NCBI GenBank assembly: GCA_947650285.1
Contig: CANTFL010000267.1
Coordinates: 1-64,000, forward strand
Reading direction: 5' to 3'
Origin: Hyaloperonospora brassicae
Lineage: Eukaryota > Oomycota > Peronosporomycetes > Peronosporales > Peronosporaceae
Length of the DNA stretch: 64,000 nucleotides
Numbering within the stretch: the stretch's first letter is position 1; each line of letters begins with the position of its first letter. A program made the translations under genes and the position numbers. The notes below the pieces were generated by a model, which saw only the letters and a list, made by a program, of their open reading frames with translations, made no database searches and had not been told where the DNA came from. Shown here one piece after another: positions 1 through 64,000 of this stretch.

Positions 1-540
1 TGAAGACATGGCTCGGCCATTATCCAATCTCCTTTATAGGACGTGGAGTGGTGTTGGGCTAACACCGAGCATTAGGCTTTTATGACTATTAAAATGAGTC
101 TTCTTCATGCGCCAATCTTGGATTTGCCTGATACAGATCGATCTATTAGTGTCATCTGTGACACTTCTGCTTTGCCATCGGCAGTGCTCTGTTACAAACA
201 GATAATCATGAACGGGAACGCGTCATTGCATTGAGTCCCGGCAGCTGAAAGGAGCTGAAAAGAACTATTCAGCTCATGACAAAGAGCTACTTTCAATGAA
301 GTATGCTTTAGACAAATTCAGAGTTCATCTGCTTGGCTCTAAGCCTTTTGTGATCTTTACAGATCATGCGTCATTAGGCACCGCAATCCAGTCGCCACAC
401 CTCTCTCAGCTAATGGATTGTTTGCTTTCCTTCTTTGCCGAATACAAATTCAAGGTAAAGTACAAGCCGGGCAAGCAGAAGCTTTGGCTGATGCGTTGTC
501 CCGCGGCCTGACTATGAGCTTGCTCATGTAACGACTCTGT
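1..540 (+). pseudogene. RNase H domain of element H pol (5' part outside window)
   Basis: RNase H degrades the RNA strand of the RNA:DNA hybrid during reverse transcription. All three acidic motifs can be read: the first Asp in ICDTSALPS (about 150-175), the Glu in AHDKELLSMKYAL (about 275-312), and the Asp in IFTDHASL (about 353-376). The tail KYKPGKQ (about 460-480) is the usual Gypsy link to integrase. The first motif lies in another frame from the other two, so at least one indel is present near 190-235. Another frame change near 480 separates it from the integrase region. The start is cut by the window edge. Confidence 0.8.
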
Positions 541-2332
541 CATCTTCGGCCACTGACCTCATTCGTTCGACATATACCAAAGGTGAACACTGTGTAGCGC
601 TGCTACGTGCTCTAGGGAGCGAAAAGGTTAACGACTCAGACACTAAATCTTCGGCACGTTTGCGTGCGAGGCTACATCGATATTCCATCGATCAAGGCCA
701 GTTGTGTTATTGCACGGATGTAGAGGATACCCCTCGCATCGTTGTTCTTCATGATGAGGAGTTGAACATTCGCATTCTCTATGAGGCACATGAAACTGCG
801 TTGATTGGTCACCTCGGTCGTGAGAAGACCCACGGCTCACTTAGCCAATGCTTTTGGTGGCCCAAACTTTACAAATGGGTAAGCACATATGTGCGCATGT
901 GCGAAACGTGTCAACGGGTCAAAACCTCAACCCACGCGCCCGCGACGCTAGCTAGTTTGCCTGTACCCAAGGGGTGTTGGGAGTCCATCAGCATGGATTT
1001 CCTGTTCGTTTTACCTTAAGACTCTTGTGGAAATACGGGTATTGCGGTCTTTGTTGACCGTTTAAGAAAGTTATGTTTTTTGGAGTCTTTGCCGAAATTC
1101 ATTGATGGTGAAGGTACAGCTACGCTGTTTATCAATCGCGCGTTTTGACAACACGGTATGCCGTTGAAAATTGTCTCTGATAGAGATCCGTGCTTCACTG
1201 GGAAGTTTTAAAACCACATCTTCAAGGTGCTCGGCACACGATTAAATTGTCCACAGCGGATCATCCACAGACTAATGGTCAAACCGAGCGAGTTAATCGC
1301 ATCATCGGTGACATCTTGCGCAGTGTTTGCGCTGAAACGCCTAATCGTTGGAGCTCGATGCTCCCTGTCGTTGAGTTTTATAACGCCATGCATGCCTCCA
1401 CCGGCTACACACCGTTTTATGTGGATGGTCTCACACACCCTCGCGTTCCGTTAACGCTACCACTGCGTGGTTCAGGGCTTGGTGGGGGAGGAGTTGCCGA
1501 TCAGCTTGCTGATATCATCCCTTCTGCTGTTCAAAAACAGGTAAGCGCGTTTCTCGCAACGCGATCGAATGTCTTACGACATGTGCGTAGAGCACTGGCT
1601 GATAGCCAAGACAAGCAGAAGGAGCAAGCTGATGCTAAAGGCAGACGTTTTATTGAACGTTATGAGGTTGGAGACCAAGTTATACTCAATGATAAAAACC
1701 TACCTCCATATGAAGTGTCCGCCGTCTTCAAGACAAAGTTGCACCCGCGCTTCATTGGACCATTCACGGTCGTCGCCAAGAAGGGACTTGCGTATAAGGT
1801 CAACCTTCCGCGCAAACTGCTCAAACACCCCGTGTTCCACGTTGGCTTGCTGAAGCCGTATCGGGATCCGTCCCACGTGATCTTGGAGGCGCTTGCGTCG
1901 CATAAATTGGCCTTGCCATCGGTTGCTGAATCCGTATCAGGAGATAAAGCTGGTCCTCCATCTGGGCTTGGTCCATCTTCAACGCCTGGACACGGGCTCG
2001 CATCGCGTTAAACGCACTCTGGGTCTTACCGAATGTCTCGCGAAGACCCCTCAGCTGTAGAAGCACCTTCTCATGCTCCTACTTCGGTATACTGACCACC
2101 TCCGACGCTGCATGATGAGCAAGGGAACCGCCAGTTCCATGTGGAGCGACTCCTGAAACGACGTCGTCGTCAGGGTCAATACCAATATCTGGTGAAGTGG
2201 CGAGGGTACCCGGAGTCGGAGAACTCGTGGGAGTTTGAGACACCCCTTCGGCAGGATTGCCCATTGGCCGTTGATGTTTTTGAAGATCGTGGCAGGGGTC
2301 ATCCCTCGACCGCGAGCGCTTCCCACCAATAG
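541..2332 (+). pseudogene. Integrase and chromodomain of element H pol
   Basis: Integrase joins the cDNA to host DNA; the chromodomain is thought to steer insertion by binding modified histones. The HHCC zinc-binding motif is visible at about 795-925 (HETALIGH ... CETCQ). Catalytic Asp residues appear in SMDFLF (about 990) and VSDRDP (about 1170), and the Glu in NGQTERVN (about 1275-1300). The C-terminal module has HPRFIGPFTVV and HPVFHVGLLKPY. A chromodomain with FHVERLL, YLVKWRGYP and NSWEF ends at 2332. Breaks include TAA at 1017, TGA at 1147, a frame change near 1200, TAA at 2009 and TGA at 2093. The last two lie in a frame that is otherwise open from 1190 to 2332. Confidence 0.85.
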
Positions 2333-3098
2333 TGGTGGAGGCAGGTGGGTAGTTGGGTACCACTTGACTAACACCCACATCAACCGACACAGCCGGATCA
2401 TGGCGTGTGCGAGTTCGCAACTGGCCTCTGGCCTTAGGCTTGGCGTAATCATATCGAAGCTTTCGTTCTAAACGAACATCTGCCACATCGGCACTTGCTC
2501 TGAGAGCTAACACGCTGCTGAGGTGTCATTTCCGATGCACCCAGCGAGAAAAATCGTTTTCTTCTTCCTCATGAGATTCGCCTGCAAATAAGAGAATGGG
2601 TATACCCTTCATCGGTGGAACCGGTGCACCCCGTGCTTGCGTGTCAAGTCGCAACTTGCATTGACTCTGAGTCGTCAAGTAAGGTTGCAAGTACCTCTCA
2701 CGAAGTGTTTGTCGACTGGTCACCTGAACAGAAGATGTAGGCTCAGCGCCAATGGCCCACGTTGCCAAAGAACGATTTGTCGTTTGGCGTATACGCTCTT
2801 CCAAACTGAATGGGATGAATAGATAGGCACGACGAACCTCAAGGGTTGCAGCAAGCTGCATGCGGCGCTGAGCGCCCTCCTCTCGTGGTATACTCAGCTG
2901 TTGTTGATCATCGAGCGGATTAGTGATGAAGGCATCGACCACAATGGGTGTTTGATGCGGCGACGATGGCGCGTTGGCTTTTTTACGCTCGGCAAATGGG
3001 TTTGGTGCAGTATGAGCCGGTGTCTCTTGTACTGGTGCGTCGGGCATTGTCCTCTCGTCACCATGGATATCGGTTTCACTACCATAATATACATCCAC
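1821..3098 (-). pseudogene. Antisense accessory ORF of element H (coiled-coil, interrupted by two stops)
   Basis: One minus-strand frame runs 3098 to 1821 (about 425 codons) with only two stops, TGA at 2526-2528 and TAG near 2079. It starts between the pol end and the 3' LTR and overlaps the integrase C-terminus and chromodomain by about 510 nt. The N-terminus is acidic (MDVYYGSETDIHGDE). The middle is Arg-, Pro- and Ser-rich with an acidic IDPDDDVV patch. The C-terminus looks coiled-coil (EHEKVLLQLRGLRETFGKTQ, then MRARVQALKMDQAQMEDQL). I recognise no family. Codon position 1 of this ORF faces position 1 of the pol codons, as in elements A and B. It could be an antisense shadow within the overlap, but 2333-3098 has no sense gene to shadow. 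Confidence 0.6.
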
Positions 3099-3249
3099 AT
3101 CGATGCCAAATTAAGACGAGAGAGTCGAGGATTTATGGGATGGCGATGCCATGGTGTTTTGTGTTTTGCCTACCGTGAGGTTGAAGCGCACACACACCGT
3201 CCTCTTCGAGGAAAGACTTCGATTGACATTTGGTGGAAACGTCAATCTG

Positions 3250-3271
3250 GTGGGGGAGGGTGTAAAGGGGT
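3250..3271 (+). other. Candidate polypurine tract of element H
   Basis: A purine-rich stretch (GGTGGGGGAGGGTG then AAAGGGG) ends directly before TGACACG, a plausible LTR start. A polypurine tract primes plus-strand DNA synthesis in LTR elements and sits immediately upstream of the 3' LTR. Position and direction fit element H. The mate LTR is outside the window, so the boundary is unproven. Confidence 0.45.
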
Positions 3272-4691
3272 GACACGTCGACTGGTAGTCGACAATTGGT
3301 GTGGTACACACAAGGGATGGATTCACCTTTTAAAGTGATTTTAGAACACAAGTATCAATTGTTGAAGACTAATGTATGTGAACAAATGATTACGAGATCT
3401 ATTAATAGGTTTATTTAGGACATATGTGAGTAGGTTAATTACTTTGTTCTACGGTGTTCTTTTCGGTTAAAAGAAAAAATAAAGTTCAGTTTCCATTTTG
3501 ATAACCATAAGGCACGTGCCTTACGAGGCGTCTTGACCGAAAGAGCTATCAACGCCAGTTAAGGTAGCTGCTCTTGAGCACTCTGTGCTGTGATTGTCTT
3601 GAATCATTTGGTCCCCTGGAACAGGGACCGTATGCTCTCTGAGATTGTTGACTCTCTGAGTCGGGGTCTTTGAACAAAACTTAGCTCTCTCATCTGTTGA
3701 ATCTTTGAGCCGGGTTCATAAACGAAAATTGCTCATTGAGCATTAAGTCTTCATCTAACTTTAGGATATGTGTAGCTCCGCTACAGCCTCAAAGAGCTGC
3801 AATGGATTTTAATGCGCTGCTTCTGCCTAGTACATATTTCACTTCGATCGCTCCATTTGAGAGCTTCGGAATGGAATCTTGCTAGTGCGGATTCGCCACG
3901 TTGATCGAAAATGAATCGGACGAGATACCCGCTTATACGACAGCAAAAGCAAAACGGAAACGTTCGTTGAGGTTAATTCACTTTGAGCGCTCTGCCTATG
4001 TTTCGTGAGCATCAAAACAGGACGACTTGTAGCCTCTGTGTCGCTTATCCGGGCTCCCGCTGGAGGTTTCATAGGGCAAAATCTGCCTGGACTATCAACT
4101 ATAAGGTCGATGCAATATGACGTACACGACTACTGTAGAATCCGAGCAAAGTATCTTGAACCCGTATGCCGTCACGTTACATTTGCTTAAGGCAGGCTTA
4201 TCATTATTTATCGGAAATAACGCTCAGCTGCACATCTGCCTCTTTGCTGCATCTCTGTGGTCTTTGTCAAGGTACTATTTGCTGAGCGTCTCTGCTGATT
4301 CAACATATAAAATACATCACAGAGTTTGGAAGCACTTTCACTTCGAGATAGATCCATTAGTTGTCGATGACATTTTTACGCCCAGTCACACAAACAAAAT
4401 GCCACTTTTTTGTTGCTCTATCCTATCCATGCAGTCGCGCAAAGTAAATTTGTTCAGACCCCTATGACATAAAAGACAAGCAATCGGCAGGTCGAATCTA
4501 GACAAGAGAACGCCACGACGGCAGCCAAGTGTGTCAATGTATAGAGGTGGGTCTTCTGGAGAATCAGCGTGGTGTTTAACTTACTTGAACTTGGACCGCG
4601 CGTGCTCCTTGTTAACCTTGTTTAAGTCAAAACAATAGTATACTAAAGAACATGAGGACGTCGTATTGAATTTATGGCGACTCATACCTAC
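3272..4691. other. No gene recognised; may include the 3' LTR of element H
   Basis: Only short unconvincing ORFs are seen. The first few hundred bases may be an LTR of element H: they start with TG and carry a perfect GTCGAC/GTCGAC inverted repeat at about 3278-3294. A short repeated phrase on the theme of ctctgag followed by ttgaatc or ttgaac occurs several times at about 3595-3720. No domain, tRNA or other element was identified. Confidence 0.3.
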
Positions 4692-5160
4692 GGTAACGGG
4701 GTGAGCCCTTTACATAAAAGTTACTACGAAAGTACTAATTTTGAATATTGTCTGTTTTGATACTATTCAATTTGTATCACTCGAGAGAAGCGATGTTGTC
4801 GGAATATTATCCCCAAGGGTAATATTTGTGGAGGGATCCTCTTCTTGGTTGATGTACCGTGTACATCGACCAATTTAACCACCAATCGCTGTTGGACGCG
4901 CGCAACGGGTGGTGGACAGAAGACCCACATAGGAGACAGTAGTTTGATTTAGTAAGATAAAGACGAAAGGTGATTTAGTAGGAAACATAACCATATTAAA
5001 ACAGTTCTGCTTTTCCCTCAATACAGATCTTTCGGGTTCTGTATTGGCTTGGTTGCGCTTCTTTATGCTAATTGTACCTGACGTCGGGCGTACGCACCCT
5101 TGTGTTGTTATCATGTCAAGGCCTTGATCGGTTTTCTGAGCAAGAGCATGCCCCGTTACT
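4692..5160 (+). repeat. LTR of element G
   Basis: The 469 bp LTR starts with a worn GGTAACGGGG (family form TGTAACGGGG) and ends CCCCGTTACT (family form CCCCGTTACA). Nearly the same 469 bp sequence stands alone at 25892-26360, which fixes both ends. It contains the family block CAATCGCTGTTGGACGCGC, also seen in the LTRs of A-D. It is followed by a short leader and gag at 5209, so this is the 5' LTR of a plus-strand element. Confidence 0.8.
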
Positions 5161-5208
5161 CCTGGTTGAAATTCGTAGTCCTTCCAGCGACCAAGAGTCT
5201 TATCTATA

Positions 5209-5950
5209 ATGAACATGATGGATGAGGGAGAGGGCTTTCTTGTCAAACGTGAAGTCTTCGCCCAATTTAGTGACCTCGAACGGGCCGCATTAGGACGAAT
5301 TAGCTCTCCCGTGAGCAACATTGGCGTTACCGCTGCATTGAGATATCTTGACAGAGACCAACAACATGTCACAATCGCTAGGTTCATTCAACATGAACTT
5401 GGCGCCAAACGAGAAAAATTAGCCTTGCTTCACCAGCAAGACTCTCAACAGGCTGAGCAGTTGAGAATACTCGGCTCTCAACAGATAGAGCTGTTGAGAC
5501 AGCAGCAACTTAATGCTGCTGTGGGCGGGACGACGCACACGCTTCGCCCCAAAATTTAAAAGTTGACAATCATAAGTACAGGGGAGTCGAGCAAGAATAC
5601 CTGTTGTTATGGTTCGTAGAATTAGACAGATTCATAAAGGCACGTGGCATCGACGATGAGCAAATGGAACCATTAGTTGCTCAAACCTACATGGCAGGAA
5701 GTGCCAAGACTTGGGCCTTGGGGCTGGAGATGAGCGACCCATTCGCTTTTAAGTCGCAAGAAGCCTTTAAAACCCGGCTCGAACGAACATTTGAGCCGCC
5801 AAGGACTGAGTTCAGGGCTTGATCAGAGCTCCTGAAACTCAAACAAAGGAGCGCGTGGTGTGCACGCATACGCTCACATGTTGTCGCTGTATGCGAACCT
5901 TTCAGGATTGTGATGATACACGAGTTTACTTCGCAAATCAGTTCTTGTGC
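5209..5950 (+). pseudogene. gag fragment of element G
   Basis: gag forms the particle that packages retrotransposon RNA. The reading frame starts MNMMDEGEG and resembles the gag of element A through DRDQQHVTIARFIQ, LLHQQDSQQAEQL and the Gln-rich stretch to about 5540. After a frame change near 5555 it continues from 5604 with LLWFVELDR, AQTYMAGSAKTWALGLE and TFEPPRTEFRA, the core of a retrotransposon gag domain. A TGA at 5820 replaces an Arg codon of relatives; homology fades after about 5950 with further frame changes. The copy preserves the frame across the point where element A has lost one base (near 5420), so it helps show that A is mutated there. Confidence 0.8.
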
Positions 5951-6368
5951 TCATTCCTGTTTTATTTACACCTTTCCGAGCACCATCACCTTTCTGTTTC
6001 GGCATGGCAAGTTTTCCTTTTCACATCAGACATCGTGTAAGCGCAGTGACGCGTGCAAGTTTCATACGTCAGCTCTTCTCTTAAAACGCCTTCAGCCAGA
6101 TGGCCATTCACTAGTGCACTTGTCAGCTGGTACGTGGCTAGAGATGTTGTCGCTGTGATGCCAAGATCTCGACCGCGGTGCATAATAAGAGCCAACTCGA
6201 TCGACTAAATTACTTAAACCAGCAATTGGGCAGATATTCCGATCCACCATATTCAAGTAGATGCTCGCGATCCAAGATCTACTATGGTCTTTCTGCTAAC
6301 GTTGCCGATAATATGCGTCAGACGCGTATTACACGACAGCTACATCAATTCGCCGTTAGCATTCTTTC
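5951..6368. other. No gene recognised
   Basis: The sequence loses similarity to gag and contains only short ORFs without recognisable motifs. It lies between the truncated gag of element G and a worn LTR. Confidence 0.3.
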
Positions 6369-6853
6369 TGAATAGAGGTGAGCCCCTTTTTAAGTTATTG
6401 ATGTCGAAAGTATATATAGGTGTATATTACCGAAGTAAATCATTCATTTACAGTACTCAGTTCAGGTAAAATTGATGGAATATTCCCATGCGAGGTGCTT
6501 TGTTTTCAGCAGCTCCACTTATCAATTTATATAAGCCAATTATTTAATCATTAAATTAACATCTAATCGCTGCTAGACGCGCGCAATAGGTGGTGAGCGA
6601 GAAATCTCACTAGTAGAATGTAGTATACATATTTTTTATTTAGGAAAAAGGAAGTTGGCCAAAAAAACAAGATGGTATGATATATTCAGTTTTACTTTTA
6701 CTTTACGCTGAGCTTCCTTTGCTTTGCTCTCGACCTTGCGCTTTCTCAAAGCTCACGTGTTTGTGACGTCTAAAAAAGACCTATCTTTGTGTTAAAAACA
6801 TGCAAGAAATTACAAGTGATAGGTAATAAGGTGACCTCTTATATGTGGTAATA
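6369..6853 (+). repeat. Worn LTR of element I
   Basis: The start (GAGGTGAGCCC near 6375) matches the element G LTR start, and the block CTAATCGCTGCTAGACGCGC at about 6562-6581 is the conserved core of the A-D/G LTRs. A gag-like start follows at 6889, as expected for a 5' LTR. Ends are approximate because the sequence is strongly diverged. Confidence 0.55.
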
Positions 6854-6888
6854 CTCAGTGGTCTGTTCAACGGTCATGATCCGCGCAT

Positions 6889-7200
6889 CCAACATGAAGA
6901 CGGAAAATAAAGAGGAAAGCTTTTACAAAAGTCATGAAGGCTTTAACAATTTGATAAATACCGAATTGACTGCGGTTAAGAGTATCTTTTTCCCGTCAGC
7001 GAAACCTCTATCAGCTCCATGTTGGAGGAGCTTGACACGATCGACAAAACGCTGCATTAGCCACATTCATTAACTGTCGATTAAAGGGAGTAGGTAGCTT
7101 TTCTGTACTAGCAAAGTGCTCAACAGGTATCTCATTTATATAACTCGGCGTTTATAGACCAAGCTGTTAAGACAGCAGCAAATCACTGCTACTTGACTAG
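6889..7200 (+). pseudogene. gag 5' fragment of element I
   Basis: The frame reading SNMKTENKEESFYKSHEGFNN and ending near 7073 matches, with many changes, the N-terminus of the element A gag (MNMLDEEDTFHATREGF). After frame changes, CTGTTAAGACAGCAGCAAAT at about 7165-7184 matches the Gln-rich LLRQQQ segment. The rest of the element is missing. This is an old, truncated copy. Confidence 0.55.
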
Positions 7201-8023
7201 TAGCCTTCAGTGAAGGAACAAATATTTCCTACCGATATTCGAACGCGTTGACTATTCGGATTGCATCAAACATTATATCATTAAAGGTGGGTGCATCCAA
7301 AACTTCTATTATACATGCGGTTTTGAATATAAATTGCATCTTCCATTGCATCAGGCCATTTATAATTCTGCACATACCATTATCTGCAGGATATTTGATG
7401 TCACATGACCCAAGGATTATTTTGACGCTCTACTTGCTTGACATGGAAGATCTTGGAACCTAATCTAATATGCTTCATGCCATGAGTTATAAATTCTTAT
7501 TTAAGTTCATTGTCGACATATATCTACCCTTATCAATCAGAAAATCGTCCAAATAAAGGATTGTTGCGCCCACCATTCGATACCGAAGACGTGCAACGAT
7601 CATTTTTTTCAGCCATATCCGCCTTTCTCTGTCCCCATATGATAACAGACTTGACCCATAAATTTACAGTCGCTGTGCGTTCCACGTCAACATGGGAGTC
7701 GACATCCGCGGTTATTATTCCATGATGATTAGTGCTGCCGTGTATAGAGTTCCAGGAAGTTTGGCAGGTTACATAAAAAATACAAAATCATCTTGATTTG
7801 GCCTCGTAGGATTTCGATTCCTTTTCTTGCCACCAAGCCATCTTTATTATCATTATCAGTCATGTTATAAAAATATTGATCACATGTATAACCGAGTCTA
7901 TCGTGCCACTGTAATATAGACGCTCGGTATCAGCAGGCTAGTAGGGTGCCTATCTGACTAAATTGACGAATTTGTTGCTGCCTGTCACCCACCCGATTTT
8001 GCCAACGTTGTCCGGTGGAGTTA
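7201..8023. other. No gene recognised
   Basis: The stretch is AT-rich with short ORFs only. I saw no domain, repeat partner within the window or RNA gene. It ends at the left LTR of element F. Confidence 0.3.
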
Positions 8024-8882
8024 TGATCGCTTTAATGGTGATTTTTTTAATTTCCGAAACGCACTAGGGGCACCCGTCTAATAGAGGGTTGTACTCCGAT
8101 TCCGTTTTATATGCTTCTCTCACCTTGTATATCTGTCGGTGAGGCGGATTGCACACTCTCAAAGGGACCTGAGTCGATGCCAAGCTTAACCGTGGTTAAT
8201 ATTGGTGCTGGCTCGTGATAACCTTCACACGATAGCGAATGTACTTGTAAGGTGCTTGATATTCGTTACCTTGATCTCTACGAGATCGCCTTGTCTAACG
8301 TAGCTACTTGATTTGCGAGCCTTTTGACCCCATGAGTCGTCTCGCGATCTTGCACCTTATATTTCGTGCTAGTAGCGCCCGATGGCAGTTGGGTTTATGT
8401 TGACGTTCATTGATCCCTGGCCAAACAATCCAGGGATACAACTTGATTAAAGTATGCAACTTTCTTGACGTCGGGTGGCCAATGATTCAACCCATAATAG
8501 AAAGCGACAAAGTACTTCAAAGCACAATTGACTCTGTTTAATTTTGACCTGTCAAATTCAAAGAAGTAACAGATCGATAGGCCTATCCGTTACACGACTT
8601 CTAAAGCCACGCGTCACTTTTCTAGGAGGTCGCCCCCTTGTACCAATGTGGTTTACACCACGTGTATTTTCTCTGAAACTTTAGTGTGGCCTATAGCCGA
8701 CTGGTGTACAACAGATTGAGATCGAGAGATTGAATCGAGACCATTACTTCGAATCAATATCGAGATCCACTCATTCCAGCCCGAACTCTTATCATCAGAA
8801 CCTTAATCAAGGTTAACAGACGCTATCTATCTGCTGGCTCTCACGCCCAACGCAACGATTACATCTCGCGATCACTTAACCA
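8024..8882 (-). repeat. Left (3') LTR of element F
   Basis: This 859 bp stretch aligns along its length with 19408-20319, for example CGGTGAGGCGGATTGCACAC at about 8140 and 19520. In the element's direction it begins TGG and ends CA. The two copies differ at many positions, so insertion is old. Confidence 0.8.
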
Positions 8883-9539
8883 CAATCGTCCTCTGCACTG
8901 TTAGTAGAAAAACGGTGTCGACTAAGCTGTGCATCATCTGCACCTTGACAGCTATCGAATTTCATTTGTTACGTATACTTAGTTTGTCTTGTACATGCTG
9001 GTTTGTGCCACATGGCATTCCATTCATCGTGTTTATCTTGGATCAATGTCCCCGGGTCTCAACGATTTACACATACATTAGTGGTTAATTATTCGGATAC
9101 CTCCAGCTCTGTCTGTTCAGACACCCCCACGCTTGTGTTGGTAGCGTGCACTTACTATATAGCCACCGCAATGACCTCATCGAATGACTCGTTCGAGGTA
9201 ATTTCATGTGTATATTCCACCTCGAGCTAGTCTCCGATCCATGCTAATACCGCTCCTGTTATCAACAACGACGTCCTGCGGTCGCGTTCACAATATCATG
9301 TTCCGCTTCCTAGTGTCCGCGTCGGGTAAGTGTCTGTAATTGACGGTAATTCGGATAGAAATGATTGACTCCCTATTCTTTCGATCACTTCATAAACAAA
9401 CAATTATGGGCCGTTATGGGGACATGTACGTCGAGCAAGCTCGACAGATTGCCCGGAATTGCTAAATGGAATAATGACTTACATGGGCTTTGCACCTCCG
9501 AGTCTCCGTTTATGACTTTTGCTTAAGTCAAGTATGGTA
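8883..9539. other. No clear gene between left LTR of F and the antisense ORF
   Basis: Short ORFs only. The plus-strand frame at 9003-9230 has no recognisable motif. If the antisense ORF of F begins near its 3' LTR, its 5' part may lie here in worn form. Confidence 0.3.
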
Positions 9540-10870
9540 CCCAGCGCAGGAGACTTAGAAATGAATCACATCGGGCTACAAAGTTTCGCGAGGGGATGGC
9601 CAAATTAACAGCCGAGATCCACAAGCAGGCCGCATAGATCGAGGACCTGAAACAAAATCTTTCGAAATCAGTCCGGAAAATAATATATGTTTAATATCGG
9701 AAAATGACTACGAGATTGACAGGATTCTCAAGCAGATAAACGAGGCCAGAGACCGCTTGTTGGCGTAGCGTGATGCGCTTTTAGATCGAATTAACCGAGT
9801 GTATGACTCATCATCGCAATACAAGAAGATGCACACCAAATCTGAAGACAAGTTCCGTTGCAGTGTCGAGCGCGTTCAGGAACTCTAAGTCGAGTTGCGT
9901 CGGGAGAAGGCAATCGTTGCTGATCAATATTCAGAACTTGCGCGCTAAAAATGCGTGTTGCTGGATCTCGACTACGTGCTCAATCAACTGCGCTTCGAGT
10001 CGTCAAACCTGAACGCTGAACATAACCGCGATGTACACGATCATCGGACGTTGCAAGATCGCATAGCGTCGTTGGTTGATGGTGATCTCTTACGAAGCTC
10101 GACCCCAGTGGCGCCAATTGATCCTATCTTTAGGGTTCATACTACCATTTCGATACCGCGCTGCCAAGCCTCAAATGTCTGCGTAAAGTATTAACTATAC
10201 GGGCACAGCTTGTCCCCAAGAGATTCACTCGATCTTCGATCTCTACTTCACCATCCATATTATTTGGTGTATCGGAGAGATCGTGTGAGGTCAAGACCCG
10301 CCCTGATCTCGCGACCGCTTGTTTTGCCCGCAAGCCTGGCAAATTCCGATTACGTCGTTCTTCCCCGCATGAGGCTGAGGCTGAGGCAAATACTGAGGTG
10401 AAAGACGCGACTCGTGCGGCGCTTCTGGCTCGCGATCTTTTTCTCGTCTAAAGTCATCCGGCGCCCAATCTCAAAATTCGGCCGGACCGTATATCGCCTC
10501 AATCGCCTTTAATTCTTCTGGTAAGCCGAAGGCGGCTGCGGCGTTAAATTTTCCTGGCGGGGGTTCGAGTGATTCCGAGGTAGAGATCAGCATCACCGAC
10601 AGCCCAGGTGCATCTGTTAACCAGTTGTTGACGCAGTCCGACTATGGGGATCTACATTGCGTTAAGAGCGATTGGGCTCAGCAATTCCCAAGATACCGGA
10701 ATCGCGCGACTGGGTCTCTCGCTTTCTGCATGTTTTGGTCGGCACGGTGGGTCATCCTGGTGAGCGTTGTCGAGTTGAATGTTGATTTTAATCTACAAAT
10801 ACTTCGCCAAGTCGAAACTGCGTCCGTATCCGACGATGAATGCAAGCAACAATTCCCACGTCCGAGCTAA
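9540..10870 (+). pseudogene. Antisense coiled-coil ORF of element F
   Basis: On the strand opposite pol, coding-like sequence runs in shifting frames. From about 9590 it reads GMAKLTAEIHKQAA, IEDLKQNLSK, DYEIDRILKQINEARDRLLA, LLDRINRVYDSSSQYKKMH and later DYVLNQLRFESSNLNAEHNR, a heptad-rich coiled coil. From about 10480 it turns Ser-, Ala- and acid-rich (GGGSSDSEVEISITDSPG near 10560), and the last frame ends at 10870. In-frame stops (for example at 9636 and 9766) and frame changes break it. No family was recognised. Its place, between the chromodomain and the 3' LTR and antisense to pol, parallels the antisense ORFs of A, B, C and H, although the coiled coil comes first here. Confidence 0.5.
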
Positions 10871-11640
10871 ATAGGACCCTAGACTGGTGCCGATGGTCCG
10901 ATCGAGACGCTGTATGCCTCGACACCTTGATGGAGTGCCTATCCTCAGATCGCTTCGATCTTGTTTCGTCCTGTAGGGTACTTTGATCTTTTGGCTTCCT
11001 GTACCGACTATATGACGATCGGAGACGTCAATACCTATGGTAAACGACCGATGCGATCTTCTTATCCCGAGAGCAGCAACTTGATCTATTTAATCTTGCT
11101 CACGGTGGAAGTCTATCCCTCGAGTAATCCTCAAGGGTATGATCGCGGGCTACTGCGATCTGGATATTCTGCTTGATCTCTTTTTTTTGCATCTTCCCGC
11201 CTTGGAAAATGGCCACCGTGGTATACAGGTTATAACAGCCAAACTCGAGCCGCCCCCGATCTGTCGACCTCTCTGTCTCATCTGGAGGCAGATGAGCCGT
11301 GGAGATTCCAGTATACCTAGTCGCCTTTGATCCAGCCGGAAGTATCGATGTTGAGGTTGCCCGCAAAGTCCTTCCCTGCGTAATGAATATGCTGATTTAT
11401 TTAGTATCCGTATGTAATATATTTACCGCTTCGTTCCCTCATCTAGTGCCCTTGTTAAGGGCTAGCCTTGTTTCGATCTCTTCGGCTTTCCATGCGCGAC
11501 CGGGTCTCTGCGATTGATGGTCGTCAGTCACATTTCATATAGCCAATCGACATTCTCATACACCCCCTATGTACGTCAAACACTCCATTCCGTTAGCTTT
11601 CGATCTCTGGCTCTTGAGATTACATCACTTTAAAACAATT
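10871..11640. other. Intervening sequence in element F, no gene recognised
   Basis: It lies between the antisense ORF and the chromodomain of element F. Short ORFs occur on both strands, none with a motif I know. Confidence 0.3.
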
Positions 11641-11649
11641 TCGATCCCT

Positions 11650-11880
11650 GGATCTTAATCAAATTGTAGTAGCACCGCTTTGCACTTCAGATCGGCTTCG
11701 TCGATTTTGATCGGATCGTTGTGGTCCTTCCACCGCACCATATACTGTTTATTGTATTCGACCATAGGGAGTCTTAAGTCCCGATCGCACACTAAAAATC
11801 TCCTTCACTTCGTATAGATCAGCATCCAACTCGATCTCCCAACTATCCTCCGGCAAGATTTAGTCATCAAGATCGACGCG
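11650..11880 (-). pseudogene. Chromodomain of element F pol
   Basis: On the minus strand the sequence reads LPEDSWEIELDADLYEVKEI, then a basic linker with KTPYGRI, then (after a frame change) QYMVRWKDHNDPIKIDEADL. The motifs YEVKEI and MVRWK followed by an acidic IDEADL stretch match the chromodomain pattern of a beta-sheet with aromatic residues and a terminal helix. It would bind histone tails to direct insertion. At least one frame change and one stop break it. Confidence 0.65.
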
Positions 11881-11899
11881 ATCTCCGTTGTCGACCATC

Positions 11900-13200
11900 A
11901 ATCCACCATTTGGTCGATCTAGGAATGTCACCACTTGGGTCAGCTTGGAGAAGTGCACGACCAAAAACAATCTATATAGCATTCATCAAATCCCTGATCG
12001 AACCGCTTGGTCTGAGCAAGGTTACGCCCTTCAAAACGGCCCGTATTACACGTCTGCAAGCTTGAGGACTTATCCATCTTTGACTCTATCCAAAACGAGC
12101 CACATTTACGTCCCACACTTTATATTATGCGTATCTTTATCTGCATTTTGTCGACCTGCTGGACCTCGAATCGCACTCTCTAGCCGCTCATCCACCATCA
12201 AATTACTTCGTTTGTACTGACGCTAAATGTTGTAACACCATCTCCGTGGTTCTAATTTAGTGTCTTAGTGCTTTCCAGTAGCGTTGCCTCCAAACTTGAC
12301 CCCGATCCTAGCATTGGATCAGATAGAGCGGAGTACCTTCGCGAACACAATCTTGTGTGTTATTGATCGCAAACGTCAATCCCTTGCGTGCTAATCCCAA
12401 TACTTTTGATTTACATCTGCGACATACATCTTGATGGATCGAGTCAGCGTCTGCACCATGAGTTTTGCTGTGCCATTCTATTGAAGGTGCAATACCATAT
12501 TAGCAAGATTCTTCTGTCCGGCGATCTTTTTAAATGCACGAAGAAATTAGAAATGAAAATAAATTCCCGATCATGCCGTATAACTTCACATGCTTTAATC
12601 CTCCGAAACACGCACTCCTCGTATCCTTCTGCAATTTTCTGCGCAATACTCGATGCACTTGCTCTAGCCACCACATAATTCGATAATGGGTCCACTGATA
12701 GCAGTAACTTTGTGTTCTTTTTTTTCAAGTTAGGAAGAGATAGTATAAGATTTATTGAAACATCTGATATAGGTATGTGGTTTGCACGTTGAATGGTGAT
12801 CCTCCACGGATCGACGGGTAGCCTTTGTCAGTCTTACAATCTACACACTCAGCCACATACTGCTGAACCCCCCCCAATATAACCCTCTTTGATGGAAATG
12901 AAATCGGATCCTCTAATGCATCATTGCGATGCCTTCGTGACCCCCTTACAAACATAAGTGGTTTCAATGCAAGAAGTCTCGCTGCAACAACTCAGGCATT
13001 ACGAGGCGGATCATCTCCGACGATCTTCTGATAACCCAGACGATCGAAGACAGAAAAAGCAACCAATACTCGTCCGCCTCATAATCTGAAGCAATCGGGG
13101 AGTACATTTTTGCATCTTCTCCACCCATCTGGGTCACATTCTTAGTAAGAATTTTCTTCACTTGAGCGACGTCCAACATATCCTCTCTTGGGCCTGCTAG
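11900..13200 (-). pseudogene. Integrase of element F
   Basis: Minus-strand pieces in order: PELLQRDFLH (about 12985) from the pre-integrase region; VQQYVAECVDCKTDKG (about 12820-12870), holding the CxxC of the zinc-binding domain; VDPLSNYVVARASA (about 12645-12690) with the first catalytic Asp; ECVFRRIKACEVIRHDRE (about 12555-12610) with the second Asp; then a worn NRMAQQNS where the Glu-bearing motif is expected. A C-terminal remnant lies at about 11920-12200. Frames change repeatedly, and the catalytic Glu could not be confirmed. Confidence 0.7.
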
Positions 13201-13249
13201 ATCCTCTCGATCCGAATCTTTTGCACCAATTACTCACGTATCGCCTACG

Positions 13250-15300
13250 ACAGCCTGCTTCTTTGCAACGCGGATCGAGCGATCACAGCCAACTTTACCA
13301 TCCAATCTGGTCTTTCTGGTACTATCAATGTATCGGATCGATTTCATGATATTAAGTCTTGTATCTCTGAGTCAAAAGTAACGTCCGTATTCTTCTCCTG
13401 TTGCAAAGCCTTTTTCGCCAATCACTTTACACTTTGGTTTCAATCCCGCCTTATATGTAGAAAGTCTTGATTTTGGCCACGACTGGAGCATTTTCATTGC
13501 CTTTTGTCGAAACAACTGTATCCTTGGCACCTTGCAATCAACCTCACCCCGCTTCAGGCTAATCGTTAAGTTGAAATTAAAGCATATGATGATCCCTCCT
13601 CTGGTTTCTTAATCCAATACATCGAATCCAAGGAACTAAAACTTAAATTGCGACATTCAGCTGCATTCACTGTTCAACCCATCGCATTTTTTGATGCAGA
13701 TTCCACAACAGTCCATAACGGAAGCTTCCACAGGACCGTGCTGTACGCCCCGCACTTCCTTTTAACCTACAACACTCGTCGAAACTGATCACCGAAAGTT
13801 TCTTACCTTCTTCCACCGTATGCGGTGGTATTTATATAGTAAGTCTCGGTTTTCTCCTTGGAGCGATAGCGATTAGCATCTCGTCTACCTCGCATCGAGG
13901 AGTTATACCGGACGCAAGGTTACCGAGTTTTCATCTTTGCCTCTCTCACATCTACTCACTTCCAACTTCGAACCCGACAACAAAGCAGGTTATCTCTCCA
14001 GCGTTCCATTTAGGCCTGAAGATTGGACAAACCAATCATGGGTAAAAATCGAGTGAGGACTTTGATCTGCCAAGGTATCAACATATTGTAGCACACATTC
14101 AAAAATTTAAGCAGGGCTTAAACCTATTTTTTCACCATGCCATTGTGAATGTCATTAGGCTTCAGTGTGAGGCTTACAAATGTCACCTCCAATAAACACC
14201 ATCGTATTCCTATAGAAGTGACGCCGATCCCGCCCACCTGCTTGCATGAACTACGACTACCGGGATTCGATCTGAATTAAAGTGTTTGAGGATCAAATGA
14301 TTGCGACCTTGGTGTTCAACATGGTCACTGCAGTTGCAGCCTTCATCCAACAGGCTCCTTCTTTTGAAACGCGCTCTTTAAGGCCCCCCATCGTTTATCG
14401 AGGTCTTCTTTGATTTTCTTAGTGTTTTTTGCATCACTGACGTCTATTTGGCTGATCTTGAAGAAGTATGTCTCTCCCAACTCGAATAGCACTGATGCGT
14501 ACATCGCAAAATTTTCGAATAATTTGCTACAATGATTTAAACTACCCAAGAATGACTGCATAGAAAGCAACGACGCAGAAAAACAAAGATTATACCCATA
14601 ACGAGATCTTTAAAGATGAGCTTTTAACCCAGCTTCTGGTACCTGGTGATTAAGTTAATCTACTTTAGGCCGGTCCCATGAAACTTTTGGCCAGGCTGAT
14701 TGATAAATTCCAACTATCGCACACCGATATCAATCGTTACACCTTGTCGTATAACTAGGCTCACGTTAAGCACGGATAAGTATGTCATCAATGTAAGATT
14801 GTCTGCCTCGCACTTACGGCGATCGATCTGTCACTGGTATTCCTTCCGTAAACACGTCTGTCAACTAGGGCTGACCGATTGCGGTAAATTTCATATTCTC
14901 GCCGGTCTTTCGTTTCCGTACAAAGCGTTGTAAATGAATCTCTGGTAAATCTGTGGATTGTTCTTTAATCCGAACGGCACCCTTTATCACTCAAAGAGAC
15001 CGAACGAAGTAATGAACGAATACATTATCCTATTCCGTTCGGTCATTTACACCACTCATATTCTAATATCCATATCCAATAATGAAAAACAACAGTTCCT
15101 TGTCCATATCTTGCAGCCGATCGCTGATAAGGGGCATGGGGAAACCATCAACCGTGTTAAATGATTTACCTGCCTAAAATTGATATAGAACCCGATTTTC
15201 TCGCCATTTTTCTGGATTATCAGGAAATTGGCAATGTTCATGGCAATATCGAAGGTCGAACATTCTGCCCGTCAAAAACGTTTAATTGAGGTTTGCAAAT
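13250..15300 (-). pseudogene. Reverse transcriptase and RNase H of element F
   Basis: RT copies element RNA to DNA. The minus strand shows the fingers/palm motif NFLIIQKNGEKIGFYINFRQ (about 15175-15240), then FGLFE and VPFGLKN (about 14965-15000), and the catalytic SYIDDILI, whose YIDD box is intact at 14783-14794. MQSFLGSLNHCSKLFENFA (about 14500-14560) is the RT-RNase H connection. The RNase H part at 13250-14300 is too worn to place its acidic residues. Stops and frame changes separate the pieces. Confidence 0.75.
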
Positions 15301-16399
15301 TTCTCTTGGGAGTTGGGTGCAACCGGCCGTACACGCTGCGCAATCAAATTCTCGCCACCGACATCGATCTCGCATACCGCACAGCGTAGCATGAATTAAA
15401 GCATTACCTAATTCAACCTAGAATGCTTGAACTTCCGTATCAACTGTTGCAACCTCTCTTGATCTTCGGTTCATAAAACATTGGGATCTTTAATTTAGAC
15501 ATCATCAATGGTCATCTCTGTCGACGAAGTTTCCACCTCTGGTTGCAAACATGGTTTTGCTTGACATCTTCCACATATAACTCACCCTCTCTATGATGAA
15601 ACACTGGTAGAGATTGTGGCTCTTCTTCCTCCGCGTCACCGCCGTCAATTACTATACCGGCTCCTTAAGCAAGTCGATCCTGGTGGATTAGGCCGTTCAC
15701 GATCCTGTATCTCACTAACTTCCGCTTCAAACTTGTCTGATTGATGAATGGTCGGTGTTTTAACGAATTAGCCGTTCTACTTTTGACCCCCTCGCCTGAT
15801 CATCCGGGGGTCTTACACACATAGGTGATCGCACATGTCTATTTCGTCGATCTCCATTCTCTGTCGTCGTCGCAGCTCGACCTAGATCGCGCCTCGATCT
15901 CTCCTGGGTCTTCGGCGTCCTCTGCCTCTTTCTATGATTAAGATAAATCTGGCGTCATTCTTGTGTAAACCGGATGGTCTACGAGTGGTCTTGCGTATTT
16001 TTGATCTCTTCCGCCTCCAGCTCTACCGTAGCTTTATATGCTAGCATCTGCCATTCGTTATATCGTCTCGATCCAACCGACGCATATGCTGGAGATCGAG
16101 GTTTCATGTTATCTCTCATTCATAAGGGCAACGGGGCGCCATAATTTAGCGCCAGATTGTATGTATCGGTGTTTGTAATCTGCAAAAACATTTTTTTCGC
16201 CCGGTCCGGCCGTCACCGTAGGCACCTAAGTCACATGTAACCTCATTCTAACTTAAGATTTCGAACAATTGATCTCGATCCTAACTTCGGTCGACTAGCC
16301 GGTTAGGAAAATTAAATGCCGATCGTTATATATGATCGTCGATGTGTTCAATCTGTACGATTGTCTCCGTCCTACCAATCCAATTTGGACTTTTCTCGG

Positions 16400-16700
16400 C
16401 AGGTATAGTGTCTCATGGGCTATATCCAAAATGATTATCACGGGACAATAAGCCCATACCCAGTATGGCTTCTTGCCCCGCATGATCACCAACCCATACG
16501 TCGAAGTATTAAAACAGCAATTCATTCAATGTTAAATGGATCTTGGTTCTTCTCACCTTCATGTAGGCATTCACCTCGATCCAAACTCTTTTCTGCGTCC
16601 GACTTTCATCAATCACACAATCTACCTTAATTTCAAATGTAGTGTCTATAAGTGAGATTTCTGCCCCGGAGTCAATCAACATGGTGTCTTTCTACTTTTT
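16400..16700 (-). pseudogene. Aspartic protease of element F
   Basis: On the minus strand TMLIDSGAEISLIDTTFEI is read at about 16630-16690. It contains the retropepsin active-site triad D-S-G followed by Ala. The protein would cleave the Gag-Pol precursor. Downstream frames are broken. The segment 15300-16400 between it and RT shows no further recognisable domain. Unlike elements A-D, F keeps the canonical DSG. Confidence 0.65.
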
Positions 16701-16949
16701 ATCTTGTCTACATCCTTGAATTATTCAACCACTTTCCCGTTACATGATACTTCCAATACCGCGCGAATCCCCTCGGGCGAGATCAAGTTTCATTCGCATA
16801 GGGAATCGAGTATATTCGTCCACTCTTTTTACACCTGAGAATGGAGTAGCAAAAGTAGAACCACCACGTATAGTAGCGATCAAATCGACCTGATCGTTTA
16901 ACTCTTAATTTCTTTTCTTGCCATTTGACAAATGCATCTGGCAAAGCCT

Positions 16950-18680
16950 AGAATTCTCGGCTCATACCACTTTCGAACCTGTGAGCGTCCTAGTTTAATA
17001 TCTCCTCGACAGTGGTCGGGAACATATCGCCAAGCTAGCTAGGCGTATACTACTACTTGCGGAGCAGATTGTGGAACTTCTTCATGAGGCACTTGCCTCA
17101 GTCATGTATCTTTCCACAAGATGCACACACGTCCAGGCACTTATCCGATGAATGTTCTTTGCGGCCACACTTCTAGCACATCCATCGCTTCTATCACCCA
17201 AGATCGTCATGCCTTTTTGATCCGCAGTGGGTGCACGCTTTAATCATAACGAAGCTATACGCACTTCCTTCCATACAATTCTTACCCAGCTCCGCACCTT
17301 GATGTCACAAATTCTTTATGCGATCCAAGTTCGCGGCCACAAACACATTCTGTGGTTCCTCTATCCTGTCCGATCAGCTGAGATGTGAAATTGGTCCAAT
17401 GTCCTCAATTTACACACAGAAGGCTCTCACTGCACAGCTTGGCTTCGCCGTTGGTGGGAGAAAGATGGTGTAGGTTTCGATTGGAACTTGTTCGATCTTG
17501 TAGATAATATACCTGAATGTATTCCACTTACTAGTAAGCGCGTAACGTCTCTTTCATCTCATCTGCGTCATTTAATCCTTGCAAAGAGAATTTTCTAGCC
17601 AGATCGCGATCATCAAGCGTCAAAATGGAGTGTTCCACATGATTACGACATACATCCCACGATCCGTCTAGAATCCATATATTCGCTCCAATCACCGCGC
17701 CATTCAGACAATACTGGCATTCCAATGACGTTTCCTTCATTCGCTTCAATGCATGGTAATAATGCCTTTCTAACGACATACCATTGCCCCCATATGGTAC
17801 GAAAAAATCTCTAAAGGGTCGTTCCATATGCGAAGAGTAGTTAAGCTCAGCTAAGTATCCAGTTCCGTGCGGGGCCCGTAAGAAGAATATCAAACACTTG
17901 GCACTTCTCTTAATTTGGGGCTTGGTGGCTTAGCAGGGCTTGACCTTGCTGATTCAACTCCTGGTCCAAACTTTATCCCTGTTTTTTGTTATATTGCTTC
18001 AGCTGCGCAATCGCAGACATCCGAATCCTTGGAGCGGTGAGTTCATCATCCGGTGCTGTTTCCGTATCTGCTAATTTTGGCCGTCTGCGAAAGTCTTGCT
18101 CGATGTCTTCTGGAAATCTTCCTCCAGGGTGACATGTTTCCGATCTGTATTGACGTGATCCGACCGATTCCATCTCGACATACGTAATACATATCTCCTG
18201 CTTCCTTAAACGTCTCACAGTCTGACTTAAATAGACCTCTTGGCGAGCTTGTCCCGTTGCTCTTAATGATAAGGTCTCATGGCAGATTTAGCATACGTCT
18301 GTAGTGGTCCTGGTATCTTCGGGCTTACATCTTCTCCGGTCCATGCAGCTGCCAAGCGCGACTCGTTCTTGGTCCTCACAACGCAATTTCGCAGACGATT
18401 TACCCCATTGGGGCCATGCGCCATCAGATAAAAACCGATCAATATATCTGATTTAATCTTTTAACTGGCGTATGCATACTGCGATGATTCAGTATGGTTG
18501 CCTCTTGGGGCATCTGCGACCGCCAAAAAATATTGATATACGCGCTCGTAGTCGGCTCTCAACGAGATGTCCGAGGTATCTGCGTTTGCCGAAAGCGCTT
18601 GATCTTCGTTTTTAAATTCATCCTTTAACGGAAACATCTCTTCATATCGTAATCTATACGCCTTAGTCACCTAATCTTGT
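16950..18680 (-). pseudogene. gag of element F
   Basis: Minus-strand pieces include the capsid-like segment HVEHSILTLDDRDLARKFSL (about 17575-17640) within an open frame at 17531-17893. A cysteine-rich nucleocapsid follows at about 17070-17260, with CTHCGSKRH, CGRKEHSSDKC and VCASCGKIHD. The zinc knuckle pattern Cx2Cx4Hx4C is recognisable although the first Cys falls next to a stop. The N-terminal part at about 17970-18680 is acidic and charged without a known motif. The frames are discontinuous. Confidence 0.65.
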
Positions 18681-19407
18681 ATACAAGCCAGTAACTTCTT
18701 CGCGTCAACCCCCCCCCCCATGACAAATCCTGCACCCGTCACAGTTGGGTGATTCCGTTAATCCGTAACAGCGTCTATGATGCTGTCGCTGGATCTGATA
18801 CTGGGCATCAAATCTTTCCTATCATCCTGGGCGTAAATATGTGTAGCACCGGGTTGATTGTCAGCAACGTCTTGAGAACCTTCCAATATTACCCCTCCGA
18901 CGAAAAGGTCCAATTGCCACCTTTCCATTGTCTCCTCTTCTTCCACATTTTTTGGCCGGTCGATCTTCGACTTTCGTTGGGTCGATCACGTTGGTCAATA
19001 TCCTACGCTGCTTTCAATGTCCTTGCCATCTTGGCCTCTTTCTTATTTGGCATCACAAGAGTGGTCTAGATGGATTTTGTTCGGTTTTGACGGAAATTTT
19101 TGTACCTTGCGAATAATACTTTACAGCACGATCCTCTTTTTTCATCAAAGCGATTTCAAGATAATGTCGAGGTAAAGCTTCCAGATCGAGCGAGCGATCT
19201 TCCTTTTTTATTTTTGTGGTATCGGTGCCCTTCCAAAACTTTAATAATTAAGGGTTCTGGTAATTTCGCGCGTCTTCGGCGATCCCTATGCCTCGGACGC
19301 TTCAATCCTAGATTCAGTCTGTAATTTGGCTTTCTTTTTATGAGACGCACGGTACAAATACCAAGTCAACAGAAGATACGGACACGAGCATCATTGTGCA
19401 CGAGTAG
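18681..19407. other. 5' leader side of element F, no gene recognised
   Basis: This stretch between gag and the right LTR holds short ORFs and a C homopolymer of about ten bases near 18710-18719. No primer binding site could be assigned next to 19408, so the LTR boundary may be slightly off. Confidence 0.3.
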
Positions 19408-20319
19408 TGATCGCTATTTTTAATAGTCGATTCTAATTCTTCAATTTCATTCGGACGACCGACTAATGGAGAGGGTACTCCGATTTCGTGTTACATGCTT
19501 CGCTCACCTTGTGTACCTATCGGTGAGGCGGATTGCACACTTCAAGGGGGACCCGAGTCGATGCCAAGCTTAACCGTGGTTGGGATTGGTGCTGGCTCGT
19601 GGAAACCTTCACATGATGGCGAATGTACTTGTAAGGTGCTCGATATTCGTTACCTTGATTTCTACGAGATCGCCTTGTCTAACGTAGCTACTTGATTTGC
19701 GAGCCTTTTGACCCCATGAGTCGTCTCGCGATCTTGCACCCTTTGCTTTACGTGCTAGCAGCGCCCGACAGCAGTTGAGTTTATGTTGACGTTCATTGAT
19801 CCCTGTCCAAACGATCCAGGGATATAACTTGATTAAAGTATGCAACTTTCTTGACGTCGGGTGGCCAATGATTCAACCCATAATAGAAAGCGACAAAGTA
19901 CTTCAAAGCACAATTAACTCTGTTTAATGTTGACCTGTCAAATCCAAAAAATGTAACAGATCGATAGGCCTATCCGTTACACGACTTCTAAAGCCACGCG
20001 TCACTTTTCTTGGAGGTCGCCCCCTTGTATCAATGTGGTTTACACCAAGTGTATTTTCTCTGAAACTTTAGTGTGGCCTATAGCCGACTGGTGTACAACA
20101 GATCGAGATCGAGGGATAAGATCGATACCAAGGGATCGTGTACACAACAGATCGAGATCGAGAGATAGGATCGAGACCGATTAATTCGAATCAATATCGA
20201 GAGCCACCCATTCCAGCCCGAATTCTTATAATCAGAATCTTTATCGGAGTTAACAGACGCCTTCGATCTGCTGCATCTCACGACCAATGCAACAATTACA
20301 TCTCGTGATCACTTTACCA
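19408..20319 (-). repeat. Right (5') LTR of element F with a ~50 bp tandem duplication
   Basis: This LTR is about 53 bp longer than its partner at 8024-8882. The difference is a local duplication: the phrase ACAACAGATCGAGATCGAG occurs at about 20096 and again at about 20146, but once in the left LTR. The rest aligns along its length. Confidence 0.8.
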
Positions 20320-20344
20320 CATTCGAGTGTAGAATGAAAACGGG

Positions 20345-21420
20345 ATACGCGATGTGAGCTCAGCAGACTTGAAAAAAAGGTGAAATTCTCGATGTTGTTA
20401 TTACAATCTGCCAGAATTATACAGAAGTTCGATGCAAGACCGCAGACACATAAGCAAGTACTTCTGCAAGTACACTAAAAACCAAGAAGCTTTTGAAGCT
20501 TCTTCACATTGACAAGGTAGTGACCAGTCGGTCATAGCCTTGATCGTTTCGGGATCACGACGTACGACGATCGTTCTCACGGTGCACCCAACACTTGGTA
20601 TTTTGCTCGACACAAAAAATACATTTTTTTAGATGGGCGCAAACATTATGCTTGCTCATAAGTTGAAGAACCTAACGAGCATGTGGTCTGTGAACCTTCA
20701 CGTCCGTCTTTACATCCATAGCCCGGCTATGGACGAACACATTGTCACGGGTATATCGGTGCGAAATCCTGCACCATTATTAATTGATTTGTCACACATC
20801 TGTTGTATGTATCATGGGCGTTACTTATCCCATGTGGCATCTTTAGCTACTCCCACAGCATACCGCTTGTGGTGCTTACTGCTGTGTACGGGATCTACCG
20901 TTTATGCGTGATGATCTGATAGAATCCATCCATCAGATCCATGGACGATAAGATGGTAAGCTTAGACATACGATCGATGATTACGTCCTTCCTCGGTATC
21001 GGCGTCTGAGCCGGTACTCTTGCAGTATTCAACCTGTTGAATGCGTGCACTTTACGCCATCCTCTTGTGGCCTTTTGCACAAAGAAGATCGGAGAGCTGT
21101 TAGGAGAAGTTGATTTCCTGACATGGTCCGCTGCTAAGCGATCGGCAAAGAACTGGCCGATCGCTAGCACCTTTTAACGAGGCAGTGGTCACCGCTACAT
21201 GACACAGTACTTTGAGCCCGGTTTGAGCTCGATCTCGTGCCGAGTGCCTTTGTCCTTAAGCAACTCGCAAGGTAAGGATTCAGGGAACACATCCCTAAAT
21301 TCGATCAAATCCTTGTACGAAGAATTTGCCTGAAGTGACTCCCAGGATTGAGGCGTGTATCGCTCAATCCGAGTCTTCTCATCGAGTAAACTTTCTTCCA
21401 TCTATGAACTGCTGGTAACC
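20345..21420 (-). pseudogene. Reverse transcriptase fragment of element D
   Basis: Minus-strand pieces match element A RT. The N-terminal segment at 21195-21401 has FPESLPCELLKDKGTRHEIE. 20895-21170 has STSPNSSPIFFVQKATRGW, AFNRLNTARVPAQTPIPRKD and SSMDLMDGFYQI, which holds the first catalytic Asp. 20401-20613 has PETIKAMTDW from the connection. The frame in 20895-21170 is intact across the site where element A has lost a base. Frames break between pieces, and the YFDD region (about 20700-20760) is shifted (VHSPAMDEH reads on the opposite strand). Confidence 0.75.
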
Positions 21421-22199
21421 CGTTCATAATCATTAAACACCATTTACGACCGAATATCGGCTACATACTCATCCCATGTGACGAGTACACAGATCTGCTT
21501 GACTTTGCGACTACGTTGATCGCGCAAGAAACGTTTCGGTTCTAGCGTTGGCGATTGAGTTATCTCCGAAGTTAACTAAGGAGGCGCAATCAGATCAAGC
21601 GCATAAGCGCCCACGCTTGATTCGGCGTTGGCCAAGACGTTCAACGTCTCGGTTTCTTCCTGGAAACTTATTTCCACAGGTTGATTTGGGCTTGTCTGTT
21701 CAGGTTGCTGAGCGCCTAATCTCTCAGCAAGATGTTTATGAGAAATTCTTTTTCAAGCACGTGGGAGCTTACTTCCCTCGATATCTTATGACTGTGGCTG
21801 TGCAAATACGTTCAGGTAACCATCCTCTACATACGACTCTCCTGTCGACCTAGGATGACTACGTATGCCGTTTCTGAGCAGTCAGATTGTTTTTCCTAGG
21901 GTGATACCCGCAAGTCGTGCATTTATATTCCCTTTTAATTGACTTACTCGAATGGTAGGCATTCGGCGCTGCCTGTAAATCTGTATAGCTGCCGGGAGCT
22001 TGCTCCACTGTGTTCAGATCAGCTACACTGAGGTCTGTGCAGTCTTCCTAACGAACGTATCACAAGTGAGGTCATTATTCTCACTCGTCGGACACCCACA
22101 CGCTATAGAGCGCTCCTAGACGTTCATCAAATGAATATCTGATGAACAAGTTTCTGGCACCTCGACGGTTCGATTCTGACTATTTATCCTGGAGTAGTA

Positions 22200-22620
22200 T
22201 CTCATTAACCGAATCAATTATAGGATGACATTAAAGTTATCATCCAGATCCAGTACGGTAAAATCATCATCATAAAGTTTGCCATCTAACGTGTGGTGGA
22301 TTGCGGTTACACCTTTTTTTACATTTATCGATGTGCCTGTCACTAGATGTACCGTCATTCTCGTAAAAGGGATCTCCCGCTCAACATAGTTGAGTCTTTT
22401 AGCCTCTACTAACTGTCGACAAACGAAATTGTTTGACGCACCACAATTAACTTTGGCGCAAAGTGACAAGTCCTTCGTCTCTTCCAAGTCAAGGTGATGA
22501 GTGATTTCTCATCAATAGGTGCAGAGGCGCACAACCATTGTGTGTCTAAAGAAACGTTGTTCAAGAAATCTGAGAAGTCTCTTGATGTTGCTAGATCAGT
22601 AGGGCGCTCCGCTCCTAATG
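22200..22620 (-). pseudogene. Protease region of element D
   Basis: The minus strand reads AKVNCGASNNFVCRQ where element B has LVDCEASNNFV, then IPFTRMTVHLVTG and DDFTVLDLDDNFNVIL (the strand before the usual ILG turn). The catalytic Asp is Asn here (VNCG), which would kill the enzyme. The upstream -1-frame peptide KWTGSLGAERPTDLATSRDF (about 22570-22630) is conserved with A and B, which supports reading into protease by frameshift. Confidence 0.7.
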
Positions 22621-23701
22621 AACCCGTCCATTTTTCAATTGTCCGCTTCGCTGTTTCGGCTTTGCAACGGCTTCGGACCTCTTCCTCCATTTCTCCGGGC
22701 TCGTCGACGGTCACTGCGCTCTGTACTACGAGGTTCTGAGCGGGAACCACAGCATTCATTTGCGTAGTGTCCTAGCTTTTGACAGCAATGGCATCTCAGA
22801 AATTGCTTGCCGCACGCAGGGAGAGATCTCTCGCTTCCAAGATGACAAAGATTCCTTCGCTCTGGACGTCCGGCTGCTGGTCGTCTATATGAACGATAAG
22901 GGTTCAACGTAGTGTGAGCCTGTCCCACACTAAAGCCTCATGATCCTCAGCTAAGATTACTTCTGAAAGCGTCTTCATGTCTCCGCGGAACAGTTGGTCC
23001 CTGACGGGGAAATCTTCAAGTCTTAAGATAAATATTGTGCTAAACTCATATTCACTCATAGAGTTCGCTACATTCCGATTTGCAAGGTAGCGTACATATA
23101 GGGCGTAAGGATGAACCTGACGCTTACCCTGTGTGAGTTGCAGAAGCTCTGATAGAGTGCTTAACTCTGCCCTTGGCGGTTCAAACGTTTCTCTGAGTAG
23201 GGTCTTAAAAATCCTTAACGACCCAAACACGTGTGGGTCGTGCACGTTGAAGTTCAGAACCCATTACCTGACGTTCCTTGCCAAGTATGACTGAGAAAAT
23301 GAGACTTGCATTTGCTTATCGTCAATGCGGCGACGGGTCTCGATGGCACCGTCTACCTTGACAAATTATCTTGACTGAGAGTCGTTCTCGGCTCCCCGGT
23401 ACACAAATATATCAAGCTTAAGAGCTTTCCGTCAACTATGACGCGTCGACTCTGCGGACTGAGACTGTTGTTGTCTAAGGGTTTCAGTCTGCTGGGGGTT
23501 CGTTGTTGCAACAATTTCACCTGCGCTCGTGACTCATCAAGTTCTCGTTGCAAGAACTTGCTAATGACGACATGCTGTCGGTCCCTTTCCCTTGAGGATA
23601 GCATGGCCCAGACAGCGTCTTTGCCAACGATCGAGATTATTTGTTTGATCACACTGCACTCGACACCGCATTAAAAGAAGTAGCTTTTACGACATGTTCA
23701 T
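22560..23701 (-). pseudogene. gag of element D
   Basis: The presumed start is MNM at 23701, followed at once by a stop. Pieces are 23353-23652 (VISKFLQRELDESRAQVKLL), 22904-23245 (TFEPPRAELSTLSELLQLTQ, then GKRQVHPYALYVRYLA) and 22635-22928. The last carries an intact Cx2Cx4Hx4C zinc knuckle, CHCCQKLGHYANEC, near 22740-22785. That knuckle shows the ancestral fourth cysteine which element A has lost. Confidence 0.75.
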
Positions 23702-24227
23702 GTTAGGCTTTGCGTTGGGTGTCCTAGGAGGGACTACAAAGTGCTATCAGGTGTTACGGGGCGCCGGCAACTACGTAATGAACTTAGAGTACGCATTGAA
23801 CTTTTATGGATAACATCAAAGGTCACTGCCCTTCCTAGGTATATGCACGATCCATAGGAAGGGTAAATGACTAAGTCAAAGACCCTAGTTGTAGAAAAAG
23901 TAAAATCGTTAAATTATACAACTAAGTCCAATATCTCTTGTTTTTTAATTTTACATCTTAATAATATTAATAGAACAAAATTATGATGACGTCTATTCGC
24001 CATTCAATGCACACTTCTAGCAGCGATTAATCCGTTGGTATAGACACAAAATCAACTACTGAGTAGACCTTTGTTTTATATTAAAAGTATAACCTATATA
24101 GCGAATAAATTATCAACACAATATTATTTGGAAATTGCTAAATTCACACCCCTTTTCCTTAAATTCACACCCTTCCTTCAAAAACATTTATATACAAGGT
24201 ACGCAATCGTCGTTAGAAAAATACGAG

Positions 24228-24455
24228 TACTTTCTCGGGCTCTTGGCTACGGGCGACATCTTGCGCGCTGCTGTAGCTGCTGGCACCGACATAGGCAAAA
24301 AGGTCGAAGCCGCGATGGAGTCAGGCGCACTTAAGACCGACGAGATTGTCGTCGGTATCATTAAGGACGCCATCAAGAGTTCAGAATGCCGTCGTGGCTT
24401 TATTCTTGACGACTTTTCACGAACGGTCGTGCAAGCCAAAAAAGTGGGAACAAGA
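24228..24455 (+). pseudogene. Adenylate kinase gene fragment
   Basis: Adenylate kinase interconverts ATP + AMP and 2 ADP. The frame reads LATGDILRAAVAAGTDIGKK, then DEIVVGIIKDAIKSSECRRG and GFILDDFSRTVVQA. These match the AMP-binding region (TGDxLR) and the GFILDGFPRT motif of the family. The P-loop (GxPGxGKGT) upstream and the lid and C-terminus downstream are missing. GF-PRT is altered to DFSRT. It is therefore a captured, worn internal piece, about 75 of some 200-240 residues. It runs directly into an unrelated gene piece. Confidence 0.8.
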
Positions 24456-24527
24456 GGAGGTACAGACGAGTGTCCAGGTTGCAACGCAGAGGATGACCGT
24501 AGTTCCTTCTTTTTGTATGCGTAGTCC

Positions 24528-25240
24528 TCGCAACTTAATTTGTACCTGCTGGCCTTCAATGACGTCTCTTACGCTGGCTGGGCGTACGTGTTGTACCGAA
24601 CGGTGACAACGGTCCTCAAGGCGCGTGAAGGTGGCGATCTGGACTGGAGCAAAGTGGCACAAATCACGTAGGACGTTGTGTCACTGCCGCTCAACGTGGT
24701 TCAGACGACGGCCATTATCGAGATCTTGCACGATGAAGTGGGATTCGTGCGATCACCAGTGGGCTCTGCACTCATGCAAGTGAGCTCTCGGCTATGGCTC
24801 GTCTGGGATCCGTCCCGCCTCGCGCTATCTATTCGGCTTCCCGATTATGTTGGTGCATCGTGGAGTTGCCCAGCTACTCTTTTTATGCACTCAATCTGTA
24901 CGACGCCGTGCCAAACTTCATCTTCGTTCTGCGCTACCACATTGTCATGCTGTTTTATCCCTCGGGTGTGCCTGATACCTACCTCTTTTCATCTATAATG
25001 ACCTGCCGCAGGTCGTTCCGAGTGGCTTGAATTCGTTGAGGTGCTAGTAGAGCTCACATACTCATTTTGTCTATTAGGCGAAGTGATTTGCATGATGAGC
25101 TCGCCCAGCTTTCTCTAAACGGGTGCGTATGCCATCCAGGTGCCCATCACACACAACATCTCGATCTCGCTCTACGTAATGTCATATTTCTGACAGTACC
25201 GGCCTGCTCGCTATTTATCATCCTATGAGTCGAATGGCCA
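24528..25240 (+). pseudogene. 3-hydroxyacyl-CoA dehydratase (PTPLA/HACD family) gene fragment
   Basis: HACD enzymes of the ER membrane remove water in the third step of very-long-chain fatty acid elongation. The sequence reads YLLAFNDVSYAGWAYVLYRT, LPLNVVQTTAIIEILHDEVG, RSPVGSALMQVSSRLWLVW, then after a frame change near 24820 CIVELPSYSFYALNLYDAVP and VLRYHIVMLFYPSG. These follow the PTPLA domain in order. The conserved Arg before the catalytic Tyr is Ser here (ELPSY). A TAG at 24669 interrupts it. Weak similarity continues to about 25240 in shifting frames (AYAIQVPITHNISISLYVMS). Confidence 0.8.
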
Positions 25241-25891
25241 AACGGATGTATTGACGGATCGCGATTGTGGCATCCATTCATCCCATTTAACTTCCAATTA
25301 CCCCTTTTAAAGGAGAAATATCCACGTAAAAAGAACAGACAATCAATTCGGCGTGAGCTGGTCTGGCGTTGGAGCTCTTTTCCAACCTTTGGTACGTTTA
25401 TGGTACCTCGATTACATTCAAGGTAGGCACGCTTTCCTGCAATCGAACTTTTAATCGTAACAGAATAGCCTTGGCCACGTGCGAACGTCTACACAGTATA
25501 TATAAGTTGCTCCCGACTGGAATACTCAACCTCGAAAGGAGGAAGCATGTTATTGCGTGATGCCCTATCAGTAAACGCTGGAGGAGCTAGACACAGGCGT
25601 GAGTAGTATCTTACGTATTTCTTACGTAATACTTGCCAATTATTAGCCTAGATTATTGAGTAATACCTTTGTCAAAAATCAAATCTTAAAATGAATAGGG
25701 ATTTTATATATAAGATTTTGAAGGAAGGGTGTGAACTAAGAAAAACAGGTGTGAATTTGGCAATTCCCTATTATAAAATACCATTTCTCACACATTGTAA
25801 TTTATTGTAACGCGCTACCCCGTTACACATCATGTGCCACTATCCTACTAGTCTACCATGAGGCACCCTACGGCATCGTACCGGGCAAAAA

Positions 25892-26360
25892 TCTAACGGG
25901 GTGAACCCGTTACATAAAAGTTACTACGAAAGTACTAATTTTGAATATTGTCTGTTTTGATACTATTCAATTTGTATCACTCGAGAGAAGCGATGTTGTC
26001 GGAATATTATCCCTAAGGGTAATATTTGTGGAGGGATCCTCTTCTTGGTTGATGTACCGTGTACATCGACCAATTTAACCACCAATCGCTGTTGGACGCG
26101 CGCAACGGGTGGTGGACAGAAGACCCACATAGGAGACAGTAGTTTGATTTAGTAAGATAAAGACGAAAGGTGATTTAGTAGGAAACATAACCATATTAAA
26201 ATAGTTCTGCTTTTCCCTCAATACAGATCTTTCGGGTTCTGTATTGGCTTGGTTGTGCTTCTTTATGCTAATTGTACCTGACGTCGGGCGTACGCACCCT
26301 TGTATCGTTATCAATCCAAGGCCTTGCTCGGTTATCTGAGCAAGAGCGTGCCACGTTACG
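25892..26360 (+). repeat. Solo LTR of the element G type
   Basis: The 469 bp sequence nearly matches the LTR of element G (4692-5160) from the TAACGGGG start to the CACGTTAC end, without gag or pol beside it. Such solo LTRs arise by recombination between the two LTRs of one element. No clear target duplication was found. Confidence 0.8.
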
Positions 26361-27194
26361 AATTTGACGTATTTACCTAGATCATTTAGCCCTCGTTAAC
26401 GGTTGCACACACTTGTGATCGACAAAGAAGTGATGATCGCGGGGAACGATACAACGACGTGCAAGGACAACGTGCAAGGACAATTGGTGGGTGCCAGAAT
26501 ATCGGTGTGGCGCAGAGATGCTTGCACTTCATAGTAACTGGTCTTTCGGTGTACTATGTGTGTGAACGAAGGGTTATAGCACTGCATTGGGTCGGTTAGT
26601 GCGATAGACGAATCGCATTCTTATCGAACGATAAAATAAATCAGCTGACTTACCCGTCGTGCTTAGGGAGCAACAGCTTCAGACAGCGTCGAGAAAAGTT
26701 GCAAAACGTCGAAGTCAAGGCTTTGTCAGCCTGATCGAGCTTGCGCGTCGATTGATGATGTCTCGTGTTGATTGACTTTACGAGCCAATGACACTTCCGC
26801 ACGCTTGATTCATAAATCTCGTCCAGTCACGCAATCTACTTCGCAGGCAACGCGATCGCTGCCGACTACCACATCTTGTACGACGACTGTTTTGTCATTT
26901 TAAGTGGTGATTATCCCATAGAAGTAGCGGCTGCATTAGTTTGTTACAACAATCAGTATCGTCATACACTGCAATTGAAAGCCGAGCCAGTTGTGACACA
27001 AAAGCGTTTACTAATGTTAGCACCTTGCGCGAATGCGCGAGATCTTAACTAAACCCCTCAGCAAACGCGTTCATCGATGGGCCTGCTTAGAGACTCTTCG
27101 ACAGAAATTACGCTTATTAATAAAGCGGCAAGACAGGCAAACTACGAATTCGATATCCTTGAAACCAAATCGCAAATTCCGCTGGTGCCTGAAA
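26361..27194. other. Unique DNA without a recognised gene
   Basis: A plus-strand frame at about 26828-27050 is open (AIYFAGNAIAADYHILYDDC, ending NARDLN), and another at 27077-27262 is too, but neither matches anything I know. The 13-base unit CGTGCAAGGACAA occurs twice in tandem at about 26458-26484. It may contain the decayed 3' part of the minus-strand effector-like ORF at 27195-27443. Confidence 0.3.
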
Positions 27195-27443
27195 TTAGTC
27201 TGTCAGATACTTTGTTGTGGCTGCTACCGGAGCAAAACGTTCTTCGTCCCCTTCGACTCTAGCGAGATGCTTGACGTCCAAGATGGCTACTGCCCCATAT
27301 AGACCCTTCGAGTGCTTGACGTTATCTTCGCCAGCGTGAAGAGCTAAAAATGCATCGGAAGTGGCAGCCGCAGATCCCACTGGTCAACCGCTTTCCCCAA
27401 CGCAGACGAACGTCGAGAGCAGAAACCAGCACAACAGACCCAT
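27195..27443 (-). pseudogene. Possible RXLR/DEER effector-like remnant
   Basis: One minus-strand frame begins with a short hydrophobic start (MGLLCWFLLSTFVCV) like a signal peptide. A TGA follows after 19 codons; the frame then continues to a degenerate KHLA at about residue 58, DEER at about 66, and a stop at 27195. Oomycete RXLR effectors have a signal peptide, RxLR at roughly 40-60 and an acidic DEER soon after, so the spacing fits. The RxLR itself is not canonical and the effector domain is missing. It is either a dead effector gene or a chance match. Effectors of this type act inside plant cells; this copy could not be made intact. Confidence 0.35.
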
Positions 27444-27895
27444 GATCTTGGGTCGGGCGCGCGGTACGGACGGAAATGTGCTGTGCGCACGAAATGGAAT
27501 TGACACCACTAGGTCAGAGGAGCAAGTGGACCGGGGTGTGGTCTGCGGCCGAATCACGAGTTCTTGATAGGGAATAATCGAAACTGATGACAAGATAGAG
27601 CCCCTTTGCACTTTTTTATCACGATACTAACTGGATGGTGTAGGTCTCTTGATCGCCACTCGGAGTAATGCAGCAACGGGCGCGACTGATTTTTTTGCAA
27701 TCCCGTCAGATTTGAAAGCGGACCTGCGGGCCTCACCACACTTCAGGTATGTGTGAACGTATTGACAGGTCCTCGAGAGTCGCAGTGCACAATGCCAAGT
27801 ACCAGTCGTTTGAGGTCGATCGGCCATCCCGCCGAGAAAGCCTGCCATTTGAAGTCTCCCGCAGTGTGATGTGACAGTAGTGCCTCGATGGTGGG
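27444..27895. other. Unique DNA left of element A
   Basis: No gene was recognised. The last five bases, GTGGG (27891-27895), are the target duplication of element A, repeated at 35880-35884. Confidence 0.4.
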
Positions 27896-28286
27896 TGTAA
27901 CGGGGCACACCCTTGCGTAACTTAACGCAAGGGATTTGGGTGCCCCGACGGACGTACACGTGGCAAGCGAGGAAGCGTAGGCAGGGTAAAAGTAGAACTG
28001 TTGTATTAATAAATTAAGTCTTTAAACTACTGTCTCTTCGTTTGACTTAATTCAATTATACTAATATAACTGCATGTATGGTGACGTCTCGTCACCACTC
28101 ATTGTGCGCGTCTTGCGGCGATTGGAAGGTTGATATCATCACGATATTAACCAATGAACAGACCCTTTGGTCGACCCTTCAATATCACCACTTTGGTGAT
28201 ATTGTTTTAAAGAATATCCATCTTTATATTCTTTATTGTCACTTTCCTTAAAGTGACAATTTCATGTAACGGGCTGCCCCGTTACA
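27896..28286 (-). repeat. 3' LTR of element A
   Basis: The LTR is 391 bp, matching 35489-35879. It is itself a chain of perfect inverted repeats: 27910-27933 (9 bp arms), 28181-28203 (9 bp), 28235-28260 (11 bp arms, 4 nt loop) and 28266-28285 (8 bp), besides the 10 bp terminal inverted repeat. Confidence 0.95.
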
Positions 28287-28299
28287 TCACTCCCCCTTA
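28287..28299 (-). other. Polypurine tract of element A
   Basis: Read on the minus strand, TTAAGGGGGAGTGA directly precedes the 3' LTR start TGTAACGG. A purine-rich tract at this exact place primes plus-strand DNA synthesis. Confidence 0.75.
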
Positions 28300-28417
28300 A
28301 CTGATAGTCACCGTGTGACTATCGAAAACATGGAGGCCACCCGTTGGCCACCATTGGGACAGGGAGCACTTGTGGTGTCCGTTCCATTCACTTTCCGCTT
28401 GACCTCGCATAGTTAAC

Positions 28418-30026
28418 ATGTCTATGCGAGGTGACACAAGACCCACACAGCCTGGTGCTGTGCAATCCTCTGCGGCAGACGCTTCGTCGTCTGCCGCCCC
28501 TTCTTCGCCTGCAGCAACAGGTGCTGCAGGTGCACGCGGTATCACAACGCGTGCGCACGATGACCCTGATGTATGAGGTCATCTACTCTGGCGAGTCAGA
28601 CGTGTCTGACTCGGGCAATGCTCCAGAAGCGTCTCGCTCACCGGCGACGCCTCAGTATTCGCCAAGACCACTGCCGAACGAACGGACTCGTGATTTGCAT
28701 CACAGTCTGTTCGGCAGTGATGATGATGATGATCAGGGTGGTGAGTTCTATTCTTCACCACCGCCGGCTCGTGCGTCTTCGCACGAGCGTGATGACGATG
28801 GCGCGAGCCGTCGTCAATCTGGGAGCCGTGGTACCGACAAGGGTACCACTGTGAAGCGTGATGAGTTGAAGCCGTGGCGTTTGCCCGAACAACTCATCAA
28901 TAGCCTGTCTCACTAGACAGGCCAACACCATCGAATACCCTTATTCGATGCAACCGAGCTTCACGGCTTGAGTTCCAGCGCGAAGAACTTTCGCGCTGAA
29001 GAAGATTTTTATCTCGATGTCTTTCTTAGACATCGATGGTACAACAGCAACCAAAAGCGTGACAAAACATCGCTTTTGGCTGCGTGGAACGCGTTCGTCC
29101 AAAACGTAAAGAATTTTGGACGAGAAGGGTGGCTCAAGAAACTTGAGGCAACACGCCTCAGGTTCGAACGGCGAACGCCAACCGGTGCTAGGTACCGGTT
29201 GCATTGTTTATCGAGTGAGGCAGGCATTCCTTGCCTCACATGGGGAGACTCTTGTGCGAGTTGTGTTGACAACTCGCAGCGTGCACATAGGGATGTGTAC
29301 TCCCTAAATTCGCCCTGGGGAAGGGCACACATCTCGGAGGAGATGCGTGACGCGATTGCAAACTTGCAATCCGTCTACAAGCGCCTAGGGCGCGTGTTTA
29401 CCGATGGGCCACAGGACTCATCGGATGGGTCTCGTCATACTGGCGGACGAGACCTTCAACATCCATCAACAGCTGAGAGCGGGGCTCCCAGCTGTTCCAA
29501 GAGGGTGGATACCCCCGCCACTGGACGAGGTAGCTCGTCCTTGATCCTGAATCGTCACGGTGATTCAAGATACGCTCCACTAGAAAGCGTTGATCATCGT
29601 GAGCATCCACCAAAGGATGTGGTGGAGGAGGAAAGACCTCCTTCAGATGATTCGACTCACCATCTCGACCCTTACGAGATGGATCGCGCAATCGATGAAT
29701 TGCGCAATGACTTGAAGCACGAGCGCAATCGGCGCTACGCTTTGACCGATACCGTGCGGAAGAACCGCAAGGGTCACGAGGCTGATCGGTCGAGGGATCG
29801 CGCCGATTATGCCACGGCGCAGCTTCAGGTCGAGCGGGATGTCCGCTCCCTATTCGGCGAGCTGGCGACAGCTCGCGGGGAGATATCTCGGTTGAATGCC
29901 GAGGTATCATATCTGCGCGACCAGACGGATCGTCTGGAGCGCGAACGCAAGAACTTGATGGATGTTCTTGAACGTGGGGGCTATCTTCATCAGAAGAAGA
30001 AGGCTCGTACTGACAGTACGGCCTGA
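28418..30026 (+). pseudogene. Antisense accessory ORF of element A
   Basis: On the strand opposite gag-pol, a coding frame of about 535 codons starts at MSMRG (28418), about 130 bp from the 3' LTR, and ends at 30026. Its last 630 nt overlap the chromodomain gene. It is broken by one extra base near 28567 and a TAG at 28914-28916; element B lacks both lesions and reads through. Regions: Ser/Ala-rich start, acidic patch (SLFGSDDDDDQGG), a conserved block (FYLDVFLRHRWYNSNQKRD, AAWNAFVQNVKNFGREGW), charged linker, and a C-terminal coiled coil (EISRLNAEVSYLRDQTDRL, then RERKNLMDVLERG) with basic tail KKKARTDS. The family is unknown. Roles such as nucleic-acid binding or modulation of sense expression are only inference. 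Confidence 0.75.
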
Positions 30027-30605
30027 GCCTCCTCACGTAAAACGTAGGATGCGTGCGCATCCTACGTTGCAATTCGAGTGTGTATGCATTGCCCTTGCGA
30101 TGCAACACTCGAAATGGCCCAATGTATTTCGGCAGTAGTTTGCTACTGCCGACACTAGTGACTGCATGTCCAGGTAGGTTTACCGTTGACAGTAGTACTA
30201 GGTCGTTAACCTTAAATAAAAGAACATTTGCTCTTCCATTCTTGTCTGCGTTCCGTTTCTGAAGGTCCACCGCATTTGCGATGGAGTCCTGAACGAAACG
30301 AACTACCGCTTCTCGAGTCAGCAGGAAGTTCTCTGCTGACTCTTTGTTTTGTCTGGCAGTGCGCTTCGTGCGCACTGCTAAGAGATTGCTCTCTTCTTCA
30401 GCGAGGTTGTCTTCTTCCTCGCTGACATAATCGTTGGCGATGCTGAATATACCAGCATCGTCATCATCATCCGAATCAATAGTAGCGTCGCCGCTATTAT
30501 TGAGGTGATCTTCTTCATCGATGTCGACTTGATCGACATCGGCATCATACGTGACGACGTTTGCGTCGACACGTGATGAGCAAGAGCCAAAACGGTTGTT
30601 GCTCG
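29398..30605 (-). pseudogene. Integrase C-terminus and chromodomain of element A
   Basis: The frame is open from about 30605 to 29398 but is one base out of step with the integrase core; element C lacks the extra base near 30590, so it is a mutation. An acidic stretch (DSDDDDDAG) comes first. Then the GPY-like module follows with NDLVLLSTVNLPG, SKLLPKYIGPFRVLHRKGN and HPTFYVRRLRPY. An unstructured Arg/Ser/Pro linker follows, then the chromodomain with [20 protein letters not shown] and NSWEP, ending VRQYDETHP. The last part lies opposite the antisense ORF. Confidence 0.85.
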
Positions 30606-31732
30606 AGCGAGTCCCTCCCCCTTATCCAAGAGTTACACTCTATAAGGGTGGGCACTCGTGGATGGCGTAGGCCATTCACGTAAAACGGTGTGTGCTGTGT
30701 TGAAGCATGCACCGAATTATTGATGGCGAATTCCACCATGGGTAGGAATTCGCTCCAACTCGGAAACGAGTGGACATATCCTCGAAGAATCTCTTCGAGG
30801 ACACGGTTCGCACGTTCCGTCTGACCATCTGTTTCTGGATGGTCAGAAGTGGACATCTTCAATCGTGTTCCGAGAGTACGGAACACGGTTTGCCAAAATT
30901 CCGCCGTGAACCGAGGGTCACGGTCGGATACGAGTTCACGGGGTAACCCGTGGAGTCTAAAGACCGTGTCTAGAAAGACACGAGCACAACCTTGAGCCTT
31001 GATTGACTCAGGGACAGCAGCAAGATGGACCATCTTGCTGAATCGGTCTACAAACACAAGAATACCATTATTCTTGTGAGCGTCTTCGGGAAACCCGAAG
31101 ACGAAGTCCATTGAAACGGACTGCCAGCACTCTGTCGGAACAGGCAGAGGCTGCGATGGCGCACGGAATGAAGTACTAGGCTTCACCCGTTGACAAATTT
31201 CGCAAGCACGTATGTACTTGCGAACAAACTGATACTGGCGGGGCCAGTAAAAGTCACGACTTACCGTGAGGTAAGTCTTTTCCCTTCCACGATGGCCGCT
31301 TGTTGGGGCATCGTGACACTCGTACATGATGCGCAACCGCAAATCATGATGAGCGGGTACGACGACACGAGGCGTGTCGTCGGCAACAGCTGTATAGTAC
31401 AGCAATCCGTTGCGTGTACTATACCGATCCGATGAGGATCGGTACAAAGCCGGGAAATCCCTCATGGATGTACTGGATGGATTCACCAGATGATCCATCA
31501 ATCGCAGAAGATCCTCATCTTCCGCGTATGCCTTTCGTACGTCGTCAAGTAAACTTGACGACGGGACACTGACTGACAGTGTCGAAACAGTGGGCTTATC
31601 CTCACTGTTGGATTGTGCGTCCGGCTCGAAATCGGGCCGGCGCGAAAGAGCATCCGCGACGACATTGAGTCGTCCCGGTTTATACTCCACGGAGAAGTTA
31701 TACTCCGCGAAGATAGACAGCCACCTCGCCAT
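30590..31732 (-). pseudogene. Integrase core of element A
   Basis: The frame continues that of RNase H after a TAG. The link YKPGRLNVVADALSRRPDFE is typical of Gypsy elements. The zinc-binding HHCC motif reads HDAPTSGH and CEICQ about 30 residues later. All three catalytic residues are present: SMDFVFGF, LVSDRDPRFT and DGQTERANR. So the catalytic core itself is intact, but a one-base insertion near 30590 removes the chromodomain and the upstream TAG removes the join to RT. Confidence 0.9.
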
Positions 31733-31738
31733 TCTTTG

Positions 31739-32749
31739 CTAGAGGTGTGGGCTGTTTACGGCCGTGCGTAATGACGCATGGTCCGTGTAGACAACAAACG
31801 GTCTATCTCCCAAGAGATAGACGCGAAACTTAGCCAGTGCGTATTTCATGGCAAGGAGTTCCTTGTCATGCACTGGGTAATTGCGCTCAGCTGCCTGCAA
31901 CTGGCGCGACTGATAACAGATGACGCGCTCCGCGCCATCTGCATCGAACTGCATTAACGCACAGCCGATTGCGAAATCGCTGGCGTCACAGACCACATGA
32001 AATGGTCTGTCCTGATCTGCAATCGCCAAGATCGGCGATTGCATCAAGCTCTGCTTGATACCTTCAAAGGAACGCTGGCACTCAGCGTTCCATGACCACT
32101 TGACATTTTTCTTGAGCAAGCAAGAAAGATGAACAGTCATCTCGGCGTAGTTGCGCGAGTACTTGTGCAAGTACGCCGCAAGACCAAGGAACTTCCTTAG
32201 TCCCTTGACATCGACTGGCACTGGCCAGTCGGTGATCGCCTTGATCTTTTCGGGATCAGGGCGTACGCCGTGTTTACCCACGATGCACCCAAGAAGTGGT
32301 ATTTCGCTAGCCGCGAATATACACTTCTTGAGGTTGGCGTACATTTTATACTTGCGCATAAGTTGAAGAACCTGACGAACGTGAGTTCTGTGAACTTCAA
32401 CGTCCGTCTTCCCGTCCATAGCCCGGCTATGGACGAACACATCGTCGAAGTAACTCGGTGCGAAGTCTCGCACCGGTCTCAACAGATTTGTTACACATCT
32501 GTTGAATGTTGCAGGGGCATTACTCAGCCCCTGTGGAATCACTAGCCACTCCCACAGCATCCCGCTGGGGGTACTCACTGCCGTGAACGGGACGTCCCGT
32601 TCACGCATCAGGATCTGATAGAATCCATCCATCAGATCCATGGACGAAAAGATGGTACTCTTTGACTTACCATCTATGATAACGTCCTTCCTCGGTATCG
32701 GCGTCTATGCCGGTACCGTTGCAGCATTCAATTTGTCGAATGCGTGCAC
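31739..32749 (-). pseudogene. Reverse transcriptase palm and RNase H of element A
   Basis: The open frame at 32641-31739 has SMDLMDGFYQI-type first catalytic Asp, IPQGLSNAPATFNR and the active site SYFDDVFVHS (YFDD). The connection PEKIKAITDWPVP and LRKFLGLAAYLHKY follows. RNase H shows CDASDFAIGCAL (Asp), YPVHDKELLAMKYAL (Glu) and VVYTDHASL (Asp). It ends at TAG 31739-31741, where elements B and C have other codons (Ser or Thr), so a single substitution splits RNase H from integrase. The upstream junction is broken by one lost base near 32778. Confidence 0.9.
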
Positions 32750-33700
32750 TATCCGCCATCCTCCTGTGGCCTTTCGCCACAGAAGATCGGAGAGCTGTGA
32801 GGGGATGTTGATTCCCTCACATGGCCCGCTGCTAAGCGATCGGCAAAGAACTTGTCGATCGCTAGTACTTGTTCACGAGGCAGTGGCCACTGCTTCATGA
32901 CACAGTACTTTGAGCCCGGTTTGAGCTCGATCTCGTGTCGAGTGCCTTTGTCCTTAGGCAACTCGCAAGGTAAGGATTCAGGGAACACATCCCTGAATTC
33001 GATCAAATCCTTGTACAAAGGATTTGCCTGAAGTGACTCCCAGGATTGGGACGCGTATCGCTCAATCCGAGTCTTCTCATCGAGGACACTTTCGTCCATC
33101 GATGAGCTGCTGGGAACCCGTTCGTTCTCAGCAAATACTGTCGCCGACCGAATATCGGCCACATACTCATCCTCTGTGACGAGTATGCAGATCTGCTTGA
33201 CTTTACCACTACACAGATCACGCAAGAACCGTTTCGGTTCTAGCGTTGGCAACTGAGTTATCTCCGAAGTTAACTTCGGAGGCACAATCAGATCAAGCGT
33301 ATAAGCGCCTACGCTTGATCCGTCGTTAACCAAGACGTTCAACGTCTCGGTTTCTTCCTGGGAACTTCTTTCCACAGGTTGCTGAAGGCCTAATCCCTCA
33401 GCAAGTGACTCTTGAGGAATCCCTTCCTCAAGTACGTGGGGACTTATTCCCTCGACGTCTTCCGACTGTGGCTGTGCAACCACAGTCAGGGACCGATCCT
33501 CTACGGTCGACCCTCCAGTCGACCTAGGATTTCCATGTTGCCCTTTGGGGGCAACAGGTTTCTTTCTGTCTAAGATGCTGCCCGCTAGGCATGCATCCAT
33601 GTCCCGGTCCACTCGACTTATTCGAGTGGTGGACCTTCGGCGCAGCCTGTACTCCTGTACAGCCGCCGGGAGCTTGCTCCACAGTGTAGTGATCAACTAC
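32749..33700 (-). pseudogene. Protease-RT linker and RT fingers of element A
   Basis: The frame spans 33696-32749. A Gln/Ser/Glu-rich linker is followed by LPTLEPKRFLRDLCSGKVKQ, then the Gypsy RT N-terminus FPESLPCELPKDKGTRHEIE, PLPREQVLAIDKFFADRLAA and STSPHSSPIF. It then loses the frame: one base is missing near 32778 relative to B and C, so CVRKATGGW becomes CGERPQEDGG and stops. The lost base turns an imperfect inverted repeat into a perfect one (CTGTGGC and GCCACAG round GAAAG). Confidence 0.85.
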
Positions 33701-34309
33701 ACTGTGATCTTGTGTAGTCGTGCTAACGACCGTACCGCAAGTGAGGCCATTGCACTCACTCGCAGAACATCCACACGCTTGTGGACGCTCCAAGATGTTC
33801 ATCAGATGGCCATCTGATGAACAAGCGGCAGGCATCTTCACGGATCGATGCTGCCAGCTCACCCTTGGCTCGTACTTTCTGAGCCAAGGTAATCCCAGGA
33901 TGACATCAAATTTGTCATCCAGATCCAGTACGATGAAGTCATCATCGTACTGTTCGCCCTCCAACGTGTAGTGGATTCCGACTACACGTTTCTCAACGGT
34001 TATCGATGCGCCTGTTGCAAGGCGCACCGCCATCCTTGTTAGGGGAATGTCGCGCTCAACGAACTTGAGCCTACGACCCTCTAGTGACTGGCGACGAACA
34101 AAGTTGTTCGACGCCCCACGGTCTACAAGGGCACGAAGCGACAAATCATTTGTCGCTTCCAACTTCAAGGTGATGAGCGAAACGTCATCACCAGGTGCAG
34201 AGACACGCAATGATTGTGTATCTGGAGCAACTTTCGTCAAGAGATTTGCAAATTCTCTTGAGGTTGCTGGACCAGTAGGGCGCTCCGCCCCTACTGACCC
34301 CGACCATTT
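33524..34309 (-). pseudogene. Protease of element A, entered by -1 frameshift
   Basis: The frame is open from the slippery site (about 34309) through SGSVGAERPTGPATSREFAN and TKVAPDTQ to 33524. The retropepsin active site reads LVDRGASNNFV, and a downstream FDVILGLPWL is the usual hydrophobic-hydrophobic-Gly turn. The active site is D-R-G; B has DCE, C has DCG, D has NCG, so the family ancestor was probably DCG rather than the usual DSG or DTG. The frame differs from that of the RT linker beyond about 33700, so either a base has changed there or the proteins were separate. Confidence 0.8.
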
Positions 34310-34312
34310 TTT
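34273..34312 (-). promoter_or_regulatory. Probable -1 ribosomal frameshift signal between gag and protease
   Basis: On the minus strand the slippery heptamer A AAA AAT (34312-34306) is in register with gag (TCA AAA AAT). After a 9-nt spacer a perfect stem-loop follows at 34296-34273 (arms CAGTAGGG/CCCTACTG, 8 nt loop). The -1 frame from here is open into protease in A and conserved as peptide in B and D. The heptamer is also present in B at 41698-41704. Gag itself ends soon after, by TAG at 34293-34291 in A. Slippery run plus spacer of 5-9 nt plus stem is the standard -1 signal of retroelements. Confidence 0.7.
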
Positions 34313-35444
34313 GATGGTCCGTCTCGCTGTTGCGGCTTCGCAACAGCGCTGGACCCACGCCCATTGCCCTTTCTGGCAAATGGTCGTCCATTTCGCTCAG
34401 TACTGTTTGGTACTGGGCGTGGAGCACTATACTCGTATGCGTAGTGCCCTAACTTCTGACAGCGATTGCACTTCTGCAATCGCTTGTTGTTTGTAGAGCG
34501 AGGTCTCTCGCTCTCAACATAGCAGAGGTCCATTGGTTCTGGACCTCCGATCTCTTGTCGTCTCGGTGGACGATAAGAGTTTGAGCTAGCATGAGCCTGC
34601 CTCATGCTAAAGTCTTCCTGTTCCGCGGCTGATATCGCTTCTTCAAGCGTATTCAGCTCATGGCGGAACAGGTGGCTCCTGACGGGCCCTTCTGCGAGCC
34701 CTTGCATGAACACCGTAATCAACGTGTGTTCATGTACTGGGTTGGCAGTTATACTACTCGCAAGGAGTCGTATATGTTGTGCGTAAGCGTGCACATCACG
34801 CTTACCCTGCTTGAGTTTCAGGAGCTCTGAGCGAGCCCTGAACTCAGCACGTGGCGGCTCAAACGTTTGTCTGAGCCGGGACTTGAAGTCATCTAGCGAC
34901 CTAAACACATTTGGGTCGCTACTCTCGAGTCCCAGGGACCAAGTTTTGGCACGCCCTGCCAAGTGGGTCTGAGCAAATGTGAGTTTCATTTGCTCATCTT
35001 CGACGCGACGAGCCCTTAGGGCTCTGTCGAGTTCGACAAACCATAGTAACAGGGAGGCCTCCGGGACTCCACTGTACTTGGAGATGTCGACTTTCATGAC
35101 TTCGGGACGACGCGCATGCGCCGTCCCGCCCACAGCAGCATGGAATTGCTGCTGTCTCAACAGCTCCGTCTGTTGAGCACCGAGTTCTCTCAACTGCTCG
35201 GCCTGTTGAGAGCCTTGCTGGTGAAGCAAGGCTACTTTCTCCCTTCGAGAGCAAGTTCATTCTGAATGAACTTGGCGATAGCGGCATGTTGTTGGTCTCT
35301 GTCTAGAGACTCCAACATGGTGCTGACGACGAGTTCGCCTACGGTAGAACTCATTCGTTCTACCGCACCCCATTCGATGTCACTCAAATGGGTAAACCCT
35401 TCACGCGTGGCGTGAAAGGTGTCTTCTTCATCCAACATGTTCAT
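34291..35444 (-). pseudogene. gag of element A
   Basis: It starts MNMLDEEDTF at 35444, 44 bp inside the 5' LTR. A helical N-terminus (DRDQQHAAIAKFIQNE) leads to a Gln-rich stretch. The gag domain has LLWFVELDRALRARRVED, LAGRAKTWSLGLE and TFEPPRAEFRARSELLKLKQ. A nucleocapsid with knuckle CNRCQKLGHYAYEY and an Arg/Gly-rich tail follows. One base is missing near 35232 relative to element G, splitting the gene. The fourth zinc ligand is Tyr, although D and B have Cys, so RNA packaging would be impaired. It ends TAG at 34291 where B has CAG. Confidence 0.85.
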
Positions 35445-35470
35445 GTTGGATGATGTGGTCCTTGGAAGGA

Positions 35471-35486
35471 CTACAAAGTGCTACCA
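35471..35486 (-). other. Primer binding site of element A
   Basis: TGGTAGCACTTTGTAG on the minus strand lies two bases inside the 5' LTR. The starting TGG pairs with the CCA end of a tRNA. The same 16 bases follow the 5' LTR of element B (40558-40573), and D has one change. I could not assign the tRNA; it does not look like the initiator methionine type. Confidence 0.65.
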
Positions 35487-35488
35487 GG

Positions 35489-35879
35489 TGTAACGGGGCA
35501 CACCCTTGCGTAACTTAACGCAAGGGTTTTGGGTGCCCCGACGGACGTACACGTGGCAAGCGAGGAAGCGTAGGTAGGGTAAAAGTAGAACTGTTATATT
35601 AATAAATTAAGTCTTTAAACTACTGTCTCTTCGTTTGACTTAATTCAATTATACTAATATAACTGCATGTATGGTGACGTCTCGTCACCACTCATTGCGC
35701 GCGTCTTGCGGCGATTGGTGGGTTGATATCATCACGATATCAACCAATGAACAGACCCTTTGGTCGACCCTTCAATATCACCACTTTGGTGATATTGTTT
35801 TAAAGAATATCCATCTTTATATTCTTTATTGTCACTTTCCTTAAAGTGACAATTTCATGTAACGGGCTGCCCCGTTACA
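35489..35879 (-). repeat. 5' LTR of element A
   Basis: 391 bp, about 98% like 27896-28286 by eye. In the element's direction it starts with the family palindrome TGTAACGGGGCAGCCCGTTA and ends GTGCCCCGTTACA. It should hold promoter and transcription start, but no TATA box could be singled out. Confidence 0.95.
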
Positions 35880-35884
35880 GTGGG

Positions 35885-37680
35885 GGCTTTGCTTAAATCG
35901 TAGAGATCTACGAAGGGGAGGAGGGGGAATCGATATCCCCAGTGCCCACCCTCCACTTCCCAAGTTGGGCTCTTCAAGCAACAACAACGGATAGAGACGG
36001 ACACCTCCTAAGAGTTAGTCATTCGGCCCCCTTACATTGGACGAGAAATCCCCCCATAGTGGGGTCAAGGTGATAAGGGCGGAGGCCTTTGCTCCACTGC
36101 GCGTGCTACGGGAGGCAGCGCATCATGCGACCCGAAAGGAAAAAAATCCACCGGTATCCTGCGGTGCGGCGAATGTCAACAGAAATCGACGCCTCGTGCC
36201 TATGTACGTTCCTGCTTTTTACGAGTTGCCTCCCCGCGCCGACTCGTACGCTGCGCCCGAAATCCACTCCCACGATGTGCACTCTCCTCAGAACGTGATG
36301 ATCTGTCGAGATCCAGTACCGGCCGTTTACGTAGAGTAAGCACCAGGCCACGATAATATTTGTCTAATGGTGCACCTGCGCACGTCCGCATTCGATTGTG
36401 CAATAGGATCGACACGAAGAGCAGAGCAAGTCGGTCACCACGAGAGCGACCAGGCATATCGCTAAGGTGGCACGCTGAGACTTCCTGACTGGAACAGACC
36501 TCCTAGCCATGCGTTTTCTGTCCTTTGAAGCAGTGGAAGCGCGACGAGACGCACAGCCCAGCCATCCTGACAAGAGTGCGCACAACGTTCTAACCTCGGA
36601 CTTGGTCAACAGTTATTACCACGTGGCCTTTCGAGAGTGCCCCCGTGACGTCTGGAATGTTAAGCCAAATGAGGAACGTGGTAGGAGAAAGTTCGTGCCA
36701 TGATAGATGACCGAGGTGGTTTCCACACAACAGACTTCTGACGAGTGATAAGTAGCTCTAATAGACTATCTGACCTCTCGGTAGTATTTTGTCCCTCATC
36801 TGCAGACGCCATCCTTCTGACGCCAATCAATGTCGCCAAACAGGTATGGACTGAACGCATGTGCATTTCATTGGTGTCCATGCGCACCGAATAGTATCCA
36901 CAGCAGCCGCGCCGCAAGTGCGCAAGTTAGTCCTGATATCGATTTCCACCTGTCAACGTTACGTTATGACCATACTTGAACATACGCGTAGCTTTCTGCG
37001 TCAGTCAATAATTGCAGAGGGGCAATTGCGAGATGATTGTAGCGGCGATTGTGAGGCTGGGTGCGTGGCACACAAGGAATAGTGTCCCAGTAGTTGCCCG
37101 GTATGATGCAGTCGTAGCAAAGCCCGGATAAGGCGTCGACGTTTGGCCTCTTGGAAGTAGATTGAAGTGGCCTTTGCCATCCCAGTCGCAGGCATCATCA
37201 GTGCACGCTGTTCGTTGCAGCTGCATCGTAGTAGTCGATACATCTCGGCTTCAACACGCCATCGACGGAGGTTGATAGGCAAAGAATTCGTGGATGTTGT
37301 GTCGCCCCAATGGTATACTAGTGCATTGGTAAGCGAAGTCGATGCCACCACTACCTGATGCAATAGAGGCAGAAGAGCGCCTTGGCGATACGTGCGACCG
37401 CTGTTTATATCGACACTGTTTACAAACACGACGTCAATACGTTTTCGGTGCAACCAAGCAGTGCAACCAAGCAGTGCAACCAAGCACATGATCTATGATC
37501 GTGCGGAAAGAAACATAAGGGAGCAATGGTCGGCCACAAAGGCGCGACAGTTACTGAATGAATATACCTCAGTAGAGACAACGCTGTTGCAGCATCTCTA
37601 CGGTACATCAGCTCCAGTGCGTGTAAGTATTGTTATAAGAGGGTCGCACTGCAACAGGCACGAGAATCCTACCCGAAACA
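35885..37680. other. Unique DNA right of element A, no gene recognised
   Basis: ORFs of 60-160 codons occur on both strands (for example plus 36037-36339, minus 37001-37489), overlapping one another and without known motifs. GC content and codon look are more host-like than in the retroelements. It may hold a decayed gene or the upstream region of the RPAP1-like gene. Confidence 0.3.
37448..37486. repeat. Three perfect tandem copies of a 13 bp unit
   Basis: GTGCAACCAAGCA occurs three times without change. Thirteen is not a multiple of three, so it does not support a conserved reading frame here. Confidence 0.95.
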
Positions 37681-37849
37681 GTGCCTAAACTTTTACGTAC
37701 CAGCCGTAAACTTCGCCTCCACCTTTTTCAGCCCATCCGCGTTTGGCGCACGTCACATACGAGTTACGACGACCACCACCGGCATTACGCGACGACGCCA
37801 ACGCGGGCGACCGACCGACCGACAATGACAATGACATCGAGTCATCGAC

Positions 37850-39118
37850 ATGAACGCCGAGTTGGCGCAGCTCGGGCGCGAACAAGGACACTTCCTCCAG
37901 CAGCGGAAGCGTCCGTCGGCAACTGTCACTCGGTGTGGCACTGCTCTCGAGCGAGCATCAGGCGGGCACCCGAATCCAGAGCTCGTGGATCCCGCGCCTG
38001 GACACGGCGCTAGTCAAATGCTGAAGAATGTCGTGGAGCGCCACGCGACGGTATTGGTGGGTCTTAACGAGCGGTTGGTGCTCCGTGGGTCAAATCCAAA
38101 AAACCCACTGGGGTTTCCAAGTGCCGCTCGACGGCAGGGGCTAGGGGACAAGAAGGACGATCGTCGTGGTCGTACGAAAACCTCTCGTTTTGGGCGGCGA
38201 CGGCGCGCAGCGCAGCAGCATGCGGACAAAAAGACGTCTGACACGGAGGAAATGCGCGCAATTGACGCGATGAACCGCGCGCGCGTGCGGGACATGAGCG
38301 CGCAGGAGGTACAGGAAGCGCAGCAAGAGCGCGTGCAGACGCTGGACGCGCAACTGATTGCCAAACTGCGGAGTCGACGCCAAACTGTGGAAGCCAGAGC
38401 GAGCATTCACTCGACCGAGCGCGCGCGTGTGTTGACAGAAGAAGAAAAAGGAGAAGCAGCAGATGAAAAAGATGGAGGAGATGGGGAGGAAGGCGTGACA
38501 CGGGAGATGGGCACGACGCACATGATGCAACAGCTGGCAGCAGTCAAGACGGACGGGGAGCTCCAGGCGCAAGTCGAGCTCTTGCCACTGGAAGAGCGTG
38601 CGAAGCTCGAATGGACGCAGCGCCAGAGCGGGACGATCAAAAACAGAAGACAGAGTGGACAGCATCAAGCGCGTTGCTTTGCAGACGCGACGCGACGCTC
38701 GAGCGCTTTGACTTGGACGGGAACCTGCTTGAAGCGACGGACGCCGAGTTGTCCATGCATTCCGGTTTGTTCCACCATGGCGACGGCCTAGAAGCTGCGG
38801 GGTACACTGTACCGGAGCTGTTGCACCTCGCACATAGCACTGTGGCGAGCCAGCGCGCCACGGCGCTCCAAGTCGTGGTCAAAATTTTGCATCGACGACA
38901 GTTCCTGGCAAACGCTTCTCGTCCTCTTGTACACGAACGTTCCCTCGTGACATGACAATGACGCTTCGAATTATGCTGGACGACCAGAACTATACGGCGC
39001 TAGGTGCTGCTGTGTCTGCCCTTCGTGCGTTTGTCGTTCCTGTAGAAACTGACGATTGTCTTCTTGACAAGCGCTTGTATCCTGAGCTCATGCATGGCAC
39101 TGCGGTGAACGATTTCTA
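37850..39118 (+). pseudogene. RPAP1: RPAP1-like (RNA polymerase II-associated protein 1) gene, truncated and frameshifted
   Basis: RPAP1 helps RNA polymerase II assembly and import. The first frame, 37850-38791, contains AIDAMNRARVRDMSAQEVQE followed by QQERVQTLDAQLIAKL, matching the RPAP1 N-terminal domain pattern (ID..NR..L..MS..E....Q..L...D..L). After a one-base shift near 38620-38650, frame 38611-38955 reads ERFDLDGNLL, HSGLFHHGDGLEAAGYTVPE and LLHLAHSTVASQRATALQVV, the RPAP1 C-terminal domain. A second shift near 38950 leads to RIMLDDQNYTALGAAVSALR, ending TAG at 39118. Family members are over 1000 residues; this has about 420 and no rest, so it is a pseudogene. Introns could explain one shift but not the loss. 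Confidence 0.75.
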
Positions 39119-40117
39119 GTGACCTGATCAACATGGACTCGCCTGGCTTTCCAATAAAGAGAGTTGTGATCTGATAACGACTGTGCTGGTGTGAGCATCG
39201 AATGTAGAGAGGAGGGCACAACTTGGCTCAGTGTATCTTGTCGAGCAACTGTCGTCTCTTCCGTCGCAAGACTGCTCTTTCAGGTCTTCCGATGCTGCAG
39301 TAGGCACAACACGAAACGAGTTCCAAGTTCCACGCCCGACACGCAACAGACGACAGTACATTCGACGCTTGAGCAATAGCTGAGACATGGCAAGATTCAT
39401 GGAGTAACGAAATATCGCCAAGAACTGTCGCGTATCGAATACTTTCCAAACACGTTTTGTCTTGTAGGGGGCCTCGTCAATGGCTTTGCTACTCGTGAAG
39501 CAATAGTTGTGCGCTGACCAGCTCCGTCGATCGACTTCAAGCCTTCGCGACCGCCGTGTGATCCATCTGTCGTACATGTCATAGGCAACGAAACCGAGCA
39601 GCTAGAGCGTCGGCCTGGATCGGCACGTCAGCTGACATAGTCATTTCCGACAGCACTAACTGCGTCAACGAAGGAACAGAAGTGGACTGATTCCTTAAGT
39701 CGGCCTGAACTGTAGCCATCGATTGCTTCGTGAAAGCTACATCTACATGAATGTCGATTCTCAGCATTTATCGCTTCGTGCGATGCGAACTACATCTACA
39801 TGGATGTCGGTCCTCAGATATCGCGTATTTTGATCCCTCTGGACAAGCATATGCATGACACTGATGTCGACGCGGGCGCGAGAAGTTAGACTTAATCGTG
39901 ACGGCAAGTGTACATATTGACGACTCGACAGAATGCGGACACGCATGTATCTTCAGCTATGTGCACGCTCGCCAGGCGTAGAGGTTGCATCAATCATGAA
40001 CATATTATCACGGACCTCATGGCTGCTGCCCGATGAAGTCAACGTGTAGTAATCGCATACAAACACGACGACGTACCCGTTCGCTAAATTGCGACAACGC
40101 GTCTGGCTGGTCATCTC
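39119..40117 (+). other. Decayed sequence downstream of the RPAP1-like gene
   Basis: Plus-strand scraps (for example AQLGSVYLVEQLSSL near 39222) may be further worn RPAP1 sequence, but this is weak. A 28 bp phrase containing CTACATCTACATG recurs at about 39736-39763 and 39791-39818, the second with a few changes. The last five bases, ATCTC (40113-40117), are the target duplication of element B. Confidence 0.35.
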
Positions 40118-40555
40118 TGTAACGGGGTAGCCCGTTACATGAAAATTATCTTTAAGAAGATATTGACAATAGAGAATACTACGTTGAATATTCTTTCAAC
40201 AGTATCACAAGCACGGTGATATTGTTGGGATGACCGAAGAGTCTACTCATTGGTTGATATGCGATGATGTCAATCCACCAATCGCTGCTAGACACGTGCA
40301 ATGGGTGGTGAGTAGACGTCATCATACGTTAATTACATAAGTATAATTAAGTCAGAACAAACAGAGATACACGAGTTATAGGACTAAATTATATTAAAAC
40401 ACTTTTACGTTTCCTACGACTAGAGCCTTTCACCTTAGTCGTTCTATCTTCCTCTGTGTATTTCTACACCTAGCTGGGCACTGACTATCACTACAGTCAG
40501 TGATAGTAAACTACTCAATGGTTGACTAGTACGGAGTCGTCGGTGCCCCGTTACA
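40118..40555 (+). repeat. 5' LTR of element B
   Basis: 438 bp, TGTAACGGGG...CCCCGTTACA. Its start is the palindrome TGTAACGGGGTAGCCCGTTA. It is paired with 47398-47835. Confidence 0.95.
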
Positions 40556-40557
40556 CC

Positions 40558-40573
40558 TGGTAGCACTTTGTAG
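40558..40573 (+). other. Primer binding site of element B
   Basis: TGGTAGCACTTTGTAG two bases after the LTR, identical with the site of element A. Confidence 0.65.
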
Positions 40574-40605
40574 TCCGTCCTAGGGCCACACTCGCATTGC
40601 CCAAC

Positions 40606-41775
40606 ATGAACATGTTGGACGAAGTCGAAGGCGGCAGCTTTCACGGAACCCGTGAAAGCTACTCTCTTTAAGCGATATCGAATGGAGTGCGTTCGAACGA
40701 ATAAGTTCGACTGTTGGCAAAGAAGCTATCTGGGCCATGCTATCCACAAGGGATATAGACCAGCAACATGTCGTCATCAGCAAGTTCGTGCAACGAGAAC
40801 TTGATGAGTTGCGAGCGCAGGTGACCTTGTTTCAACAACAAGATCACCAGAGGAACGAAGAACTGAGACAGTCTCAGTCCGCGCAGTCGACACGGGAGCG
40901 TCGGCCGGGGTCTCTAAAGATAGAGATCTCCAAATATCACGGTACAAATACGACTCCCTAATAAATTGGTTCGTCAAAGTCGACGATGCCATCGAGGCCC
41001 GTCGCATCGACGATGAGCGAATGCAACTTGCATTCGCTCAGTCGTATTTGGCAGTGGACGCCAGGAATTGGGCCCTGAATCTCAAGTTGCACGACCCAAA
41101 CGTGTTTGGGTCGTTGAGGATTTTTAAGACCCTGCTCAGCGAGACGTTTGAGCCTCCCAGGGCAGAGTACAGGACACTATCTATAATCCTCGGAATCATG
41201 CAGGGTAAGCGTAAGGTTGAAGCTTACGCTCAGCATGTACGCTACCCTGCAAGCTGCATGGTCGTGAACCCTGTGAATGACTTTGTGTTGATCACAATCT
41301 TTATTTAAGGGCTGTCCGATGTTCCCGTCAGGGACCACCTGTTTCGCGGAGAGCTAAAGACTCCCTCCGAAGCAATCTTCGTTGCGGAGCAAGAAAATTA
41401 TAGTGTGAGACAGTCTCACGCTACGTTGACCCCTTTTCGTCCGCAGAGACGATTAGCAGTCGGATGTCCAGAACTAATGGACCTCTGGAATGTCGAGGGC
41501 GAGAAACCTCACCCTGCGAATGACAAGCAAATGGTGAGATGCCATCGCTGTCATAAACTATGACACTACGCATATGAATGCAGTATCCCCTGTTCAGAAC
41601 CTCGCGGTTCTGAGCGCAGTAATCGTCCACCAGTAAGAAAAACTGGCGGGCGAGGGTTCGATACTGTTGCAGAGCCGCAACAGCGAGACCAACCATCAAA
41701 AAATGGTCGGGGTCAGCAGGGGCGGAGCGCCCTACTGGTCCAGCAACCTCAAGAGAATTCGCAAATCTCTTGACG
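40606..41775 (+). pseudogene. gag of element B
   Basis: The start is MNMLDEVEGG. A stop at about 40675 and frame changes separate it from QQHVVISKFVQRELDELRAQ (from 40737). The core follows at 41021-41308, with LAVDARNWALNLKLHDPNVF, TFEPPRAEYRTL and GKRKVEAYAQHVRY, ended by TAA. The nucleocapsid reads CHRCHKL-stop-HYAYEC near 41540-41585, keeping all three Cys and the His. The tail ends with the slippery AAAAAAT at 41698-41704 and gag would stop at TGA 41773. Confidence 0.8.
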
Positions 41776-42160
41776 AAGGTTGCTCCCGACACGCAGTTCC
41801 TGTGTGTCTCTGCACTTGGTGATGAGGTGTCTCTCATCACCTTGATATTGGAAGTGACAAAGGACTTGTCACTTCGCGCCCTTGTTGACTGTGAGGCGTC
41901 GAACAACTTTGTTTGTCGCCAGTCGCTAGAGGCAGGAAGTTTCAACTTCGTGGAGCGGGAGATCCCTTTAACGAGAATGACGGTGCGTCTAGCGACAAAT
42001 TCATTGATCACTGTGAAGAAACGTGTAGTCGGAATCCACTACACGTTAAAAGGCGAACAGTACGATGATAATTTCATCGGACTCGACCTGGATGACTAGT
42101 TTGATGTCATCCTAGGACTACCTTGGCTCAGGAGATACGAGCCAAGGGTGAGCAGGCAGC
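41698..42160 (+). pseudogene. Protease of element B
   Basis: In the -1 frame relative to gag the peptide reads SGSAGAERPTGPATSREFAN and continues into the open frame 41770-42099. The active-site segment is LVDCEASNNFVCRQ: D-C-E in place of the likely ancestral D-C-G, which should abolish activity. TAG at 42097-42099 interrupts LDLDD-FDVILGLPWL. The linker to RT (42161-42700) is recognisable (LPTLEPKRFFRDLRSRKVKQ near 42475) but broken. Confidence 0.8.
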
Positions 42161-42614
42161 ACCGGTCAGTTACGATACATGCTACTTGTCCTCAGATGAC
42201 GATCTGAAGAATGTCTTGGAACGCCCACATTTACGTGCGTGTACTACGAGCGAGTGCGATGGCCTCACTCGTGGTACGGTCGTTAGCCCGACTGTACAAG
42301 AAAACAATCTAGATGATCACTACATTGTGTAGAAGGCTCAACTGGACCCTATAGATATGACTTACCAGGAAGTAATCGAGACATTGAATGTATTGGTTAA
42401 TATGGATCAGTCGTGGGCACTTACACGCTAATCTAATTGTGACTCCGAAACTAACTTCGGAGATAAATCAATTGCCGACGCTAGAACCGAAACGGTTTTT
42501 TCGTGATCTGCGCAGTCGCAAAGTCAAGCAGATCTGTGCACTTGTCGCGGAGGACGAGTACGTTACCGATATTCGATCGGCAACGGTGTTTATTGAGACC
42601 AAGAGGGTTCTCAG

Positions 42615-43970
42615 CAGCTCATCGATGGACGAGAGCGTCATCGATGAGAAGACTCAGATTGAGCGTTAAACGTCTCAATCCTGAGAGTCGCAAATATTAA
42701 TTTGATTGTATAAGGATTCGGTAGAATTCAGGGATGTATTCCCTGAATCCGTACCATGCGAGTTGACTAAGGATAAACGCATCCGATGCAACATCGAGCT
42801 CAAAACGCGCTCGAAGTACTGTGTCATGAAGCAGTGACCACTGCCTCGCGAGCAAGTACTAGCGATCGACAAAGAATTTGTCGATTGATTTACAGGGGCT
42901 ATGTGAGGGAATCAACCTTCCCTCAAAGCTCTCCGACCTTCTGTGTGCGAAAAGCCACAGGAGGATGGCGGATAGTGCACGCATTCAACAAGTTGAATAC
43001 TGCACCGGTACCAGCTCAGACGCCGATACCGAGGAAGGACGTAATCATAGATGGTATGTCAAACAGTACATTCTTCTCGTCCATGGATCTGATGGATGGA
43101 TTCTAGCAGATCCTAATGCGTGAACGGGACATACCGTACACAGCAGTGAGCACCCCCAGCGGTATGCTGTGGATGTGGCTAGTGATGCCACAGGAGCTGA
43201 GTAATGCCTCTGCAAAATTCAACAGATGTGTAACAAATCTGTTGGGACCGGTGCGGGATTTCGCATCGAGCTACTTCGACGATGTGTTCGTCCATAGCCA
43301 GGCTATGGACGGGAAAACGGACGTTTAAGCTCATAGAGCTCACGTTCGTCAGGTTCTTCAACTTATGCGCAATCATAATTTGCATGCCAATCTCAAGAAG
43401 TGATATTATCGCGTCAAGCGAAACACCACTTCTTGGGTGCATCGTGAGTAATCACGGCGTACGCTCTGATCCCGAAAAGATCAAGGCGATTACCGACTGG
43501 TCTGTGTTATTCGATGTCAAGGTACTTCGAAAGTTTCTTAGTCTAGCGGCGTACTTGCACAAGTACTCGCGCAATTAAGCCGAGATGACTGTGCATCTTT
43601 CTTGTTTACTCAAGATGGCTATGAAGTGGTCATGGAACGCTGACTGTCAGCGTTCGTTTGAGGGTATCAAGCAGATCTTGATGCAATCGTCCATAATGGC
43701 GATTGCAGATCGAGACAGACCTTTTCATATGGTCTGTGACGCCAGCGATTTTGCGATCGGCTGTGCGTTGATGCAGTATTACACAGACGGCGCAGAGCGC
43801 TTCATCTGATATCAATCTCGTTAGCTGAAACCAGCTGAACGCAATTACCCGGTGCATGACAAGGAACTCCTTGCACTGAAGTATGCACTGGCAAAGTTAA
43901 GTTTTATCTCCTCGGAGATAGACCGTTCATCTTATATACGGACCATGCGTCACTACGCACGGCCGTAAAC
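42615..43970. repeat. Inverted, nearly identical tract, arm 1 (in element B)
   Basis: Matches the reverse complement of 51985-53285 with only a handful of differences by eye, including shared stop codons and a shared deletion in RNase H. At both edges similarity drops to the level of the rest of B and C. The two arms point towards each other across about 8 kb. Confidence 0.8.
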
Positions 43971-44040
43971 AGTCTACACCTCTCGCAACGAATGGCGAGA
44001 TGGCTGTCTTTCTTTGCGGAGTACAACTTCTTCGTGAAAA
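42700..44040 (+). pseudogene. Reverse transcriptase and RNase H of element B
   Basis: Pieces: SPTFCVRKATGGWRIVHAFN (about 42935-42995), FSSMDLMDGF (about 43075-43106, then TAG), VMPQELSNASAKFNR (about 43185-43230), active site SYFDDVFVHS (about 43270-43300), PEKIKAITDW (about 43470), CDASDFAIGCAL (RNase H Asp, about 43735), LHDKELLALKYAL-like Glu region near 43855 and YTDHAS near 43935. A shared short deletion near 43900 and many stops are also found in element C. 42615-43970 is nearly identical with an inverted tract in C. Confidence 0.85.
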
Positions 44041-45170
44041 ATGAAACCAGGACGACTTAACGTCGACGCTGATGCGCTATCACGCCGGCCCGATTTCGAG
44101 CCGACAACACGCGCCAACAGTGAGGCCTTGCCCACTGTTGCAGCACTGTCAGTCAGTGTGCCGTCATCGCCTCCACCCGATGACGTGCGGAAGGCATACG
44201 CGGGGGATATGATTCTCCTTCGTTTGATGGGTCACCTTGCGATCCCTTCCTATAAATTCTCGTCGGATTTGCCGGCTCTATACCGTTCCTCTTTGTATCG
44301 GTACATGACTCGCAATGGCCGGCTGTACTACACAGCAGTTGCCGACGATACAACTCGTGTCGTCGTTCCCTATCATGATGATTTGCGTTTACGCATCATG
44401 TTGGAATGTGACGATGCGCCCTCAGGCGGGCATCGTGTTAGGTAAAAGACCTACCTTACGGTAAGTCGTAACTTTACTGACCCTGCCAGTATTAGTTCGT
44501 GCGCAAGTTCATTCTTTCTTGCAAATTCTGTCAACGGGCGAAGCCTAGACCTTCATCCCTTGCGCCACTACAACCTCTGCCGGTCCCGGTAGAGTTTTGG
44601 TAGTCTTTTTCCATGGACTTTGTCTTCGGGTGCCCCGAAGACACTCACAATAATAATGATATTTTTGTGTTCGTGGATCGTTTGAGCAAGATGGTGCATC
44701 TTGCTGCAGTCTATAAATGGATCACTGCACAAGGCTGTGCGCGTGTCTTTCTCGACACGGTCTTAAGACTCCACAATTTACCCCGTGAACTTGTATCCGA
44801 CCGTGACCCTCGGTTAAGGTGGCGTTTAGGCAATCCTTGTTCCGCACATTGGGAACACGGTTGAAGATGTCAACCTCTGATCATCCCGAAACGGATGGTA
44901 AGACTGAACGAGCGAACCGTGTCCTCGAAGAAATTCTTCGTGGATACGTCCACTCCTTTTACATTGGAGTGAGTTCTTGCCAAAGGTTGAGTTCTTGCCA
45001 AAGGTTGAGTTTGCCATCAACAACTTCGTGAATGCGTCCACAAAGTATACACCGTCCTACTTGAATGGCTTACGCCGCCCACGTATTCCCGTTCTCATAC
45101 AGAGTGACTCTGAGTTAAGAAAGGGAGGGACTCGCTCGAGCAAAATTCGGCTAGCTCTTGCTCATCACGT
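44041..45170 (+). pseudogene. Integrase core of element B
   Basis: GRLNVDADALSRRPDFEP opens the region, as in A. The zinc-binding part has ECDDAPSGGH and CKFCQ (about 44400-44535) with the first His lost (DDAP for HDAP). Catalytic motifs are SMDFVFGC (about 44610), LVSDRDPR (about 44790) and DGKTERANR (about 44900). A short deletion near 44815, a stop at about 44862 and a small tandem repeat (GAGTTCTTGCCAAAGGTT twice, about 44970-45005) break it. Similarity continues into VEFAINNFVNAS. Confidence 0.8.
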
Positions 45171-45179
45171 ATAATTTCA

Positions 45180-46308
45180 CATGCCGATACGCTTGATGTC
45201 GATGTCGGTAATGCCGACATCGACGCAGTCGACTCTAGCAGTAGCGACGACGCTGCTGCTATATCAGACAATGATGACGATGCTGGGATATTCAGCATCT
45301 TCAACGACAATGCCAGCGAGGGAGAGGACACCCTCGCTGATAAAGAAAATACCCTCCTAGCAGTTTGAACAAAGCGCACTGAAAGACACAACAACGAGTC
45401 AGCAGAGAACTTCCTTCTGACTCGAGAAGCAGTAGTCCGTTATGTCCAGGACTCCATTGCAAATGCGGTGGACCGCCAGAAACAGAAAGCAGACAAGAAT
45501 GGAAGAGCAAATGTGCTTTCATTTAAAATTAATGATCTAGTGTTACTATCTACGGTAAACTTACCTGGACATGTAGTCACTAATGCCGGCAGTAGTAAAC
45601 TACTGCCGAAATACATAGGTTCCTTTCGTGTGTTGCTCCGAAAGGGCAATTCATGCACGATTGAGTTGCCGCGCTGAATGTGCACTTATCCCACGTTTTA
45701 TGTTGTTCGTCTCCGCCCGTACTATTAGTACGAGGCCTCTTGCGAGAACGGAGACAGCCGGCATGCTCAAGAATCCTCAACAGATTCTTGTGATCACGGA
45801 CCAAACACTCAAGTTGGTCCTTCAGCGACGCGGTCTCGCGACGAGCCGCCTCTAGCTCGTCGCGCAAACGATGCTTCTCGCGTTCGCTATCGCGTTGAAA
45901 GAATGCGAAATACGATCGGCATTTCTCCCGACCGTTACGGAGACGTCGTACGGACGCCAGCAAGTCGTGTCACATCGTATTCGTGATCGACGTCCACCCT
46001 TAACTCGGTCAGGTAATGCTCATGGTTACTCGCAGTCTCCTGCAGGCCCGGCGGTTGAGCCGGCCCTTGTCTTTCCACATCCACCGAAATCAATGGTGGA
46101 TTTCCACGGTGGTCAACGCTTTCACGTGGGGAGTATCTTGAGCCACCGCGTGAATAATGGGGAGCGGACAAGTTACCTTCTCCGCTGGCGTGGGTATCCA
46201 CCATCGTATGACAGCTGGGAACCTTATTCCCAGAAGATAGATGACGTTGAAGGTCTCGTCCGCCAGTATGACGAGACCCATCCGATGAGTCCTCGGGATC
46301 ATCGGTAA
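45180..46308 (+). pseudogene. Integrase C-terminus and chromodomain of element B
   Basis: An acidic region (45200-45360) leads to NDLVLLSTVNLPGHVVTNAG and SKLLPKYIGSFRVLLRKGN (about 45525-45655). HPTFYV-like sequence follows at about 45690 in another frame. The open frame 45871-46308 ends with a chromodomain: FHVGSILSHRV, SYLLRWRGYP and DSWEP, then VRQYDETHP. The 3' half lies opposite the antisense ORF. Confidence 0.8.
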
Positions 46309-47268
46309 ACACGCGCCCTAGGCGCTTGTAGACGGATTGCAAGTTTGCAATCGCGTCACGCATCTCAGCCGAGATGTGTGCCCTTCCCCAGCGCGAATCC
46401 AGGGAATACACGTCCCTATGTGCACGCTGCGAGTTGTCCATACAACTCGCACAAGGGTCTCCCCAAGTGGGGCAAAAAATGGCTGCCTCACTAGACAAAC
46501 AGTGCAACCGGTACCCAGCATCGGTTGGCGTTCGCCGTTCGAACCTGAGGCGTGTCGCCTCAAGTTTCTTGAGCCACCCTTCTCGTCCAAAATTCTTTAC
46601 GTTTTGAACGAACGCGTTCCACGCAGCCAAAAGCGAGGCTTTGTCACGCTTTTGGTTGCTGTTGTACCATCGAAGTCTAAGGAAGACATAGAGATAAAAG
46701 TTTTCCTCAGCTCTAAAGTTGCTCGCGCTGGGATTCAAGCCGTGAAGCTCAGTCGCATCGAATAAGGGTATTCGATGGTGTTGGCTTGTCTCGTGAGAAA
46801 AGCCATTGATGAGCCGTTCAGGCAAACGTCACGGCTTCAGCTCATCACGCTTCGAAGTAGTACTTTGCCGTTACCACGGTAATCAGTATGACGACGGCTC
46901 GCGCCATCGTCGAATCGCTCGTGCGAAGGCGCACATGTTGATCGCGGTGATGAGTAATCATACTCATCATCACTGCCGAACAGACTGTGACGCATGTCGC
47001 GAGTCCGTAAGTTCGGCAGGTCTCTTGATGAAGGAGGCACCACATGTGAGCGCGATGCCTCCAACGACTTTTCCGAGTTAGACACATCTGACTCGCCAGA
47101 GTAGCTGACCCCTAACTCGGGGTCACTGTATGCATGAGGTGCGATACCACATGCGCCTGCAGCAACACCTAATGCAAACTGAGAACGGGCAGAAGGCGAC
47201 GAGTCGTCTGCCGCAGAGGCGGGCGCAGCAACACGCTGTGTCGGCTTTGGGTCACCCCGCATAGACAT
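45690..47268 (-). pseudogene. Antisense accessory ORF of element B
   Basis: The ORF starts MSMRGD at 47268, 130 bp from the 3' LTR, as in element A. Pieces are 47268-46837 (acidic SLFGSDDEYDY), 46825-45935 (NFRAEENFYLYVFLRLRWYN, AAWNAFVQNVKNFGREGW) and 45963-45690 (coiled coil EREKHRLRDELEAARRETAS, basic tail SRKRPRTNS). Lesions are one lost base near 46865, TGA near 46830 and a frame change near 45950. They differ from those in A, and each copy is open where the other is broken. That pattern means the common ancestor had an intact ORF. Confidence 0.75.
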
Positions 47269-47397
47269 GTTAACTATACGAGGCAACGTCAGAATGAATG
47301 AATGTGACCAACAAGTACTCCCCGTCCCGTTTGTATCCAACGTGTAGCCATATTGTTTCGATAGCCACACGGTGACTATCAGATAAGGAAGGGGTGA

Positions 47398-47835
47398 TGT
47401 AACGGGGTAGCCCGTTACATGAAAATTGCCCTTAAGAAGAAATTGACAATAGAGAATATTACGTTAAATATTCTTTCAACAGCATCACAAGCACGGTGAT
47501 ATTGTTGGGATGACCGAAGAGTCTACTCATTGGTTGATATGCGATGATGTCAATCCACCAATCGCTGCTAGAAACGTGCAATGGGTGGTGAGTAGACGTC
47601 ATCATACGTTAATTACATAAGTATAATTAAGTCAGTACAAACAGAGATACACGAGTTATAGGACTAAATTATATTAAAACACTTTTACGTTTCCTACGAC
47701 TTGAGTCTTTCACCTTAGTCTTTCTGTCTTCCTCTGTGTAGTTCTAAACCTAGCTGGGCACTGACTATCACTACAGTCAGTGATAATAAAATCCGTACTG
47801 GTTGACCAGTCAGTAGTCGTCGGTGCTCCGTTACA
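47398..47835 (+). repeat. 3' LTR of element B
   Basis: 438 bp, paired with 40118-40555; it ends CTCCGTTACA and is followed by the duplication ATCTC. Upstream, 47384-47397 (AAGGAAGGGGTGA) is the polypurine tract. Confidence 0.95.
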
Positions 47836-47840
47836 ATCTC

Positions 47841-48306
47841 TGTAACGGGGCACGCCTCAAGTTAAATCACTGGCAAGAAATTGTGTAGTCTTAATATAGG
47901 GCTGCTTGCTCCCGAATTCACTTATTAGTGGCGTAAGATAAAAAACCATCGAAGCAAACAAAACTCAAAAGCTCTGTCTGAGGAAAAAAGTAGAACTGGT
48001 ATTTGATATAGTTATGTGTCTTTCTAAATCATCTTTGTCTTAATCTAACTATATTAAAATACCAACTCGTATTTGGGTTTCTTTCCCACCACCCATTGCG
48101 CGCGTCCAGCAGCGATTGGTGGTTAGTTTGGCTGATGTAACCATATTAACCAAAAGTGGATCATCAAAGGGTATCATCTTCGGGGGGTGATATTCTGCCA
48201 ACATCACCTCGTCTCGAATGATAATAATAGAGTATTTACATAAATAGATAATATCCAAAATTGATACCTCAGTATCAATTTTATGCAACGTTCACATCCC
48301 GTTACA
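47841..48306 (-). repeat. 3' LTR of element C
   Basis: 466 bp from TGTAACGGGG to TCCCGTTACA. Its 3' two thirds match the right LTR closely, but about 160 bp at its left end are different or rearranged relative to 55585-55680. Confidence 0.85.
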
Positions 48307-48491
48307 TCACCCCCCTCGACCATCAGTGACTACAGTGAGTGATATGATGAATTGGAGAGAGACTGACCACCTTCGTGTCGCTCTGGGAAGGAAGCATGTG
48401 TTGGTCTCGACCAACTCATTCCATTATACAGCGCATGACAAGTCCGTTCATGCGCTGCGCGAACTAGGCCGCTACTGACGCGGCTGTACAG

Positions 48492-50190
48492 ATGCGTGCA
48501 ACCAACGAGCAAGCATCCCGAGGCTCAGCAGCAAGTGCTCCGTCGCCTACTGATGCTGACAAGAATCCTGCAACTCCTATAAGTGCAGGTGCTCGTGGCC
48601 CCCTAGTGCAGATTCTTCATCCGCAGTCTCTGCGGCGGATGGTATCCCCATGGACGTCGATCCCGAAGTAGAGGTTGTCGTTTTAACCGGCTCAAACATC
48701 CCGTCCGACTCAGAGTAGCCCACGAATTCCAGCCGTGAGGCTGCGGGTGCAGAAACGACGACTGCCCAGCGACGTGGCAGTCTCGATCATGAATTGCGTA
48801 ATGAAGTGTTCAGCTTATTCGACGAGTCCATGGAATCGTCATGGAAATGATGCCGATCGCACCCGCATTTGTTTGATGCGAGTGATAAACGTGACGACAC
48901 GAGTCATCGTGATGATGTCGATGACTCCTCGCGGATTCATCGTATCCGTAGCAATATCAGGGATTGTGGCGACCGCAGTGTCCACATAGACACTACGCAA
49001 GAGAAGCAAGATCGTGATTTTTTACAATATGCTCCTGAGAACAAGCCACGGATGCCTTCTCTGAGTAATTTCGGGGAGTGGTATGATGATACTACTGAAA
49101 ATCTATCGCATTACACTCTTCGATTCATTTAGACTCCATGGTATTAATGTCAGTGCGATAATTATCGCACTGAACATGATTACTATATCGATGTCTTTTT
49201 CAAACATCGATGATATCACGGCAACCACAATAGAGACGAAGTTTCGTTAAAGCAAGCTTAAAAAATTGTTAATCGCCAACATCGGAAACGCTGGATGTGA
49301 CGCCTGCATTACCAAACTTCTTGTAGTTTGAAAAAAATGATAAACAGAACTCGCCAACCGATGCTCGGTACAAGCTGCAACAATTATCTCGATAGGCAGA
49401 TTGACCTTGCCTCTTGTGGTGAAAGAACTGTCGGAATTGTGTTGACCACTATGTTTGCGCCCCACGGGAGGCACTCCCTCCTTATCCGCCTTAATAAAGG
49501 GCACGCGTCTCTTCTGAGATGCACAAAGAGATTAAGACTTTTCATACCCTTTACAAACGCGCCAAACGTTATTTCGACGATGGCCCTCCATCTTCAAGAG
49601 GTGTGTCTCGTCGTACTGCTCGACGAGATCGGCCACATCCATCATCAGATGAAGGCGGGGCTTCCAGCTGTTCCACGAGGGTAGGTACCCCCGCCACTTG
49701 ACGGGGTAACTCGTCCTTGATCCTGAACCGTCACGGTGCTTTTATATAATCTCTACAAGGAACCTTTATTACCGTGTGGGTTTACCAAAGAATGTGGAAG
49801 TGGACGAAAACCCTCCTTCGAGTCGTCCTTCTCACCATCTCGATCAGCGCTAGATAAATCGCTCAATCGTTGAATTTCGCTAAGTTTTAAAATACGAGTG
49901 GATCAGGCGCTACACTTTGACCGATTCTGTGCGGAATTACAGCAAAGATCGTGAAGCTGATCGTGCGAAGGATTGTGCTGATTACGCCCTCGCATAGATC
50001 CAGGTCGAGCGCGAGGTCCGCTTTCTCGTTGAAGAGCTGGTAATAGCTCGCTGAGAGATCTCGGAGCTGCGTGAAGAGGTCTCTTCACTGCGCATCCATA
50101 ATGATCGTCTGGAGACCGAGCGCAAGTACCTAAGGAGGTTCTTGAACGTGGATGTATCTTCATCGTCGGAAGAGAGCTCGTGCTGACAGT
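48492..50190 (+). pseudogene. Antisense accessory ORF of element C
   Basis: The plus strand starts MRATNEQASRGSAASAPSPT. The N-terminal part continues as NIPSDSE and RGSLDHELRNEVFSLFDESM. 49519-49701 reads EMHKEIKTFHTLYKRAKRYF, then SSDEGGASSCSTRVGTPAT, matching A ([20 protein letters not shown] and [15 protein letters not shown]). The coiled-coil end lies at about 49950-50190 (VEELVIAR, ISELREEVSSLR after frame changes). It is heavily broken, but order and position are the same as in A and B. Confidence 0.65.
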
Positions 50191-51900
50191 ACGAGCGGAG
50201 ACGCCCCACGTAAAAAGTTGGATGCATGCGCACTATACTTGTAATCTTGATCGTGTATGCGTTGCCTTGTCAGCGCAGCACAAGAAAGGAGCCGATGTAC
50301 TTAAGCAGTAGCTCAAGACTGCCCACAATATTCAACGCATGGCTAGGGAGTACCCGTAGTTAGGAAGCCTAATCACCTTAAATAAATGAAAGAACATTTG
50401 CTCTTCCATTCTTGTCAGCATTCCGTTTCTGCCGGTCCACCGCGTGAGCGATGGGATCCTGTATGAAACGGACCACTGCTCCACGAGCCAGCAGAAATCT
50501 TCTAATGACTCGACAAGGTTTTCTGCAATTCGCACAAGGCGAACTGCAGAAAGAGTACTCTTCTCTTAATGTCCGTCAGCGAGGGTGTCATCATCATCGC
50601 TAGAATAGTCATTGGCGATGCTGAATATACCAGCATCGTCCTTTTTTCTGAGTCAATAATAGCGTCATCGCTATTATTGAGATGGTCTTCTTCTTCGATG
50701 TCGACCTGATCGACATCGGCATCATCCGTGACGACGTTAGCGTCGACACGTGATGAGCAAGAGCTGGCTGGGTTTTTCTTGAGCGATTCGTTCCCCCTCA
50801 TCCAATATTCACACTCTAAAAGTGCGGGAATACGTGGACGGCGTGAACCATTAACGAAGAACGGTGTATGCTGTGTTGAAGCATGCACCGAACCACTGAT
50901 GGCGATATCTACCATGGCTAGGAAGTCGCTTGAATAAGAGAACGATAAAATATATCGACGAAGTATCTTTTCAAGTTTACGGTTTGTACGTTCTGTCTGA
51001 CCATATGTTTGAGAATGGTCAGATGTCGACAACTTAAAGCGTGTTCCAAGAGATCAGAACACGGATTGCCAAGATTCCGTCGTATATATAGGGTTACGTT
51101 CGAATACGAGTTCGCGGGGCAGCCCGTGGAGCCGAAATATCGTATCGAGAATAAAAACGAGCACAGCCTTGTGCCGTAATCGACTTTGGAACAACAGCAA
51201 GATATACCATCTTGCTGAACCGGTAATCAACCACAAAAATCTCAATATTCTTGTGATCGTCTAAAGGAAAACAAAATACGAAGGATATGGAGATGGTCTG
51301 CCAGCACTTTGTCGGAACAGGTAGAGGCTTTTAGGGTGCACGGGATGAAGGAATAGGCTATACACGTTTACAAACCTCACAAACACAGATGTACTTACGC
51401 ACAAAATGATATTGGCGGGTCTAGTAAAAGTTAAAAGTCACGATTACCATACGGTTTGTCATTTCTCTTCCGCTATGACCACCTGTGGGACCATCGTGAC
51501 CCTCATTTATTATACACCATCGCAATTTAATATATTTGGGGACGACGACACGAGGCGTGTGGCCGGCAACAGCTATATAGGACAGCATCCCGTTGCTTGT
51601 TGTGAACCGATCTGATGAGGAGCTATACATAGCAGGTAATTTTTTTTAACGGTTTACGGGTAGAATTCACCAGATGATCCATCAAGCCCAAAAGATCCTT
51701 ATATTCTGCGTTGGCCTTTCTCACGTCGTCAAGAAATGTTGACGACGGGACAATATATGTAAGTATCGCAACAGTAGGATTGTCCGGACTGTTGAGTTGC
51801 GTGCTCGGCTCTAAGTCGGGCCGGCGTGATAGCGCATCAGCGTCGACGTTAAGTCGTCATGGTTTGTATTCCACTGAGAAGTTGTACTCCGCAAAGAAAG
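49590..51900 (-). pseudogene. Integrase and chromodomain of element C
   Basis: Integrase pieces: zinc-binding region around 51400-51630, first-Asp region near 51280, RELVFERNPIYT (about 51085-51120) where the second catalytic Asp region is altered (SDRDP to FERNP), and SDHSQTYGQTERTNR (about 50960-51030) with the Glu. The frame 51032-50502 runs uninterrupted through SSCSSRVDANVV, showing that element A has an extra base there. HPTFYVGRLRSY lies at about 50200-50230 and worn chromodomain sequence at about 49590-49760, opposite the antisense ORF. Confidence 0.75.
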
Positions 51901-53500
51901 ACAGACACCTCGCCATTCGTTGCGTGAGGTGTGAACTGTTTACGGCCGTGCGTAGTGACGCATGGTCCGTATATAAGATGAACGGTCTATCTCCGAGGAG
52001 ATAAAACTTAACTTTGCCAGTGCATACTTCAGTGCAAGGAGTTCCTTGTCATGCACCGGGTAATTGCGTTCAGCTGGTTTCAGCTAACGAGATTGATATC
52101 AGATGAAGCGCTCTGCGCCGTCTGTGTAATACTGCATCAACGCACAGCCGATCGCAAAATCGCTGGCGTCACAGACCATATGAAAAGGTCTGTCTCGATC
52201 TGCAATCGCCATTATGGACGATTGCATCAAGATCTGCTTGATACCCTCAAACGAACGCTGACAGTCAGCGTTCCATGACCACTTCATAGCCATCTTGAGT
52301 AAACAAGAAAGATGCACAGTCATCTCGGCTTAATTGCGCGAGTACTTGTGCAAGTACGCCGCTAGACTAAGAAACTTTCGAAGTACCTTGACATCGAATA
52401 ACACAGACCAGTCGGTAATCGCCTTGATCTTTTCGGGATCAGGGCGTACGCCGTGTTTACTCACGATTCACCCAAGAAGTGGTGTTTCGCTTGACGCGAT
52501 AATATCACTTCTTGAGATTGGCATGCAAATTATGATTGCGCATAAGTTGAAGAACCTGACGAACGTGAGCTCTATGAGCTTAAACGTCCGTTTTCCCGTC
52601 CATAGCCTGGCTATGGACGAACACATCGTCGAAGTAGCTCGATGCGAAATCCCGCACCGGTCCCAACAGATTTGTTACACATCTGTTGAATGTTGCAGAG
52701 GCATTACTCAGCTCCTGTGGCATCACTAGCCACATCCACAGCATACCGCTGGGGGTGCTCACTGCTGTGTACGGTATGTCCCGTTCACGCATTAGGATCT
52801 GCTAGAATCCATCCATCAGATCCATGGACGAGAAGAATGTACTGTTTGACATACCATCTATGATTACGTCCTTCCTCGGTATCGGCGTCTGAGCTGGTAC
52901 CGGTGCAGTATTCAACTTGTTGAATGCGTGCACTATCCGCCATCCTCCTGTGGCTTTTCGCACACAGAAGGTCGGAGAGCTTTGAGGGAAGGTTGATTCC
53001 CTCACATAGCCCCTGTAAATCAATCGACAAATTCTTTGTCGATCGCTAGTACTTGCTCGCGAGGCAGTGGTCACTGCTTCATGACACAGTACTTCGAGCG
53101 CGTTTTGAGCTCGATGTTGTATCGGATGCGTTTATCCTTAGTCAACTCGCATGGTACGGATTCAGGGAATACATCCCTGAATTCTACGGAATCCTTATAC
53201 AATCAAATTAATATTTGCGACTCTCAGGATTGAGACGTTTAACGGTCAATCTGAGTCTTCTCATCGATGACGCTCTCGTCCATCGATGAGCTGCTGAGAA
53301 GCCGTTCGTTCTCAGGAAATACTATTGCCGACCGAATATCGGTAACGTACTCATCCTCTGTAACGGGAATGCAGATCTGGTTAAACTTGCCACTACGCAG
53401 ATCGCGCAATACCGTTTTAATTCTAGAGTTGGCAATTGATTTATCTCCGAAGTTAACTTCGGAGTCACAATCATATTAAGCGTATAAGCGCCTGTGTTTG
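51900..53500 (-). pseudogene. Reverse transcriptase and RNase H of element C
   Basis: Minus-strand pieces follow those of B almost letter for letter: ATGGWRIVHAFNKLN, SSMDLMDGF with the same TAG, SYFDDVFVHS, PEKIKAITDW, CDASDFAIGCALMQ. The tract 51985-53285 shares B's stops and deletion. Outside that tract, similarity to B falls sharply. Confidence 0.85.
51985..53285. repeat. Inverted, nearly identical tract, arm 2 (in element C)
   Basis: Partner of 42615-43970. The edges fall within gene sequence, at the TCTCAGCAGCTCATCG phrase on one side and at AAACAG before the RNase H end on the other, not at element ends. This speaks for gene conversion rather than transposition. Confidence 0.8.
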
Positions 53501-55540
53501 ATCCGTCATTTAAAATATGTTATTTCTCAAGTATGTGAGACCTTATTCCCTCGACGTCTTCTGACTGTGGCTGTGCAACCACAGTCAGGGACTGATCCTC
53601 CACGGTTGACTCTCCAGTCGACCTAGGATATCCGTGTTGTCGTTTCTGAACACTTGGTTTGTTCGGTCTCGGATGTTTTCCGCTAGGCATGCAACCATGT
53701 CCCAATCCACTCGACCTAATCGTGTAATGGACCTTTGGCTCTGTCTGTACTTCTGTACAGCCGCCGGAAGCTTGCTCCGCAGTGTAGCTATCATGTACCC
53801 TGTGGTCTTGTGCAGTCGTGCGAAGGACTGAACCGCAAATGAGACCATCGCATTCACTCGCAAAACATCAACACTCTTGTAAAGCTCCATGCCGTTCGTC
53901 AGATGGCCATCTGATGAACAAGCGGCAGACATATTCACGGATCGATGCTTTCAGCTCACCCTTGGCTTGTACCTTCGAAGCCAAGGTAATCCCATGATGA
54001 CTTTTAAATTTTCATCCAGATCCAGTACGATGAAATTATCATCGTAATGTTAGATCTCTAACGAGTAGTGGATTCCTACCACAATTTTAATTAACAGAGA
54101 TCAATATACCTGTAGCATGGCGTATCGTCATCCTTATTGAAGGGATGTCGCGCTCAATGAACTATAGCCTACTATCGTCCAGAGACTGGCGACGAACAAA
54201 GTAGTTCGACTCCCCACAGTCAAATAGGGCGCGAAGTGACAAATCTTTTGTCACTTGCAACTTCAAGGTGATTAGTGATACCTCAGCACTAGAGCATCGA
54301 CACATTATGATTGTGCATCTGGAGCAACTTTCGTCAATATATCTGCAAGTTTTTATACGGTTGATGGATTATTAGGGTGCTCCGCCCCTACTGACCCGAC
54401 CATTTTTTGATGGTCCGCTTCGCTGTTGCGGTTTCGCAACAGCGTTACCTACATTCATTGCATTTTTTTAGCAAATGGGTGATCATTTTGCTCAGTACTG
54501 TCTGGCACTGAGGTATGAGGCACCACACTCACAAGCGTAGTTTCCTAGCTTCTGACAGCGATTGCACTTCTTCAATCGCTTGTTGGCATAAATAGCGAGG
54601 TCTTTTGCTCATAACATAGCAGAGCTTTATTGGTTCTGGACCTCCCATCTCTTGTCGTATCGGTGGACGATAAGAACTAGAGCTATTATTAGCCTTACTT
54701 ATTCTTGAGTCCTCCTATTCCACAGCTAAGATCGCTTGTTCAAGAGTATCCAACTCTAAGTGGAATAGGTGATTTCTGACGAGCGTGTCTGCAAGCCCTT
54801 GCATAAACAAAGTAATCAACGTGTGTTCATGTACCGGGTTAGCATTTATATTACTCGCGAGGAGTCGTATATGTTGAGCGTAAGCGTGCACATCACGCTT
54901 TCCCTGCTTGAGTTTTTGGAGCTCTAATCGAGCCCTGAACTCAGCACGTGGCGGCTCAAACGTCTGGTTTTGCCAAGTTTTAAAGACTTCAAGCGACCCA
55001 AAACCGTATGGGTCGCTCATCTCTACCCCTGATACTTAAGTCTTCCCACTTCCTGCCAAGTAGTTTGAGCAATGTGAGTTTTAATTGCTCATCGTCGATG
55101 CAACGTGAATTATGGCTCAGTCGAGTACGACGAACCATACCAACAGGAAGTCTTTCTCGACTACTCTGTACTTGGAGATATCAACCTTCAAGATTTCGAG
55201 ACGACGCGAATGTGTCGTCCCGCTCACAGCAGCATTACATTGCTGCTGCTCAAAGACTCAGTTTGTTGGCCACCGAGTGTTCTCAACTGCTCATCCTGTT
55301 AGGAGCCTTGCTGGTGAAGCAAGGCTACTTCTTCTTTAGGCGACAATTTTTTTTGAATGAATCTGGTTATAGCGGCATGTTGTTGGGCTGTCAAGAGACT
55401 CTTTCATGGCGCTAATAAAAATTTCGCCTACGCTAGAACTCATATGTTCTACCGCACTCCATTAGATGTCACTCAAATGGTCAAAGCCTTCAGGCGTGGT
55501 GTGAAAAGCTTCCTCGTAATCCAACATTTTCATGCTGAAT
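53501..55540 (-). pseudogene. gag and protease of element C
   Basis: Protease-linker sequence is seen at 53520-53938 (MNMSAACSSDGHL and SKLPAAVQKY). The active-site segment near 54190-54215 reads LFDCGESNYF, keeping D-C-G. gag pieces: TFEPPRAEFRARLELQKLKQ and GKRDVHAYAQHIRLLAS within 55020-54715, a zinc-knuckle region near 54530-54570, and the start near 55530. The slippery run of six A followed by T is kept (about 54405, minus strand). Confidence 0.7.
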
Positions 55541-55584
55541 GAGGTGGTCGTGGTCGCTGAAAGCACTACAAAGTGCTACCAGGT

Positions 55585-56021
55585 GAAACATACCACGCTC
55601 ATGTGTCAATTCAACACAAGGGTTGCGCGCACCCGACTCTATGTACAAGTGGCGAGGAAGCGCAGCGAAGTAAGCAGAAGTCAAAAGCTCTGTCTGAGAG
55701 AAAAAGTAGAACTGGTATTTGATATAGTTATATATCTTTCTAAATCATCTTTGTCTTAATCTAACTATATTAAAATACCAACTCGTATTTGGGTTTCTTT
55801 CCCACCACCCATTGCGCGCGTCCAGCAGCGATTGGTGGTTGGTTTGGTTGATGTAACCATATTAATCAAAAGTGGATCATCAAAGGGTATCATCTTCGGG
55901 GGGTGATATTCAGCCAACATCACCTCGTCTCGAGTGATGTTGATAGAGTATTAACAAAAACAGATAAAACCCAAAATTGATACGTTATTATCGATTTTAT
56001 GTAACGGGCTCCCCCGTTACA
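55585..56021 (-). repeat. 5' LTR of element C
   Basis: 437 bp, outer end ACGGGCTCCCCCGTTACA in palindromic form, inner end worn (TGAAACATACC for TGTAACGGGG). The inside flank CTACAAAGTGCTACCAGG (55567-55584) is the primer binding site, as in A and B. Confidence 0.85.
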
Positions 56022-56233
56022 TTCTCGAGGTAGTATATGTGCGCTTTATTCAGGGAAATGAAATGTGTATCCCCCTTATTAACTATTTTCAACAAATTAA
56101 AACTAAAACAGGGTTTTTTTTATTACTTATACGGAATCAAGAATGGAAACTATATCAATAGATACTACGCACAAAATTTCACTTTGTAATTTCACAACCA
56201 TCTAAGGAACTGCTTGATTTTCAATAAAGACTG

Positions 56234-58100
56234 ATGGGATCTTCGAACTCAAGTATCTTTAGCAAAGAAGATGTTCACGGCTCTTCAAGTGAAAGCGCGC
56301 ATGCTTACGTTTTCTCTTTCTATCTACAGGTCCGACTATATACTAGGGAAAATGATTTTTTTGTGCGACCGAGCGGGATCATACAAGTCTACTGCTGCCG
56401 CACCAAAGACCAAGACAAAACGAACCCGATACGAGTACCGACTCATAGCGAGACAGATCGGCGTTGACAAGATGTGGCAGGTGACTCGACATGAAGGTTC
56501 GCACAACCATGACATGTCCACAAACCTCGACATGCATTATAGCGCTAGACAGCTAACAATTGCGCAACAAAGCAAGCGCATTCGACTAGAGAGAGCAGAT
56601 GTGCTGCCAAAGACCAAGTTGCGTTCCTCAGACAGGAGTATCCGGACTTCTGCAGCTTAAACAGGGACATATCTAATTACAAACAGAAAGGGCAAAAAAG
56701 TACTTAAATGGACGTATGCCGATCCAAGCGCTGTTCGACGACCTGCAAGAAAAAAAGCTACTGCTATGATCTCAGTCTTGACGCAAAGGGTCAATTCTGC
56801 CGCTTGATGTTTGCAAATCCTCAATCCATCACTCTTGCTGCAAAATTCCGTGACGCCTGCGTACTTTACTGTACGTACAAGACAAACAAGTTCAAGATGC
56901 ACATGATCAATTGTGTTGGCGCCACCCCGTTCGGAAAGTCATTACTCATTTGCACAACAGTTATGCCGAAGGAGGACGAGAAGAACGACGATTAAGCCAT
57001 AAGCGCTTATGAAGGTGCTTAGGAGTCGAAGAAATTACGAAATTTCGCGAATTCTGGTCAGTGACAATGGTTAGGCTTTCTTAAACGCTGAGCAGCAAGT
57101 ATTTTCGAATGCGACAAGATTGCTGTGCCGCTAGAACATAATTTTGAATGCTGTTGCCAGGCGCAAAGTTTGCTTTAAGAATGGCGGTGAATGGGAAGAG
57201 ATGATCGCGGAGTGGAGCGCTCTCTGCTATGCATCAAGCGTCGAGTTTTCGAAGCACAATAAGTCAAATTTCAGACCAAGTACCGACAAATCTCTTTCGT
57301 CACACACTACCTGGATAGAACGTGGTTCAAGCACAAAGATAAGTTTGTTGAAGCGTGGGTTGAATTCGTCTTTCACCTTGACTTTTCCACTAAATCAAGA
57401 GCTGAGTCAGAACAATTATACCAGAAGCGCTTTTTACGATTGTCGGTTGGTGATCTTATCACAGTGTGTCAAAGTATCCAGTTGTCGATCGAGCACCAAG
57501 TGGTGGAGCTAAACAAGATGCACGCTGATGGTTTCATGAAACGACCAACATTCTCAATAGCGCCCATATACACCCAGTATTTGTACGAGGTTTTATTCTA
57601 TGCGCTCACCCTCGTCCACGAACACCATGCATTCACCTATCAATGCGATTCCAAGTTCCGATTGACTATGAGCCTACCGTGCAAGCACTATGCTAACAAA
57701 GGAATCGAACGCTGATGCAGCCTTCTCACTAAAAATTTCGACTCGCATGTGTGGCTGGAAAAGCATACTCCTGCTTCTGCTGCAGTAGATGTGAAAAGCA
57801 ACGTTTAAATCAATGACTTGGTACTTTATCTATATCAAGTATTTGACTTAGCACAAACCCATAAAAGGTTGCTGTTCGAGCCCACATCACTTATACAATA
57901 TTGACTGATCCAAGCTTTTCACTGAGTGATCCAGTCGAAACAATACCAAAAGGAAGACCATGTGAAGTAAAAAACTGACAAAAGCAGCTGCGAGACCCGT
58001 CTGCGTTTTATTATATCGAGGGGTCTGCTATCTTGACTCGGAAATGCAGTATCTGCAGGCAATATGGACACAACAAGCGCTCATGCACAATTTTTTTTAA
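56234..58100 (+). pseudogene. Mutator-like (MULE) transposase, frameshifted
   Basis: MULE transposases cut and paste DNA flanked by terminal inverted repeats. In order: FAR1-like DNA-binding start with LCDRAGSYKS, WQVTRHEGSHNHDMS (about 56350-56520); SYCYDLSLDAKGQFCRLMFA (about 56755-56815), CTYKTNKFKMHMINCVGATP (about 56868-56930), which is the catalytic-domain block with the conserved Asp changed (DCTYKTN to YCTYKTN); 57144-57512 (KVCFKNGGEWEEMIAEWSAL); 57440-57715 ending LPCKH, SWIM-like; and a zinc knuckle CSICRQYGHNKRSC at about 58040-58085. At least four frame changes break it. Terminal inverted repeats were not found. Confidence 0.8.
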
Positions 58101-60306
58101 GAGTGTAGGAATTACTCAGTAACGTCCAGCGACCTTCGAGTCAGTTAGAGGCGTGGGCACAGTAAAACAAGCATCACTTATTGGTCAAGGCGGATAGAGC
58201 ATCCTGGTCTATATATCGTTTGCTGTATGGTTACAAAAACACCAAGAAATCAACAAGCAAATGGAAGCGCACCTGCGGGTCGTACAGTACAATAAATCAG
58301 CATATTTGCAGTCTGCTTCGTTTACAGTTTTCCTACAGCTGATGTTGGGTCAGTATTGCAGTATACGAACCATTATTGCTATTCTTGGTATTCTCCGTCT
58401 TGATCCATACATTGAAGTATAATTTAAATTATGTACAAGCATGTGATCCAATTAATACGCAACCACGGCACTGTGAAACGTTCGTATGACGCAATAATTA
58501 ACTTTACTGCACAGTCGTGTAGCGCCGGTTGAGATCACGTTCGTGCGCATCTGACGTTCGCGGGAATCTATATCTCTAGCATCCATCTTCCGGACATCCT
58601 AGGCATATTCGTCATTTGCTTGACCCTATAAAAGAACGTTTTACATTGTTGTCAGCTCTGACCGAGAGTATGATCCATATTTTAGACAATACGTACAATG
58701 TATAACACTCATATGACCGCTTGTATTCTGCATCATAAATTATTTAGGGAATTATCGTTTAGCTTTCTCTGTTAATCTCACTTACTAATTTTAGTACTGC
58801 AAACATGTAGATATATATAATAACTAGCTTCTAGATCTCCATATATTGAAGCTTACACAACTGCAACATCGGTGTCTCAACCATCCGTGATAACAATGTA
58901 GCTCGCCAGCTAAACACAAATTACCCAAACGCGCTTATTTTCAATCGACGTAGGACAAAGTTGTACGCAAGATCATCTTGTTATACAATAGCCTTACGCG
59001 GCGTGTGACCTTGTGCATCGCACTGTATAATAAAAAATAGTAGGCACACCATTTTGCTTCCAGGGGGGTGAAAATAGTAAAAATTAAGGGTAAAAATAAA
59101 ATTACCGTACATTTAACAGTAGACTAGATTATACGCCACAGAGCAGATTAAACCACGAATTTCGGACTCTTGGTGTATAGGACGCACACGAGGTAGTTTG
59201 TTCACGGGATGGTAAATTCTCGTATGATTACCTGTTTGTATCAACACCACATCCTGTCGCAAATCTCGGCTGCACGTCCATCCTTCTACATTTCGCACGT
59301 TGTCGACAAATAGAGCAGACTGGCTACGACGGTCATAGTGGACAGCTTGTTACAATCCGAGGGGCACTAAATCGATATATGAAACGGAGGTAGTGTGTGC
59401 GTGCGGCGGTTTATTTCTCGTATTGTTGACAATTTGTATTCGCTTCAAATTGTGTAGCAAGTCTACGCAATACGAGTCGCTCGTGGCGTGTCGGCTAGCG
59501 TGTGTATCTCGCACAACCTATCAGATATGCATCTGTCCTAAACGTAGGTCATACGCTAGCGTCTGAAACCCGTTCATCCAGTTGTACGTTCTTTAAAGCA
59601 GGCTGAAGCATTTCTCCTCACCACGTACCAACGCTCTGTTGTCGACGATCGCACGTGATCTCGCATGAGATCGTACCTTTCTTGTGTAAACAACTATTTG
59701 TATTGCCATCTTACCCTTTCGTTAATTTCGCGACGTCAAGTCTACCAGCTCATCTTAGATAGCGTCTACGCGTTGTATTGAAGAGCAGGCCGATCGATAC
59801 GCCGCAGAGCTATCTCACCACAATCCACTATTTAATCTTCGGTGTAAGGTTCAGACCTAGCCCTGAAGTGTACAAACAGGTCAGAAACTAGCGCACGCCA
59901 GATTCTCGTTCGACAGACACTGCGCTGCCCCAAGCCCCCCCCCCCCTCCCTTCGGAAGAGAGGGGAGTGCCATACCTTCTCCGAGCGCTTTGGATGCCCT
60001 TCATCCATCTGACGGCGCCACTATGGGCTCATAATGGGCTTTTTTGCAGACAAATTGAAAGTTGGCTAGCCAACACATATAGGCTGCGGCACTGGTTCTT
60101 AATCAGTGAGCACACGTCTTCCGGCACGGGACGCGTGAAGGTCTAGCAGAGGACACTGGGCTGTGGCGTACCACATACGAAGATTTTATGTATAACCCAG
60201 CCACGTATATTTTTAGAAAGTGTGTATACGGCGAGAGCTGTGTACAGTCAGGATGCGCCATGCGTGGGCTCGCAGGTTGCGTGACGGTACAGAGGACGAG
60301 TGAAAG
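58101..60306. other. No gene recognised
   Basis: AT-rich to mixed sequence with short ORFs only. A C homopolymer of about 12 lies at 59935-59946. It may contain the 3' end of the MULE, but no terminal inverted repeat was spotted. Confidence 0.3.
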
Positions 60307-61371
60307 GTGATTTTTGGCATTGAGGAAGGGAACTTTGCCTGCCGACGAATGCCAAATTTCTTACGGTCGATTATGAATAATAAAGAACGCCTTTGTTTTG
60401 GAAGTACTATCCGGGCGCAAGTGGAAGGACTACTTGGCCTTCACATCGGGCGTGGACGGGACGTTTTAGTGAGCCGCCGTACAACCAAGGCGCTCACGGA
60501 CATGATTTTGGATTCCGCAGAGTTGGCGCGCATCAACGGTCATTCCATACAAAAAATGTTGGGATTCACCAAGTCCATTAAATATAACCTTACGAGCCAA
60601 AGTATTAATTTCTTTTTCCTTTTTTGGACGATGGCGGCTCAGCAGCAAGCCACCCCAATTCCTTTCCAAGGCAGATTGTACACTCTGTAAAACGTTTACC
60701 GGGAAGTACCTGGATCGATTGGGCAGGTCCAGCGTGGTGCTGACGGTCGAGTTGGCCATGCTCAAACGAAGTACAAAGTTGTACTGTTCAACTTAACACA
60801 ATTTCATGAAATCGGTCGCATCGCCGCGTTTTTGGAACCCAAAACTGCGGCGGAATTCGAACTTGAGGATTTTAAATTTCTACACACCCAACTCTCGGAC
60901 GTCTACAGCGTGGAGCGTTACTTTTTAACTAGCCGGTTTTCACCGCTTTTATCGGGGATATCGTGCGACTCTCGTGGCTTAAGTCTACGATCATCATTCG
61001 GAACTCGGGAGTCGGGCGACAACTTTAATGTCTCCGCTATGGTCACTTGGGTCATCCCGCGTCGAAGTGTCAGTTCACCGATGCCCAACTGTTAAGACAA
61101 GAATTCGTCGTGGCAATAGAAGCAGAACCTAAAGCAGTTAAAAGAACTCGCAAATCCCTTCTTCAGCCCGGAGGAAATGCGCCAGATGGCCGGTCAGCGC
61201 CTTCTGGTGCAGCGGTCGGCTTATGCAGACCCTTCAGCAGCTGTCACCCCAGCGGTAGTGGCATGCGCCCCTCCGTCTTCTGCAGCGAGTGATCCGCCGG
61301 ACGAACCTAGTCCGACCGATAATCCTGCTAGCGCTGTACCACCAGCCCCGCCTGTCCCTTTGAGTTGAACT
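60307..61371 (+). pseudogene. Unrecognised gene, possibly a gag/ORF1-like protein with a zinc knuckle
   Basis: One plus-strand frame is open from 60307 to 61095 except for a single TAA at 60688-60690 (about 260 codons). It includes SAELARINGHSIQKMLGF and VLFNLTQFHEIGRIAAFLE. In a neighbouring frame near 61030-61065, CLRYGHLGHPASKC resembles the end of a retroelement zinc knuckle. A Pro/Ala/Ser-rich tail follows (about 61170-61368), ending TGA. A nucleic-acid-binding ORF1 or gag of a non-LTR or other element would fit this order, but no reverse transcriptase is seen. A host pseudogene is the alternative. Confidence 0.45.
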
Positions 61372-63134
61372 TTAGCGTCGTCGATACCAAAGCGACCCTG
61401 GCTGTCCCGCTCCATTCGTGGACGAGGGTGACACTATACGCATGATGTGATTTCGTGTACCTCTCCGGTTAGTCTCCATTCGGCAGTCTTTGATGTCCTT
61501 CGGATAGTCGATGCGGTTCAAGATGACCGAGTTGTACCAGCTGATGCCGACCGTGTTGCGGCAGCCTCTTATGAGAACGAAGTTTCGGGAGCGTCTATTC
61601 ACCTATTATTCGGTCAACAACGGCTCGGCTCACCCCGTATGAGATAGCCCCAAAAAGCGGGACTCGGCGGCGCGATTCTTCTCCTGAAAGGTAAGGGCCT
61701 TCAGTATTGGCTGCTCAGTGCGCTGAGCTTGCGCATCTACACAGACTGGTCCGCCAGCAACCCGGCAGCGGTGCTCATGCGATTCCCATGGAACCACGTT
61801 CGGAGGCCGAGCCCCATCAGCTGCTGGAATTGGAGCGGCTGCTTGGTGTGCGAGCCGTTTCAACACCCACGTCGGAAAATTGTCTCGCAATGGCCTTGGA
61901 CCAAGCGGCTAGTGATGTTCATTAGTTTATTCGGACACACACTTCGAGCGGCTGACAGCTCATGTTAAACGGGGCACCCAGAATGCGGGCGGGGTTCATT
62001 AACATAAACGGCAATTTTGGACATGCCCAGCGAGTCACTAAATTACGTACAGTGGGGAGAGGGTGGGCTAACGTGTCAAGTCGGGAGTCTGCAAACGCAC
62101 TGCAGTAGTTTCTACACGACTCCGCGAATGCTCCGACGGCTCGGGACACGTTTGTTCCACGGAATTGCTGGGGTTGCAGCGCAATGCTTCATATGGCCGC
62201 CAAATATGTGTGGCATGATGTATATGTCATTCATTTAAAGACTACGGGGAGAGCACGTGGAGTTAGCGAAAGTATTTCTCTAAGCTGGTGACACGGTGAG
62301 ACGGCATGTTCGGGTTGTAGAAAAGGCGACTATCTCGTCTCTAGACGTCATGGCTTGCATCGATGACATTCAAGCGGCAAAGATTGAACACCTAAGTCTG
62401 CCTCCTTTGGGTTGGAAATTTAGGGGAAGCATTCCCATGCCTACATACACAAAGAACACGAAGTTTCGTCTTTGTACGGATTCGACCGTATGGACACATC
62501 CTCTTAGAGGTGTCGAACGGGTGGTGGGTCGCCCAGCTGGACTCGTGAACCCACCGAGTCTCCGAGCCCCGATGACCAGCTACTGCTGACTGCGGGCATA
62601 GTTGAGGAGTCACTATCCCCAACATCTTCCGTCAACCTTCTCGTCGTGCACTCGCAGCATACGGGAGTGATAGCTTCCTCTGGCGCGGCAGAATTGTCGC
62701 TGGCGGTACTCCCGAAGCGTTCCATAATAATAGCGCTTGGGGACACTGTCCTTGCTCGGAAACGCGACCTCGCGTCTGGGGCTAGCCTCAGGAAGCTGGC
62801 TATGCCGTCACCTTCGGCGTGTCCACAACTACTACTGCCAAACGCGGTCGGGTCGGGACGTGCCAGCGTCAAACTGTGCTCGATCATCACGACGACTGTA
62901 TCAATCGGGACGAATAACTGGAGGTATGGCACGCGCTCAGTTTTATTAGGCCTTCTTCAGCTTTGACGCCATATTCACACGTCGCCGGAGACGTGGAGGC
63001 TTGGCGCAATACAGCATATCGTGATCCGTAGATTATGCTGTTCTACGTGCGTCGTATTTTATTAGTAAACTGATGATCAGTCTTAATGAGGAAGTCCTTG
63101 TTCAATGGACGGCTGATGGCGCCAAGACGCTTTC
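61372..63134 (+). other. Coding-like scraps in several frames, unassigned
   Basis: Plus-strand ORFs of 60-100 codons overlap without recognisable motifs (for example 61707-61925, 62296-62589, 62646-62966). Base composition is GC-rich and like that of the flanking frames, so it may be the decayed middle of one long gene running from 60.3 to 63.9 kb. Confidence 0.3.
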
Positions 63135-63860
63135 TTGACGGCCGTCCGCGCGTACCGTAATCGGACGATGGATTCAGCCACGGTAACTTGGACCGATCGC
63201 TGGATCAAAAGTGCACGGCATCGCGCGAACGTGTCCAGTTTATCCCCTCTCATCGTTAATTCCGACGACTGGACTCGCCTCCGTCATTTGGACTATGCGG
63301 CATATGACATTTCGCGCCTCTGTGACCCGCGTCGGTGCGTTCATTTGAGCCAACATTTGCTGTGCTCTGCTTTGCTTGATACGAACTTCGCCGCGTTGCA
63401 TGGTGGTGACAAAGATCATATTCTCATTTTCGGAGAAACATCGAAGTCACATCAGTTTACGGCGGGGCAACAGTGGCTACCGGACGGCTTACAATTCTTT
63501 CAGGATACAGTAATATATTGGGAATAATTTGTGCGATATGTTACCTCCGCATTAGTGCCCGCTCTACCACCCATTCAACTTGAGTACCAAGGGCAGCTCA
63601 AGGTTTATTACGCTTCCGCTCTTAGGACCACAGCTCTGGAAGATAACGATGCTTATGGGCGCCTCCGTTCACTTCGGGATTGGGCAACACCGCATGACTT
63701 CAACGCTACCATCACACACCGCGGCAAGAGGACGTGGCCTAAGTCTACCAAAATGTCCGCGGCTCTAAAAAGTTTTCTCGAGTCGGATAAATGTCGGCAT
63801 GGCGCGGCGCGCGTACACGACATCGCCCACTTGCGTGGTTTATACAGAAAACTCATGTGA
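63135..63860 (+). pseudogene. Unrecognised gene fragment with one internal stop
   Basis: A single frame runs about 242 codons with one TAA at 63525-63527 and ends TGA at 63860. Readable parts are WTDRWIKSARHRANVSSLSP, LRHLDYAAYDISRLCDPRRC and SFLESDKCRHGAARVHDIAH. The upstream edge is not a convincing start (no ATG nearby). I do not recognise the family. Downstream, 63861-64000 has nothing to report apart from a G homopolymer near 63980. Confidence 0.45.
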
Positions 63861-64000
63861 GCACGAAGGAGGAGGAGGCAGCATTGGCGGGCACCTACGC
63901 ACAATGGTGAGGTATACATTTATCATCTAGTTCTCCTAACCCATTCTACTGAAGTACAGGCTCTTCCTCTCAAGAAGGGGGGGGGTCGCAATTCACTTGA

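What the first reader, a model, noticed from the sequence alone, without database searches (positions are those of the whole stretch)
27896..35879. A retrotransposon tiled end to end with short perfect inverted repeats
Seen directly: in 29041-29460 alone I count about twelve perfect inverted repeats, for example 29051-29079 (9 bp arms), 29096-29122 (9), 29179-29201 (8), 29215-29239 (8), 29255-29278 (10, loop 4), 29354-29371 (8, loop 2), 29429-29453 (8). More in pol: 30726-30753 (9), 30779-30801 (10, loop 3), 30821-30846 (9). In the LTR: 28235-28260 (11, loop 4). With equal base use, arms of 8 or more and loops of 2-12 should occur about once per 6 kb (11 x 4^-8 per base). The pattern continues through LTRs, gag, pol and the antisense ORF, and in relatives B, C and D, but is not apparent in elements H or F or in unique DNA. 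I know of no described element built this way. Possible causes: selection for structured RNA (packaging, or resistance to small-RNA defence), or a copying process that writes palindromes.
Basis: partly seen in the sequence, partly recalled or inferred. Interest (0 to 1): 0.92.

Follow-up and report, generated by a model that had tools for sequence, protein, structure and literature searches.

The report
Retrotransposon tiled with short hairpins
A jumping gene in a downy-mildew genome is covered along its whole length with short self-pairing hairpins that are kept by compensating mutations, possibly to hide it from the cell's RNA-based defences.

Summary
Element A (27896-35879, sense strand minus) is a Ty3/Gypsy LTR retrotransposon of a Hyaloperonospora-like oomycete. 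It holds 99 perfect inverted repeats (arm >=8, loop 0-12) against a mean of 1.3 and a maximum of 6 in 300 dinucleotide shuffles; synonymous-codon shuffling also removes them. Predicted folding z is about -5.3 on both strands. In 200 kb sampled from the same genome, every 1-kb bin with five or more lies on A-family DNA.

Most hairpins of diverged relatives sit at the same places in A. Isolated two-sided changes keep pairing (A-L041: 16 of 20 double changes, 3.3 expected; 11 of 21 other pairs significant). Stems diverge less than other sites in 15 of 15 comparisons that leave A out. This favours selection on pairing over one-step palindrome writing.

In A, G.U and A.C mismatches are equal, so the sense RNA alone is unlikely to be the target. 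The contrast with H fails at shorter arms: family L039 and the element at 1-2500 are rich in 5-bp hairpins.

Function is inferred: shielding both RNA strands from intermolecular pairing. Template switching is the main rival.

The parts
27896..35879 (-). Element A: complete Ty3/Gypsy LTR retrotransposon, tiled with hairpins; 99 perfect inverted repeats with arm >=8 and loop 0-12
   Evidence: 5-bp target duplication GTGGG at 27891-27895 and 35880-35884 read by eye from the flanks printed (the script there compared two bases off and found only 3)
35489..35879 (-). 5' LTR (TGTAAC...GTTACA), 7 hairpins
   Evidence: the two LTRs are 98.2% identical
27896..28286 (-). 3' LTR, 6 hairpins; preceded in sense direction by a purine-rich AAGGGGGAGTGA
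   Evidence: the purine tract is read by eye
34291..35256 (-). gag ORF
   Evidence: Pfam Retrotrans_gag E 4e-16
33524..34396 (-). aspartic protease ORF
   Evidence: Pfam RVP_2 E 1e-8
31739..32704 (-). reverse transcriptase / RNase H ORF
   Evidence: Pfam RVT_1 5e-24, RT_RNaseH_2 3e-34
30545..31738 (-). integrase ORF
   Evidence: Pfam Integrase_H2C2 5e-21, rve 2e-9
29398..30621 (-). integrase C-terminal part with chromodomain
   Evidence: Pfam Chromo 2e-13, SH3_Tf2-1 6e-13
28413..30026 (+). antisense ORF in two pieces (28413-28916, 28917-30026, stop between); overlaps the chromodomain ORF on the other strand
   Evidence: homologues at 41-95% identity in Hyaloperonospora, Peronospora matthiolae and unnamed ENA contigs
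33796..33823 (.). longest perfect hairpin, arm 14, loop 0
31392..31424 (.). hairpin whose right arm differs at several bases in L034, C, D and L021: the one candidate for arm rewriting
20454..24169 (-). relative B, partial, 71% identical to A
40118..47835 (+). relative C, opposite orientation, 71-79% identical to A
49105..55838 (-). relative D, 76% identical to A
47..2467 (+).
   Evidence: window 1-2500: 31 perfect 5-bp/3-5-nt hairpins v 7.4; protein matches to A

Best explanation
Shown: the whole element is built of local Watson-Crick hairpins (mostly arm 7-11 bp, loop 3-10 nt, about one every 60 bp). Most are inherited at fixed positions, and part of their pairing is kept by compensatory changes. 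A second Ty3 family carries its own, differently placed tiling of 5-bp hairpins. Inferred: selection on the active lineage favours locally self-paired nucleic acid, and in A it acts on both strands alike. Most likely mechanism, inferred: sense and antisense transcripts fold on themselves at once, so they are poor partners for intermolecular pairing, both with the host's 21- and 25-nt small RNAs and with each other across the antisense gene; arms stay short, which should keep them below what Dicer cuts. A family that improves this escapes silencing and multiplies, while dead copies decay. Rough odds: tiling real 0.99; kept by selection on pairing 0.75; shielding as the use 0.35.
For: Excess over dinucleotide and synonymous shuffles. 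Folding z -5.29 and -5.43 on the two strands. Hairpins defined in other copies are mostly intact in A: L034 64/65, L025 16/23, C 29/39, D 25/30, L021 17/22, B 9/10, L041 35/45. Stems less diverged than the rest in 15 of 15 comparisons without A. Compensatory pairs above shuffles in 11 of 21 comparisons and 3 of 7 with L041; isolated pairs. Stem sites hold fewer variants among 19 young copies, shared 12/868 v 68/2486, strongest in the antisense-ORF stretch, 9/331 v 63/654. Mismatches blind to strand in A. Amino-acid identity to L039 140/277 in stem codons, 432/864 outside. Phytophthora makes 25-nt small RNAs mainly from transposable elements (PMC3804510, passages); Hyaloperonospora shows 21- and 25-nt peaks (PMC7297541, passages); folding as escape from silencing has been argued for viroids (PMC3185485, start of abstract).
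Against: No expression, small-RNA or structure-probing data: the use is not tested. 10 of 21 comparisons show no significant compensatory excess, nor do 4 of 7 with L041. Stem depletion among young copies is not significant in the LTR, overlap or pol-only stretches. Private, partly neutral variants are depleted in stems too, and pair-creating private variants are slightly in excess (21 v 13.5, sd 3.2), which a mutational process would also give. RT stem codons are less conserved (36/66 v 164/238). The mean span of 24 nt is no evidence for a 25-nt ruler, since random hairpins chosen the same way average 23.7, and L039's are about 14 nt. L039 has a sense-strand bias at its innermost pair, G.U 30 v A.C 6. 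In maize, structure goes with more small RNAs, not fewer (PMC10760457, abstract).
Confidence: 0.45

Rival explanations
1. A copying bias makes and keeps the palindromes: during reverse transcription (or repair) the strand folds back on short inverted repeats and mismatches are corrected by short-range template switching, so hairpins persist without any use.
For: Perfect arms, blindness to strand, restriction to related retroelements, depletion of private variants in stems and a slight excess of pair-creating private variants (21 v 13.5, sd 3.2). Template switching is reported to create and maintain hairpins (PMC8794818, abstract and opening). One hairpin, 31392-31424, looks like an arm rewritten in the A lineage.
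Against: Compensations are isolated single pairs, one to three per hairpin, not blocks. Positions are inherited. Amino-acid identity is equal in and out of stem codons overall. Clustered changes in single copies (L010, L018, L019) were looked at by eye and none was clearly templated by a neighbouring arm. Imperfect hairpins are common.
Confidence: 0.25
2. Selection for structure in the sense RNA only (packaging, translation, stability), as in RNA viruses with ordered genome structure.
For: Strong folding, compensatory pairs; in L039 the innermost pair is G.U 30 times and A.C 6 times in sense (expected 8.2 and 9.1).
Against: In A, mid-stem sense G.U and A.C are 30 and 26 (arm 9) or 51 and 54 (arm 7); fixed mismatches at arm 9 are 7 and 12; both strands fold equally well. 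The element at 1-2500 shows no such bias (8 and 11).
Confidence: 0.17
3. Selection at the DNA level: hairpins in single-stranded cDNA or cruciforms in double-stranded DNA aid copying, integration or chromatin state.
For: Blind to strand, LTRs included, no fixed sequence or position shared by families.
Against: No known step needs hairpins all along the element; linear cDNA is not supercoiled (general knowledge).
Confidence: 0.1
4. Chance, base composition or assembly artefact.
For: None found.
Against: Dinucleotide and codon shuffles; the same hairpins in 20 copies on 17 contigs.
Confidence: 0.01

Closest known systems
Ty3/Gypsy LTR retrotransposons with chromodomain (chromovirus-like; oomycete Chronos group, PMC5348765, passages seen)
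   Same: LTRs, gag, protease, RT, RNase H, integrase, chromodomain in this order
   Different: hairpin tiling of the whole element and an antisense ORF; a search of that paper's text found no occurrence of hairpin, inverted repeat or antisense. No second RNase H found, which Chronos has
Coding palindromes in mitochondrial genes of Nematomorpha (PMC6649704; abstract, discussion and passages read)
   Same: perfect inverted repeats inside working protein genes; phase with paired third codon positions the rarest
   Different: theirs are long (up to 284 bp), mitochondrial, gained and lost between species, with no excess of imperfect repeats; here arms are 5-14 bp, nuclear, inherited, with imperfect ones present, and non-coding LTRs are tiled too
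Genome-scale ordered RNA structure of RNA viruses (recalled; search listing only)
   Same: structure spread over the whole genome at the expense of codon freedom
   Different: equally strong on both strands, made of perfect Watson-Crick hairpins, in a retrotransposon
Template-switch mutations that create and maintain RNA hairpins (PMC8794818, abstract and opening read)
   Same: perfect stems and compensatory pairs
   Different: multi-base rewriting of one arm is the mark there; here nearly all compensations are isolated pairs
Viroids folded to escape RNA silencing (PMC3185485, start of abstract seen)
   Same: proposed purpose of self-pairing
   Different: small non-coding circular RNAs; here an 8-kb coding retroelement

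Membership tests
Ty3/Gypsy LTR retrotransposon | two near-identical LTRs, TG...CA ends, short target duplication | tested here: met
   98.2% identical LTRs; ends and 5-bp duplication read from printed flanks
Ty3/Gypsy LTR retrotransposon | gag, then protease, RT, RNase H, integrase in this order | tested here: met
   Pfam matches on ORFs
Ty3/Gypsy LTR retrotransposon | tRNA primer-binding site after the 5' LTR | not tested
   sequence printed but not compared with tRNAs
Chromovirus | chromodomain at the integrase C-terminus | tested here: met
   Pfam Chromo E 1.5e-13
Chronos (oomycete Ty3 group, PMC5348765) | second, plant/archaeal-type RNase H besides the chromodomain | tested here: not met
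   no second RNase H family up to E 0.1 in the ORFs scanned; one 315-aa ORF (32749-33696) was not scanned, and that Pfam would show it is recalled
Genome-scale ordered RNA structure | folding energy far below shuffled sequence along the whole genome | tested here: met
   mean z -5.29 and -5.43 in 53 windows per strand
Genome-scale ordered RNA structure | structure of the sense RNA, with G.U tolerated more than A.C | tested here: not met
   equal in A; L039 innermost pair does show it
Nematomorph-type coding palindromes | long perfect repeats, no excess of imperfect ones | tested here: not met
   longest arm 14; imperfect hairpins in excess
Nematomorph-type coding palindromes | scarcity of repeats that pair third codon positions | tested here: inconclusive
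   9 of 47, 11 of 53 against 30% in synonymous shuffles; L039 24 of 101 against 28%
Template-switch-written palindromes | multi-base changes in one arm copied from the other | tested here: inconclusive
   one candidate, 31392-31424; otherwise isolated pairs; clusters in single copies not clearly templated

The most novel reading that the evidence does not exclude
A 'self-paired' retroelement lineage: under pressure from host small RNAs it has recoded its entire sequence, largely by synonymous and compensatory changes, so that both RNA strands collapse into hairpins too short for Dicer but stable enough to block pairing with 21/25-nt guides and with each other. Families with 5-bp and 9-bp hairpins are stages of an arms race, and the antisense gene explains why both strands are shielded.
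Probability: 0.25. Interest if true: 0.92.

Novelty: new variant of a known kind. Interest (0 to 1): 0.82.

Why it matters
If selection keeps hairpins along a whole retroelement, nucleic-acid shape is a heritable, genome-wide trait of a transposon, selected alongside protein coding at hundreds of sites. It gives a countable character (hairpin size per family) for the arms race between transposons and RNA silencing. If instead the reverse transcriptase writes the palindromes, this is an extreme case of template-switch mutation shaping coding sequence. Either answer can be tested in model downy mildews.

Tried and rejected
Chance and composition: rejected by shuffles. Decay alone as the source of L039's short arms: unlikely, since arms of exactly 5 bp are 117 v 37.6, arms >=7 are 0 v 1.3 at 1-3000 and 5 v 1.6 at 3001-6000, and the 40 best copies are 94-100% alike. 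A 25-nt ruler: not supported by the mean span (random hairpins chosen alike average 23.7) nor by L039. Only the arm-loop anticorrelation remains (rho -0.31 A, -0.42 C, -0.49 D at arm >=7; L034 -0.08 there and -0.40 at arm >=8; L021 none). Apparent 15-fold conservation of stems between A and its copies was set aside, because hairpins defined in A cannot carry A's own mutations; comparisons without A were used instead. A's antisense protein against the ORF at 2526-3110: no significant match (E 0.27). Loop composition as a strand clue: no common rule. L034 was read on the wrong strand; its mismatch counts are 22 and 23, so nothing changes. Structure model of the antisense ORF piece: helical part plus long coiled coil, mean pLDDT 63.7, not used. 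No relatives confirmed in viral contigs. Literature: ten searches listed no described retrotransposon of this build; only open-licence PMC papers are held and only the listed titles and abstract starts were seen, except the papers named as read.
Full report
WHAT IS THERE. The window lies in a 100.6-Mb assembly of 898 contigs. The longer piece of element A's antisense ORF matches a Hyaloperonospora brassicae protein at 95% identity over 61% of its length, so the host is a Hyaloperonospora-like downy mildew; no other proof of identity was made. Element A spans 27896-35879. Its sense strand is minus: 5' LTR, gag, protease, RT/RNase H, integrase, chromodomain, then an ORF on the opposite strand, then the 3' LTR. 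The LTRs are 98.2% identical. The 40 scored of 1681 candidate places for the region 28968-30026 are 98-100% identical, and 124 scored of 6213 candidates for the RT are 97-100% identical in protein, many inside open frames of 1339-1666 aa. This is a recently active family.

THE OBSERVATION. All eleven named repeats are exact, and 29041-29460 holds twelve with arm >=6. The element holds 99 with arm >=8 and loop 0-12, against a mean of 1.33 and a maximum of 6 in 300 dinucleotide shuffles; eight parts have 10.7-17.9 per kb. Keeping the protein and codon usage but shuffling synonymous codons removes them: 11-20 per ORF fall to 0.4-0.7. In 200 kb taken at even steps along contig C40 (20 stretches of 10 kb, L021-L040), every 1-kb bin with five or more lies on A-family DNA, including solo LTRs (L029, L030) and a 94.5% copy (L034).

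SHAPE OF THE HAIRPINS. Counts at loops 0-12 are 106, 42, 31, 30, 30, 22, 12, 3, 1, 1 for arms 5 to 14, against 63, 15, 4.0, 1.4, 0.1 expected for arms 5 to 9; loops of 3-10 nt dominate, with small leftovers at 21-23 nt. Arms stop abruptly: complementarity two to seven bases beyond the arm is 0.35, then 0.21-0.27. The span is 23.9 nt (sd 3.3); the mean is not informative, because random hairpins chosen the same way average 23.7. Arm and loop are anticorrelated (rho -0.31 in A, -0.42 in C, -0.49 in D, +0.04 in random sequence), so spans vary less than expected; L021 does not show it and L034 only at arm >=8. Folding energy in 150-nt windows is z -5.29 (plus) and -5.43 (minus) in A; L034 -4.8 and -4.5; C -2.8 and -2.95; D -1.9 and -2.1; B -1.2 and -0.75; L039 -1.7 and -1.6; window 8001-18000 -0.07 and -0.34.

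INHERITED AND MAINTAINED. Hairpins defined in other copies are mostly intact in A (all pairs but at most one): L034 64/65, L025 16/23, C 29/39, D 25/30, L021 17/22, B 9/10, L041 35/45. The reverse fraction is lower: L034 78/90, L025 22/54, C 40/95, D 25/81, L021 25/77, B 10/48, L041 40/73. This is expected if the hairpins are ancestral, are kept in the active lineage and decay in dead copies; some turnover must also have occurred. Using A only to locate stems and comparing other copies with each other, stems are less diverged than the rest in 15 of 15 pairs (for example C-D 0.222 v 0.276). Two-sided changes that keep pairing exceed shuffles in A-C (19 v 6.5), A-L025 (15 v 4.2), C-D (22 v 6.2), C-L034 (17 v 5.3) and L025-L034 (15 v 4.1), none of 2000 shuffles reaching the count; in all 11 of 21 pairs reach p<0.05 and 10 do not. 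L041 adds A (16 of 20 double changes, 3.3 expected), D (16 v 5.3) and L034 (15 v 3.0); C, L021, L025 and B are not significant. Many of these are the same events seen in several comparisons. In the three pairs listed they are isolated base pairs, GC-AT swaps or transversions, one to three per hairpin.

YOUNG COPIES. The 20 copies of 27894-31526 were chosen by similarity to A and are not a random sample. With A excluded, variants per site are 12/868 (stem), 5/277 (loop) and 68/2486 (other) when shared by two or more copies, and 32/868, 18/277 and 163/2486 when private. By region the stem depletion is significant only in the antisense-ORF-only stretch (9/331 v 63/654, p 4e-5), not in the LTR (5/136 v 20/257, p 0.13), the overlap (5/120 v 34/509, p 0.40) or pol-only (34/399 v 113/1101, p 0.38). 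Private variants are also depleted in stems; outside stems they favour third codon positions (0.098 v 0.056 and 0.067), so part of them already passed selection. A weak excess of private pair-creating variants (21 v 13.5, sd 3.2) leaves room for a mutational contribution.

STRAND TEST. If only the sense RNA were selected, G.U should be tolerated and A.C not. In A, mid-stem single mismatches read in sense are G.U 30 and A.C 26 (arm 9) or 51 and 54 (arm 7); L041 9 and 9; L034 22 and 23, read on the opposite strand. Among mismatches present in at least 15 of 19 copies, arm 9, sense G.U is 7 and sense A.C 12. The force is therefore blind to strand in A. L039 differs at its innermost pair (G.U 30, A.C 6; expected 8.2 and 9.1); the element at 1-2500 does not (8 and 11).

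NOT ONLY A-D. L039, a Ty3 element with 65% amino-acid identity in RT, has 117 hairpins with arms of exactly 5 bp against 37.6 expected, mostly with loops of 3-5 nt; its three listed ORFs hold one arm >=8. It has 112 perfect 5-bp/3-5-nt hairpins against 17.7, and the window at 1-2500 has 31 against 7.4. In a table of 68 ORFs of at least 220 aa, the ratio of 5-bp hairpins to synonymous shuffles is 2.37 or more in 22: 20 belong to A-family copies, L039's Ty3 element or the element at 1-2500, and two are other ORFs with low counts (L033, 5 v 1.8; L032, 6 v 2.5). The other 46 lie at 2.01 or below, among them host genes and three ORFs of a different LTR element with protease, RT and integrase at L025:640-4618 (1.33, 1.12, 0.90). 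Stems of A and L039 do not coincide beyond chance (97 shared sites v 82.9, sd 14.2), so each family appears to have built its own tiling and no fixed position is required. Amino-acid identity between A and L039 is 140/277 in codons with two or three stem bases and 432/864 in codons with none, over five ORFs; RT alone is lower in stems (36/66 v 164/238).

HOW IT MOST LIKELY WORKS. Shown: dense, inherited hairpins with compensatory pairs, blind to strand in A, of different size in different families, and not seen in the host genes and the other LTR element sampled. Inferred: selection for local self-pairing of both RNA strands. The use I consider most likely is protection from intermolecular pairing. 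Phytophthora makes 25-nt small RNAs mainly from transposable elements (PMC3804510, abstract and passages), and Hyaloperonospora shows 21- and 25-nt peaks (PMC7297541, passages). A transcript that is already paired is a poor target; viroids have been argued to fold for this reason (PMC3185485, start of abstract). An element with a gene on the opposite strand would also make its own complementary RNA if that gene is expressed (not shown), and hairpins on both strands should slow their annealing. Arms of 5-14 bp should be too short for Dicer (general knowledge).

RIVALS AND PRECEDENTS. The strongest rival is short-range template switching during reverse transcription, reported to create and maintain hairpins (PMC8794818, abstract and opening read). 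The nearest precedent for perfect repeats within working genes is nematomorph mitochondria (PMC6649704; abstract, discussion and passages read), whose authors consider a conversion mechanism because imperfect repeats are not in excess; here imperfect ones are in excess. The codon-phase bias reported there is only weakly seen here (9 of 47; 11 of 53 against about 30% in shuffles). Structure can also attract small RNAs, as reported for maize (PMC10760457, abstract).

VERDICT. The cause is most likely selection; the function is inferred. Ten literature searches listed no described element of this build, within an open-licence library only.

Noticed in passing
28413-30026 (+): Antisense ORF (two pieces in A) overlapping the chromodomain ORF antiparallel at 29398-30026; 38 homologues, some from Peronospora matthiolae, some of H. 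arabidopsidis named 'RxLR effector candidate' or 'Core-binding domain' in UniRef, probably transposon ORFs annotated as host genes.
   Followed up: partly
2051-3110 (-): Minus-strand ORFs follow the chromodomain-like part of the plus-strand Ty3 element at 47-2467, so it may have an antisense gene too; similarity to A's is not significant.
   Followed up: partly
8074-8743 / 19459-20130; 4694-5159 / 25894-26359; 47947-48307 / 55663-56022: Further direct-repeat pairs (92%, 97%, 91%) that look like LTRs of other or nested elements.
   Followed up: no
42416-44104 and 51805-53492: C and D are 96% identical here but far less elsewhere, which suggests recombination between elements.
   Followed up: no
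21000-22000: B has a copy in contig C565 with a nearly full score (1801 of 1806 bits, 100%) although it has few hairpins: either a recent duplication or a young hairpin-poor copy.
   Followed up: no
37835-38791 (+): Host gene with an RPAP1 N-terminal domain (E 1.8e-9) between elements A and C; not enriched in hairpins.
   Followed up: no
L039:1-6000: Closing pairs of the 5-bp hairpins are mostly pyrimidine-purine (C-G 48, T-A 34, G-C 18, A-T 12), unlike A (G-C 46, A-T 31, C-G 28, T-A 23); unexplained.
   Followed up: no
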